In this document: positions 1 through 33,618 of the stretch, piece by piece
How the letters are laid out: each line of letters starts with the position of its first letter
How positions within the stretch are numbered: position 1 is the stretch's first letter
From: Candidatus Roizmanbacteria bacterium RIFCSPLOWO2_01_FULL_40_14
Lineage (GTDB): Bacteria; Patescibacteriota; Microgenomatia; GCA-001788215; 2-01-FULL-40-14
Assembly: GCA_001788215.1 (NCBI GenBank)
Contig: MGAO01000011.1
Coordinates: 1 to 33,618 of the forward strand
Direction: 5' to 3'
Length of the DNA: 33,618 nt
Program-made: the position numbers and the translations under genes
The notes under the pieces: generated by a model
What the model saw: only the letters and a program-made list of their open reading frames with translations
Databases searched by the model: none
Told to the model about the DNA's origin: nothing

Positions 1-472
1 ATTGAAGAAGATCAACATTGTCATGCTGAACTTGTTTCAGCATCTGTTGTTCTGTCATCCCGGACTTGATCCGGGATCTATCTAATTCTATAGATTCCCG
101 CGTTCGCGGGAATGACAATCTATTATGAAACATAAACTCATACCGTTTATCTTTTACAATAATTCCAGCGGCTTCTTTCAAAAATTTTCCCCGCCGGTTA
201 TACCCCATCCCCTGCCAGACGGTAAGAACGTCTTTCAGAGACGCTCTCGCAAGAGACCGAAACGTTGGGAACCGTTTGATAAATTCGGGATATTTGACGA
301 GCACACGCGTCACCTGCGTCTGCTGGAGCATGACTTCTGAAACAAAAATCTTGTAAGGATCATCTACCATTTTATCCTTTCGAAGCTTTAGCGAAGGAGG
401 ACGCCAGGGAAGGATACGTTTGTGGGATTTATAGTGATAATATATAAGATTTTGAAAAGCATTCTTATGCAC
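1..472 (-). CDS. mutY: A/G-specific adenine glycosylase (MutY-like), 5' part; runs off the left edge
   Basis: The minus strand is open from a GTG at 470-472 to the window edge (about 157 codons). It reads HKRILPWR, DPYKIFVSEVMLQQTQV, KYPEFIKRFP and VWQGMGYNRRGKFLKEAAGII, the N-terminal signature of MutY base-excision glycosylases, which remove adenine opposite 8-oxoguanine. The Glu in SEVMLQQTQV is the family's catalytic Glu. The helix-hairpin-helix, catalytic Asp and iron-sulfur cluster would lie off the window. The GTG start is chosen because a TACAAT box ends 6 bases before it. Two palindrome-encoded segments interrupt the family pattern: PPSLKLRKDK after the LPWR motif, and about 34 residues (RLSFPRTRESI to KQVQHD) after AAGIIVKDKRYEFMFHN. 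A truncated second copy of the gene start lies at 1720-1859. The family call is secure; that the protein is active is inferred. Confidence 0.82.
   Translation of the reverse strand, partial: MHKNAFQNLIYYHYKSHKRILPWRPPSLKLRKDKMVDDPYKIFVSEVMLQQTQVTRVLVKYPEFIKRFPTFRSLARASLKDVLTVWQGMGYNRRGKFLKEAAGIIVKDKRYEFMFHNRLSFPRTRESIELDRSRIKSGMTEQQMLKQVQHDNVDLLQ
20..116. repeat. Cluster of three palindromes inside mutY
   Basis: Three inverted repeats follow each other: 20-43 (ATGCTGAA/TTCAGCAT), 54-78 (ATCCCGGA/TCCGGGAT) and 93-116 (GATTCCCGCG/CGCGGGAAT). The block is in frame within the mutY reading frame and encodes an extra peptide of about 34 residues. Units of the same type recur at 3131, 5779, 27783 and 29652. 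Confidence 0.85.
375..398. repeat. Small imperfect palindrome inside mutY
   Basis: TCCTTTCG and CGAAGGA arms surround AAGCTTTAG. The element encodes PPSLKLRKD between the LPWR and DPYKIF motifs. The truncated mutY copy at 1720-1859 lacks it, going from LPWRWEA directly to DPYKIF. Confidence 0.55.
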
Positions 473-478
473 GGTGAA

Positions 479-484
479 ATTGTA
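479..484 (-). promoter_or_regulatory. -10 box TACAAT of mutY, leaderless spacing
   Basis: TACAAT on the minus strand ends 6 bases before the GTG at 472, which would place the transcription start at the first base of the start codon. Confidence 0.5.
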
Positions 485-508
485 GCAAATTAGAAATCAG
501 AAGTGAAA

Positions 509-1606
509 TTAAACCACTGTAGTATTGAGTCCTAGACTTGTTTGATAAAAACGATACCACTCCCCCGGATGTAATAACAAGCTTGCAGATACCGTTTTTT
601 CCATCCAGGGAAAATCCCTTAGTGGCGCTAATATACCTGGATCAATCATTCCTACACACAATCTCTTGAGCAATCTATTAACATCCCTAACTTCTCCTCT
701 TCTCGATATAGCAGCATGCCACTCACCAAAATCAGCTGCTACGACATCTTGCATATATGCTAAAAGATTACTTTGTTCTGTCCATTGTGTAATCTGGCCA
801 ATATCTAGATCCACTGGATCAACTATTTCGATAAATGACCTATTGGCAACTCGTATTCCATGTGATTGTAAATCATTTGCAAGCGCTCCCTGATAATAAC
901 TTCTTTGTGCAACCGCCTGAAGCGCGTAGGTTTGGAATGCATATATGGCATCTCCCATTGCACGTGCCATTTGTGCAAACCGGATGCGGCCAACCAATTC
1001 CCTTGTTTCACGTGGGATAGACATACCTGCAACTCTACTTTCTACACTTACTTGAGCAGGATTATTCCCGATGTTCATCTGAAGTTGTGCTAAAGGATCC
1101 ATCAATTCTGACCAGAAGTCAACCCCAATTTTAGCTGCAAGCTCCGGCCATATAAGAAGCGCAGTCAAAGCTCGTCTATGTTCAAATGACTGCGATGTTC
1201 GTACCTCATATCTCCCCCATTCTTCGGATGGGCTTTCTTCAATCTGTTTTATTGCAGTATAACTATATAGGTCCCTAAAAGTGCTCGGTACATAACCTAT
1301 TTGTTTTTCTAGTGAACGCGCTACCCAACCTAAAGCATATGGCTCATCCAGAGCTGCCCATGATGCGAGTATTCCATGGGTAAGTGCATCGAGTCCACGA
1401 ACGACCACATCATCTCCGAGATTGTTCCAGTTTTCGACCGTATATCCTTTTAACTTTTTTACAAGCGCAGTAGCCCGAGGTAGCTCACTATCAACTGATA
1501 TTGGATCAGGAATATCTTGACGGACTATCAGTTCTTCGGCTATAACAGGTCTGTCACGCATAGCTAATGAACTTTGGAAAGATTGTTCAATACTCATAGA
1601 ACTCAT
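509..1606 (-). CDS. Hypothetical protein (365 aa)
   Basis: I do not recognise this protein. It begins MSSMSIEQSFQSSLAMRDRP, has no signal peptide or membrane segment, and looks soluble and mostly helical with many Trp, Leu and Ala residues; no catalytic motif stands out. A TATAAT box 6 bases upstream of the first ATG supports that start over the second Met. The gene sits between the intact start of mutY and a truncated mutY 5' copy, which suggests it was inserted there together with a piece of foreign or duplicated mutY. No palindromic insertions are seen in it, unlike its neighbours. Confidence 0.75.
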   Translation of the reverse strand: MSSMSIEQSFQSSLAMRDRPVIAEELIVRQDIPDPISVDSELPRATALVKKLKGYTVENWNNLGDDVVVRGLDALTHGILASWAALDEPYALGWVARSLEKQIGYVPSTFRDLYSYTAIKQIEESPSEEWGRYEVRTSQSFEHRRALTALLIWPELAAKIGVDFWSELMDPLAQLQMNIGNNPAQVSVESRVAGMSIPRETRELVGRIRFAQMARAMGDAIYAFQTYALQAVAQRSYYQGALANDLQSHGIRVANRSFIEIVDPVDLDIGQITQWTEQSNLLAYMQDVVAADFGEWHAAISRRGEVRDVNRLLKRLCVGMIDPGILAPLRDFPWMEKTVSASLLLHPGEWYRFYQTSLGLNTTVV

Positions 1607-1612
1607 CGAAAT

Positions 1613-1618
1613 ATTATA
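1613..1618 (-). promoter_or_regulatory. -10 box TATAAT, leaderless spacing
   Basis: TATAAT on the minus strand, exactly 6 bases before the ATG at 1606. Confidence 0.55.
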
Positions 1619-1719
1619 CTACAGGCCACTAAATATACGAAGTGCTGGCTATTCACTTCCCAACTCACGCCCGCCAAACTTATCTTGAAGTGCTAAAGCA
1701 ATTGACCAGAACCCAAGAT

Positions 1720-1859
1720 ACCTGCGTCTGCTGAAGCATAACTTCGGAAACAAAAATCTTGTACGGATCAGCTTCCCACCTCCAGGGAAGGGTGCGTTTA
1801 TGTTTTAAGAAATAAGCGTAAATTGTATTTTGAAATTCCTGGATATTCATGAGTTTCAT
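1720..1859 (-). pseudogene. Truncated mutY 5' copy
   Basis: Reading from an ATG at 1857-1859, the minus strand gives MKLMNIQEFQNTIYAYFLK, HKRTLPWRWEADPYKIF and VSEVMLQQTQV, then similarity to MutY stops abruptly near 1720. It is a diverged copy of the gene start at 472 and is not identical at DNA level. Immediately after it, in another frame, 1649-1716 reads LGFWSIALALQDKFGGRELG..., ending in a stop. That looks like the 3' tail of some other gene. The 1607-1902 stretch is therefore filled with gene remnants and not an ordinary spacer. Confidence 0.7.
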
Positions 1860-1902
1860 CGTATCATGAAACTGCGGGAAGTAAAAATAACGAGCGTGAA
1901 GG

Positions 1903-2433
1903 TTATTCCTGAGACACTTTTTTCATTGACTTGATATCATCGCAGCCTAACCGTCTACCAAACTGTGGATAAAAGATAAATTGAGAATCATTTACTATAA
2001 CCAGCGTTCCTTCTAGCTCTTTTTCTAGTGAGGTGAACACCTTAACTGTATTACCACTCTCAATATCAGATGGTAACGGCTGGCTGCACATTCCCTCAGG
2101 ATTGGAACTTTGAGGAGCCGGTTCTGGTTGGCTTTCTTGCCTACTTTGTTCATCCTCAATATTCTTGCCGAAAGGCATACTTTTTACTATCTCCTCTCCA
2201 GCGGCGTATCTATTAACAGGCTTTGATTGAACTGGTGTTTGTTCAATTGGCGAACGTTTCTGAGTAGGTTGCCCAACCGGTCTCGCCTCACCGTATTGAC
2301 TACTTTTTTTACTCAGTCCACTGATACCGACTAAAGCGAGGCCTATCACCAATAAATAAGCTAAACACCCGGGTGCTTCCCTATTAATAATTCTAGCTAT
2401 ACCGTATCCTGGTATCTCTATGTTTCTATTCAT
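1903..2433 (-). CDS. Small single-pass membrane protein, hypothetical
   Basis: A 176-residue protein of unknown function. A hydrophobic segment at about residues 24-40 (CLAYLLVIGLALVGISGL) follows a short N-terminal part. The rest is a Gln/Pro/Ser/Glu-rich linker (residues about 45-120) and a C-terminal part of about 50 residues with the pattern LEKELEGTLVIVNDSQFIFYP. A single transmembrane anchor with the C-terminal domain outside is the simplest reading. TATAAT at 2442-2447 supports the start. No family recognised. Confidence 0.6.
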   Translation of the reverse strand: MNRNIEIPGYGIARIINREAPGCLAYLLVIGLALVGISGLSKKSSQYGEARPVGQPTQKRSPIEQTPVQSKPVNRYAAGEEIVKSMPFGKNIEDEQSRQESQPEPAPQSSNPEGMCSQPLPSDIESGNTVKVFTSLEKELEGTLVIVNDSQFIFYPQFGRRLGCDDIKSMKKVSQE

Positions 2434-2441
2434 AAGCTCAT

Positions 2442-2447
2442 ATTATA
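2442..2447 (-). promoter_or_regulatory. -10 box TATAAT near start codon
   Basis: TATAAT on the minus strand, 8 bases before the ATG at 2433. Confidence 0.4.
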
Positions 2448-2461
2448 ACCTATAATATTCT

Positions 2462-4942
2462 TCAGGTCAATTCTACCTCATGTCCCCCGAATTGCCCACG
2501 CAGAGCCGATACGACTTTTCCAGTATACGAAGGATTCTTTTGGGAATCAATACGAAACTGTAATGCATCTTCTATGATTTTAGTTTTTATTTTTAACCTT
2601 TTAGCTTCTTCTACGGTCCACTTCCCTTCTCCCGATTGGGAAACCGATCCGGATATATCTTTCAAATCAGTCCCGTACTGCACATACGCATCTTTCAACC
2701 ATGAAATCAATCGAGATTCAATAACGCTTCCGTGGTTGTATACGTCGACAACGTGCGTCAGATCAAGCTTGAAAGAAGATTTTTTCAAAATTTCAAACCC
2801 CTCGCCGATTGCCTGCATCATGCCGTACTCAATACCGTTATGAATCATTTTGATAAAATGTCCAGCGCCGACTCCGTCGAAAAACCGGTATCCACGAGGA
2901 ACCGATAGATCGGCAAATATCGGTTCAAGATATTCAAATGTTTTGTGGTCGCCGCCTACCATGAGGCACGCGCCAAACCGGGCTCCTTCAGGCCCGCCTG
3001 AGATACCGACGTCAACAAGTTTGATTCCCCGTTTTTTTAATAAAGAATGCCGACGGATCGTATCATGATAATTTGAATTCCCCGCGTCAATGATGATGTC
3101 TCCTTTTTCCAAAATTTCTACTAAGCCATTGTCATTCCCGCGCAGGCGGGAATCCCCTTGAGATCCCCGATCAGGTCGGGGATGACGATTATATGATTTT
3201 CCAAACAATATTCCATCCACTGCATCTCCTGCAGAAACGGACAACAGAACCACCCGCGGCGGTTTTAATTTTTCCTTAAATTCTTTCATATCATAAATCC
3301 CTTCAATTCCTTTCCGGACAAATGATTCAGTCACATTTTTTGATCGATTGTACCCATATACTCGCCAGCCTCGATCATGCAGTTGCAGTGCAATGCCACC
3401 GCCCATTTTTCCCAATCCTACCAGTCCGATTTCTTTCTTTAACATATGCCGGTGAATGCTTGGTTTTTCATCTTCCGTAAGCATCTCAGCAATTTCGTCC
3501 GTGCCGCGTTTATACGCTCGAATCGGTACACCATTCTCCTGCCACGCATTGATAATCGCATCCGTATACTGCCACATCGGCAATACTTCATCGGTTGATA
3601 CGAACAGCGTTTGATCTCCCCGAATAACATCGAGAAGCAGCTTCTCATACTCTTCAACATACTGCCTGCGCTCTTTTGTCGTCCGATACGTAAATGCTAA
3701 CTCTTTCTGCTGAAGTTCTAGGTCCAATCCGGGCTTTTTGGAAAAAAATTTGATCATTATTTTTTCTTCCGGCTCGAGAGAGAAAACGACTTGATTGTTG
3801 TAGTCTTTTCCCGGTTCACAATTCAAACATACCTGCGGATTTCGGAAGGTGATTGTAATATCTTTTTGAGGTTTGGAAAACCCTTTCCCGCTCGATAAGT
3901 AGATGGGCACTCCATCCCAGCGATTCGATGATAAACACGCACGCGTCTTAAAGTATGTTTCAATCTGCGAGTTTGAATCAACGCCCGTGTGAGTACGGTA
4001 TCCTTCATATTGAGCCCGGATGGTCGACCGACGTACTTCGTCCCGTGTCGAAGGATTCAATGTTTGCAATAACTCGGCACGTTTTCTTCTGATTGCATCA
4101 GCGGTCAGTGTGCCGGGATTGTCCATTGTCACCAAGGCCAACATCTGCAGTAAATGGTTTTGTCCGACATCTCTGAAGGCTCCGACACTTTCATAAAACG
4201 ATCCGCGCTTTGACGCATCGTTGTCTTCGAGAAGCCGGATGTCGATGCGCGAGACGAATTTATTATTCCAGGACTCCTCAAGGAAATTATTTGAAAATCG
4301 AAACGCCAAAATATTTTGAAGCATTTCTTTCCCTAAATAGTGATCGATCCGGTAAATCTGTTCTTCTTTAAAAAGATTTGACAATAATTCATCGAGTTCT
4401 TGTGCGGTTTTTAAGTCATTGCCAAATGGTTTTTCAACGAGGACCCGCGTCCACCCCTCATCGGGCGAGCAGGCCCGCCTGCCAGCGCCTGAGCGCAGCG
4501 ATGGCGGGCAGGGACCAGTCAGGTGTGAATTGTGAAGATGGGTCAAAATAGTCTTGTAGTAACTCGGAGGAACCGCCAGATAAAACAGTTTGTTTGAACA
4601 GACATGCCAACGCTTATCGACCAAGCCCATTTCCCTGGCTAACTTGTCATAATCTCCTCGTTGTTCAAACTGTCCCTGATGATAAAAAAATAATTGGCAA
4701 AATGCTTCGAGTTTACGCTTGTGCTCTGGGGTCTCTGCATAATCCTCCGCAAGTTTAAACACATGCTCACGAAACTGTTCATTGGTCAACGGGCGTCTGG
4801 CTACCCCAATGATATGAAACATTTTGGGAAGTTTATCTTTCGCGTATAAATGAAAGAGTGCCGGTGTAATCTTCCGGGCCATGAGATCCCCCGTTGCACC
4901 ATAGACGATAACGACGGTCGGAATGTTGAATTTGTCAGGCAT
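2462..4942 (-). CDS. zwf-gnd: Glucose-6-phosphate dehydrogenase / 6-phosphogluconate dehydrogenase fusion
   Basis: One 826-residue frame carries two enzymes of the oxidative pentose phosphate pathway. Residues 1-495 are Zwf: nucleotide-binding GATGDL at 15-20, RVLVEKPFG at about 166-174 and active-site RIDHYLGK at 198-205. Residues 500-826 are Gnd: GLVGLGKMGGGIA near 506-518, AGNSNYHD at 620-627, GGPEGARFG at 649-657 and FIKMIHNGIEYG at 696-707. There is no stop between the parts; Gnd starts with its own Met (residue 500), so internal initiation is possible. No 6-phosphogluconolactonase is encoded here. Two palindromes add peptides: residues 144-164 in Zwf and 583-605 in Gnd. The transaldolase gene lies just upstream on the same strand. 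Both family calls are firm; whether the product stays fused is unknown. Confidence 0.93.
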   Translation of the reverse strand: MPDKFNIPTVVIVYGATGDLMARKITPALFHLYAKDKLPKMFHIIGVARRPLTNEQFREHVFKLAEDYAETPEHKRKLEAFCQLFFYHQGQFEQRGDYDKLAREMGLVDKRWHVCSNKLFYLAVPPSYYKTILTHLHNSHLTGPCPPSLRSGAGRRACSPDEGWTRVLVEKPFGNDLKTAQELDELLSNLFKEEQIYRIDHYLGKEMLQNILAFRFSNNFLEESWNNKFVSRIDIRLLEDNDASKRGSFYESVGAFRDVGQNHLLQMLALVTMDNPGTLTADAIRRKRAELLQTLNPSTRDEVRRSTIRAQYEGYRTHTGVDSNSQIETYFKTRACLSSNRWDGVPIYLSSGKGFSKPQKDITITFRNPQVCLNCEPGKDYNNQVVFSLEPEEKIMIKFFSKKPGLDLELQQKELAFTYRTTKERRQYVEEYEKLLLDVIRGDQTLFVSTDEVLPMWQYTDAIINAWQENGVPIRAYKRGTDEIAEMLTEDEKPSIHRHMLKKEIGLVGLGKMGGGIALQLHDRGWRVYGYNRSKNVTESFVRKGIEGIYDMKEFKEKLKPPRVVLLSVSAGDAVDGILFGKSYNRHPRPDRGSQGDSRLRGNDNGLVEILEKGDIIIDAGNSNYHDTIRRHSLLKKRGIKLVDVGISGGPEGARFGACLMVGGDHKTFEYLEPIFADLSVPRGYRFFDGVGAGHFIKMIHNGIEYGMMQAIGEGFEILKKSSFKLDLTHVVDVYNHGSVIESRLISWLKDAYVQYGTDLKDISGSVSQSGEGKWTVEEAKRLKIKTKIIEDALQFRIDSQKNPSYTGKVVSALRGQFGGHEVELT
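3131..3186. repeat. Double palindrome inside the Gnd half
   Basis: Two stem units, ATTCCCGC/GCGGGAAT and ATCCCCGA/TCGGGGAT, are bounded by GTCAT and ATGAC, so the whole element is also an inverted repeat. It is translated in frame as NRHPRPDRGSQGDSRLRGND within the coenzyme-binding domain. Confidence 0.88.
4464..4524. repeat. GC-rich imperfect palindrome inside the Zwf half
   Basis: GCCCGCCTGCCAGCGCC is mirrored imperfectly by GCGATGGCGGGCAGGG. The element is in frame and encodes PCPPSLRSGAGRRACSPDEG just before the conserved RVLVEKPFG strand. Confidence 0.75.
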
Positions 4943-4954
4943 ATTGATATATTC

Positions 4955-4988
4955 TTCGAACGAAGTGAAAGTTCTCGCTCCGCTCGAA
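4955..4988. repeat. Intergenic palindromic repeat between zwf-gnd and transaldolase
   Basis: TTCGAACGAAGTGAAAG is followed by CTCGCTCCGCTCGAA; arms of the TTCGAA/CTCGAA and CGAAGTGA/CTCCGCTCG type. It lies in the spacer directly upstream of the zwf-gnd start. Confidence 0.55.
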
Positions 4989-4998
4989 CAATAAATTA

Positions 4999-5976
4999 TT
5001 ATCCAAGCAGCTTGTTCCAGTCATCCGCAAAGCGCTTCAGTCCCACATCGGTCAGTTCGTGGGAAATATCAAACTCGTTCCACGGTTTATGTAAATCTAA
5101 TTCTTGGTAGGCAATTGGCTGCAAGTTTTTTGAATCGTATATATATGAAGAATCAGGAACGTGCATTCCCCTTTTTACCCATTCCTCAAGAATTGCATAG
5201 GGACAGGTGATGATATCTGCCCCGTTTGCTACTGAACCAATAAAGTGGTCAAGATTTCGGATACTTGCTGATAAATTCATCACGTGCCCGTCGCCATTTG
5301 AGTACATCCGGGTAATGCTTTTTATTAAATCCATCCCGTTTTCTCCTCGATCATCCAGACGTCCGATGAAGGGAGAAACAAAGACATTTTTAAATCCGGG
5401 CAACGTTGAATCGGGCTTGACCTGAGTTGAATCGAAGGGCTTGCCCTGAGCAAGCGAAGCGCGCCGAAGGGTTGCTGAATAGACTGCCGCCGCTTGTTGC
5501 TGTTGAAACACTAATGTCATGTTGACCCGTATTTTTTCTGAAACCGCGTTCGATGCAGCTCGTAGTCCTTCTTGAGTCGTCGGAAATTTTATGTGTGCAT
5601 TCGGAATCCATGAAAACATTTCTTTTCCCTGTCTCAACATCTGATCGGCAGTTGTATTTTCATCAGAATATACTTCAATGGAAACTGAACCTTTCGGAAT
5701 CAAAGAAGAAATTTCTTCCACAATGGATTTGTATTCTTGTAATAACTGATCTTCTGTCAATTTTAAGTTTCTTAATACGTCATCCCCGACCCGATCGGGG
5801 ATCTCAGAGATTCCCGCTTTCGCGGGAATGACATTGGTAGACAGGATCTTCTTTGCAACAAGTGACGGGTTCGTCGTCTGTCCGTCCAGGAATCCGAGCA
5901 AATCAAGTGCCTTTCGCGTTTCGTCCGGATCTCCTGAATCAAGAAAGATTTTCGTGGTAAGATTTTGAGGTTTCAT
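4999..5976 (-). CDS. tal: Transaldolase
   Basis: A 325-residue transaldolase of the non-oxidative pentose phosphate pathway. It shows KIFLDSGDPDE near the N-terminus, DGQTTNPSLV at 31-40, the Schiff-base Lys in HIKFPTT, and VFVSPFIGRLDD before the C-terminal third. Two palindromic elements are translated: residues 48-67 (VIPAKAGIS...), and a stretch of about 22 residues (RRASLAQGKPFDSTQVKPDS) between the AAAVYSAT and FVSPFIGR motifs, both at loop positions between conserved blocks. It precedes zwf-gnd on the same strand with a 56-base spacer, so the two probably form an operon. No clear -10 box or Shine-Dalgarno sequence is seen at the start. Confident in the family. Confidence 0.93.
   Translation of the reverse strand: MKPQNLTTKIFLDSGDPDETRKALDLLGFLDGQTTNPSLVAKKILSTNVIPAKAGISEIPDRVGDDVLRNLKLTEDQLLQEYKSIVEEISSLIPKGSVSIEVYSDENTTADQMLRQGKEMFSWIPNAHIKFPTTQEGLRAASNAVSEKIRVNMTLVFQQQQAAAVYSATLRRASLAQGKPFDSTQVKPDSTLPGFKNVFVSPFIGRLDDRGENGMDLIKSITRMYSNGDGHVMNLSASIRNLDHFIGSVANGADIITCPYAILEEWVKRGMHVPDSSYIYDSKNLQPIAYQELDLHKPWNEFDISHELTDVGLKRFADDWNKLLG
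5405..5472. repeat. Palindromic element inside tal (second insertion)
   Basis: Contains CTTGC/GCAAG arms (5440-5454) and GAAGGGC/GCGCCGAAGGG motifs. Translated in frame as an extra loop just before the FVSPFIGR block. Confidence 0.6.
5779..5832. repeat. Double palindrome inside tal (first insertion)
   Basis: ATCCCCGA/TCGGGGAT followed by GATTCCCGC/GCGGGAAT, bounded by GTCAT and ATGAC; the same two-unit layout as 3131-3186. Translated in frame as VIPAKAGISEIPDRVGDD. Confidence 0.88.
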
Positions 5977-6041
5977 AAGATGTTTTCTAGCAGTGTACCG
6001 GGAGAATGTGACAATTGCAAGTCACCTGCTATAAATAGTGA

Positions 6042-6296
6042 TTAATCTTCGGAAGGTAAGTAGTATTTTTCTTCAATTTCTCTCTTTGTTTGAAAGTATG
6101 CTTTTTGACAAGCCTGACAACCACAGTCTTTGGCATGTTGTGCCAGCTGGTTCAAACTCTGCATATCTCTCGTGAAATCGTCACCAAATCCTTCCGCTGC
6201 AATTTCACTGGCCACTGCATATATATCTGAATTTCTGGCTACCGAATCTTCTGCTATTCCCACCAAAAATGATAAAAAGTGTGGTGTTTCAGTCAT
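6042..6296 (-). CDS. Small Cys-containing hypothetical protein (84 aa)
   Basis: Unknown 84-residue soluble protein. The only motif is a C-x-C-x-x-C cluster (CGCQACQ) at about residues 58-64, which could bind a metal or form a disulfide. It is transcribed divergently from the gene at 6376; a TATACT box is shared in the 79-base spacer. The start is the only ATG with an upstream promoter-like box. Confidence 0.55.
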   Translation of the reverse strand: MTETPHFLSFLVGIAEDSVARNSDIYAVASEIAAEGFGDDFTRDMQSLNQLAQHAKDCGCQACQKAYFQTKREIEEKYYLPSED

Positions 6297-6310
6297 AATT
6301 TAACTCTAGT

Positions 6311-6318
6311 AGTATACT
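6311..6318. promoter_or_regulatory. Bidirectional -10 box AGTATACT
   Basis: The self-complementary AGTATACT supplies a TATACT hexamer on both strands. It is 14 bases before the minus-strand gene (6296) and about 57 bases before the plus-strand gene (6376). Confidence 0.4.
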
Positions 6319-6375
6319 ATTAACGGTCAAAATAGGTTGATTAAATAGGAAAATAACCGGTTTCCTTGATTATTT

Positions 6376-6933
6376 ATGGATGAAGAACGATCAAAATCAG
6401 TCTTACAGAAACCGACTGTGCAGAAAATTACTGAAATTATAGGTGCAGTTTTAGAAAAAGTTGTCCGTAAAGATAAAGCATATACATTATCTATCGCCGA
6501 GAGTGAATATGCAACTATAGCTCAACAGTCAGAAATAATAGCGCAAGAAGAGATTGTTAATCAAGTAATAGGCAGGATTTCGCAGGCGAAGCAAGTGTTG
6601 CGTATGACCATGTTGTTATCTGAAGAATTATCATCACCGCTTCCAGTAGGATATCATAGACTTATAGGTAAGCTCTTAGATTCTGGAGTCGATATTCATA
6701 GATTAGGATTTGGAACAGCTGAAGATTTTGAATTAGTACAACAACAATTGGGTATATCTTCTCCAAATTTCACTTTTTCCCATATTGAAGGTGAAGATAA
6801 TTATCAACGAATGATACTGGTTGACGACGGGACATTATTTTTTAATGCAGATGTTATTTTTTATAAAACAGGACACCCTTCTCTCATTTCACTATTCAAT
6901 GATTATTTTGATAGACAAACAGATCAATACTAA
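6376..6933 (+). CDS. Hypothetical protein (185 aa)
   Basis: I do not recognise this protein. It looks soluble: the first half is helical and charged (SKSVLQKPTVQKITEIIGAV, then QQSEIIAQEEIVNQVIG), the second half has mixed character. There is no signal peptide, membrane segment or Cys. Base composition is AT-rich with frequent ATA and AGA codons, as in its neighbour at 6941. It converges on that gene with a 7-base gap. Start at the first ATG after the spacer; no Shine-Dalgarno sequence. Confidence 0.6.
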   Translation: MDEERSKSVLQKPTVQKITEIIGAVLEKVVRKDKAYTLSIAESEYATIAQQSEIIAQEEIVNQVIGRISQAKQVLRMTMLLSEELSSPLPVGYHRLIGKLLDSGVDIHRLGFGTAEDFELVQQQLGISSPNFTFSHIEGEDNYQRMILVDDGTLFFNADVIFYKTGHPSLISLFNDYFDRQTDQY

Positions 6934-6940
6934 TATTCTA

Positions 6941-8503
6941 TTAAGAACTCCTCTCGAGATTTAAAGCCAAAAAATCAGATGTTGCTTTCACTGCTGATTT
7001 TGCTGCCTGTATTTCGTCATTTCCTCGGGATATATTCCCAGCAAACATACCGAGAAAATAATCTCCAGCACCAATGGTATTTTCGGATAGAATTATATTT
7101 TCTACGTTGATTTGGTATTTTTTACCTTTAACAAAAAGTTCTACTCCTGAATTCCCTTTTGTAATAATGATTACTCTTTTCTTCTGGCTTGTTAGAAAAG
7201 ACTTAGGTAAGTAGGATAATTCTTCATTTGTTCCTTTTACGCAATAAATATTATTGGCATAGTTATTCATCTCATGAAATATTTTTTTCTTTCCGTGATT
7301 TTTTGGATCTCTCACATAACCTTGAACATCGACAATTATCTTATCATGTCTTTTTAGCACTTCTTCAATATTCCACTCATTAAGAACTGTAGATACAATA
7401 GCAATACGTGATTTCTTATTCTTTTGACTAACGTTTATGAAAGAATTCTTTTTCGGCTTGTATAATATAACTCCTGTTTCACCTTGTGGAGTGACCGCTA
7501 TTTTTATTTTTGCATTTGCTCCATAAAAAGACCGAAACGGCATATTACGATTTGCGAGCGCCTGTTCAATATAGAACAAAGGTCCACCTTGTTGTTCAGA
7601 AATAGTCTTTCCTTTACTATTAGCGATTTCGTCTGTCGCATAGGTGGAATAAACTGAAATATAGGATTCCAGTTGACGATCTTTTACTTTTTTCATAAAC
7701 TCTGCAATTGTGTTTCTATCCATTCTTTGTTCAAATGATTTGAGGTTAGGATTACTTTTATTTTTGTGTCTCTCTCCCGATTTAAAAGAGGTACTCACAA
7801 TAGCTGCATCCGCAGATTGAAAAAGCTGATTGATATTGTCTGTATCTGCCCCACTTCCAACAACAATAGGAAGATAAGTAGCGTTTTGTGCTAATGAAAG
7901 ATCTTCAGTAATTGGTGCATTTCCTGTCCATTTGCCGGTAATAATAATACCATCCGCACCTTGTTTCGTAGCTTGAAGAATAGACTGTTTCAATGTTTTG
8001 TTCTTATTTACCATTTCCGCATGTTTAACATGCACGTCAGCAAAAATAGATACGTTCTCAGCGTCGATCAATTTTCTAAATACCCGCGCCTTTTCTGCTA
8101 CTGGTTCTACCACACCATACGATGTTATAACAGCATCGACGAAAGCGGGAATGCGGATAAAATCAGCACCCGTTACTTTTGCTATAGACAGTGCAGCTCT
8201 GTAATCATTCCACAAAACACTTATTCCGAAAGGAATATTCCTTTTAAAGGTGAGTTTACTTATAAGGTATGTCATGAATGCGGTTGTCTCATGCTTCACA
8301 TAAGTTTTATGGGGTACATCATAATTATTTTCAAAAATGACCGCATCAATACCGCCGTCTATTAATGTATCAAGATCAAACTGTGCTCTCTTGAGCGCTT
8401 TTTGTATAGAGTCAAACTGTTTGTACCCGGGAGAAGGCGAAAAATGTATTGCGCCTATGACTGTTTTTTTCTGTTTAATACAATCAAGTATTATATTTTT
8501 CAT
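6941..8503 (-). CDS. BtpA/SgcQ-family TIM barrel fused to a PfkB-like sugar kinase
   Basis: A 520-residue fusion. Residues 1 to about 265 resemble the BtpA/SgcQ family of TIM-barrel proteins (VIGAIHFSPSPGY, GGIDAVIFENNYDVP, ADFIRIPAFVDA, ADGIIITGKWTG, PIVVGSGAD). Residues about 275 to 520 resemble PfkB-family carbohydrate/nucleoside kinases (GGPLFYIEQAL near the N-lobe, IIITKGNSGVELFVKG, then the anion-hole NTIGAGDYFLGMFAGN at about 475-490, with the catalytic Asp in GAGD). BtpA was linked to photosystem I biogenesis in cyanobacteria, but most homologues have no known reaction. The fusion suggests a sugar or nucleoside phosphate made by one half and used by the other; the substrate cannot be read from sequence. 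AT-rich and Lys/Asn-rich compared with core genes, consistent with transfer. Confidence 0.8.
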   Translation of the reverse strand: MKNIILDCIKQKKTVIGAIHFSPSPGYKQFDSIQKALKRAQFDLDTLIDGGIDAVIFENNYDVPHKTYVKHETTAFMTYLISKLTFKRNIPFGISVLWNDYRAALSIAKVTGADFIRIPAFVDAVITSYGVVEPVAEKARVFRKLIDAENVSIFADVHVKHAEMVNKNKTLKQSILQATKQGADGIIITGKWTGNAPITEDLSLAQNATYLPIVVGSGADTDNINQLFQSADAAIVSTSFKSGERHKNKSNPNLKSFEQRMDRNTIAEFMKKVKDRQLESYISVYSTYATDEIANSKGKTISEQQGGPLFYIEQALANRNMPFRSFYGANAKIKIAVTPQGETGVILYKPKKNSFINVSQKNKKSRIAIVSTVLNEWNIEEVLKRHDKIIVDVQGYVRDPKNHGKKKIFHEMNNYANNIYCVKGTNEELSYLPKSFLTSQKKRVIIITKGNSGVELFVKGKKYQINVENIILSENTIGAGDYFLGMFAGNISRGNDEIQAAKSAVKATSDFLALNLERSS

Positions 8504-8690
8504 GATTGCTTTCCCGCGTATCTTTTAGTTGCAGCTACATATTCATCTAGTTTTGCTTTTGCTTGTCCAGATTGCAGGATTTCTAAATCTTCTTTTAGTT
8601 TACCAGAACAGGGATTTGAAATCAATACTATAGGGTAGACTTGGCACAATGCTCTTCTATCCGCCTCTGCATTGCAACGTGTGCTTTGAT
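8501..8690 (-). pseudogene. Possible 3' remnant of an upstream gene (weak)
   Basis: The minus strand directly before the BtpA-PfkB start is open in one frame without any ATG: ALCQVYPIVLISNPCSGKLK, then EDLEILQSGQAKLDEYVAAT, ending at a TGA that overlaps the ATG at 8503 (ATGA). This is the layout of a coupled upstream gene whose 5' end has been lost, cut off by the divergent 8702 promoter. It may be chance. Confidence 0.25.
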
Positions 8691-8695
8691 ATACT
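8690..8695 (+). promoter_or_regulatory. Extended -10 box TGATATACT, leaderless spacing
   Basis: TATACT with an upstream TG (TGnTATACT), 6 bases before the ATG at 8702. Confidence 0.6.
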
Positions 8696-8701
8696 AGAGA
8701 A

Positions 8702-9634
8702 ATGATACGAAAAAAAGGGGTATTGAGTATAGTCGCTCTGGCATTTTTAAGCGTGATACTCGTTCGAGCCGTTCCTTTGGCTCGCGCTCAATCACCAAGG
8801 CCGGCAAATTCCACCATGATACGCTCAGCTGACCCAGAGCTGGCGAGCGGGAGTGCTTCCCTTGCATCTGAAGCAGCAGAACTGGAAGAATTGCTCAAGG
8901 AAAATATTACTCAACCTGAACAGATTGAGCAAAAAAGCGAAATACTTGAAGTATTTGCCAAGCGTCCGGCAAACAAACCATCACTTACTAACTTTTTTGC
9001 CTATACCGTACAAAGCGCGGTACGCGCCGGCGTCCCGGCAAACACGATTATACTCATTTTACTGTTGCCGTTTCTGGCAACGGCTGCGGTGCTGATCCGC
9101 TATGTCGTCGGCCTTCCCTCGTTGGGCATACTATTCCCCATTGCTCTTTCGATTACGCTTCTTGCCACGGGAATTACTATTGGTGCGGCACTTCTCATCA
9201 CCATTATTCTGGCTACAACGATTGCACAAATGCTTCTCAAGAAAATTCGCATTATGCATATGCCGAAATTGGCATTATCTATTCTTATGGTTTCAATATT
9301 TGTGTTCGCAACGCTCGTTATAGGCGTATCCTATGGACAAATTGCCATCCGTAGCTTGTCCATTTTCCCGGTACTGCTTCTCATACTCTTATCAGAACGC
9401 ATTGTGGCTATTCAGCTCGAAAGGAAACTCGGTGAAACTCTTTTGATCGCGGGAACGAGTATCGGTTTGGGAATTATCGGATTTTACCTTCTTTCCTGGA
9501 AAATGCTTCAAAACTTTATTATCCTCTATCCCGAAGCGATCTTTCTCCTTATTCCGTTTAATATTATCGTTGGACGCTACTTTGGACTGAGAATAACGGA
9601 ATACTTCCGGTTTAAAGATGTGAAGGAACGATAA
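8702..9634 (+). CDS. UUP1-type 7TM membrane protein lacking the transglutaminase-like domain
   Basis: A 310-residue membrane protein. Residues 1-30 form a signal peptide or first helix (VALAFLSVILVRAVPLARAQ). Residues 31-110 are a short extracytoplasmic linker rich in Ala/Glu. Residues about 115-300 form seven hydrophobic segments with the family signature RYVVGLPSLGILFPIAL and a C-terminal RYFGLRITEYFRFK. In better-known members an inactive transglutaminase-like domain of a few hundred residues precedes the helices; here it is missing. The family is found next to ATP-grasp ligase genes, as here: the stop and the next ATG overlap (TAATG at 9632-9636), so the two are translationally coupled. 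The biochemical role is unknown. A leaderless -10 box fixes the start. Confidence 0.82.
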   Translation: MIRKKGVLSIVALAFLSVILVRAVPLARAQSPRPANSTMIRSADPELASGSASLASEAAELEELLKENITQPEQIEQKSEILEVFAKRPANKPSLTNFFAYTVQSAVRAGVPANTIILILLLPFLATAAVLIRYVVGLPSLGILFPIALSITLLATGITIGAALLITIILATTIAQMLLKKIRIMHMPKLALSILMVSIFVFATLVIGVSYGQIAIRSLSIFPVLLLILLSERIVAIQLERKLGETLLIAGTSIGLGIIGFYLLSWKMLQNFIILYPEAIFLLIPFNIIVGRYFGLRITEYFRFKDVKER

Positions 9635-10998
9635 TGGCTGTTTCTCAAAACATTCTCGGTATGAACGCACGAAATTACCTGTATATTAGGAAGTATAATG
9701 TTCGTGATTCAAAGCGCGTGGCCGATGACAAACTGTTAACGAAGCGGCGAATGATCAGAAACGCCATCGCTACGCCGAAGCTTCTGGCTACCTTTCGAAG
9801 CAGAAAAGAGATGAGAGATTTTAATTGGAGTAGTCTGCCGACTGACGGATTTGCTATAAAACCGGCGCGCGGATATGGCGGCGGCGGCATCATAGTATTT
9901 AAGAAATGGGAAGGATCCTCAGGAACTACCGTATCGGGCGAACAGGTTGACATACACTATATCGAAAATCATCTACTGGACATATTGGACGGCGCCTTTT
10001 CGCTTCAGTATCTGCCTGACTACGCGTTTATTGAAGAACGAATCCATCTCCATCCGTTTTATAAAAAAATTTGTTCCGTGGGACTGCCGGACATCCGCAT
10101 CATCGTTTTAAATGCCATACCGATTATGGCCATGCTCAGATTACCGACTGAAGAATCACACGGTACCGCAAACCTCATGCAGGGAGCTATAGCGCTCGGC
10201 ATTGATATGCGCACCGGCATAACGAATTATGCGTATAAAAAACACGGCACAACACCGCGGTTTATCCCCGGAACAAAAACAAAACTCAGAGGACTCAAAA
10301 TACCGAAATGGAACGAACTTCTCCTCCTTGCTGCAAAAGCACAGCAAGCGAGTAAATTGGGATATGCCGGCATTGATTTGGTGCATGACGGCGAAAAAGG
10401 ACCGCTCGTTTTAGAAATTAACGCACGTCCCGGACTTTCTATTCAAAGCGCCAACCGCACCTCTTTGAGAACTCGTCTGGAGCGCGTTGAAAACATGCAT
10501 CATATAACGCCTGAGCGGGGCGTTGAAATGGCGAAATCACTCTTTGTCTCGGCCTTTTCTGAAAAAGTAAAAACAAATCCGAAAACTGTGGGCGTTATAG
10601 AACAAGTTGTTCTGGAAGGTGAACGGCTCATCAAAGCAGTCGATGCAAAAGTCGACACGGGGGCATTTCGCACCTCAATAGACAAACAGCTGGTTTCTGA
10701 ACTCGGATTCCCCAAGTCAGATAAAGAAGTACAGGTACAATCGGCAAGCGGTGTTCAAACCCGAGAGACTATCAATGCTACGTTCCATTTGAGAGGCGTG
10801 AAAATCAAATCTGTCGCTTCCGTGACCGACCGCAGTCATTTAAAATATCCCGTTATTATTGGACGAAGAGACTTAAAAGGTTTTCTCGTAGATCCCACGA
10901 TAAATGCTCCTGACGAGTCTTCTGATTCTATGGAATTAGATCTCCAGTCAGAAGAGACGAATTCCGAACTGAAGAAGTCTCGCACAATAAACCCATAA
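9634..10998 (+). CDS. ATP-grasp (RimK-like) amino-acid ligase fused to a retropepsin-like (RimB-type) protease
   Basis: A 454-residue fusion. Residues 1 to about 300 are an ATP-grasp domain of the 'alpha-L-glutamate ligase-like' group: NILGMNARNYLYIRKYN, KPARGYGGGGI (glycine loop), GLPDIRIIV, and the metal-binding LVLEINARPGLSIQSAN. Residues about 315-425 are a retropepsin-like domain of the RimB/'ATP-dependent zinc protease' family: DAKVDTGAFRTSID with the catalytic Asp in DTGA, and a second half ending YPVIIGRRDLKGFLVDP. Such ligases and proteases are often adjacent genes; here they are one chain, joining an amino-acid-adding and an amide-cleaving module. AAGGA before the ATG and the TAATG overlap indicate coupling to the 7TM gene. 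Substrate unknown; Glu addition is inferred only from family relatives. Confidence 0.87.
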   Translation: MAVSQNILGMNARNYLYIRKYNVRDSKRVADDKLLTKRRMIRNAIATPKLLATFRSRKEMRDFNWSSLPTDGFAIKPARGYGGGGIIVFKKWEGSSGTTVSGEQVDIHYIENHLLDILDGAFSLQYLPDYAFIEERIHLHPFYKKICSVGLPDIRIIVLNAIPIMAMLRLPTEESHGTANLMQGAIALGIDMRTGITNYAYKKHGTTPRFIPGTKTKLRGLKIPKWNELLLLAAKAQQASKLGYAGIDLVHDGEKGPLVLEINARPGLSIQSANRTSLRTRLERVENMHHITPERGVEMAKSLFVSAFSEKVKTNPKTVGVIEQVVLEGERLIKAVDAKVDTGAFRTSIDKQLVSELGFPKSDKEVQVQSASGVQTRETINATFHLRGVKIKSVASVTDRSHLKYPVIIGRRDLKGFLVDPTINAPDESSDSMELDLQSEETNSELKKSRTINP

Positions 10999-11041
10999 AA
11001 AGTAGCAGTCAGTCAACAAAGAGAAAGTGAACGTATAGTTT

Positions 11042-13027
11042 TTAGATAGCTTGTTTTAATTGCTGAATTTTCGCTTTTACTTTTTGTATTTCTTTCGAAT
11101 TTTCTGATGGATCTGCAGCTCTCACATAACGAGTATATGCATCTATTGCTTCAGCTACTTTGTTTTCATGTACCAATGCGTTTCCTAAATTATTATAAAA
11201 GTAATCAATATTTGGATTGTTTTTTATCGCTTCACGATAACATTGTATTGCTTCATCGAATTTTCCTTGAGTCGATAAAACATATCCAAGAGCGTTATAT
11301 GTATTATCTGTGTCTGGATCTATGGATATGGCTTTGCGATATGCCGCTAGCGCATCATTATCATGCTCGAGAGTTAACAATGAGTTACCAAAATTATTAA
11401 AAATATCAGGATCGCGTGGATTAAATGAAGCAGCCAATCTATTTGCTTCATTTGCTTCTTTGATTCGTCCGAGATCAGATAATGTTAATGCAGTATTTTT
11501 TAGTAATTGAATCTTTTGACCCATTTCCGATTCAAAGAGAGTAAGTAATACCTTGTGATTTCGGGGAATCCACGGAAATCTAAGATCAAAAGGGCCACGA
11601 ACGACCTCAAACATTAATCCTTCAGTTGTAGGGTGGTTACTGAAATGAATAATGTCTTTGACAGTTAGGGGATTACCATCCATATTTGTACCTTGGATCA
11701 TTGGGTCGGTTACGTACCTATTATTTCCTCTGAATAACATATCCCTCCAAAGCACTTGTTCATCAGAGGTGAGGACGAATAATAGCGAATGTCGTGGAAG
11801 ATTACCCACAAGGTACACAATCCCTGCTTCTTTCAATAATGATCCCCCCAGTATCGACGCACCGACGCAATTAATATTTTGAGTTGCCACAATCTCTGAC
11901 GGGTTCTGTGAGTTTTCTTCTCGTGGAAATCGACTGACAGCATCTTGAATTTTATCTGCTATTTCCCGTTCCTTAGCACTGATTCTTTCTATATCTCCAG
12001 TTTGACGAAGAGCTTCAAGTTCTGCTTTCAGTTCAGGCAGTCTTAAGACTTCAGTTAGCTTTCTTTGCTCAAGATGAAGATCGATTCCGGCTTTTTCAAA
12101 AAGTGTATTCACCGCGTATTTCCATCCCGCTTCTCGCGTATCGGTTACCACTTTTTCAAGCCCTCGAAGAAAAACAGCAGAGACGAGCTCTCTTTTTGGC
12201 GTTTCAATAGTATTTTTCAGTGACTGTTCGACTTTGCGAAGGAATCCGCTGTGAATGGGAGCATTTATAAGCCACGGCTTGACGGGAGGTTTTCGGCTCT
12301 GTAATTCACCTGTCTGTGGATTCTCACTCAATAGAAACGCTTTTTCTGATACTCGGAAGAACTGTGCAAGCGTATCACATCTTTCCTGTTCGACAAGTTC
12401 TTCCATACTCTTCGGATCTATGGCCGCCTTTCGTTCGACTGAGGCTTTGCGAGCTTTATAGAGACGATCGCCTGCTAAGAAGCGGTCGATCTCATCCGTC
12501 TCTGAAGGAGTAAGCTCTTTTTTTGAAATTTCATCTACTGATGCAAACTGTTCTGGAGATTTTCTCTCTATGAGTGACTGTCCGTATCCATAGAATTCTT
12601 CGGCGAGTCCATGGGCAATTTCCCGTCCGTTAGTTATAAAGTTGAGCCGTTTTGCAATATATATACCTGCGTTTTGAAACTCTTTTCCGAGTATCAGGAT
12701 TTTTTCCTTCGCAGTGTCTTTCTTCTCCGGCTTTTGTGCGTAGGTGTCGTGATCCACTGTTTCCATGATCCCGACCATCTCCCACAAAGCAAGATCATGT
12801 GGAATATAGAGCGTTTGCTTCCCATCTATATTTCTCTCAAGGATCCCTTTCACACCCCGTTCTTCCCATGTTTTACGATCGACATATTGAGGCTCGATTG
12901 AGTCATTTATCTCACACCATTTTGAGAAGAAAAACTGGACGGCAGGATTTTCAAAGGGTTTCTGTTCAATGACAGGACGTATTTCAAACATCGGCTGGTT
13001 TGATGACTGTTCATCCACCTGTTCCAT
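11042..13027 (-). CDS. TPR protein with a transglutaminase-like Cys-His-Asp region
   Basis: A 661-residue, apparently cytosolic protein. Residues 1-370 are charged and helical without a family I recognise. Residues 380-435 carry NINCVGASILGG, then PRHSLLFVLTSDEQVLWRD: Cys387, His413 and Asp429 fit the transglutaminase-like order (C...H-x-W/L-x-x-V...W-x-x-D). Residues about 505-637 hold three to four tetratricopeptide repeats (NNFGNSLLTLEHDNDALAAY and YNALGYVLSTQGKFDEAIQC). The combination suggests a thiol peptidase or amidase with a protein-binding tail. It lies between the ligase/protease fusion and a DUF1704 gene, transcribed towards the former. A TAAAAT box 6 bases before the ATG supports the start. 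The TPR call is firm; the catalytic call rests on spacing of three residues. Confidence 0.72.
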   Translation of the reverse strand: MEQVDEQSSNQPMFEIRPVIEQKPFENPAVQFFFSKWCEINDSIEPQYVDRKTWEERGVKGILERNIDGKQTLYIPHDLALWEMVGIMETVDHDTYAQKPEKKDTAKEKILILGKEFQNAGIYIAKRLNFITNGREIAHGLAEEFYGYGQSLIERKSPEQFASVDEISKKELTPSETDEIDRFLAGDRLYKARKASVERKAAIDPKSMEELVEQERCDTLAQFFRVSEKAFLLSENPQTGELQSRKPPVKPWLINAPIHSGFLRKVEQSLKNTIETPKRELVSAVFLRGLEKVVTDTREAGWKYAVNTLFEKAGIDLHLEQRKLTEVLRLPELKAELEALRQTGDIERISAKEREIADKIQDAVSRFPREENSQNPSEIVATQNINCVGASILGGSLLKEAGIVYLVGNLPRHSLLFVLTSDEQVLWRDMLFRGNNRYVTDPMIQGTNMDGNPLTVKDIIHFSNHPTTEGLMFEVVRGPFDLRFPWIPRNHKVLLTLFESEMGQKIQLLKNTALTLSDLGRIKEANEANRLAASFNPRDPDIFNNFGNSLLTLEHDNDALAAYRKAISIDPDTDNTYNALGYVLSTQGKFDEAIQCYREAIKNNPNIDYFYNNLGNALVHENKVAEAIDAYTRYVRAADPSENSKEIQKVKAKIQQLKQAI

Positions 13028-13033
13028 ACGCTC

Positions 13034-13039
13034 ATTTTA
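13034..13039 (-). promoter_or_regulatory. -10 box TAAAAT, leaderless spacing
   Basis: TAAAAT on the minus strand, 6 bases before the ATG at 13027. Confidence 0.45.
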
Positions 13040-13239
13040 TCACAACAGCTAAGGTTGTTATCTAGAATAAAAATCGGGAAATTGGCACCTTTTGTTTAAG
13101 TGTGGTACACTGATATCCTTTCAGTACCTTCGTATCCTATAATGTTTTTACTACGTACGGTGCTTAAAGTCATGGACTTTAGGTCTTTTAAAAAGCTTCG
13201 TGTTTCAGCACGAACGTAGTCTACATTTCTCGGGTCGGG
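13040..13239 (+). other. Divergent intergenic region with hairpins and a TATAAT box
   Basis: This about 210-base spacer between divergent genes holds a hairpin GGTAC/GTACC (13104-13128), a TATAAT at 13138-13143, a hairpin AAAGTC/GACTTT (13166-13180) and a hairpin TTCGTG/CACGAA (13197-13214). A transcript from the TATAAT would have a structured leader of about 100 bases before the gene at 13252, in addition to the leaderless box at 13240. No riboswitch class or small RNA recognised. Confidence 0.35.
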
Positions 13240-13245
13240 TATATT
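13240..13245 (+). promoter_or_regulatory. -10 box TATATT, leaderless spacing
   Basis: TATATT ends 6 bases before the ATG at 13252. This selects ATG 13252 over the in-frame TTG at 13249. Confidence 0.5.
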
Positions 13246-13251
13246 CTTTTG

Positions 13252-14352
13252 ATGAAGCAAAGTATTACAAAATCTAAAAAAACCGATTTATTACATTTTG
13301 CAGAAGATCTCACGAGGCTCTTGAGTCACGTACAAATAGATCCGTCTATTCTCACGCCGATAAATTATCGTTCGGAACTGCGAAAATTCTTCAAATCCAA
13401 TGTATACAATCCACAGTTTATTTACCCTGATACAACAAAACAATCTGTCAATACGATTCTTGCAGGATTATGGAGACGACTTATTAACCTTTCTTTACCC
13501 TCTGATATAGAATACTATATTGAATCTCTCATTTATCATACTGCTCTCCTCCAACGGGCAAGACTTCACATTGGCACTCCTCTTTTCTCCCGCTTTGCAG
13601 AAAAACTTTATGCCTTAAATGCACTCACTGCTCAAAAGTATAATGATTGCCTTCCGACGGTGACCTTTGCTGATACCGAAGGCGCTCGCATCTATAATGC
13701 TTATGAAATACAGGAATATGCAGAGCGCTATATTGCCTCGCAATCTCACTTGCATTCTATTGGCGCCTGTATCGACCACCGAACGAATTTCAGTGTTCGA
13801 GCTGGAATCAGCAATTTGTATATCGGCTCACGAGTCAGACGAAATGAACAGAATGTCGTGCGGCTTATGGTACACGAAGTCGAATCACATCTTCTGCAAA
13901 AAAGAAATTCAAGGGCGGGTGGGCCACTTTATTTATTACGAACACAACCAACCCGTGAATTGTACGCTGAAGGTATGGCGGTTTATAACGAGGTAACAAC
14001 AGGCACCATTACTGAAAATGCCTACAAGATGTACTTTTATCGATTGCAGGCCGTGGCTATGATGGATAAAAGTTTTCGTGAAATATATTCCTATCTTTCA
14101 TCATATATGTCAAAAAATAAGGCATTTATTACGGCCTTTCGAGTCAAACGGGGTATATCTGATACGAGTAAACCGGGAGGATATCCAAAAGATGCGCTGT
14201 ATGTAATGGGGTACAAAAAAGTTTCCGATTATCTCCTTTCAGGCGGTAATATAGAGTTTTTGTATCGTACACAAGTTCCCCAATTGGGCAAATTGCTCAG
14301 TAAATATGATCTCCTTTCTTCTGTCCCCTGCCAAATGCCCCAGTTTTTATAA
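13252..14352 (+). CDS. DUF1704 (MATCAP-like) metallocarboxypeptidase candidate, short form
   Basis: A 366-residue protein with the two-part zinc motif of the DUF1704 family: HEVESH (residues about 208-213) and YAEGMAVYNE (about 238-247), the counterpart of the family's EEGLA/QEGLA motif. Further downstream FRVKRGISD...GGYPKDALYVMGY matches the conserved FRG...FTKD.xY block also seen in the gene at 15805. Eukaryotic relatives (MATCAP/TMCP) remove C-terminal tyrosine or glutamate from tubulin. Bacterial members are of unknown function. No signal peptide, so cytosolic. The two DUF1704 proteins here share only these motifs. A leaderless -10 box decides the ATG start. It is followed after 17 bases by the membrane metalloprotease gene on the same strand. 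Confidence 0.72.
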   Translation: MKQSITKSKKTDLLHFAEDLTRLLSHVQIDPSILTPINYRSELRKFFKSNVYNPQFIYPDTTKQSVNTILAGLWRRLINLSLPSDIEYYIESLIYHTALLQRARLHIGTPLFSRFAEKLYALNALTAQKYNDCLPTVTFADTEGARIYNAYEIQEYAERYIASQSHLHSIGACIDHRTNFSVRAGISNLYIGSRVRRNEQNVVRLMVHEVESHLLQKRNSRAGGPLYLLRTQPTRELYAEGMAVYNEVTTGTITENAYKMYFYRLQAVAMMDKSFREIYSYLSSYMSKNKAFITAFRVKRGISDTSKPGGYPKDALYVMGYKKVSDYLLSGGNIEFLYRTQVPQLGKLLSKYDLLSSVPCQMPQFL

Positions 14353-14357
14353 TTTGT

Positions 14358-14363
14358 TATGCT
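14358..14363 (+). promoter_or_regulatory. -10 box TATGCT, leaderless spacing
   Basis: TATGCT, 6 bases before the ATG at 14370, lying in the 17-base spacer after the DUF1704 gene. Confidence 0.4.
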
Positions 14364-14369
14364 TATTGC

Positions 14370-15773
14370 ATGACACCCATACCGCCTCCGCTTCCCGTTC
14401 CGAAACCACCCCGACATCATACATGGCTATTAGTGGTGATTGCCGTAATCGTCGGTCTTGTCCTATTATCACTTGCTGCGGTAGGAATATTCGTTTATTT
14501 TGTCTTAATGACTTCTCAGACTTTTCTTGAGGAACCGGTGATTAATTCTCAATCAGAATCATCCACTAATGATATAACTCACGAAATTGCTCTTCAGCTG
14601 TCGGAAGCTCAAGATAATACGTTTTCTCTTCATAATAATTTTTCCTATCTGTTTCAACTGGAACCATCACAAGAAGAATTCTTGGGTGTTGTGGTGCCAC
14701 CCGATGATGCTAAGCGTGTAACCGCAGTTCGCGGCATTCCTTTTTATGAGACAGAATGTCGACCGTTTCAGGAAAATGAAATCACACAGCTTGCTCTTTT
14801 CCTCAATACGCTCCCGAAAGAAGTTCTGGAACTGCGACCGAAAGGAATTGTTTCCGCATGCCTTGATCGACTTAATCTTTCAATTGATCCGTTGACGAAC
14901 GCATTGACCAGCGGCCCGTATATTTATCTGGGAGATGAATTTTTTTCAGGAACTCTTTTTTCAGGCGAGAATTCTGCAAATGAAAAACTCACCATTTTTA
15001 CCCATGAATATGCCCATGTCCTGCAATATTATTATGTTCATCACTACTGGCTGCAGCGGAAAAGAACCAGTGCCTATGATTACGATACGTCCTCAACCGT
15101 TATTTATGACTTTGCGCGCACCGTTGGCTGGCAGCAGTATCCAACTGGTCAAGAACCTTCATTTTTTGATGGTGATTACACATGGCAACTAGCTAAAACA
15201 TCTGATGCACAAATGACCACTGACTATGGAAAAGAGAGCGGCCCGACGGAAGATTTTGCCGAGAGCTTCGGACTGGTAGCAGCCGGACAGCCACAAACCA
15301 TATCAGAGGCACGAAAGAATTATATAGTACATTTCTTGAATGCCGAGGAATCCACGTTTACGCAAGGGGTTGTACCGCAATACCCTACCAGCATCCGCGT
15401 CAGTTTTGACTACGAGTCGTTCCTGTCCGATAGGGTCAACCAACTGCCCCTCCAAGGAAAAACAGTAACTGATACTGAACAATGGGGCGTTGATAAAATC
15501 AATTCTTTTGAAACGATTGTTCAGTATTATCAGGATGAATTGACTCGTCGTTCTTTTGAACCTGTTCAACAAATAACGATTCAGCCGGGAGCATATGATG
15601 ACCAGTTTGCATCGGGAGTTTATGTTGCCGAAGGGAAAACATATGTCGTACTCGTTATTGGTACGATTACCACACAGGTAACGGAAGTTCCGACTGGAGA
15701 AAATTCATATGTGGTTCAAAGAAGCACGTTGACACCGGAGCTTTTTAACGTCACTGTGTTGACGTATGAGTAA
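14370..15773 (+). CDS. Membrane-anchored HExxH metalloprotease-like protein
   Basis: A 467-residue protein. A Pro-rich cytoplasmic start (PIPPPLPVPKPP) leads into one transmembrane helix at about residues 18-46; the rest should be outside the cell. HEYAH at 212-216 (FTHEYAHVLQYYY) is a zinc-metalloprotease motif, and EDFAESF at 294-300 supplies the third, Glu-type ligand in gluzincin-like spacing. The C-terminal part (about 330-467) is a separate beta-rich region with alternating Val/Thr. I do not recognise a named family. It may act as the surface protease arm of the surrounding peptide-modification genes, but this is inferred from position. A leaderless box suggests its own promoter. Confidence 0.72.
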   Translation: MTPIPPPLPVPKPPRHHTWLLVVIAVIVGLVLLSLAAVGIFVYFVLMTSQTFLEEPVINSQSESSTNDITHEIALQLSEAQDNTFSLHNNFSYLFQLEPSQEEFLGVVVPPDDAKRVTAVRGIPFYETECRPFQENEITQLALFLNTLPKEVLELRPKGIVSACLDRLNLSIDPLTNALTSGPYIYLGDEFFSGTLFSGENSANEKLTIFTHEYAHVLQYYYVHHYWLQRKRTSAYDYDTSSTVIYDFARTVGWQQYPTGQEPSFFDGDYTWQLAKTSDAQMTTDYGKESGPTEDFAESFGLVAAGQPQTISEARKNYIVHFLNAEESTFTQGVVPQYPTSIRVSFDYESFLSDRVNQLPLQGKTVTDTEQWGVDKINSFETIVQYYQDELTRRSFEPVQQITIQPGAYDDQFASGVYVAEGKTYVVLVIGTITTQVTEVPTGENSYVVQRSTLTPELFNVTVLTYE

Positions 15774-15804
15774 ATAGGATAATTATCACTAATAATGAAG
15801 TGGG

Positions 15805-17163
15805 TTAATCGGACTCAATATCTTCATCAGAAATTCCCAACTGATCAAGAATCCAAAGATGTCGATTGTTTGAAGGATCATATTTTCCAACATTTAACCG
15901 AAACATTTCATCGGGATTCTCACGCACTACATTCCATGTCGCGATATTTCCTTCACGATATGCAATATCTTTCGTAAAACACGCTCCTGCCACACAATTT
16001 GTACCTCGAAAGGTTCTTACCGTACGGTTCCATGCACTCGTCTGAGCTGTAGAAAGTGCTGATTGATAATCTTTACCACTCAACAACTCTTGTAATAGAA
16101 ATTGTTTTTCAAGAATTTCATAGACTTTTCTAAAATCTCGTTCCATACCATCTAGTCCATATGCAAGGCTGATTGCTAAATGCGCTTCCAATCCTGCAAA
16201 ATCTTCCATTTTATCACCCAGAGATTGCTCCCTCATAGTAGCAACACCTTCATCTCCTCTTTCATATCGATCTAAACCAAGTCCGAGCAATTTAAGTTTG
16301 CTCCTTTCGCCATTAATTCTTCGCGCTACGTGAGTACCGATTTCATGTACTATGAGTATGCGCAATTTTGCAAATGGTAATCTTCGAGCTTCGGGTACTT
16401 TAACCGTTTGGTTTTCTTGATCAACGCTAATAGCAGATTTACTACTCGTGTCTACAACAACGTTCCACCCTTCTCCATGAAGAGTTGAAAGCGCTTGATC
16501 GAAAACTGCTTTAATTGCTTCTGCATCAAATTCTTCCTGGCTTATCGGTAAAGAGACTAAATCACCTGCTGTTTTAAGAGTTGCATCTCGAACCATATCT
16601 ATAGTTTCTTGATTAGGTAATTCGCCAATAGAATATCCAGTGAGATTCGCCGGAATAAGAGCGCTTAATTCTTCAGCTGTTTTCCGAACGTGTTCGTCAT
16701 CCGAGCAAGAAGCTTCTTCACATACCTGTTTGAGTGCTTGTACCGTATAGGCAAAAATGTCAGAAGACGGTTTGCCATATACAAATTCTGAATATTTCCT
16801 GAACCGTCTTGTGTCGCCGGTATGAGCAGCACGAAGCAATCGGACTTCGGCTATTTTTTCGTTCAGTCTCCATCTATATGCTTGTTTAACAACGGAATTT
16901 TGTTCTTGAGCTAATACATCTTCTTTCAGTAACAACAACTCCTTTTCTTGAGTATCGAGCCGGATTGCATCAATCTTTGGATAATCTAAAAGTGGATTTT
17001 CAATTTCTCCTTTAAGAAATTTATCTTTTTGTTCTTCTCGGTATCTCTTATCTCCATCTAAATATTCATACGCCTGAAATGATCCGTATCGGGCAAACCT
17101 GCCGTACCAGGAAGAGTCAACTTGTTCTGGTTGTAGTTGTATAGGAGCGTCAATATTTCCCAT
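15805..17163 (-). CDS. DUF1704 (MATCAP-like) metallocarboxypeptidase candidate, long form
   Basis: A 452-residue protein whose second half is a standard DUF1704 domain: GEGWNVVVDTSSKSAISV, a KVPEARRLPF strand, HEIGTHVARRING at 273-285 (zinc ligands His273 and His277, Glu274), DEGVATMRE at 304-312 (third ligand Glu305) and FRGTNCVAGACFTKDIAYREG at about 385-405. The first 180 residues are helical and charged and look unrelated to the short paralogue at 13252. Predicted to be a cytosolic zinc carboxypeptidase; relatives in animals trim tyrosine or glutamate from tubulin tails. Transcribed convergently with the metalloprotease gene and divergently from the PIG-L gene. A TATACT box 6 bases upstream fixes the start. 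Confidence 0.8.
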   Translation of the reverse strand: MGNIDAPIQLQPEQVDSSWYGRFARYGSFQAYEYLDGDKRYREEQKDKFLKGEIENPLLDYPKIDAIRLDTQEKELLLLKEDVLAQEQNSVVKQAYRWRLNEKIAEVRLLRAAHTGDTRRFRKYSEFVYGKPSSDIFAYTVQALKQVCEEASCSDDEHVRKTAEELSALIPANLTGYSIGELPNQETIDMVRDATLKTAGDLVSLPISQEEFDAEAIKAVFDQALSTLHGEGWNVVVDTSSKSAISVDQENQTVKVPEARRLPFAKLRILIVHEIGTHVARRINGERSKLKLLGLGLDRYERGDEGVATMREQSLGDKMEDFAGLEAHLAISLAYGLDGMERDFRKVYEILEKQFLLQELLSGKDYQSALSTAQTSAWNRTVRTFRGTNCVAGACFTKDIAYREGNIATWNVVRENPDEMFRLNVGKYDPSNNRHLWILDQLGISDEDIESD

Positions 17164-17169
17164 TTATAT

Positions 17170-17175
17170 AGTATA
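17170..17175 (-). promoter_or_regulatory. -10 box TATACT, leaderless spacing
   Basis: TATACT on the minus strand, 6 bases before the ATG at 17163. Confidence 0.55.
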
Positions 17176-17210
17176 CGCTACCAGATCAAAAATACCCCAA
17201 TTCTATATGA

Positions 17211-17216
17211 TATACT
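17211..17216 (+). promoter_or_regulatory. Extended -10 box TGATATACT
   Basis: TGnTATACT, 9 bases before the ATG at 17226; a 2-3 base leader at most. Confidence 0.5.
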
Positions 17217-17225
17217 CAAAATCTT

Positions 17226-17900
17226 ATGAAAACAAAGAAGGTGCTTCTCGTTTTTTCCCATCCCGACGATGAAAGCTTTGGTCCCGGAGGAACCATCGCC
17301 CTCTGGGCAAAACGGGGGCACGAACTGCATCTGGTCTGTGCGACCAAGGGCGAAATCGGCAACAACCACACAAATGACAAAACAGAACTCATTCGTGAAA
17401 AAGAACTCAAAAAAGCGGCAGAGATTTTGGGTATAAAAAAAGTGAACTTTCTCGGATACAAAGACGGACATATTAGCAATTGCCACATACCACAGCTGGC
17501 GCAGAAAATCAGTGCCAAAATCAATCAGTTCAAACCTCATGTTATTATGACCTTTAATTTAAATGGTGTTTCCGGACATCTCGATCATGTCGCTGTTGCG
17601 AATGCCACCACGAGTGCGTTTGATAAAACGGGTTTTGCCGAAAAGCTCTATTACTATTCATTGCCTAAAGCGTACACGGACACGATTGAAGATTACTTTA
17701 TACACTTTCCGGACGGTTCAGAAGACCATGAGTTTGATGAAATCGTGAACATATCAGACGTGTGGGATACGAAAATCGCGGCTATGATGGCACATGAAAG
17801 CCAAAAGGAAGATATTGATCGTATTCTGGCAGGGTACAAAAAATTCCCGCAGAAAAAAGACCACTTCATGGTACGTATAAGAAAGGCAAAGAATTCATGA
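17226..17900 (+). CDS. PIG-L (LmbE-like) family deacetylase
   Basis: A 224-residue member of the PIG-L/LmbE zinc-dependent N-deacetylase family, usually acting on N-acetylglucosamine-containing lipids, thiols or antibiotics. The metal-binding HPDDESFGPGG is at 12-22; TKGEIGNN follows, and GHLDHVAVANA (about 116-126) supplies the third ligand. Length fits the family. No signal peptide, so cytosolic or peripheral. It converges with the ATP-grasp gene; the two stop codons share the palindrome TCATGA (17895-17900). The sugar substrate is unknown; a cell-envelope glycan or glycolipid is likely given the GT4 and LCP genes in the window. Confidence 0.9.
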   Translation: MKTKKVLLVFSHPDDESFGPGGTIALWAKRGHELHLVCATKGEIGNNHTNDKTELIREKELKKAAEILGIKKVNFLGYKDGHISNCHIPQLAQKISAKINQFKPHVIMTFNLNGVSGHLDHVAVANATTSAFDKTGFAEKLYYYSLPKAYTDTIEDYFIHFPDGSEDHEFDEIVNISDVWDTKIAAMMAHESQKEDIDRILAGYKKFPQKKDHFMVRIRKAKNS

Positions 17901-18719
17901 CGTTACTATTTCATCTACCACGAGCTGTGCTGTTTTTTTCGGCATGATATCTTGGGCACGATTAAACTGCGGACTCGAATTTACTTCAAGAAAATAGTAT
18001 CTGCCGTCTTTTCCTTGCAGAAAATCAACACCGGCAAAATCCAGTCCGATTTCTTTGGTTATTTTCAAGGCATATTCTTTCAGAATCGACGGAATGTGTT
18101 TTATCGGCTCCCCACCTTTAACATACAATCGATGGTCTGAATGCATGAACATTCCCCGCTCAAAACCATAGAGTATTTTTCCCTTGAGCACATTGATTCT
18201 GATATCCCGCTTGGCATCGATATATTTCTGCAGAATATGATGATGAAGAGTAGTTTTTTTGAGTTGATCTTCAAGTTCTTTTGCTGAAGAAACAAGGTAG
18301 TTGCTTCGGGAACGTGAGCTCACGCGCTTTTTTAACACAAGAGGAAATGGCAGTAAATCCCATAGCACCCGCTTTTTATTGGAAAAATAGTATATCGGCG
18401 GAGTTTGAATACCGAGCCGGTTGCACAAAAGTCCCTGGTAAAACTTATCGTGAAAATAGGGAGAACACGTCAGATATGCTTTCAGATCAAATATAAATTG
18501 CGTTCCGTACCGTTCGGCCAAATTCCGTGCAATCACTGCGTAATTACGGGTAAAATAGGGAGTATTCCAAGGACTTCTTAATAAGAGTCTGTCTTCAGGA
18601 TTGATAGACAACTTACGCTTTCGAACAGAGAAGTTGTCGGCAAGAACGGTGACTTCCTTATAATAATACCAGTCATATGCAATTCTTCTCCTCACCAGTT
18701 CCTTCTCGATCAGCTGCAT
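17895..18719 (-). CDS. RimK-like ATP-grasp ligase
   Basis: A 274-residue ATP-grasp protein of the RimK/glutathione-synthetase-like group. LPFPLVLKKRVSSRSRSNYLV (about 123-143) holds the ATP-binding lysines, LQKYIDAKRDIRINVLKGK the domain middle, and DFAGVDFLQGKDGRYYFLEV followed by NSSPQF the Mg-binding C-terminal part. Such enzymes join an amino acid or peptide to a carboxylate using ATP. The ATG at 18719 may not be the true start: the frame stays open upstream and reads HLYIFANEADYS, a plausible first beta strand, but there is no ATG, GTG or TTG. An ATT at 18756-18758 lies 5 bases after a TATTAT box. Second ligase of the island; distinct from the fused one at 9634. Confidence 0.82.
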   Translation of the reverse strand: MQLIEKELVRRRIAYDWYYYKEVTVLADNFSVRKRKLSINPEDRLLLRSPWNTPYFTRNYAVIARNLAERYGTQFIFDLKAYLTCSPYFHDKFYQGLLCNRLGIQTPPIYYFSNKKRVLWDLLPFPLVLKKRVSSRSRSNYLVSSAKELEDQLKKTTLHHHILQKYIDAKRDIRINVLKGKILYGFERGMFMHSDHRLYVKGGEPIKHIPSILKEYALKITKEIGLDFAGVDFLQGKDGRYYFLEVNSSPQFNRAQDIMPKKTAQLVVDEIVTS

Positions 18720-18841
18720 CGAATAGTCTGCTTCGTTTGCGAAAATATACAGATGAATGATGGATAATAATTCAGACCCGACAAAACAACCATGTAATGG
18801 TATTTCACAAAGGCTTTCCCGTCAATACCCCAGATGAGTTT

Positions 18842-19582
18842 CTAAAACAACGGCCGCTCTTCCACATCCCATCGAAGCGTTGATGGATTGGCAGTAAAAA
18901 TAGATCGGGCAAATTCAACAAGTTGAGAAGGAATCAAAAGATCCGGAGAGTGCCTCATGTATCCATCGAGAACAAACTGTGCTTCTTTTGTAGGAGATTG
19001 AACAACTTCTAGCTGTGATGCTTTCCACTCGTACACATGCATCGGCAATTCTGCATATGATTTCAATATGCCAGCAGGAGCTCTCCGAGGATATCCTTTA
19101 AAATCTGCACCAAGAAAAGAGCCAAGACAGGGCCCATCATATATCCGACTAACAAAGTGAGTACGCAATCCCAATCTCATATCTGCATATGAATGCTGCC
19201 GGTAGGCATTCGTTACACTGCAGGTGAGTTCAAAATATGCATCATCTAAATCTTTATGACGATCGGTAAATTCTGGGGAAAAAGCCGTAAGAAGATAATT
19301 TTTTATAGGATCGATCAATGCGCCTTCTTCTATTGTTTCGGGCGTGATATCACACATTGCTCTGCGTTTATACGCTTTCGTATGTCTTGGATCGAGAAAA
19401 TCAAATAGAGTACGCAGTTCATGTCCGACAAATTCTATCTGTTCAATTTCTGGACGTTGAACCATTTCAGCCCACCGCAGAACTGGAGGTTTGTCAGGAG
19501 AAGGAAAGACAAAGGTATGTGGCATATCACCTTCTGTATTTATTAGTGTATACGGCCAAGCCTCAATATCTATATTACCCAT
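18842..19582 (-). CDS. Hypothetical protein (246 aa), MGNID start
   Basis: Unknown soluble protein. It begins MGNIDIEAWPYTLI; the long DUF1704 protein at 17163 starts with the same five residues MGNID, and both genes have a -10 box at the same distance, so the start regions may share ancestry. Other notable parts are EFVGHELRTLFDFLD, ELTCSVTNAYRQHSYADM and VLDGYMRHSPDLLIP. There is no signal peptide. Upstream -10 box TATAAC supports the start. Function not assignable. Confidence 0.6.
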   Translation of the reverse strand: MGNIDIEAWPYTLINTEGDMPHTFVFPSPDKPPVLRWAEMVQRPEIEQIEFVGHELRTLFDFLDPRHTKAYKRRAMCDITPETIEEGALIDPIKNYLLTAFSPEFTDRHKDLDDAYFELTCSVTNAYRQHSYADMRLGLRTHFVSRIYDGPCLGSFLGADFKGYPRRAPAGILKSYAELPMHVYEWKASQLEVVQSPTKEAQFVLDGYMRHSPDLLIPSQLVEFARSIFTANPSTLRWDVEERPLF

Positions 19583-19588
19583 AGTAAA

Positions 19589-19594
19589 GTTATA
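19589..19594 (-). promoter_or_regulatory. -10 box TATAAC, leaderless spacing
   Basis: TATAAC on the minus strand, 6 bases before the ATG at 19582. Confidence 0.4.
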
Positions 19595-19661
19595 TAACTA
19601 TATCACATATCGCACAGTTGACCTATAGGGTATACTAAATCCGTCCCCCTGCCTGTTATTC

Positions 19662-20744
19662 ATGATACCTGGAGAATTAAGCCGTCGTCAATTATTTACC
19701 GAAACACTTCCCCAAATGGGAGCTGCTGCATTAATGCTTGTTGGTGGCGGAGAACGGCCAATGCCCGCTGAACAAGCTTCCAAACTCCTCGAAATTGAAG
19801 AAACACGGCGCATTTTATTTGAAAGTCTCTCTTTTCCCGATAAGTTTTCAAGTAGAACTGCACGAATGAGATCACTCTATCCTCTTGCACAAGAAGTGGC
19901 AGCCGAGCTCTTTGCTGACGAAGATACTCCTTTTGAGCCACAGGGGCTGGGATTTTTAAACGACCGGTATATAACGGTTGTCACTGCAGAACATCGAATC
20001 CGTTCGGGGTTTCTGCCGACACCGTGGACCGTTCACGAGGCTGTTGCGCCATCAAGTACAAATCGTGCGGTATACGCTAATGCCGAGAATGGTAACCCGT
20101 GGCTCAGCACCAGTGACCTTCAAGCTGATATGGAATTTACCCTCATGAGCACTGCCGCTCAGTTTCAAGGAGCTTCTCGTTACACCCCTTCTTCAAATAT
20201 TACGTTTACTGACAAAAACGTCTTTGCATCCTGGGGAGGATATCTGTTTATGAACAGTGAGAGTGGGCCAGAACTATTCCATCGCTTTGCAGACGGATTA
20301 AACATACAAGCTGCACGCATTCTATTATTGAAAAAGCAAGCGAACTATTTACGTGAACATCATGATGTCAAACGGCCAAGTCCCCTTTATCCGGTTTCAG
20401 ACTTTTACACCTTTGCTGAATTTACCATTATAGACGTATTGAGCCGACTTAATTTATCTGCTGAAGAACTAGCCCGTGTTACCTGCCGGGAAGGAGCATC
20501 GGCAATGCTTTCTTTTATTGCGTCAACGTATCAGGAGAAAGGCTACGACAAGTTAACAGGTATTGATGCCCAAACAGCAGCACAAAAAGTTGTGCAGTTA
20601 CCAGAACTTCTATCGGGAGACAATTATAAGCAACTCGACGCGAGCTATAATACGATAGTACTACCAGCCATGGACCGGCTGCTTCCTCCCATTACTGCGG
20701 AAGAGCCTTCTCCCGGTCCTAACCCCTCTGCCCCACAACGGTAA
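19662..20744 (+). CDS. Hypothetical protein with Tat-like N-terminus (360 aa)
   Basis: I do not recognise this protein. Its start, ELSRRQLFTETLPQMGAAAL, matches a twin-arginine pattern (SRRQLF) followed by a weakly hydrophobic stretch up to LMLVGGG, so export by Tat is possible. The remaining part is mixed, with LGFLNDRYITVVTAEHRIRS and a Pro-rich C-terminus (ITAEEPSPGPNPSAPQR) that resembles an unstructured tail. A TATACT box lies 25 bases upstream (19631-19636). It ends 18 bases before the LCP gene on the same strand, which fits a surface role. Confidence 0.6.
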   Translation: MIPGELSRRQLFTETLPQMGAAALMLVGGGERPMPAEQASKLLEIEETRRILFESLSFPDKFSSRTARMRSLYPLAQEVAAELFADEDTPFEPQGLGFLNDRYITVVTAEHRIRSGFLPTPWTVHEAVAPSSTNRAVYANAENGNPWLSTSDLQADMEFTLMSTAAQFQGASRYTPSSNITFTDKNVFASWGGYLFMNSESGPELFHRFADGLNIQAARILLLKKQANYLREHHDVKRPSPLYPVSDFYTFAEFTIIDVLSRLNLSAEELARVTCREGASAMLSFIASTYQEKGYDKLTGIDAQTAAQKVVQLPELLSGDNYKQLDASYNTIVLPAMDRLLPPITAEEPSPGPNPSAPQR

Positions 20745-20750
20745 TAATGG

Positions 20751-20756
20751 TAAGAT
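20751..20756 (+). promoter_or_regulatory. -10 box TAAGAT, leaderless spacing
   Basis: TAAGAT, 6 bases before the ATG at 20763, in the short spacer after the gene at 19662. Confidence 0.4.
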
Positions 20757-20762
20757 AATCCT

Positions 20763-21827
20763 ATGTTCGTTTATCGTAACAAAAATAATATAGTATTATT
20801 TATTCTTGGAAATATAATTGGACTTACCGTTATCATCACTACACTGATTTATCTATACCTTTCTACATTTCTTTCAAATGCCCATCTCACCTTTTCTGAA
20901 CTAAAATCAATCGTTTCCTCTGCCTATTCTCAAAAAGATCAATTTGAAAATAGACACGTCACCTTTCTCATCCTCGGCCTGGACCAGAGAAGCGATGCTT
21001 TGGAATCAACATTATTAACAGACACAATAATTCTTGCGTCACTTACAACTGACAACTTACCTGCCTCGCCGGCAGGCGGGCAACTGACAACTATCTCCAT
21101 TCCGCGCGATCTTTGGATTCATGAACTCAAAACAAAAGTAAATGCCCTGTATTTTTACGGTGAGCAGCGTGATAATACGACGGGACCTGAATTTACGATG
21201 GAAGAATTGGAACGAATAATGGGCGCTTCCATTGATTACTATGTGGTGATGAATTACAACGACCTTGATGAATTGGTAGATTTAGTCGGCGGTATTGAAG
21301 TAGATGTACCTCAATCCTTCATTGATGAGAAATATCCTAATCCGGACTATTTAAGTGATCAAACAAAGCCTATTTATCAGACAGTTCAATTTAATAAAGG
21401 TTTGCAGAATTTTGATGGAAAACGGGCACTTGCGTATGTCCGCTCCCGTCATAGTGAAAGTGAGGAAGGGTCTGATAGTTCCCGATCAAAACGACAGGCC
21501 CAGGTATTTCAGGGCATTATGAAAAAACTTTCGAACCGATCACTGATAACAAATCCGAAGCAAATGGGAAACATATATCGATTTTGGAAAGAATCAGTGA
21601 GCACGGATCTTTCCGACCATGAAGCTCTTGCACTGGGATTGAATCTGACACCGAATAAAATTGAAATGAACACCGTGTCGATTCCCGTCGGCATTTCAAC
21701 TGATTCACAAGCAATTTTGATAAACCCTCCCGTCTCAAAATACGGTCTCTGGGTCTGGGAACCACGGGACAGGAGTTGGGAGGAATTGAAAGAATTTATC
21801 GGAAACACATTGGATTCCCACGAATGA
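20763..21827 (+). CDS. LytR-CpsA-Psr (LCP) family cell-envelope ligase
   Basis: A 354-residue LCP protein. Residues 10-36 form one transmembrane helix (VLFILGNIIGLTVIITTLIY...), the rest is extracytoplasmic. Conserved features: VTFLILGLDQRSD (about 66-78), LLTDTIILASL (about 84-94), ISIPRDLWI (111-119), DELVDLVGGIEVDVPQSF and GKRALAYVRSRHSE with the Arg residues that bind the polyprenyl pyrophosphate. LCP enzymes transfer glycopolymers from lipid carriers to the wall or to proteins. A small palindrome adds NLPASPAGGQ in front of the SIPRD strand, flanked by a 12-base direct repeat. The last residues (DSHE) come from a repeat region that continues downstream. Confidence 0.9.
   Translation: MFVYRNKNNIVLFILGNIIGLTVIITTLIYLYLSTFLSNAHLTFSELKSIVSSAYSQKDQFENRHVTFLILGLDQRSDALESTLLTDTIILASLTTDNLPASPAGGQLTTISIPRDLWIHELKTKVNALYFYGEQRDNTTGPEFTMEELERIMGASIDYYVVMNYNDLDELVDLVGGIEVDVPQSFIDEKYPNPDYLSDQTKPIYQTVQFNKGLQNFDGKRALAYVRSRHSESEEGSDSSRSKRQAQVFQGIMKKLSNRSLITNPKQMGNIYRFWKESVSTDLSDHEALALGLNLTPNKIEMNTVSIPVGISTDSQAILINPPVSKYGLWVWEPRDRSWEELKEFIGNTLDSHE
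21046..21092. repeat. Small palindrome flanked by 12-base direct repeats, inside LCP gene
   Basis: CCTGCC/GGCAGG arms (21060-21065 and 21071-21076) lie between two identical copies of CAACTGACAACT at 21046-21057 and 21081-21092. The segment is translated in frame as NLPASPAGGQ. Confidence 0.75.
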
Positions 21828-21882
21828 TGGCGAATTTCCACGAATAGAATTGGTGAAGATTCGCTATGATTCGTGCTAATCC
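21811..21882. repeat. CACGAAT repeat region between LCP and methyltransferase
   Basis: CCACGAAT occurs at 21818-21825 and 21838-21845, and the inverse ATTCGTG at 21869-21875. The region forms both the last codons of the LCP gene and the first codons (MIRANP) of the methyltransferase frame, so the annotated methyltransferase start may be repeat-derived. Confidence 0.5.
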
Positions 21883-22618
21883 TGTATCTGTATTGCTGCA
21901 GAAAATTAAAATCCCTCTCCTTACCTCTCCTGAGGAGCTTAATTATTTTGTTATTCATCAAACGCGCTACCTGATTATTTTAGAAGAAATATTAAACCTG
22001 AATTTTCCCAAACATTCCCGCGTTCTCGATATCGGATGTTATCCGCTTCACCTGTTTCATGCTCTTGAAGGCGAACCGTTTGAATTTAAGATGAAAGGCA
22101 TTGCATCAAACCACGAGCCGGTCAAAGAGAAAAATATTGTGCAACTCAATATCGAAAAAGAGAAACTACCGTTCAAATCTGATTCGTTTGATTTGGTTTT
22201 AATGACTGAAGTTATAGAACATTTAACCGCAGACCCGCGGATGTATTTAGATGAAGTCAGACGGGTGATGAAAAAGAATGGGCGTCTCTTGATTACGACT
22301 CCGAATGCAGCTCATTTGAAAAATCGGATGAAATTACTCGCGGGAAAATCTGCTCACTTCCCTCTCGAACAGCTCTACCAAACAAATCCAGATGACGATT
22401 CTCTATATTTTCGTCACAATCGCGAATTTACCATGGATGAATTACAACAAATAATTCGTGCATCGAACTTCGTACTTCGTACATCGAAATTTATGAGCTT
22501 CTACACCCCATTTCGAAAAAATAGAAGGACAAACTTGGTAAAGTTGGCAGGCTACTTTATTACCCAATTTATTCCATTTCTTCGAGACTCGCTGTACGTA
22601 TTAGGAAGTAAATCCTGA
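21866..22618 (+). CDS. SAM-dependent class I methyltransferase
   Basis: A 250-residue methyltransferase. Motif I is VLDIGCYPLHLFHAL (about 49-63), the acidic strand and motif II FDLVLMTEVIEHL (about 107-119), and motif III RVMKKNGRLLITTPN (about 132-146), matching Methyltransf_11/23-type enzymes. C-terminal YFRHNREFTMDEL is also found in methyltransferases next to glycan genes. The first residues (MIRANPVS) stem from a repeat, so the true start may be slightly downstream. A second, broken copy of its 3' third lies at 24614-24918, separated by the gene at 22670. Its place after LCP suggests modification of an envelope glycan or lipid; the substrate is unknown. Confidence 0.88.
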   Translation: MIRANPVSVLLQKIKIPLLTSPEELNYFVIHQTRYLIILEEILNLNFPKHSRVLDIGCYPLHLFHALEGEPFEFKMKGIASNHEPVKEKNIVQLNIEKEKLPFKSDSFDLVLMTEVIEHLTADPRMYLDEVRRVMKKNGRLLITTPNAAHLKNRMKLLAGKSAHFPLEQLYQTNPDDDSLYFRHNREFTMDELQQIIRASNFVLRTSKFMSFYTPFRKNRRTNLVKLAGYFITQFIPFLRDSLYVLGSKS

Positions 22619-22644
22619 AATTCTACGTTTTCTTACGTTTCTGG

Positions 22645-22650
22645 TACAAT
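22645..22650 (+). promoter_or_regulatory. -10 box TACAAT upstream of 22670
   Basis: TACAAT in a CTGGTACAAT context, 19 bases before the ATG at 22670; one of the few starts with a leader of more than 10 bases. Confidence 0.35.
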
Positions 22651-22669
22651 ACTTATATAGGTTATTAAT

Positions 22670-24610
22670 ATGAGATCTTTTGAGAATGTATTGAGATGTG
22701 GAGGCGCAGCTCTTGCTATAGCCGGTAGCTTAAATTTGGCTAGTGATTCACAAACTTCTCCCGCTCCCATTGATCCTGATACATCTCATCATCTTCATTT
22801 GCCCTATACTCCCAACAGAATAATAGATCAAATTGAAGGGATAAATGTTGCTGTAGAAGCACAAATTCCTACTATTCCTGATGCTTCGGAAGCTCCATTT
22901 AATAACTACATGCCGCAGATTGAAACGGAAAAACGGACCTGGGCGACATTACCGGAAGATATAGCCACGCTTTCCGAGAAGCAGGGCATCACCATCTCAC
23001 CGGAAGATATATTTTTTGAAGGATTTTTTGGATACGATCTGATAACTCAAGAGATTTTCCGCAGACTCGCGCTGGTCGAGGGTGAACAGTCAGCCAAAGG
23101 GACAAAAGACTATTTGGACAAGCATTTCGGAGTTAACCTCAAGGATTTGGCGGAAAAAATATACTTTAATTCGATAGCCAGCATTACGAATATTCGTAAT
23201 GAAACGCTGGATGTCGGAGCAACAACATATATTTCACCAGAGGAGCCTCATACTATAATTTCCTGGTTTGGTGACGAGATGAAACTGTCATTAAAAATGG
23301 TCCCAGACGAAATGAGAGGTCAGAAAGACAACCTCTTTATGTATCGTGAGAAAACACCAAACGTATCTGACGTCTTAATTGAAGCCCGCTCTATACTCGC
23401 GATTTGGGATACGTACAGACATTCCAAATCATACTCCGATATAGAAGTAGCTGTCCCTTTCAATCAGCTCTATGATCTCTTACGACTGACTCAAACCCGG
23501 GCGTATATGCCATTTGACCTGGAGACTCCTACTGCCCGGCAAGATTATTTAACTATTCTTAATACATTAAATGCCCTGCTTGAAAGACCTACCCATGAGG
23601 GTAAGCGGGATAGAGGCTATACTGATACCAAAGAAAGCGCGGCGGCTGATATTGCCAATCATATAGTACCTACAAACTCTGAGTTGGCAGAGCCTTTGGT
23701 TGAGATGAGTGTTGAGACTGTCAATGGAACTCGCGGAGGAGTTCTTTATAAAAAAATTCATGCGATGGTTGCCGAGGGTAGACTTCCAGAGATCGCAGCT
23801 GCGGGAAGCACGGATCCAAACGAGCTTAAACTACCCGATGGCATTACCTCAATTGCTGTATTAGACCATCGCTACAAGCCAGAAGCTATTACCGGTCCTA
23901 AAGGGGAGCATGGATATGTAGTCAGACTCATAACATTTGACAAAGCAGTAGATGGAAAAGTTACTCTTCCCTATCCCGATGACTATACCATGACTACATC
24001 TTTTCCCGGTCTCACCATAGATGTAAATCAAGTGTATGGTATTGGAATTACAGATTCCGACCAACCCGCTCTTTTTATCCCGCTTTCGGCATTTAATAAT
24101 GGGATAGGGCTTCCTGACGGATATGCAATAGATACGACATTCCGCTACAGTGAAGTTGAAAAAAAATCTAAAATGGTGTGGAAATGGGAAGGGAATGTGC
24201 CCACTAATGTATTCGCTCCATCATATACGGATGATAAGCTACAGGCACCTGATTATTTTCGGCCAATTGGACTTCATCCTCTTATTGACTTGAAGAAAGG
24301 TGTGAATGGCATAGTCCCATTAGGAACAGCAAATAATCTCACGACGCAGGCTGAAATTACAAATAGCTATGCAATCCCCCATCCCCTTATCAATATGAAT
24401 AATGGTGACCATGGTGTTGTCCCGCCGTGGACAAATAACAAGCTCTTGGTTGATCCGTTCAATCCTTCATATGCGCTTGGTGATGTAGTAAGGTTGGGAA
24501 AAACCGAAATGTCTGTTGGTGAGAACGAAACGCTCATCGATTATAGTCGCGGTATCATACCGCGAGGCACTAAAATCCCGTTCTCGGGTGGTGACCTTGT
24601 CAATAAATAG
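22670..24610 (+). CDS. Large exported protein of unknown function (646 aa)
   Basis: Unknown protein with a short hydrophobic N-terminus (GGAALAIAGSLNLAS, residues 11-25) that could be a signal peptide. A low-complexity linker follows, then a helical domain (about 85-330: PEDIATLSEKQGITISPEDI, IFRRLALVEGEQSAKG) and a Pro/Gly/Asp-rich C-terminal half with imperfect internal repetition: PLIDLKKGVNGIVPLGTANN and PLINMNNGDHGVVPPWTNNK, about 40 residues apart. The paired segments suggest a small repeat domain. The gene is inserted between an intact methyltransferase and a broken copy of that enzyme's 3' end. No catalytic motif recognised. Confidence 0.7.
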   Translation: MRSFENVLRCGGAALAIAGSLNLASDSQTSPAPIDPDTSHHLHLPYTPNRIIDQIEGINVAVEAQIPTIPDASEAPFNNYMPQIETEKRTWATLPEDIATLSEKQGITISPEDIFFEGFFGYDLITQEIFRRLALVEGEQSAKGTKDYLDKHFGVNLKDLAEKIYFNSIASITNIRNETLDVGATTYISPEEPHTIISWFGDEMKLSLKMVPDEMRGQKDNLFMYREKTPNVSDVLIEARSILAIWDTYRHSKSYSDIEVAVPFNQLYDLLRLTQTRAYMPFDLETPTARQDYLTILNTLNALLERPTHEGKRDRGYTDTKESAAADIANHIVPTNSELAEPLVEMSVETVNGTRGGVLYKKIHAMVAEGRLPEIAAAGSTDPNELKLPDGITSIAVLDHRYKPEAITGPKGEHGYVVRLITFDKAVDGKVTLPYPDDYTMTTSFPGLTIDVNQVYGIGITDSDQPALFIPLSAFNNGIGLPDGYAIDTTFRYSEVEKKSKMVWKWEGNVPTNVFAPSYTDDKLQAPDYFRPIGLHPLIDLKKGVNGIVPLGTANNLTTQAEITNSYAIPHPLINMNNGDHGVVPPWTNNKLLVDPFNPSYALGDVVRLGKTEMSVGENETLIDYSRGIIPRGTKIPFSGGDLVNK

Positions 24611-24613
24611 TAG

Positions 24614-24918
24614 ATGAAATTATTACGCGGCCAATCTCCCTCATTTCCCCTATCACAACTTCTTGATACGAATCTTTCCAATGACTCGATCTACTTCCGT
24701 CATAACCGCGAATTCACGATGGATGAATTGAAAGAAATACTTCGTACTTCGAAATTCGTACTTCGAAATATGTTAGTTTTTACACTCCCTTCCGCGAAGG
24801 AAAAAAGTTTAATGCAACCTCAACGATCGGATACGCAATCACCCAACTCTACCCGCCGCTCATGGATTCTTTGTTAGTGATTGTAAAATCATTATCACAA
24901 CACCGCGAGCAACAGTAA
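24614..24918 (+). pseudogene. Broken 3' copy of the methyltransferase
   Basis: The first frame reads MKLLRGQSPSFPLSQL, SIYFRHNREFTMDEL and LRTSKFVLR, matching about residues 155-210 of the protein at 21866. At about 24761-24768, within the CGTACTTCGAAA repeats, the copy has lost a net 4 bases. The continuation lies in another frame: SKYVSFYTPFREGKKF, then GYAITQLYPPLMDSLLVIVK, to a TAA at 24916-24918. The N-terminal two thirds are absent; similarity begins directly after the stop of the preceding gene. The DNA is clearly diverged from the intact copy. Confidence 0.8.
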
Positions 24919-24950
24919 TCCGACCGCTCCTAATATCCCAATTCCCTAAT

Positions 24951-24976
24951 CTCTAGTGGCTAACCTCTAGTGGCTA
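24951..24976. repeat. Tandem direct repeat CTCTAGTGGCTA
   Basis: Two copies of CTCTAGTGGCTA at 24951-24962 and 24965-24976, just beyond the 3' end of the flavin reductase gene. Confidence 0.7.
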
Positions 24977-24981
24977 TCTCT

Positions 24982-25713
24982 TTAAAATGGTTCAAAGTGA
25001 ATATGATCTTCAGAAACTGATTCCTCACGCAGAAATTTTCTGACCCCCTCCACCATAGAATTGCCGCCGCAAATATAAAAGTGGCTGTTTGTATCTTTAA
25101 GCAGCTGACGGTCCATACACGCCTGAACATATCCCTGACACCCATTCCAAGATACGGTGGGTTGAGATAACGTGAGAAGAAAATGGAAATTTTGAGTTGA
25201 ACATTCCAGAAGCTCAAAGTACTCTTTCCAGAAAATATCTTCCTGAAATCGAAAGCTTATATAGAGATATATCGACCGGACCTCGTGATCGTTTTCAGAA
25301 ATTTGTTTTTCTATTAAATAGTCGATCATTGACCGAAATGGCGCAATGCCGGTACCCGCGGCAAGAAACACGATGTTTCCGGTTTCTGAAGCAAGATGAA
25401 ATTTGCCCATCGGGCCTTTCAGAGACAGTTCTTGATTAACTTCAAGTTGTGAAAAATACTGACTGCCGGATCCTCCGGGTGCAATATCAACAATGAGCTT
25501 AATGCCGTCAACCCGATATGACGAAGAGGCAATCGAATACGAACGCCGTTTATTATTCCCGACATCAACACTGACAAATTGCCCCGGGATAAACTGAAAG
25601 GCGGGTGGATCTTTGAGAGAAATGTCAAAAGAAAACACTTTCGGTGAAAGTTGTTCTTTGTGGATGACGATACCCGTATACTGCTGAGAGTGATTATTAT
25701 TTTCCATGCTCAT
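24982..25713 (-). CDS. FAD-dependent ferredoxin-NADP reductase-like oxidoreductase
   Basis: A 243-residue flavoprotein of the ferredoxin-NADP+ reductase superfamily. The FAD-binding RRSYSIASS follows a beta-barrel start (GQFVSVDVG); GPMGKFHL and the NAD(P)-binding GTGIAPFRSMIDYLI come next, then FYICGGNSMVEGVRKFL and a C-terminal FEPF. There is no iron-sulfur or ferredoxin domain. The start overlaps the thioredoxin reductase stop by 17 bases, so the two are coupled; either ATG of the ATGAGCATG start is possible. Partner unknown; the neighbours suggest thiol redox or electron supply. Confidence 0.88.
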   Translation of the reverse strand: MSMENNNHSQQYTGIVIHKEQLSPKVFSFDISLKDPPAFQFIPGQFVSVDVGNNKRRSYSIASSSYRVDGIKLIVDIAPGGSGSQYFSQLEVNQELSLKGPMGKFHLASETGNIVFLAAGTGIAPFRSMIDYLIEKQISENDHEVRSIYLYISFRFQEDIFWKEYFELLECSTQNFHFLLTLSQPTVSWNGCQGYVQACMDRQLLKDTNSHFYICGGNSMVEGVRKFLREESVSEDHIHFEPF

Positions 25714-26692
25714 TTTGTTCTTCCAGCCATTTCTCTACTTCGAGCGCCGCTTCACATCCATAACCGGCTGCAGTCACCGCTTGCTTATACTGATGATCGT
25801 GTACATCTCCTGCAACGAATACTCCTTCAACCGATGTCATTGATCGAAAATGCGAGGCAGGTAATTCATCTTGCGGAGCGAGATCTGGCTTCGCCAGATA
25901 ATTCATAATTCGTTTAATAAACCCTTTTTGATCAAGTGCAAGTTTGCCTTCAAAAATTATTGAATTCGGTGAATGGCCGATTGCAACAAAAATTCCATCG
26001 ATTTGTTTTGTTTCTTTTACTATTTGCTGTTTGCTATTGACTGTTTGCAATCGCACCCCAGTCACCTTCTGATCCCCCACTATTTCAACTATTTTCGTAT
26101 TCCATAATACGTCAATTTTGGGATGTTTCATAACACGATCCTGCATAATTTTACTGGCCCGAAACTTGCCCCGACGATGAACAATTGTTACTTTGGTAGC
26201 AAATTTAGTGAGTACCAGCGCTTCTTCCATTGCGCTGTCCCCGCCGCCGACCACGATGACGTTCTTATTTTTATAAAAGAATGCATCGCACGGAGCACAG
26301 GAAGAAACACCTTTTCCGATAAATTGCTTCTCACCGGGAACATTCAGCCACAACGTGTCGGCACCCGTTGCCACTATGGCTGACTTTCCTTGATATTCGC
26401 TTCTTTCAGTTTTGATGGTAAAGGGCTGGCGAGAAAAATCAACACCCGTGACCTGTTCGTCTCGTATCTCTGTTCCGAATCGAACAGCTTGTTTTTTCAT
26501 CCGTTCCATAAGCTCCGGACCTAAAATCCCCTCAGGAAATCCGGGATAATTTTCAACCTCAGTCGTGAGCATGAGCTGACCACCCCACGTTTTTCCGGCT
26601 ATGATGAGGGTTTTTAATGCGGCACGAGACGTATAAATACCGGAAGTCAAGCCAGCCGGTCCACTTCCAATGATGAGAACATCGTAGAGCAT
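25697..26692 (-). CDS. trxB: Thioredoxin reductase
   Basis: A 331-residue NADPH-dependent flavoenzyme. FAD-binding GSGPAGLTSGIYTSRA at 9-24, active-site CAPC at 132-135, NADPH-binding VGGGDSAMEEA at 148-158, and C-terminal VFVAGDVHD (about 291-299). It should reduce the thioredoxin encoded at 27389. A palindromic element adds YLAKPDLAPQDELPA at about 265-279 in the loop before the conserved GVFVAGDV block. It is followed by and overlaps the flavin reductase gene. The GATACT box 6 bases before the ATG suggests its own promoter. Confidence 0.95.
   Translation of the reverse strand: MLYDVLIIGSGPAGLTSGIYTSRAALKTLIIAGKTWGGQLMLTTEVENYPGFPEGILGPELMERMKKQAVRFGTEIRDEQVTGVDFSRQPFTIKTERSEYQGKSAIVATGADTLWLNVPGEKQFIGKGVSSCAPCDAFFYKNKNVIVVGGGDSAMEEALVLTKFATKVTIVHRRGKFRASKIMQDRVMKHPKIDVLWNTKIVEIVGDQKVTGVRLQTVNSKQQIVKETKQIDGIFVAIGHSPNSIIFEGKLALDQKGFIKRIMNYLAKPDLAPQDELPASHFRSMTSVEGVFVAGDVHDHQYKQAVTAAGYGCEAALEVEKWLEEQNEHGK
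25871..25904. repeat. Palindromic element inside trxB
   Basis: GCGGAGCGAGATCTGGC with TCTGGC/GCCAGA arms (25884-25898). The same sequence occurs at 28212-28244 in another gene. In both it is translated in frame as a peptide containing LAKPDLAP. Confidence 0.85.
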
Positions 26693-26698
26693 GAGAAA

Positions 26699-26704
26699 AG
26701 TATC
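26699..26704 (-). promoter_or_regulatory. -10 box GATACT, leaderless spacing
   Basis: GATACT on the minus strand, 6 bases before the ATG at 26692. A TATAAT lies a few bases further upstream. Confidence 0.35.
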
Positions 26705-26710
26705 TAAAAA

Positions 26711-27121
26711 TTATAACATGGGATGACTGCTCAAGAGTATTTTTCTTTCACGCTGTTTGAATGTAACGTCAAAACGATCAAACACATCAGTCCTGCCCAG
26801 CAGCGGCGGCACATCTTCAATTAAAGACCAAGAAATACGGGCCTGAAATATTTCTGGTCCAATTTTTATGGTACTTTTATCATAAATAACGGGTACGCTT
26901 CCACGAATTCCGCCAATCTGCACTACTTTCGACTCATCCATATGGAACCCAATCAACCTTCCTAAGGATAAAGGTATCATCGTTATGTCAGCACCAGAAT
27001 CAATATAGGGATGAAATTCAATCCAGTCATTGTTTTTGGTTTTCAAATAGACGTCGGCAACTGGTCTTGCAATACTTTGTCCATTACCAAGAGGTTCTTG
27101 TTTGTACTTAAAGACGATCAT
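26711..27121 (-). CDS. Retropepsin-like aspartic protease (stand-alone)
   Basis: A 136-residue single-domain aspartic-protease-like protein. YIDSGADITMIPLSLGRLIG (about 41-60) carries the D-S-G-A-D signature of retropepsins, followed by VVQIGGIRGSVPVIYDKSTI and a second half with PPLLGRTDVFDRFDVTF, the usual flap/dimer elements. Such proteins act as homodimers in the cytosol. It overlaps by ATGA with the DUF5678 gene upstream, so both are made together. The fused retropepsin at 9634 is different in sequence. Substrate unknown. Confidence 0.75.
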   Translation of the reverse strand: MIVFKYKQEPLGNGQSIARPVADVYLKTKNNDWIEFHPYIDSGADITMIPLSLGRLIGFHMDESKVVQIGGIRGSVPVIYDKSTIKIGPEIFQARISWSLIEDVPPLLGRTDVFDRFDVTFKQRERKILLSSHPML

Positions 27122-27336
27122 TGAAGCAATTTAAGAACAAGCATTTGTTCATCAGGGGTTTTTGCAAGAGAAACAGTATCTTTACCTGCTTTTTTCACCG
27201 CAGTTTTATATACTTTTTCTGCATCTTTTCCGTGAGCCACGACTTTTCCTTTTGAAATAGCAATCCATTCCCCTTTATATGCAGAGGTGTCCGTTTTGAT
27301 GAAATATTCGTAGTTGGAAGGTCGTTTGGTTTTCAT
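27118..27336 (-). CDS. DUF5678-like small protein
   Basis: A 72-residue protein with the DUF5678 pattern: GEWIAISKGKVVAHGKDAEK, then VYKTAVKKAGKD and a Leu-rich C-terminus. This small family often sits immediately before a short retropepsin-like protein, as here (ATGA overlap, 27118-27121). It may be the protease partner or inhibitor, but no function is established. A TATACT box 9 bases upstream (27346-27351) supports the start. Confidence 0.7.
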   Translation of the reverse strand: MKTKRPSNYEYFIKTDTSAYKGEWIAISKGKVVAHGKDAEKVYKTAVKKAGKDTVSLAKTPDEQMLVLKLLQ

Positions 27337-27345
27337 AGCACGTTC

Positions 27346-27351
27346 AGTATA
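27346..27351 (-). promoter_or_regulatory. Extended -10 box TGATATACT
   Basis: TGnTATACT on the minus strand, 9 bases before the ATG at 27336. Confidence 0.5.
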
Positions 27352-27388
27352 TCATAGCCTGAGGGTATAGAAGCAAAGCAACCATTTC

Positions 27389-27715
27389 CTAATTGCCTAG
27401 TTTTTGAATTTCACTCATCAGTCTGTCTTTACTCTGTACCCCAATCCATTCTGCTTTTACTTCTCCTTTATAAAATAGCTTCAATGTTGGAATACTCATG
27501 ACGCCATGCTGGCCTGCTAGTTCCTGGTTATTGTCAACATCCACTTTCCCAATTACTAAACTATCTTTTAACTCATGAGTAAGTTCTTCTAAGATAGGAT
27601 CCTGCATTTTACAGGGACCGCACCACTCTGCCCAGAAATCAACGAGAACTGGTATGTCTGATTTTAATACTTTTTCTTCAAAATTATCTTGAGTTAATGT
27701 AATATCCGCCATCAT
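27389..27715 (-). CDS. trxA: Thioredoxin
   Basis: A typical 108-residue thioredoxin with VLVDFWAEWCGPCKM (active-site CGPC) and the conserved cis-Pro in MSIPTLKLF. It is reduced by the trxB product and passes electrons to ribonucleotide reductase, peroxidases and other partners. GGAGG (27722-27726) stands 5 bases before this ATG, one of the few clear Shine-Dalgarno sequences in the window. An in-frame GTG at 27719-27721 overlaps the Shine-Dalgarno region and is unlikely to be used; a second ATG follows directly at 27710-27712. Confidence 0.95.
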   Translation of the reverse strand: MMADITLTQDNFEEKVLKSDIPVLVDFWAEWCGPCKMQDPILEELTHELKDSLVIGKVDVDNNQELAGQHGVMSIPTLKLFYKGEVKAEWIGVQSKDRLMSEIQKLGN

Positions 27716-27782
27716 CTGCACCTCCTCTTTTCATAGTGTTTTAATATATCTCAGGGTTTAATTCCCCGACGCTTACGTTGTT

Positions 27783-27836
27783 ATCATCCCGGACTTGATC
27801 CGGGATCCACTGGATTCCCGCTTTCGCGGGAATGAC
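27783..27836. repeat. Intergenic double palindrome
   Basis: ATCCCGGA/TCCGGGAT plus GATTCCCGC/GCGGGAAT, ending ATGAC; same two-unit layout as 3131 and 5779 but in the spacer between trxA and the acylphosphatase remnant. Confidence 0.88.
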
Positions 27837-27840
27837 AAAT

Positions 27841-27863
27841 ACCTCGTCACCTTGCTACGAGGT
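27841..27863 (-). terminator. Possible terminator hairpin
   Basis: ACCTCGT/ACGAGGT arms with a 9-base loop, just after the acylphosphatase stop on the minus strand. No T-run follows, so this is weak. Confidence 0.25.
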
Positions 27864-27866
27864 AGT

Positions 27867-28135
27867 TTATTGAACTATCTCAAATCCTTCTAATCCTTCA
27901 GCCCCTTCTTCGATTTTCTCTATCGATGTAACTCTTCCAGGTGATCCACTATAACACCAGTGTATCATCTTTTCAACGGTTTCTTTTGTGTTTTCAATAC
28001 TACCTCTACTCGTCCATCCGGAAGATTTCGTACCCAACCAACAATTCCCATTTCCTCGGCTTTTTGCTTTACCGCAAAACGGAAACCGACTCCCTGAACA
28101 CGGCCGGAAATGAGAACATGGACGCGTTTTGTCAT
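27867..28135 (-). pseudogene. acyP: Acylphosphatase, interrupted by a frameshift
   Basis: The minus strand from the ATG at 28135 reads [39 protein letters not shown] and DGRVEVV, the acylphosphatase N-terminus with the anion-binding loop GRVQGVGFR. Near 27995 the family continues only in another frame: [42 protein letters not shown], stop at 27867. One missing base explains this. The complete protein would be about 90 residues, the normal family size. Both halves are well conserved, so the break is recent, or an assembly error. The start codon lies at the edge of the palindrome 28131-28157. Acylphosphatases hydrolyse acyl-phosphates. Confidence 0.85.
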
Positions 28136-28157
28136 TCTGAATTTATTTCAGAATCTG
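28131..28157. repeat. Palindrome at the start of the acylphosphatase remnant
   Basis: ATTCTGAA/TTCAGAAT, same type as 20-43 (GTCAT start, CATCTG-like end). On the minus strand it supplies the ATG start of the acylphosphatase. Confidence 0.75.
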
Positions 28158-28499
28158 TTATTTGTCATTAATTTTCTTTTTGACCTTCGATTTGATCTTT
28201 TGATCCTTTTCTCGCGGAGCGAGATCTGGCTTCGCCAGAGATCTTTTAAACACTCCCAATTCCTTCAATCTCCACATAAACAATGCTCCTTTGTTTTTTG
28301 CGTTTGAGTCTACGACAAACGAAAACGCTTTTTCCAAGACCGCACGCGGATGCTTTTTTGCCAAACGGATGTAGAGTCCTCTGTGCTTCCAGTCCTCCAG
28401 TTTTTCCGCCAATTCAATACCATATGCCTGAAAGTCACGAGAGATATACTTGTCCTCGACGGGATTAAAGGCTTTTAAAATATCCTGAATAGATTTCAT
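28158..28499 (-). CDS. Hypothetical protein with repeat-encoded C-terminus (113 aa)
   Basis: A 113-residue protein I cannot name. Residues 1-88 look like a compact helical domain (FNPVEDKYISRDFQAYGIEL, EDWKHRGLYIRLAKKHPR, AFSFVVDSNAKNKGALFMW). From about residue 90 the frame runs through a palindromic element (SLAKPDLAPREKDQ) into a Lys-rich tail, so the original stop seems to have been replaced. It overlaps the membrane-protein gene stop by ATGA (28496-28499). A TATACT box 6 bases before the ATG lies inside the upstream gene, suggesting a leaderless transcript of its own. Confidence 0.7.
   Translation of the reverse strand: MKSIQDILKAFNPVEDKYISRDFQAYGIELAEKLEDWKHRGLYIRLAKKHPRAVLEKAFSFVVDSNAKNKGALFMWRLKELGVFKRSLAKPDLAPREKDQKIKSKVKKKINDK
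28212..28244. repeat. Palindromic element at the 3' end of 28158-28499
   Basis: Second copy of the GCGGAGCGAGATCTGGCTTC element found in trxB (25871-25904), with TCTGGC/GCCAGA arms. Confidence 0.85.
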
Positions 28500-28963
28500 G
28501 AATCTAGTATACCAAGGGACTTAAGCCAGAGAGGAATCAGAATAACAGAGGTTATGAGAGTGATAACGGTAATAAGTTGTGCGACGATTTGATACACGTA
28601 CCAGATAGAATCATCTTTGAATATATGGAATCCCGGAAGTGATGCGGGATGGTTTCTATTTTTGGTCGAAAACTGTTCATTAAACCAGTAAATCGTCTCG
28701 CCGACGCTTCTGACGAGCCAAAATAGTGATTGCGTGAGTAAAAATAGCAACCAATCCTGTAAAACAAACGTAACCATGCCCACGAGTAACCAAAAGATTC
28801 CAAAAACGACCATGTCTCCATAGACAAAGGCGCCATAGATATAGTATTGGGGCGTAAGCCCATAAGCGTTTCCTTTTTTCTTGCACTCGCGATAGGAACG
28901 AAATGATCCCACGAGTCCCAAAACACCATAGATTAAAATAATTATTTGCTGCCAAGTAGTCAT
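28496..28963 (-). CDS. Small multi-pass membrane protein, hypothetical
   Basis: A 155-residue protein with four or so hydrophobic segments: about 7-22 (IIILIYGVLGLVGSF), 48-70 (YGDMVVFGIFWLLVGMVTFVL), 71-88 (LLFLLTQSLFWLVR) and 125-150 (YQIVAQLITVITLITSVILIP). A palindromic element (28630-28650) encodes HPASLPGFH in the loop before the last helix. No family recognised. The stop overlaps the start of the gene at 28499. Confidence 0.65.
   Translation of the reverse strand: MTTWQQIIILIYGVLGLVGSFRSYRECKKKGNAYGLTPQYYIYGAFVYGDMVVFGIFWLLVGMVTFVLQDWLLFLLTQSLFWLVRSVGETIYWFNEQFSTKNRNHPASLPGFHIFKDDSIWYVYQIVAQLITVITLITSVILIPLWLKSLGILDS
28630..28650. repeat. Short palindrome inside the membrane-protein gene
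   Basis: ATCCCG/CGGGAT arms with a 9-base centre; translated in frame as part of HPASLPG. Confidence 0.6.
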
Positions 28964-28971
28964 AGAATACT

Positions 28972-29058
28972 AAGCACACAGGAAAAACGGGAATCGACCG
29001 GATTACACAGGAATTTTTCCCGTATATTCCAGTTTAATCCTGTTAATCCCGTGTGCTT
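28972..29058. repeat. Inverted-repeat spacer between 28496 gene and endonuclease Q
   Basis: AAGCACAC (28972-28979) and GTGTGCTT (29051-29058) bound a spacer with several GGATT and CACAGGAA/ATTCC motifs. It fills the gap between the membrane-protein gene and the endonuclease Q stop. Confidence 0.5.
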
Positions 29059-29069
29059 TAGATTATACC

Positions 29070-30503
29070 TCAAAATAAGCTCATCTGGTCTTTTCCCACG
29101 TCTTCAACTACATCCTCTCCATCATCTTTCCAAACCTTCACTTTCCCAAATTCTCCGTCATAGCCGGGGTCAATGTAAATATCTCCGACACGTACTTTTT
29201 TGATTGCTTCAGATAATCGAGCATCAGAAGCACGCGAAATATCATCAAAATCTGCTTTTAATAATACATGAAATTCAGGACCCAGAGACGAAATCACTTT
29301 TTCATATTCTTCTTGTACTCCTTTAGAGCCGGTTCCAGCATGACGGGCTTCTGAGATAATTTCCAGAAGCGGAACGATGTTCACAAAGGGCGGATGCATG
29401 TTTTGCGGGTGATAGAGCCAGCGAACACCGTTATCGTCAATCTTTTTCACGGTGTTAATGGGATCGCGTTTGGCAAGTTCCTGGACACGATATTCAACCC
29501 CGACGGTTAAGGGACGCCCGCACACCGGACACTGTGTTCCTCGTTCTCTCGTTTCCTCGGGAGTTTGTCTGACTTTACAATTTCGATGGCCATCAAAATG
29601 ATACTTCCCTTCCTCGGGATAGAATTCTAATGTGCAGGAGATTTTGTTTCTGTCATTCCCGAGCAATCGGGAATCTACAGATCCCCGCCTGCGCGGGGAT
29701 GACAAGTTTGATGCATTATCCATAACAGCTTCTCGAATCGCCTCATAGCTCAGCTCCTCGAGATCAAACACCGTCGCCTCTCTCCCTAACTTTGGTCCGG
29801 AATGGGCATCAGAGAATGAAACGATCGAACGATGGTCAAGCTCAGGAATCCGCCAGTTCATAGCAGGGTCGCTACTGAGCCCTGTCTCAACGGCATAAAT
29901 ATAATCACTCAAATCTTCAAAGCATTCTTCTATAGAATTGAATCCCGATTTTGATCCGTAGAGTGCAAACCAGGGCGTCCAGGCGTGGGCCGGGATGACC
30001 AGTGCTGACTCATCTACTTCCAAAGCAATCTGTAACACTTCTTTACTCGTTAAACCCACAATGGGCCGTCCGTCTGCTCCCAGATTACATCCACGTTTAT
30101 TCAGCTCTCTAATGATTTTTTCAGCTGAGGAAATAGCAGGAACCCAAACGAGATTATGAACTCTTCGTGTCTGGCCGCCTTGGGAATAGATGGAAGATAA
30201 TTCAGTCGCTAATAAGAATTCAGTATCTTGCTCCTGCAAAGAAAAAGACTGTCTTTTCAGGTTTGAAAAGAGGTTTGAAAAGACAGTCTTTTTTAGATTT
30301 GAATTGAGTCTCAGTGTCCCTCGTCCCGTTTCTACTAACTTTTCTTTTATCTCTCTAATCCACAAAGGGTGCGTCCAGTCTCCGGTCCCAATCAGCCCAA
30401 TACCTTTCATTTTGGACCAGAAAAAGAGCTCCTCAATATTCATTTTTTGAGAAACGGCACGAGAATATTTGCTGTGCAGTTGCAGATCAGCGATGACTTT
30501 CAT
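29070..30503 (-). CDS. endoQ: Endonuclease Q-like PHP-domain DNA repair nuclease
   Basis: A 477-residue protein. The PHP nuclease domain shows DLQLHSKYSR (6-15), GTGDWTHP (39-46), TELSSIYSQGGQTRRVHNL (99-117), PAHAWTPW (171-178) and FSDAHSG (230-236). A zinc-binding segment NCKVRQTPEETRERG plus CPVCGRPL (about 308-332) follows. EndoQ cuts DNA 5' to deaminated bases such as uracil and hypoxanthine. The last residues, KDQMSLF, match the sliding-clamp-binding motif (QLSLF-type). Two palindromes are translated in frame: residues about 70-90 (30242-30293) and 264-284 (29652-29703). A TAAAAT box 5 bases before the ATG lies in the upstream GDPD gene, whose 3' end overlaps by 17 bases. Confidence 0.9.
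   Translation of the reverse strand: MKVIADLQLHSKYSRAVSQKMNIEELFFWSKMKGIGLIGTGDWTHPLWIREIKEKLVETGRGTLRLNSNLKKTVFSNLFSNLKRQSFSLQEQDTEFLLATELSSIYSQGGQTRRVHNLVWVPAISSAEKIIRELNKRGCNLGADGRPIVGLTSKEVLQIALEVDESALVIPAHAWTPWFALYGSKSGFNSIEECFEDLSDYIYAVETGLSSDPAMNWRIPELDHRSIVSFSDAHSGPKLGREATVFDLEELSYEAIREAVMDNASNLSSPRRRGSVDSRLLGNDRNKISCTLEFYPEEGKYHFDGHRNCKVRQTPEETRERGTQCPVCGRPLTVGVEYRVQELAKRDPINTVKKIDDNGVRWLYHPQNMHPPFVNIVPLLEIISEARHAGTGSKGVQEEYEKVISSLGPEFHVLLKADFDDISRASDARLSEAIKKVRVGDIYIDPGYDGEFGKVKVWKDDGEDVVEDVGKDQMSLF
29652..29703. repeat. Double palindrome inside endoQ
   Basis: ATTCCCGA/TCGGGAAT followed by ATCCCCGC/GCGGGGAT, bounded by GTCAT and ATGAC. Translated in frame as SNLSSPRRRGSVDSRLLGND. 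Confidence 0.88.
30242..30293. repeat. Long inverted repeat inside endoQ
   Basis: Two 18-base arms (30242-30259 and 30276-30293), perfectly complementary, with a 16-base centre. Each arm contains an almost perfect palindrome of its own (AAAAGAC/GTCTTTT). Unlike the other elements it is AT-rich. Translated in frame as TVFSNLFSNLKRQSFS. Confidence 0.88.
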
Positions 30504-31215
30504 ACTTTATTTTAACCCCATCAACTCCACATGATATCAGACGATTCAATTGTTTTTCTGTCCGCGCCCCATAGGCAAACACCCGAATATTCTGTTCATG
30601 CAAGAATTCAATCAGCCGTCGGTCTATCAGTTGATGAAATATGTTCGCTATTTGGATTTCTTTTTTGTTTGTTTTTCGGCGAACGAGACGGAAGGTAATC
30701 GGTTTTAAGGTATATTGCAAAAACAAAACGAGATATCGATAGAACTTCAGATCCCACAGGTCCCATTTATCAAGCGGTGCATCGGTTAAACCTAAACTAA
30801 AATTCTTGCTTTTTTCACTGTAGGTATTTAATACACCCACACGCGGGGAAGAAATGATAATTTCAGAAAAAAATGAGAATGCTTTAAGTTCCTGAAGTGT
30901 TTGATAAACCATATCTTCCATGTGTAGTTGTTTGATATCAAGTTCTAAAATGAAGGGTTTTCGTTTTCGGAGCTTTTTTTGAATTGTTATTAACGCTTCG
31001 TCAAACGGGAGCAGTTTCTGATCGGTGATACGCTCAATATCAGAGTAGGCAAATCGATCAATCCACAATGCCCAACCGTTTCCATCGGTAATGCGGCGGT
31101 CATGGCTTAAAACCACTCTGTTGTCGCGCGTCATGCGAAGATCAAGTTCAATGCCATTAAATTGGGAAAGGCCTACCGAATGTAATCCTTTATGTCCATG
31201 TAAAATACGCAACAT
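30487..31215 (-). CDS. Glycerophosphodiester phosphodiesterase
   Basis: A 242-residue GDPD-family enzyme, which hydrolyses glycerophosphodiesters to glycerol-3-phosphate and an alcohol. HGHKGLHS (6-13) stands for the HRG motif, GIELDLRMTRDNRVVLSHD (about 22-40) holds the metal-binding E-x-D and the second catalytic His, and the C-terminus ends GVDGVKIKYE. In most members the first motif is HRG; here it is HGHKG, a modest deviation. No signal peptide, so cytosolic. It overlaps the endoQ start by 17 bases and is divergent from the glycosyltransferase. Confidence 0.85.
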   Translation of the reverse strand: MLRILHGHKGLHSVGLSQFNGIELDLRMTRDNRVVLSHDRRITDGNGWALWIDRFAYSDIERITDQKLLPFDEALITIQKKLRKRKPFILELDIKQLHMEDMVYQTLQELKAFSFFSEIIISSPRVGVLNTYSEKSKNFSLGLTDAPLDKWDLWDLKFYRYLVLFLQYTLKPITFRLVRRKTNKKEIQIANIFHQLIDRRLIEFLHEQNIRVFAYGARTEKQLNRLISCGVDGVKIKYESHR

Positions 31216-31217
31216 AG

Positions 31218-31223
31218 TATAAT
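31218..31223 (+). promoter_or_regulatory. -10 box TATAAT for the GT4 gene
   Basis: TATAAT 20 bases before the ATG at 31244; the overlapping TATTAT on the other strand could serve the GDPD gene at 31215. Confidence 0.35.
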
Positions 31224-31243
31224 ATTCGCATCGCTTTCGCTTT

Positions 31244-32428
31244 ATGAATATAGTTATTTTAGCAGATTCATTCCCTCCCTACATTTGTGGCGTTACGACT
31301 CACACGGTGGAACTCTCCCGTAAACTCATCCGGCGCGGCCACCATCTCCTGATCTTTGCTCCCCGATATCCTGAATCTCCCCTGCTGCCGAAAGAATTTA
31401 AAGAAGCCCGCATGGTGTATTTAAATTCAATCCCGACGCCGTACCAGAATTTGAGAATCTGCACACCCTCTTTTTACCGGATTGCGAAAGAACTACACTC
31501 GTTCCATCCCACGCTGTTTTATGCCCAAACTCCCTCAATCTTAAGTATTGAATCACAGCAGTTTGCTAAATTATTCTCGATACCCTTTATTGCTTCATTT
31601 CATACGCTCTATGCATCTGATGCATATTTAGAATTAATATTTCGGACAAAGTATGCTAAAAAGTTACAACCCGCCACGTGGACTATTTTACGATGGTTTT
31701 ATAATGCAAGTGATCAAATTATCGTCCCTACTCCTTCTATTAAAACTCACGTGTTGGCTCACCGGTTTGAAAAAAATAAAGTATCGGTACTACCCTCGCT
31801 CTTTGATATTGAAACCGTAAAGGTATTATCTGCTGCTCAAAAAGAAAGAATTAAAAAAAAGTATCGTTTGAAAAAAAATGTCGCCGGATTTGTGGGCCGA
31901 TTAACCATCGATAAAGGCATTGATAAACTCCTGAAAATATGGTCGCGTGTTATAAAAGAAGTTCCGGACGCGACACTTCTTCTTGTGGGCGGAGCCGGAT
32001 CGTATCAAAAGGAAATTGACACACTGATCAAAAAATACCGCCTCAAAGATCATGTCTTGTTAACCGGCGCAATTGCACATAGCAAACTGTTATCAAGTGG
32101 TTTGCTGAGTGTTTTGGATGTTTTTGTTTCAGCAAGCACCACCGAAACGTTCGGTTTGAGCATGGTCGAATGTATGGCCTGTGGTATTCCGGTCGTGATC
32201 CCCCGCGCACAGGGTATGAAAGATATCGTGGGAGATGCCGGCATCGTGTGTAACGGGGAGAAAGAGCTAGCACGCACCTTGGTAAAGATTTTAACTGACG
32301 ATGCAGTCCGTTTAGAACGGGGAAGAGAAGCACAGCAGGTAGCTCAAAAATACGGCGGCGAAACCGGTGTGGATTTATATTTGAAGGAGTTTAAGAAGGT
32401 TATCGCAAAACACCAAAAAAATAAATAA
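31244..32428 (+). CDS. GT4-family glycosyltransferase
   Basis: A 394-residue GT-B glycosyltransferase of family 4. The N-lobe begins ADSFPPYICGVTTHTVELSR with the acceptor-side Gly-rich loop, then RTKYAKKLQ. The C-lobe has AGFVGRLTIDKGIDKLL (about 211-227), DATLLLVGGAGSYQ, VFVSASTTETFGLSMVECMA (about 290-309; the E-x7-E type motif) and GIPVVIPRAQGMKDIVGDAG. Relatives add glucose or mannose to diacylglycerol or lipid-linked glycans. No membrane segment, but peripheral membrane binding is common. A lipid or envelope glycan role fits the LCP, PIG-L and GDPD genes. No Shine-Dalgarno sequence seen. Confidence 0.93.
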   Translation: MNIVILADSFPPYICGVTTHTVELSRKLIRRGHHLLIFAPRYPESPLLPKEFKEARMVYLNSIPTPYQNLRICTPSFYRIAKELHSFHPTLFYAQTPSILSIESQQFAKLFSIPFIASFHTLYASDAYLELIFRTKYAKKLQPATWTILRWFYNASDQIIVPTPSIKTHVLAHRFEKNKVSVLPSLFDIETVKVLSAAQKERIKKKYRLKKNVAGFVGRLTIDKGIDKLLKIWSRVIKEVPDATLLLVGGAGSYQKEIDTLIKKYRLKDHVLLTGAIAHSKLLSSGLLSVLDVFVSASTTETFGLSMVECMACGIPVVIPRAQGMKDIVGDAGIVCNGEKELARTLVKILTDDAVRLERGREAQQVAQKYGGETGVDLYLKEFKKVIAKHQKNK

Positions 32429-32654
32429 GACCTATAAGCAGTGTAAAAAAGAGGTATGAAATAATAAACCAGCCCGTTCCCTCAACAATGGAAGGAAAAA
32501 GGAGATCAAGCTGTAAAAGTGCAAATGCATTGAGCCGCCACCATTCACCGGTCAGTATTGAATGCAAGAGTACCATCACCACATGGGTTCCCGCTCCAAT
32601 GAGCACGGCTATTTTCACTGCTGGCAGTATTTTGTTTAGTCGTCTATTTGTCAT
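32400..32654 (-). CDS. Small membrane protein, hypothetical (84 aa)
   Basis: An 84-residue protein with two or three hydrophobic segments (about 9-30 ILPAVKIAVLIGAGTHVVMVLL, and 55-83 with FIISYLFFTLLIGLIYFFGVL). It overlaps the 3' end of the GT4 gene by 29 bases on the opposite strand. No family recognised. The start ATG overlaps a TATAAT-like sequence. Confidence 0.5.
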   Translation of the reverse strand: MTNRRLNKILPAVKIAVLIGAGTHVVMVLLHSILTGEWWRLNAFALLQLDLLFPSIVEGTGWFIISYLFFTLLIGLIYFFGVLR

Positions 32655-32661
32655 TATAGTG

Positions 32662-32715
32662 TTCGATCCCGCAGTATGCGGGAGAGAACTTCTCTCCCGC
32701 CGTGGCGGAATCGAA
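32662..32715. repeat. Composite intergenic palindrome
   Basis: Terminal TTCGAT/ATCGAA arms enclose CCCGCA/TGCGGG (32668-32682) and a perfect GCGGGAGAGAA/TTCTCTCCCGC palindrome (32678-32700). It fills the spacer between the small membrane protein and the antiporter. Confidence 0.8.
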
Positions 32716-32744
32716 GAATAAACATAGATTTCTTTTTCTCATAA

Positions 32745-33618
32745 TTATACCCGCTGCTGATACACTTCGAGAAGAACAAATAGCGTATAGAGAATAATAA
32801 GAAATGCCCCCTCCCATGGGACAATTCTTTTTTTCGTTCTGAAGAATACAATAAAAAATAACAGAGAAGCTACAAACATTATCGTGGCTATCAGATATTC
32901 TGATACGGCAACGGGTATTATCGGATGGATAAGAACCGTCAATCCGACAATAAACGTGGCGTTGACGACGGTTGAACCGAGAAGATTTCCCATGAATAAT
33001 TCTGGTTCATCCCTTTTGATCGCGCGGAACCCAAACGCCAGTTCAGGCAAACTGGTACCCACCGCGATCAGAAATAATCCCACGAGAAACACGGGAACTC
33101 CCAAAAACTGCGCAATATACTGACCGCTTTTTACCATCATATCAGCCGAGAAAATAATGAGCACGAGCGCGAGAAAAAGGTATTTGAAATTTCTGCCGAC
33201 GTGATTTCGCTTCATCCGATACAGCAGACTTTTGAGAAAACCTTCTTCATCGATTGATTTATTATGTTTACGTAACAGAGCAACATTATAGTATCCATAA
33301 AGTGCAATAAGAATAAGACCGTCAACACGGGTTAATTCTCCGTCAACGAGTAAGAGAATGGGTGCCACTCCGGCAAAGAGAGCATATAAAAAATCACTCG
33401 TATACGTTTGATCTCTGACCACGAGAGCGCCGCCAATAAGAGTTGCAATACCGGTAATAATGGATAAATTTGCAACATTGGAGCCGATAACATTCCCCAG
33501 CGAAATAGCGGGGATACCATCTAAAGCTGAGGTAATACCGACTGATATTTCAGGAAGGCTGGTCGCGATGCCTATGAGAAATGAGGTGAGGAAAAATTCA
33601 CCGAGCCGCGTTTTCCAG
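32745..33618 (-). CDS. CaCA-family Na+/Ca2+ antiporter; runs off the right edge
   Basis: The frame stays open through the window edge, so this is the C-terminal 290 residues of a larger protein; the ATG at 33422 is internal. It contains both alpha repeats of the cation/Ca2+ exchanger family: ATSLPEISVGITSALDGIPA followed by SLGNVIGSNVANLSIITG, and GTSLPELAFGFRAIKRDEPE followed by LFMGNLLGSTVVNATFIVG. About eight or nine hydrophobic segments are visible. The TSLPE Glu residues are the ion ligands. It exports Ca2+ in exchange for Na+ or H+ (YrbG-like). Confidence 0.92.
   Translation of the reverse strand, partial: WKTRLGEFFLTSFLIGIATSLPEISVGITSALDGIPAISLGNVIGSNVANLSIITGIATLIGGALVVRDQTYTSDFLYALFAGVAPILLLVDGELTRVDGLILIALYGYYNVALLRKHNKSIDEEGFLKSLLYRMKRNHVGRNFKYLFLALVLIIFSADMMVKSGQYIAQFLGVPVFLVGLFLIAVGTSLPELAFGFRAIKRDEPELFMGNLLGSTVVNATFIVGLTVLIHPIIPVAVSEYLIATIMFVASLLFFIVFFRTKKRIVPWEGAFLIILYTLFVLLEVYQQRV

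Follow-up and report, generated by a model that had tools for sequence, protein, structure and literature searches.

The closest described counterpart of the locus studied here is the rloABC system of Pseudomonas, which comprises the retropepsin RloA, RloB, which joins an inactive transglutaminase domain to seven transmembrane (7TM) helices, and the ATP-grasp protein RloC (PMC12239564). RloA cleaves polyGlu, and protease mutants are rescued by the loss of rloB or rloC; the rlo mutants exhibit hypo-osmotic, morphology or cell-shape, and ampicillin phenotypes, and RloB was reported to be 96% proteobacterial (PMC12239564). In a second system, the RimB retropepsin trims Glu tails and stimulates the ligase RimK, which together with RimB also makes free poly-alpha-L-glutamate (PMC11957791). 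Since the retropepsin–ligase core described below is related to these rlo and rim systems (PMC12239564, PMC11957791), the idea of a writer and an eraser is not wholly new. A third point of comparison is offered by the TMCPs, which remove C-terminal Tyr and Glu (PMC10499314), and by the tubulin code, in which ATP-grasp-fold writers (TTL/TTLL) are paired with C-terminal carboxypeptidase erasers (MATCAP, VASH, CCP).

The window analysed here is the whole stretch of 33,618 nucleotides from Candidatus Roizmanbacteria bacterium RIFCSPLOWO2_01_FULL_40_14. A sequence-only reading had described part of it as an island for adding and trimming amino acids; the proteins that it listed are all found at the positions given for them, and Pfam confirms the families of the 7TM protein, the two ligases and the DUF1704 proteins. 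The conserved core consists of a PF14402 7TM protein and an ATP-grasp ligase–retropepsin, and is a cytosolic relative of Pseudomonas rloABC, with DUF1704/MATCAP proteins as its true recurrent partner.

The RloB-like 7TM protein (8702..9634, + strand, 310 aa; Pfam 7TM_transglut PF14402, 2.2e-20) is laid out, as judged by hydropathy, as an N-terminal signal or transmembrane segment, an extracytoplasmic linker of about 75 residues and seven transmembrane helices, followed by a predicted cytosolic C-terminus, RITEYFRFKDVKER. Its 7TM part is 28% identical to Legionella RloB, and it matches the NCBIfam RloB model at 1e-13, with 51 bits against a cut-off of 900, which is below the threshold. The inactive transglutaminase domain was not found in it by Pfam and NCBIfam models. 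The stop codon of the 7TM gene overlaps by 1 bp the start codon of the next gene (9634..10998, + strand; Pfam ATPgrasp_ST PF14397, 1e-64), which encodes an RloC/RimK-like ligase fused to a C-terminal retropepsin. The ATP-grasp part spans approximately residues 5–292 and is followed by the retropepsin part (approximately 316–425; Pfam PF05618, 2e-7, and PF13650), with an intact DTGA motif at 341–344. The ligase is 38% identical to Legionella RloC over 302 aa, and the fusion scores below the cut-offs of both TIGR02291 (1e-77, 260.8 bits versus 314.2) and the RloA3 model (7e-9, 35.6 bits versus 210). Both domains lie within one AlphaFold model (pLDDT 90), whose best Foldseek matches are ArgX/RimK (7e-11), with Ddl enzymes also among the matches, and hydropathy revealed no signal segment in the chain.

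The likeness to rloABC thus lies in a 7TM gene directly followed by an RloC-type ATP-grasp gene, together with an RloA-type retropepsin. However, the retropepsin of the window is a cytosolic domain of the ligase chain, whereas RloA is separate and secreted with a signal peptide; in the Patescibacterial 7TM proteins, a PKD ectodomain or a short linker takes the place of the inactive transglutaminase, and MATCAP and RimK genes are added to the loci. The locus also resembles RimB/RimK and the RimBK hybrid, in all of which a DTG retropepsin of the type that trims Glu tails accompanies a RimK-fold ligase, as its partner or within one chain (PMC11957791). In RimBK, however, RimB is N-terminal, whereas the retropepsin of the window fusion is C-terminal; moreover, the window-type ligase is of the ATPgrasp_ST and not the RimK family, the system includes a membrane partner, and the Patescibacterial retropepsin is dead where a MATCAP is fused or a short one adjacent.

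Two MATCAP (formerly DUF1704) peptidases are encoded downstream, and both retain, as the sequence-only reading had it, the HExxxH and EG motifs. MATCAP1 (13249..14352, + strand, with ATG 13252 as the probable true start; Pfam PF08014, 1.4e-23) is of the HEVESH subtype with AEG, and MATCAP2 (15805..17163, − strand; PF08014, 2.2e-29) is of the long subtype, with HEIGTH and DEG in the alignment. Their PF08014 scores (83.9 and 103 bits, respectively) exceed the gathering score of 27, and both are below the cut-off of 338.65 for TIGR02421, the flavohemoglobin expression-modulating QEGLA protein (95.8 and 81.6 bits). In MATCAP1, which has no transmembrane or signal segment, the zinc-site residues H209, E210, H214 and E241 are invariant in an alignment of 28 sequences. 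Its AlphaFold model (pLDDT 94.7) has human MATCAP (7z5g) as its best Foldseek match (E 9e-9, probability 1.0, TM 0.53–0.58), and MATCAP2 gave no phmmer match among PDB chains. MATCAP1 thus resembles the MATCAP/TMCP proteins KIAA0895L and KIAA0895 in family, zinc motif and fold (PMC10499314), but it is bacterial, 16–19% identical to them, and of a type that is linked or fused to a ligase. In the sister genome (L093/L226), the MATCAP1 orthologue lies directly 3' of the ligase, with a gap of 8 bp. Elsewhere, the long subtype is found at times inside the 7TM–ligase–RimK operon and at times outside it: among the 19 long-MATCAP rows of the tree set, nine are linked (linked cases include L231, L236, L251, L253, L285 and L296) and ten unlinked. 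A 117-aa MATCAP candidate in L159/L227 was taken as spurious.

The remaining genes of the region are less uniform. The second ligase, of RimK type (17895..18719, − strand; PF08443, 6.5e-15), has counterparts elsewhere in the class, where the ligase–retropepsin gene usually has one to three RimK genes after it; among the fetched loci, a set biased to such operons, its best matches are their RimK genes. Between it and MATCAP2 lies a PIG-L deacetylase gene (17226–17900), which had been missed, and MATCAP2, PIG-L and RimK are on mixed strands. A TPR protein is encoded between the ligase and MATCAP1 (11042..13027, − strand). Pfam confirmed its repeats and nothing else: the transglutaminase-like half attributed to it has no Pfam match, and its N-terminal 471 aa have neither a family match nor a homologue in 93 relatives. 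The sister genome has no TPR gene between ligase and MATCAP, and this gene is probably an insertion outside the module. The membrane-anchored HEYAH protein (14370..15773, + strand), which has no Pfam family and a single N-terminal transmembrane segment at residues 14–51 according to hydropathy, likewise has no homologue in the 93 relatives. Both proteins were rejected as parts of the module, and a surface arm that includes them is not supported; what stands of the island is the 7TM protein, the ligase–retropepsin and MATCAP, whose co-occurrence is far above chance.

Co-occurrence beyond the genome of origin, on which the sequence-only reading had staked its proposal beforehand, held up: the two genes for ligase and MATCAP are neighbours in the sister genome, and the same holds for another 20 genomes of the class. 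In an evenly drawn sample of 380 Patescibacteria genomes, the ligase is present in 116, MATCAP in 86 and both in 69 (Fisher p ~2e-28); 35 genomes carry MATCAP as a fusion with the ligase, and in 28 more it lies within 10 kb of the ligase. The 7TM gene was located just upstream in 26 of the 27 fused loci checked. Across the phylum, a relative of the trimmer of animal tubulin tails is thus repeatedly found beside or fused to a ligase, which suggests that an amino-acid tail code may be written and erased in bacteria too, possibly on the tail of the 7TM protein itself. A literature search, outside which lay the study of ATP-grasp amidoligase neighbourhoods by Iyer et al. 2009, found no paper mentioning both DUF1704 and ATP-grasp. 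DUF1704 does adjoin an ATP-grasp ligase in the alphaproteobacterial operon N-formylglutamate amidohydrolase–DUF1704 (QEGLA)–glutathione synthetase, and an FGase also follows MATCAP at one Patescibacterial locus (L330); however, that operon has no 7TM protein or retropepsin, and its ligase is of the glutathione synthetase type.

The retropepsin active site proved informative with regard to the relation between the two peptidases. Within the class, all 20 loci with an adjacent short MATCAP have a degenerate motif, xTxR replacing DTGA, and no degenerate retropepsin occurs without MATCAP; in this adjacent-MATCAP clade the replacement is NTGR, with the Arg present in 20 of 20. Among 197 non-redundant loci, all 41 degenerate retropepsins have a linked or fused MATCAP, those outside the class having mostly been selected for possessing one; three loci read outside the class without this conditioning (L345, L347, L348) all have DTGA. 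The conserved G373 is missing in 38 of the 41 degenerate loci, and the ligase residues K76, D153, R169, N180, D248, E261 and N263 are invariant in them. MATCAP presence does not always kill the retropepsin, as DTGA and MATCAP are found together in 15 loci, including the window. Degeneration arose about three to four times independently on the ATP-grasp tree, and the phylogenetic sign tests fall short of significance because of this small number of origins. The earlier assignment of the ligases as writers, and of DUF1704 and retropepsin as erasers, thereby gains genomic support, mainly from the loss of the retropepsin site only alongside MATCAP.

A second feature follows the same division. At least two Glu are present among the last five 7TM residues in 33 of 36 degenerate loci versus 4 of 154 intact ones (background 5%), and the tails end in EE, EEE or EEEE in lineages with an adjacent short or a fused MATCAP. 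Two loci, L126 and L208, have EEE tails although their retropepsin is intact and no MATCAP is linked to them. The pattern is confined to the 7TM protein, acidic tails showing no strong pattern at the C-termini of ligase, RimK or MATCAP. In the window, the last residue of the 7TM protein is not Glu, and its tail is basic, as in nearly all intact loci.

With moderate confidence, we propose a Patescibacterial, cytosol-facing writer/eraser of the Rlo type, in which MATCAP would replace the retropepsin and the 7TM tail is the candidate acceptor. The 7TM membrane protein would be translated together with a RimK-like ligase, which would spend ATP on joining amino acids (by analogy, most probably glutamate) to a C-terminal carboxylate, and a peptidase on the ligase chain or adjoining it would remove them. 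Two unrelated peptidases may serve as this eraser, namely the MATCAP zinc carboxypeptidase and the retropepsin domain. In lineages that have a neighbouring short MATCAP or a fused one, the retropepsin is dead and probably persists as a scaffold, an activator or a reader of oligo-Glu. The best candidate acceptor would be the cytosolic 7TM C-terminus of the dead-retropepsin lineages; this idea does not cover the window and the other intact loci, because their tails are basic. The window looks, from its sequence, like an intermediate, with DTGA retropepsin and MATCAP1 both intact and no EE tail, and two apparently active erasers are as expected for a redundant-eraser stage. More tentatively, one may envisage a membrane-receptor tail code, with the writer acting on the Glu-ending tail of a 7TM sensor, MATCAP, often fused to that writer, as eraser, and the dead NTGR retropepsin lying between the two and converted from eraser to oligo-Glu reader.

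It is also possible, though we find it doubtful, that the product of the ligase is a free polymer or peptide (such as poly-alpha-glutamate or an osmolyte or envelope peptide) rather than a modified protein, with the 7TM protein exporting or sensing it, retropepsin and MATCAP setting its length, and the Glu tails serving as docking or regulatory motifs. The free poly-alpha-L-glutamate obtained from RimK with RimB (PMC11957791) and the hypo-osmotic and morphology phenotypes of rlo mutants (PMC12239564) are in line with such a product, the tandem RimK genes suggest multi-step ligation, and a PBP1A gene lies near the operon in Moranbacteria. However, MATCAP relatives of known activity target protein tails, no exporter family could be recognised, and a pure exporter would not need a Glu tail that covaries with the type of eraser. 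A role in the cell wall, with MATCAP and retropepsin acting on wall peptides or precursors, the ATP-grasp protein as a D-Ala-D-Ala-ligase-like peptidoglycan enzyme and the 7TM protein as a wall sensor, appears unlikely. The Ddl enzymes among the Foldseek matches, the cell-shape and ampicillin phenotypes of Pseudomonas rlo mutants and the PKD or transglutaminase-like ectodomains would fit it. Against it, ArgX/RimK give the best matches both in fold and in sequence, and these enzymes make their additions at C-terminal Glu carboxylates; neither ligase nor peptidase has a signal sequence, and RloA cleaves polyGlu. Very improbable, finally, is the reading that hydrolases and ligases without a shared function came together by chance in this 10-kb stretch of a small genome. 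The TPR and HEYAH proteins found in the window genome only, the mixed strands of MATCAP2, PIG-L and RimK, and the 16 of 76 MATCAPs in the tree that are unlinked to a ligase speak for it, and chance is likely for TPR, HEYAH and PIG-L; for 7TM protein, ligase–retropepsin and MATCAP, it is refuted by fusion and adjacency across many families.

To our knowledge, no role is established for DUF1704 proteins in bacteria, and the tubulin carboxypeptidases MATCAP/TMCP are without a prokaryotic functional context. The presence of MATCAP beside or fused to an RimK/RloC-type ligase, with a second peptidase site lost in the same loci, predicts such a role, and the 7TM tail provides a short and testable candidate substrate. 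The Rlo core is likewise extended from a mainly proteobacterial to a common Patescibacterial system, PF14402 being present in 124 of 329 genomes of the class of the window. The resemblance to the tubulin code lies in an ATP-grasp-fold writer, a C-terminal carboxypeptidase eraser and an acidic tail in the MATCAP lineages; the difference is that no tubulin or known target is involved, and that the two window ligases score below the cut-offs of the tubulin tyrosine ligase family (PF03133; 14.0 and 18.8 bits versus 20.1) and of the RimK family alpha-L-glutamate ligases (TIGR00768; 44.6 and 63.5 bits versus 143.4). If true, the tail code would give prokaryotes an equivalent of the tubulin-tail system in which a single polypeptide combines writer, reader and eraser.

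Re-reading the contig confirmed the open reading frames placed by the sequence-only reading. Pfam and NCBIfam identify a 7TM_transglut (RloB-like) protein (8702-9634), an ATPgrasp_ST ligase with a C-terminal retropepsin (9634-10998), two MATCAP proteins, formerly DUF1704 (MATCAP1, 13249-14352, and the long-type MATCAP2, 15805-17163), and a RimK-type ATP-grasp (17895-18719). Between MATCAP2 and the RimK gene lies a PIG-L/BshB-type deacetylase (17226-17900), whose linkage to the module was not seen at other loci. The two ligases and two MATCAPs are four cytosolic enzymes, with no clear transmembrane or signal segment. In the protein at 11042-13027 the TPR half is clear, but the N-terminal 471 residues, described earlier as transglutaminase-like, match nothing. 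The HEYAH protein has no family match in Pfam. Both had been counted as module members; neither has a homologue among 93 other relatives, and they therefore fall outside the conserved unit. Elsewhere in the window, a 136-residue protein (26711-27121) with DSGAD followed by LGRTDV resembles a stand-alone retropepsin-like protein, with no match in Pfam or NCBIfam. In-frame inserts, all of a single repeat type (e.g., HPRPDRGSQGDSRLRGNDN, VIPAKAGISEIPDRVGDD, SSPRRRGSVDSRLLGND), occur in several ordinary genes (2-472, 2462-4942, 4999-5976, 29070-30503) and resemble palindromic repeats that have entered coding sequence.

The expected co-occurrence of ligase and MATCAP beyond this genome was borne out. 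Among 380 genomes drawn evenly from the Patescibacteria, a strong ligase match occurs in 116, a MATCAP in 86 and the two together in 69, against about 26 expected (Fisher p ~2e-28). The two share a single open frame in 35 genomes and lie within 10 kb in 28 more. The fused proteins (about 795 residues) run ATP-grasp, retropepsin-sized middle, MATCAP; of 27 fused loci checked, 26 are directly preceded by the 7TM gene. Gene order varies among the loci of relatives (L numbers): 7TM-ligase-MATCAP-RimK (L329, L341), 7TM-ligase-RimK-MATCAP (L331, L333), 7TM-ligase-MATCAP-FGase-RimK (L330), MATCAP ahead of the 7TM gene (L231, Kaiserbacteria), and RimK followed by long MATCAPs (Moranbacteria, L285, L296 and relatives). 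At Moranbacteria-type loci such as L251 and L253, yebC/ruvC-like genes border the operon on one side and a PBP1A (Transgly + Transpeptidase) gene on the other; a ruvA-like gene follows the operon. On alpha- and betaproteobacterial plasmids, DUF1704 is flanked by N-formylglutamate amidohydrolase and glutathione synthetase; in two gammaproteobacteria it does not lie between these genes. Part of this neighbourhood may already have been described in the 2009 ATP-grasp amidoligase survey.

Within the window's class, PF14402, the 7TM family, occurs in 124 of 329 genomes, with the ligase gene nearly always directly 3'; its open frame of about 430-500 residues implies an attached retropepsin. In third place there is usually either a MATCAP (L093-L113) or a set of one to three RimK-type ligases (e.g., L132-L136, L139). 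MATCAP starts 8 bp past the ligase in the sister genome (L093/L226), which belongs to the same family, whereas 2,250 bp separate ligase and MATCAP1 in the window because the TPR gene sits between them on the other strand. At L130 (genome G294), the 7TM part and ligase-retropepsin apparently form one 706-residue open frame. In family f28 loci (e.g., L146, 6934-8392), several tandem genes for pilin-like membrane proteins of about 110 residues diverge from the 7TM gene. Loci of the short-MATCAP clade (L094-L113) often have, ahead of their 7TM gene, a secreted transglutaminase-core protein of 620-690 residues (PF01841, L095), which may be a detached counterpart of the RloB ectodomain, and commonly also a UvrC-like and a Phage_holin_4_2 protein. 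In Proteobacteria that ectodomain is an inactive transglutaminase (PMC12239564), whereas the window's 7TM protein has a short linker; long RloB-like proteins at L329, L330 and L341 have an extracytoplasmic PKD domain in its place.

The retropepsin motif varies with MATCAP. In the class, whose loci were selected through the 7TM family and not through MATCAP, it is degenerate wherever a short MATCAP is adjacent, in 20 of 20 cases (mostly NTGR for DTGA; also NTSR, NTQR, DTKR, HTGR), while every other locus keeps D[TS]GA. It is likewise degenerate in the fused proteins (DTGK, NPLL, DSGE, NTAR and others). Across 197 non-redundant loci, MATCAP is linked or fused in 41 of 41 degenerate cases, the phylum-level ones having been picked through MATCAP, versus 15 of 156 intact ones; the few unconditioned phylum-level loci read (L345, L347, L348) are all intact. 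Only about three or four origins of degeneration, a single one of them inside the class, can be placed on the ATP-grasp tree, which leaves formal independent-contrast tests weak. All degenerate loci have the same catalytic residues in the ligase, and intact loci conserve them almost completely. The degenerate copies have lost the conserved G373 in 38 of 41 cases but preserve the C-terminal G-R-x-D-L segment and about 100 of the 110 retropepsin positions. At position 344, every intact copy has Ala and all 20 members of the short-MATCAP clade have Arg. Judged from these residues, the domain is retained at degenerate loci and the protease is lost. RimB stimulates RimK independently of its protease role (PMC11957791), a possible reason for keeping a dead copy.

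The MATCAP1 model (pLDDT 94.7) matches human MATCAP (7z5g, 9e-9), then M32 carboxypeptidases, and the ligase model (pLDDT 90) matches ArgX and RimK, both of which ligate amino acids onto the carboxylate of a C-terminal Glu. The 7TM protein has a signal-type segment at its N-terminus; from topology and the basic end, its C-terminus should be cytosolic. This tail is basic in intact loci (e.g., GLRLLEYYRFRKLIKK), as in Legionella RloB, and ends in Glu where MATCAP accompanies a dead retropepsin: RFRSIIEEEE-like or NSQEEE in the short-MATCAP clade, and RHIEE, RHVEEE or KHLQEE in all 14 fused loci that could be read. Overall, Glu-ending tails occur in 33 of 36 degenerate versus 4 of 154 intact non-redundant loci (background 5%). 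The related L126 and L208 (family f45) combine intact DTGA and no linked MATCAP with EDEEE or DDEEE tails; one of these genomes carries an unlinked MATCAP. L337, with a DTGE retropepsin and MATCAP nearby, has the longest Glu run seen (SEEEEEEEREEE). A Glu-ending 7TM tail is the leading candidate acceptor at the loci that have one; the window's own tail is basic and lies outside this reading.

Pseudomonas mutants lacking the RloA proteases are rescued when rloB or rloC is lost as well (PMC12239564), as expected if RloBC produce what RloA removes. We interpret the unit as a writer/eraser coupled to the membrane, in which the ligase would add amino acids, probably Glu, onto a C-terminus and the added residues would be trimmed by retropepsin and/or MATCAP. 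The window would then resemble a stage at which both erasers, retropepsin and MATCAP, are predicted to be live.

What the first reader, a model, noticed from the sequence alone, without database searches (positions are those of the whole stretch)
13252..17163. Two deeply divergent DUF1704 proteins 1.5 kb apart
Both have HExxxH-type and EG zinc motifs and the FRG/FTKD-like block, but the short form changes key positions (HEVESH for HEIGTH; AEGMA for EEGVA) and the long form has an extra 180-residue N-terminal region. Two specialised enzymes, for example for different terminal residues, are a simple explanation.
Basis: partly seen in the sequence, partly recalled or inferred. Interest (0 to 1): 0.5.

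Follow-up and report, generated by a model that had tools for sequence, protein, structure and literature searches.

The report
Two MATCAP erasers beside ATP-grasp ligases
A tiny bacterium carries two very different copies of a metal-dependent enzyme, known in humans for trimming tubulin tails, in a gene island with enzymes that probably add amino acids to proteins, which suggests a bacterial add-and-remove tagging cycle.

Summary
The observation largely holds. Both ORFs are DUF1704 proteins, now Pfam MATCAP: 84 and 103 bits (cut-off 27), predicted folds matching human MATCAP at Z 19-20, all four zinc-site residues present. They belong to separate subfamilies (58 of 337 aligned residues identical). 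Two details are wrong: the long form has about 64, not 180, extra residues before the motif, and it reads DEGVA, not EEGVA.

The surroundings were missed. The island at 8702-18719 also encodes a 7TM (RloB-like) protein, an ATP-grasp ligase fused to a retropepsin-like domain, and a RimK-like ligase. In 379 phylum genomes, 67 have MATCAP and this ligase, and in 61 of them they lie within 10 kb or are fused. ATP-grasp genes are within two genes of, or fused to, 47 of 63 MATCAPs examined, against 5 of 379 control genes.

Best explanation: both are carboxypeptidase 'erasers' opposing ATP-grasp amino-acid ligases, as human MATCAP-type enzymes oppose TTL/TTLL ligases. The removed residue (Glu is likeliest) and the substrates are unproven. 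About half of the long form's close relatives lack a nearby ligase. Fused ligase-MATCAP proteins in relatives make the idea testable.

The parts
13252..14352 (+). MATCAP-family (DUF1704, PF08014) metallo-carboxypeptidase, short form, 366 aa
   Evidence: Pfam 84 bits; AF2 pLDDT 92.9, Z 19.9 to human MATCAP 7z6s; sister copy in G001 directly behind the ATP-grasp gene
13873..13890 (+). HEVESH motif of the short form (H208, E209, H213)
   Evidence: invariant columns H208 E209 H213; within helix 199-222 of the model
13969..13971 (+). predicted third metal ligand Glu240 of AEGMA, short form
   Evidence: invariant E240; helix 232-250
15805..17163 (-). MATCAP-family metallo-carboxypeptidase, long form, 452 aa
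   Evidence: Pfam 103 bits; AF2 pLDDT 92.0, Z 19.3 to human MATCAP 7z5g
16330..16347 (-). HEIGTH motif of the long form (H273, E274, H278)
   Evidence: invariant columns; within helix 264-286 of the model
16249..16251 (-). predicted third metal ligand Glu305 of DEGVA, long form
   Evidence: invariant E305; helix 300-315
8702..9634 (+). 7TM protein (7TM_transglut, RloB-like C-terminal part), 310 aa, signal-like N-terminus, no transglutaminase domain found
   Evidence: PF14402 E 2.2e-20; NCBIfam RloB matched only at 311-504 of 508; 55% identical in L070
9634..10998 (+). ATP-grasp ligase (ATPgrasp_ST, RimK-related) fused to a retropepsin-like RimB/RloA-type domain; overlaps the 7TM gene by one base
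   Evidence: PF14397 E 1.3e-64 at 13-287, Zn_protease/aspartyl-protease families at about 334-422; DTGA motif at residue 341, EIN at 261; 62% identical in L070
17895..18719 (-). RimK-like ATP-grasp ligase, 274 aa, same strand as the long MATCAP, one gene away
   Evidence: PF08443 E 6.5e-15; EVN at residue 245; distant relatives (23-32% identical) sit next to or near MATCAP genes in L166, L136, L168, L080, L074, L055 and others
11042..13027 (-). TPR protein lying between ligase and short MATCAP; absent at that place in the one sister genome, so a probable insertion; membership of the system uncertain
   Evidence: TPR families; L070 has ligase end 5120 and MATCAP start 5129
14370..15773 (+). zincin-like protein with N-terminal transmembrane-like segment, HEYAH at residue 212 and DFAES at 295; starts 18 bases after the short MATCAP ends; role unknown
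   Evidence: sequence; no Pfam or NCBIfam family
17226..17900 (+). PIG-L family deacetylase between the long MATCAP and RimK; probably not part of the system
   Evidence: PF02585 E 1.8e-33

Best explanation
Both proteins are metal-dependent carboxypeptidases of the MATCAP fold that act as erasers in a reversible amino-acid tagging system. ATP-grasp ligases of the same island (9634-10998 and 17895-18719) would add one or more amino acids, most likely glutamate, to the C-terminus (or a side chain) of protein or peptide substrates. The retropepsin-like domain fused to the first ligase would cut such a chain inside, and the MATCAPs would trim it from the end. The short form is the partner of the 7TM/ATP-grasp-retropepsin operon. 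The long form, whose lineage is scattered across groups in a way that suggests horizontal transfer, belongs to a lineage found in part beside RimK-type ligases, in some with RimB, and in some beside the same 7TM operon. Shown here: family, predicted fold, intact zinc-site residues, and gene linkage and fusion to ATP-grasp ligases across bacteria and archaea. Inferred: catalysis, exo-trimming, opposition to the ligase. Guessed: glutamate as the residue, and the identity of the substrates.
For: Family and fold; profile match to human MATCAP E 3.1e-48 for the short group and 8.7e-13 for the long group. Zinc-site residues in 126 of 126. Linkage: in 379 phylum genomes 67 of 85 MATCAP genomes have the 7TM family against 42 of 294 without MATCAP (Fisher p 7.5e-29); 67 of 85 have a strong ATPgrasp_ST gene against 47 of 294 (p 5.1e-27). 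Of the 67 with both, 45 are under 1.5 kb or fused, 16 within 10 kb, 4 on different contigs, 2 farther. ATP-grasp within two genes or fused: 47 of 63 rows (phylum set) and 39 of 68 rows (genome contigs set), against 0 of 38 control mid-genes and 5 of 379 control genes. Single polypeptides ATPgrasp_ST + MATCAP of 768-815 aa were confirmed by Pfam in 3 of 3 scanned. The RimB (PF05618) and RimK (PF08443) identities were confirmed by Pfam in L041. MATCAP beside RimB and RimK genes: L048, L049, L055 (same strand), L105, L107 (divergent), and beside a gene matching both the RimB and RimK models in L106. Plasmids of Aminobacter and Mesorhizobium carry N-formylglutamate amidohydrolase - QEGLA (MATCAP) - 'glutathione synthetase' head to tail, 2 of the 4 regions opened. 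Published: the eukaryotic relatives remove C-terminal Tyr/Glu and shorten polyglutamate chains made by TTLL ligases (PMC10499314, passages). RimB removes glutamates added by RimK, and RimB-RimK hybrids exist (PMC11957791, abstract and passages).
Against: 16 of 63 and 29 of 68 MATCAP rows had no ATP-grasp hit within two genes (some lie near contig ends, many are DPANN archaea). In the tight long-form clade only 11 of 21 had one, by my count of the tree labels. The window's RimK counts there by construction, since its model was built from itself, and two others are weak hits. 47 of 114 genomes with the strong ligase have no MATCAP, so it is not essential to the ligase system. 2 of the 4 annotated plasmid regions (Vibrio, Pseudoalteromonas) show no ATP-grasp neighbour, though that gene table is incomplete. 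Ribosomal protein S6, the known RimK substrate, was not found in the window's genome, and S6 tails are acidic with or without MATCAP, so glutamate on S6 has no support here. The ATP-grasp models were built from genes found next to MATCAPs, which favours the test sets; the controls used the same models.
Confidence: 0.6

Rival explanations
1. One reading: two paralogous carboxypeptidases that differ mainly in the terminal residue they remove, without dedicated ligases.
For: Deep split and subfamily-specific loop residues: K to F in KRG (32 of 41 long clade F; 73 of 85 others K) and replacement of DTSxPG by CxTPG-like letters. Human TMCP1 and TMCP2 differ in preference (PMC10499314, passages).
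Against: Does not explain the linkage and fusion to ATP-grasp ligases. Not exclusive of the best explanation.
Confidence: 0.2
2. The island makes a modified peptide or surface polymer (graspetide-like or pseudopeptide): ATP-grasps form the bonds and the MATCAPs mature the product.
For: CPR graspetide loci with ATP-grasps and metallopeptidases have been described (PMC8939145, passages); Pfam names PF14397 'sugar-transfer associated'; a LytR-CpsA-Psr gene (20763-21827) and a glycosyltransferase gene (31244-32428) are in the window.
Against: No small ORF with the TxxxTx(6-10)Dx(1-4)D signature among 206, which is weak evidence: shuffled windows gave 0.4 on average, only ATG starts were used, and some CPR precursors lack the signature. 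Fusion of ligase, retropepsin and MATCAP fits reversible tagging better than one-way maturation (inference).
Confidence: 0.12
3. The MATCAPs are ordinary peptide-scavenging peptidases and the neighbourhood is incidental.
For: 45 of 131 MATCAP rows have no ATP-grasp hit within two genes.
Against: Linkage statistics and fusions.
Confidence: 0.08

Closest known systems
Human MATCAP / TMCP1 (KIAA0895L) and TMCP2 (KIAA0895)
   Same: Same Pfam family and fold (Z 19.3-19.9), HExxxH + EG site, RG...KD..Y block; the eukaryotic enzymes remove C-terminal Tyr/Glu and shorten polyglutamate chains made by TTLL ligases (PMC10499314, passages)
   Different: No tubulin context is known for this bacterium; 18-19% identity in the structural alignments; the long form has lost the KRGxxDTSxPG letters; activity untested
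RimK-RimB ribosomal S6 polyglutamylation system
   Same: RimK-like ATP-grasp ligase with a retropepsin-like glutamate-removing protease; in some relatives MATCAP sits beside rimB and rimK; hybrid ligase-protease polypeptides known (PMC11957791, passages)
   Different: Adds a third protein, MATCAP; in the window the retropepsin is fused to an ATPgrasp_ST ligase with a 7TM partner; S6 not found in this genome
RloA-RloB-RloC osmotic stress operon of Pseudomonas (PMC12239564, passages)
   Same: 7TM RloB-like protein, ATP-grasp RloC-like ligase, retropepsin-like domain
   Different: Retropepsin fused to the ligase rather than made as a separate secreted protein; the 7TM protein lacks the transglutaminase part; MATCAP is not part of the published operon (term 'matcap' absent from that paper's main text)
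TIGR02421 QEGLA 'flavohemoglobin expression-modulating' proteins
   Same: Both window proteins match (96 and 82 bits)
   Different: Far below that equivalog's cut-off of 338.65 bits; the four proteobacterial forms opened on plasmids are longer than the short form, about 426-663 aa by their annotated coordinates

Membership tests
MATCAP (PF08014, DUF1704) | Profile score over the curated cut-off | tested here: met
   84 and 103 bits, cut-off 27
MATCAP (PF08014, DUF1704) | HExxxH and downstream Glu of the EG motif | tested here: met
   present in both; 126 of 126 aligned proteins have H, E, H, E
MATCAP (PF08014, DUF1704) | MATCAP fold | tested here: met
   predicted models: Z 19.9, rmsd 3.4, 271 aligned (short); Z 19.3, rmsd 3.7, 273 aligned (long); next entries about 12-13
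MATCAP (PF08014, DUF1704) | Human-like loop KRGxxDTSxPGxxxKDxxY | tested here: inconclusive
   short form keeps it (KRGISDTSKPGGYPKDALY), long form keeps RG, KD and Y only
MATCAP (PF08014, DUF1704) | Carboxypeptidase activity on C-terminal Tyr/Glu | not testable with these tools
   needs an assay
Rlo-type operon (RloA/B/C) | RloB with inactive transglutaminase domain plus 7TM | tested here: not met
   only the 7TM part is matched: 311-504 of 508 of the RloB model, 51 bits against a cut-off of 900
Rlo-type operon (RloA/B/C) | Separate secreted retropepsin-like protease | tested here: not met
   the retropepsin-like domain lies at the C-terminus of the ATP-grasp protein; no search for another RloA gene elsewhere in the genome was made
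RimK-RimB system | RimK-type ligase with RimB-type retropepsin | tested here: met
   as domain content only: PF08443 gene at 17895-18719, retropepsin-like domain (PF05618 31.8 bits, cut-off 27) with DTGA in 9634-10998; not as a rimB-rimK operon
RimK-RimB system | Ribosomal protein S6 as substrate | tested here: inconclusive
   PF01250 not found in this 83%-complete genome, found in 350 of 379; S6 tails acidic in most of both groups of 10
Graspetide cluster | Precursor peptide with TxxxTx(6-10)Dx(1-4)D | tested here: inconclusive
   0 of 206 small ATG-started ORFs of the window, but some CPR precursors lack the signature (PMC8939145, passage)

The most novel reading that the evidence does not exclude
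Bacteria and archaea carry the full logic of the tubulin tyrosination/glutamylation cycle: an ATP-grasp ligase as writer and a MATCAP as eraser, here with a retropepsin as second eraser, in some lineages fused into one ligase-protease-carboxypeptidase polypeptide. The window holds an island in which two MATCAP lineages serve two ATP-grasp writers of different tags.
Probability: 0.4. Interest if true: 0.8.

Novelty: new variant of a known kind. Interest (0 to 1): 0.58.

Why it matters
A tight genetic link, with outright fusions, to ATP-grasp ligases gives them a concrete, testable role: removal of ligase-added amino acids. It would also put a writer/eraser pair resembling TTLL and MATCAP into bacteria and archaea, and it names a single 800-residue protein in which both activities could be assayed together.

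Tried and rejected
Rejected: that the short form is degenerate (all ligands present, confident model). Rejected: a recent tandem duplication (17% identity, separate clades, and only the short form found in the sister genome G001). Rejected: a 180-residue extra domain in the long form. Considered and not supported: a graspetide cluster (weak test). The S6 test was inconclusive: last-10-residue Glu counts overlap between 10 genomes with MATCAP and 10 without. Both groups were picked by hand, mostly from one family (f44) and others; no statistics were run.

Not obtained: Iyer et al. 2009 (PMC3268129), the paper most likely to have foreseen ATP-grasp/peptidase links, is not held, so priority cannot be judged from it. 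Paper searches (listings only): DUF1704, 1 paper on malaria parasites; QEGLA/COG3930/PF08014, 29 papers, 15 listed, 13 of those malaria papers; MATCAP with ATP-grasp, 0 papers. The broader searches showed capped lists in which I saw no description of this link. PMC4431377 and PMC13269789 were looked at in passages only and gave nothing on bacterial MATCAPs. Fisher tests treat genomes as independent, which related genomes are not. Foldseek (short model only) gave human MATCAP chains as the only matches below E 0.001.

Selection and dropped rows: the phylum set comes from 59 stretches (L038-L096) that I chose from the places, with most fusion genes left out, plus the window. The genome contigs set has 75 loci, giving 68 rows. 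Dropped: MATCAP hits both under 250 aa and under 100 bits, and duplicates by the last 120 residues. Broken or partial genes (L084, L123, L142) were counted as found; L123, L142 and L176 give two rows each. One search used 126 of those 131.


Full report
WHAT WAS CHECKED. Both match PF08014, formerly DUF1704 and now named MATCAP, over its curated cut-off of 27 bits (84 and 103 bits), and they are the only two such genes found in the window's own genome (853 kb in 48 contigs, 83% complete). AlphaFold2 models built on alignments of relatives are confident (pLDDT 92.9 and 92.0). Both align to human MATCAP far better than to anything else listed: Z 19.9 (rmsd 3.4, 271 residues) for the short form and Z 19.3 (rmsd 3.7, 273 residues) for the long form; the next entries are at about 12-13. 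Profile searches of solved sequences return only human MATCAP for both groups at E up to 0.01. The two His and two Glu of the metal and catalytic site are present in both, and in 126 of 126 relatives aligned. So the family claim holds and the zinc-site residues are there; distances in the models were not measured.

CORRECTIONS. The long form does not have an extra 180-residue N-terminal region: 272 residues precede its HExxxH motif and 208 that of the short form, and the family domain reaches into the N-terminal half of the long form. Its second motif is DEGVA, not EEGVA. The letters called key changes in the short form (HEVESH, AEGMA) are at positions that vary in the family. What does separate the subfamilies is the loop that in human MATCAP reads KRGQTDTSLPGCFSKDQVY. 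The short form has KRGISDTSKPGGYPKDALY; in the long clade K is F in 32 of 41 (K in 73 of 85 others) and the DTSxPG stretch is replaced, while RG, KD and Y mostly stay.

TWO LINEAGES, NOT A DUPLICATION. The two proteins share 58 of 337 aligned residues. In a FastTree tree of 126 proteins the short form groups with its counterpart in G001, a genome of the same family (support 1.00), and the long form falls in a separate clade of 21 close and 41 broader members. In G001 only the short form was found (that genome is 83% complete). The long form was found in 1 of 39 other relatives, at 52% identity, but in the top 22 rows of a scan of named genomes at 37-59% identity, in many named Patescibacteria groups, which suggests horizontal transfer (inference). 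Eight of 85 phylum genomes with MATCAP have two or more MATCAP genes.

THE ISLAND. [quoted passage not shown] In G001 the order is 7TM, ligase, MATCAP with 8 bases between the last two (7TM 55%, ligase 62%, MATCAP 38% identical). So the TPR gene at 11042-13027 was probably inserted between ligase and MATCAP in the window's lineage; this rests on one sister genome. The MATCAP has diverged more than its partner.

HOW GENERAL THE LINK IS. PF08014 was found in 85 of 379 phylum genomes, the 7TM family in 109 and a strong ATPgrasp_ST gene in 114. All 109 genomes with the 7TM family have the ligase. MATCAP occurs with the ligase in 67 of 85 genomes (47 of 294 genomes without MATCAP have the ligase). 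In those 67, MATCAP and ligase are under 1.5 kb apart or fused in 45, within 10 kb in 16, on different contigs in 4 and farther in 2. By gene neighbours, 47 of 63 MATCAP rows of the phylum set and 39 of 68 of the genome contigs set have an ATP-grasp gene within two genes or are fused to one. Controls from other places of the same contigs gave 0 of 38 mid-genes and 5 of 379 genes. The ATP-grasp models were built from genes next to MATCAPs, which favours the test sets; the same models were used on the controls. The phylum set is my selection of 59 stretches plus the window. Proteins of about 800 residues carry ATPgrasp_ST and MATCAP in one chain (3 of 3 scanned by Pfam). A few of these fusions also match the RimB-type retropepsin model, weakly, at 19-22 bits. 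Long-form and related MATCAPs stand beside rimB and rimK genes in L048, L049, L055, L105 and L107 and beside a gene matching both models in L106. L119 and L114 place the long form in the same kind of 7TM-ligase island as the window, and L058 does so on the opposite strand (the RimB and RimK Pfam identities were checked on L041). Archaeal loci L158, L166, L168 and L136 and alphaproteobacterial L171 and L172 have MATCAP and an ATP-grasp gene contiguous (organisms from the record titles, the class of L171 and L172 recalled). On plasmids of Aminobacter and Mesorhizobium the order is N-formylglutamate amidohydrolase, QEGLA protein, 'glutathione synthetase'; on two gammaproteobacterial ones no ATP-grasp neighbour is annotated.

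HOW IT MOST LIKELY WORKS. The eukaryotic members remove Tyr and Glu from tubulin C-termini and shorten polyglutamate chains made by TTLL ligases (PMC10499314, passages). RimB, a retropepsin-like protease, removes glutamates that RimK adds to ribosomal protein S6 (PMC11957791, abstract and passages). That TTL/TTLL enzymes are ATP-grasp ligases is recalled knowledge. The economical reading is that the island is a reversible tagging system: ATP-grasp writers, a retropepsin that cuts inside the added chain, and MATCAPs that trim from its end. Shown: family, predicted fold, site residues, linkage, fusions. Inferred: activity and direction. Guessed: glutamate and substrates. S6 is not supported as the substrate here: it was not found in this genome although 350 of 379 phylum genomes have it, and its tail is acidic whether or not a genome has MATCAP (20 genomes).

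WHAT SPEAKS AGAINST IT. 16 of 63 and 29 of 68 MATCAP rows have no ATP-grasp hit within two genes. The tight long clade has one in 11 of 21 (counted), including the window by construction and two weak hits. 47 of 114 genomes with the ligase lack MATCAP. In the window one gene lies between the ligase and the short form and one between RimK and the long form, so operon structure here is weaker than in relatives.

KNOWN OR NEW. The fold and family are known; the Rim and Rlo systems are known (PMC11957791, PMC12239564). In the library searched I saw no description of MATCAP as a partner of these ligases: the direct search MATCAP + ATP-grasp gave 0 papers and DUF1704 gave one unrelated paper, while the broader searches were seen only as listings, several of them capped. 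The 2009 survey of amidoligases by Iyer and colleagues, cited in PMC12239564, could not be read and may contain part of it. I therefore rate it a new variant of a known kind.

Noticed in passing
window 14370-15773 (+): 467-aa protein with a transmembrane-like N-terminus, HEYAH and a later DFAES, no family in Pfam or NCBIfam; starts 18 bases after the short MATCAP ends, making a third possible metallopeptidase in the island.
   Followed up: partly
window 11042-13027 (-): 661-aa protein with C-terminal TPRs; the middle has an INCVGA...RHSLLFV...WRDM stretch that looks like a transglutaminase or cysteine-peptidase triad (my reading of the letters, no profile hit there). Absent between ligase and MATCAP in the sister genome L070.
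   Followed up: partly
L054 6872-12881: Three MATCAP genes of one clade within about 6 kb in a single genome (G317).
   Followed up: no
L176 4388-9507: Planctomycetota contig with two MATCAP genes flanking an ATP-grasp gene.
   Followed up: no
L041, L042, L045, L048, L049, L053, L055, L056, L059, L060: A recurring gene family near these long-type MATCAP genes; its L041 member is DnaJ by Pfam, so these MATCAP loci lie near a chaperone gene.
   Followed up: partly
window's own genome: Ribosomal protein S6 was not found, although 350 of 379 phylum genomes have it; the genome is only 83% complete.
   Followed up: partly
L070 6241-7017: 258-aa protein directly behind the short MATCAP in the sister genome, no Pfam match; it looks acetyltransferase-like to me; the window has another gene there.
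   Followed up: partly
window 2462-4942 (-): Glucose-6-phosphate dehydrogenase fused to 6-phosphogluconate dehydrogenase domains in one 826-aa protein.
   Followed up: no
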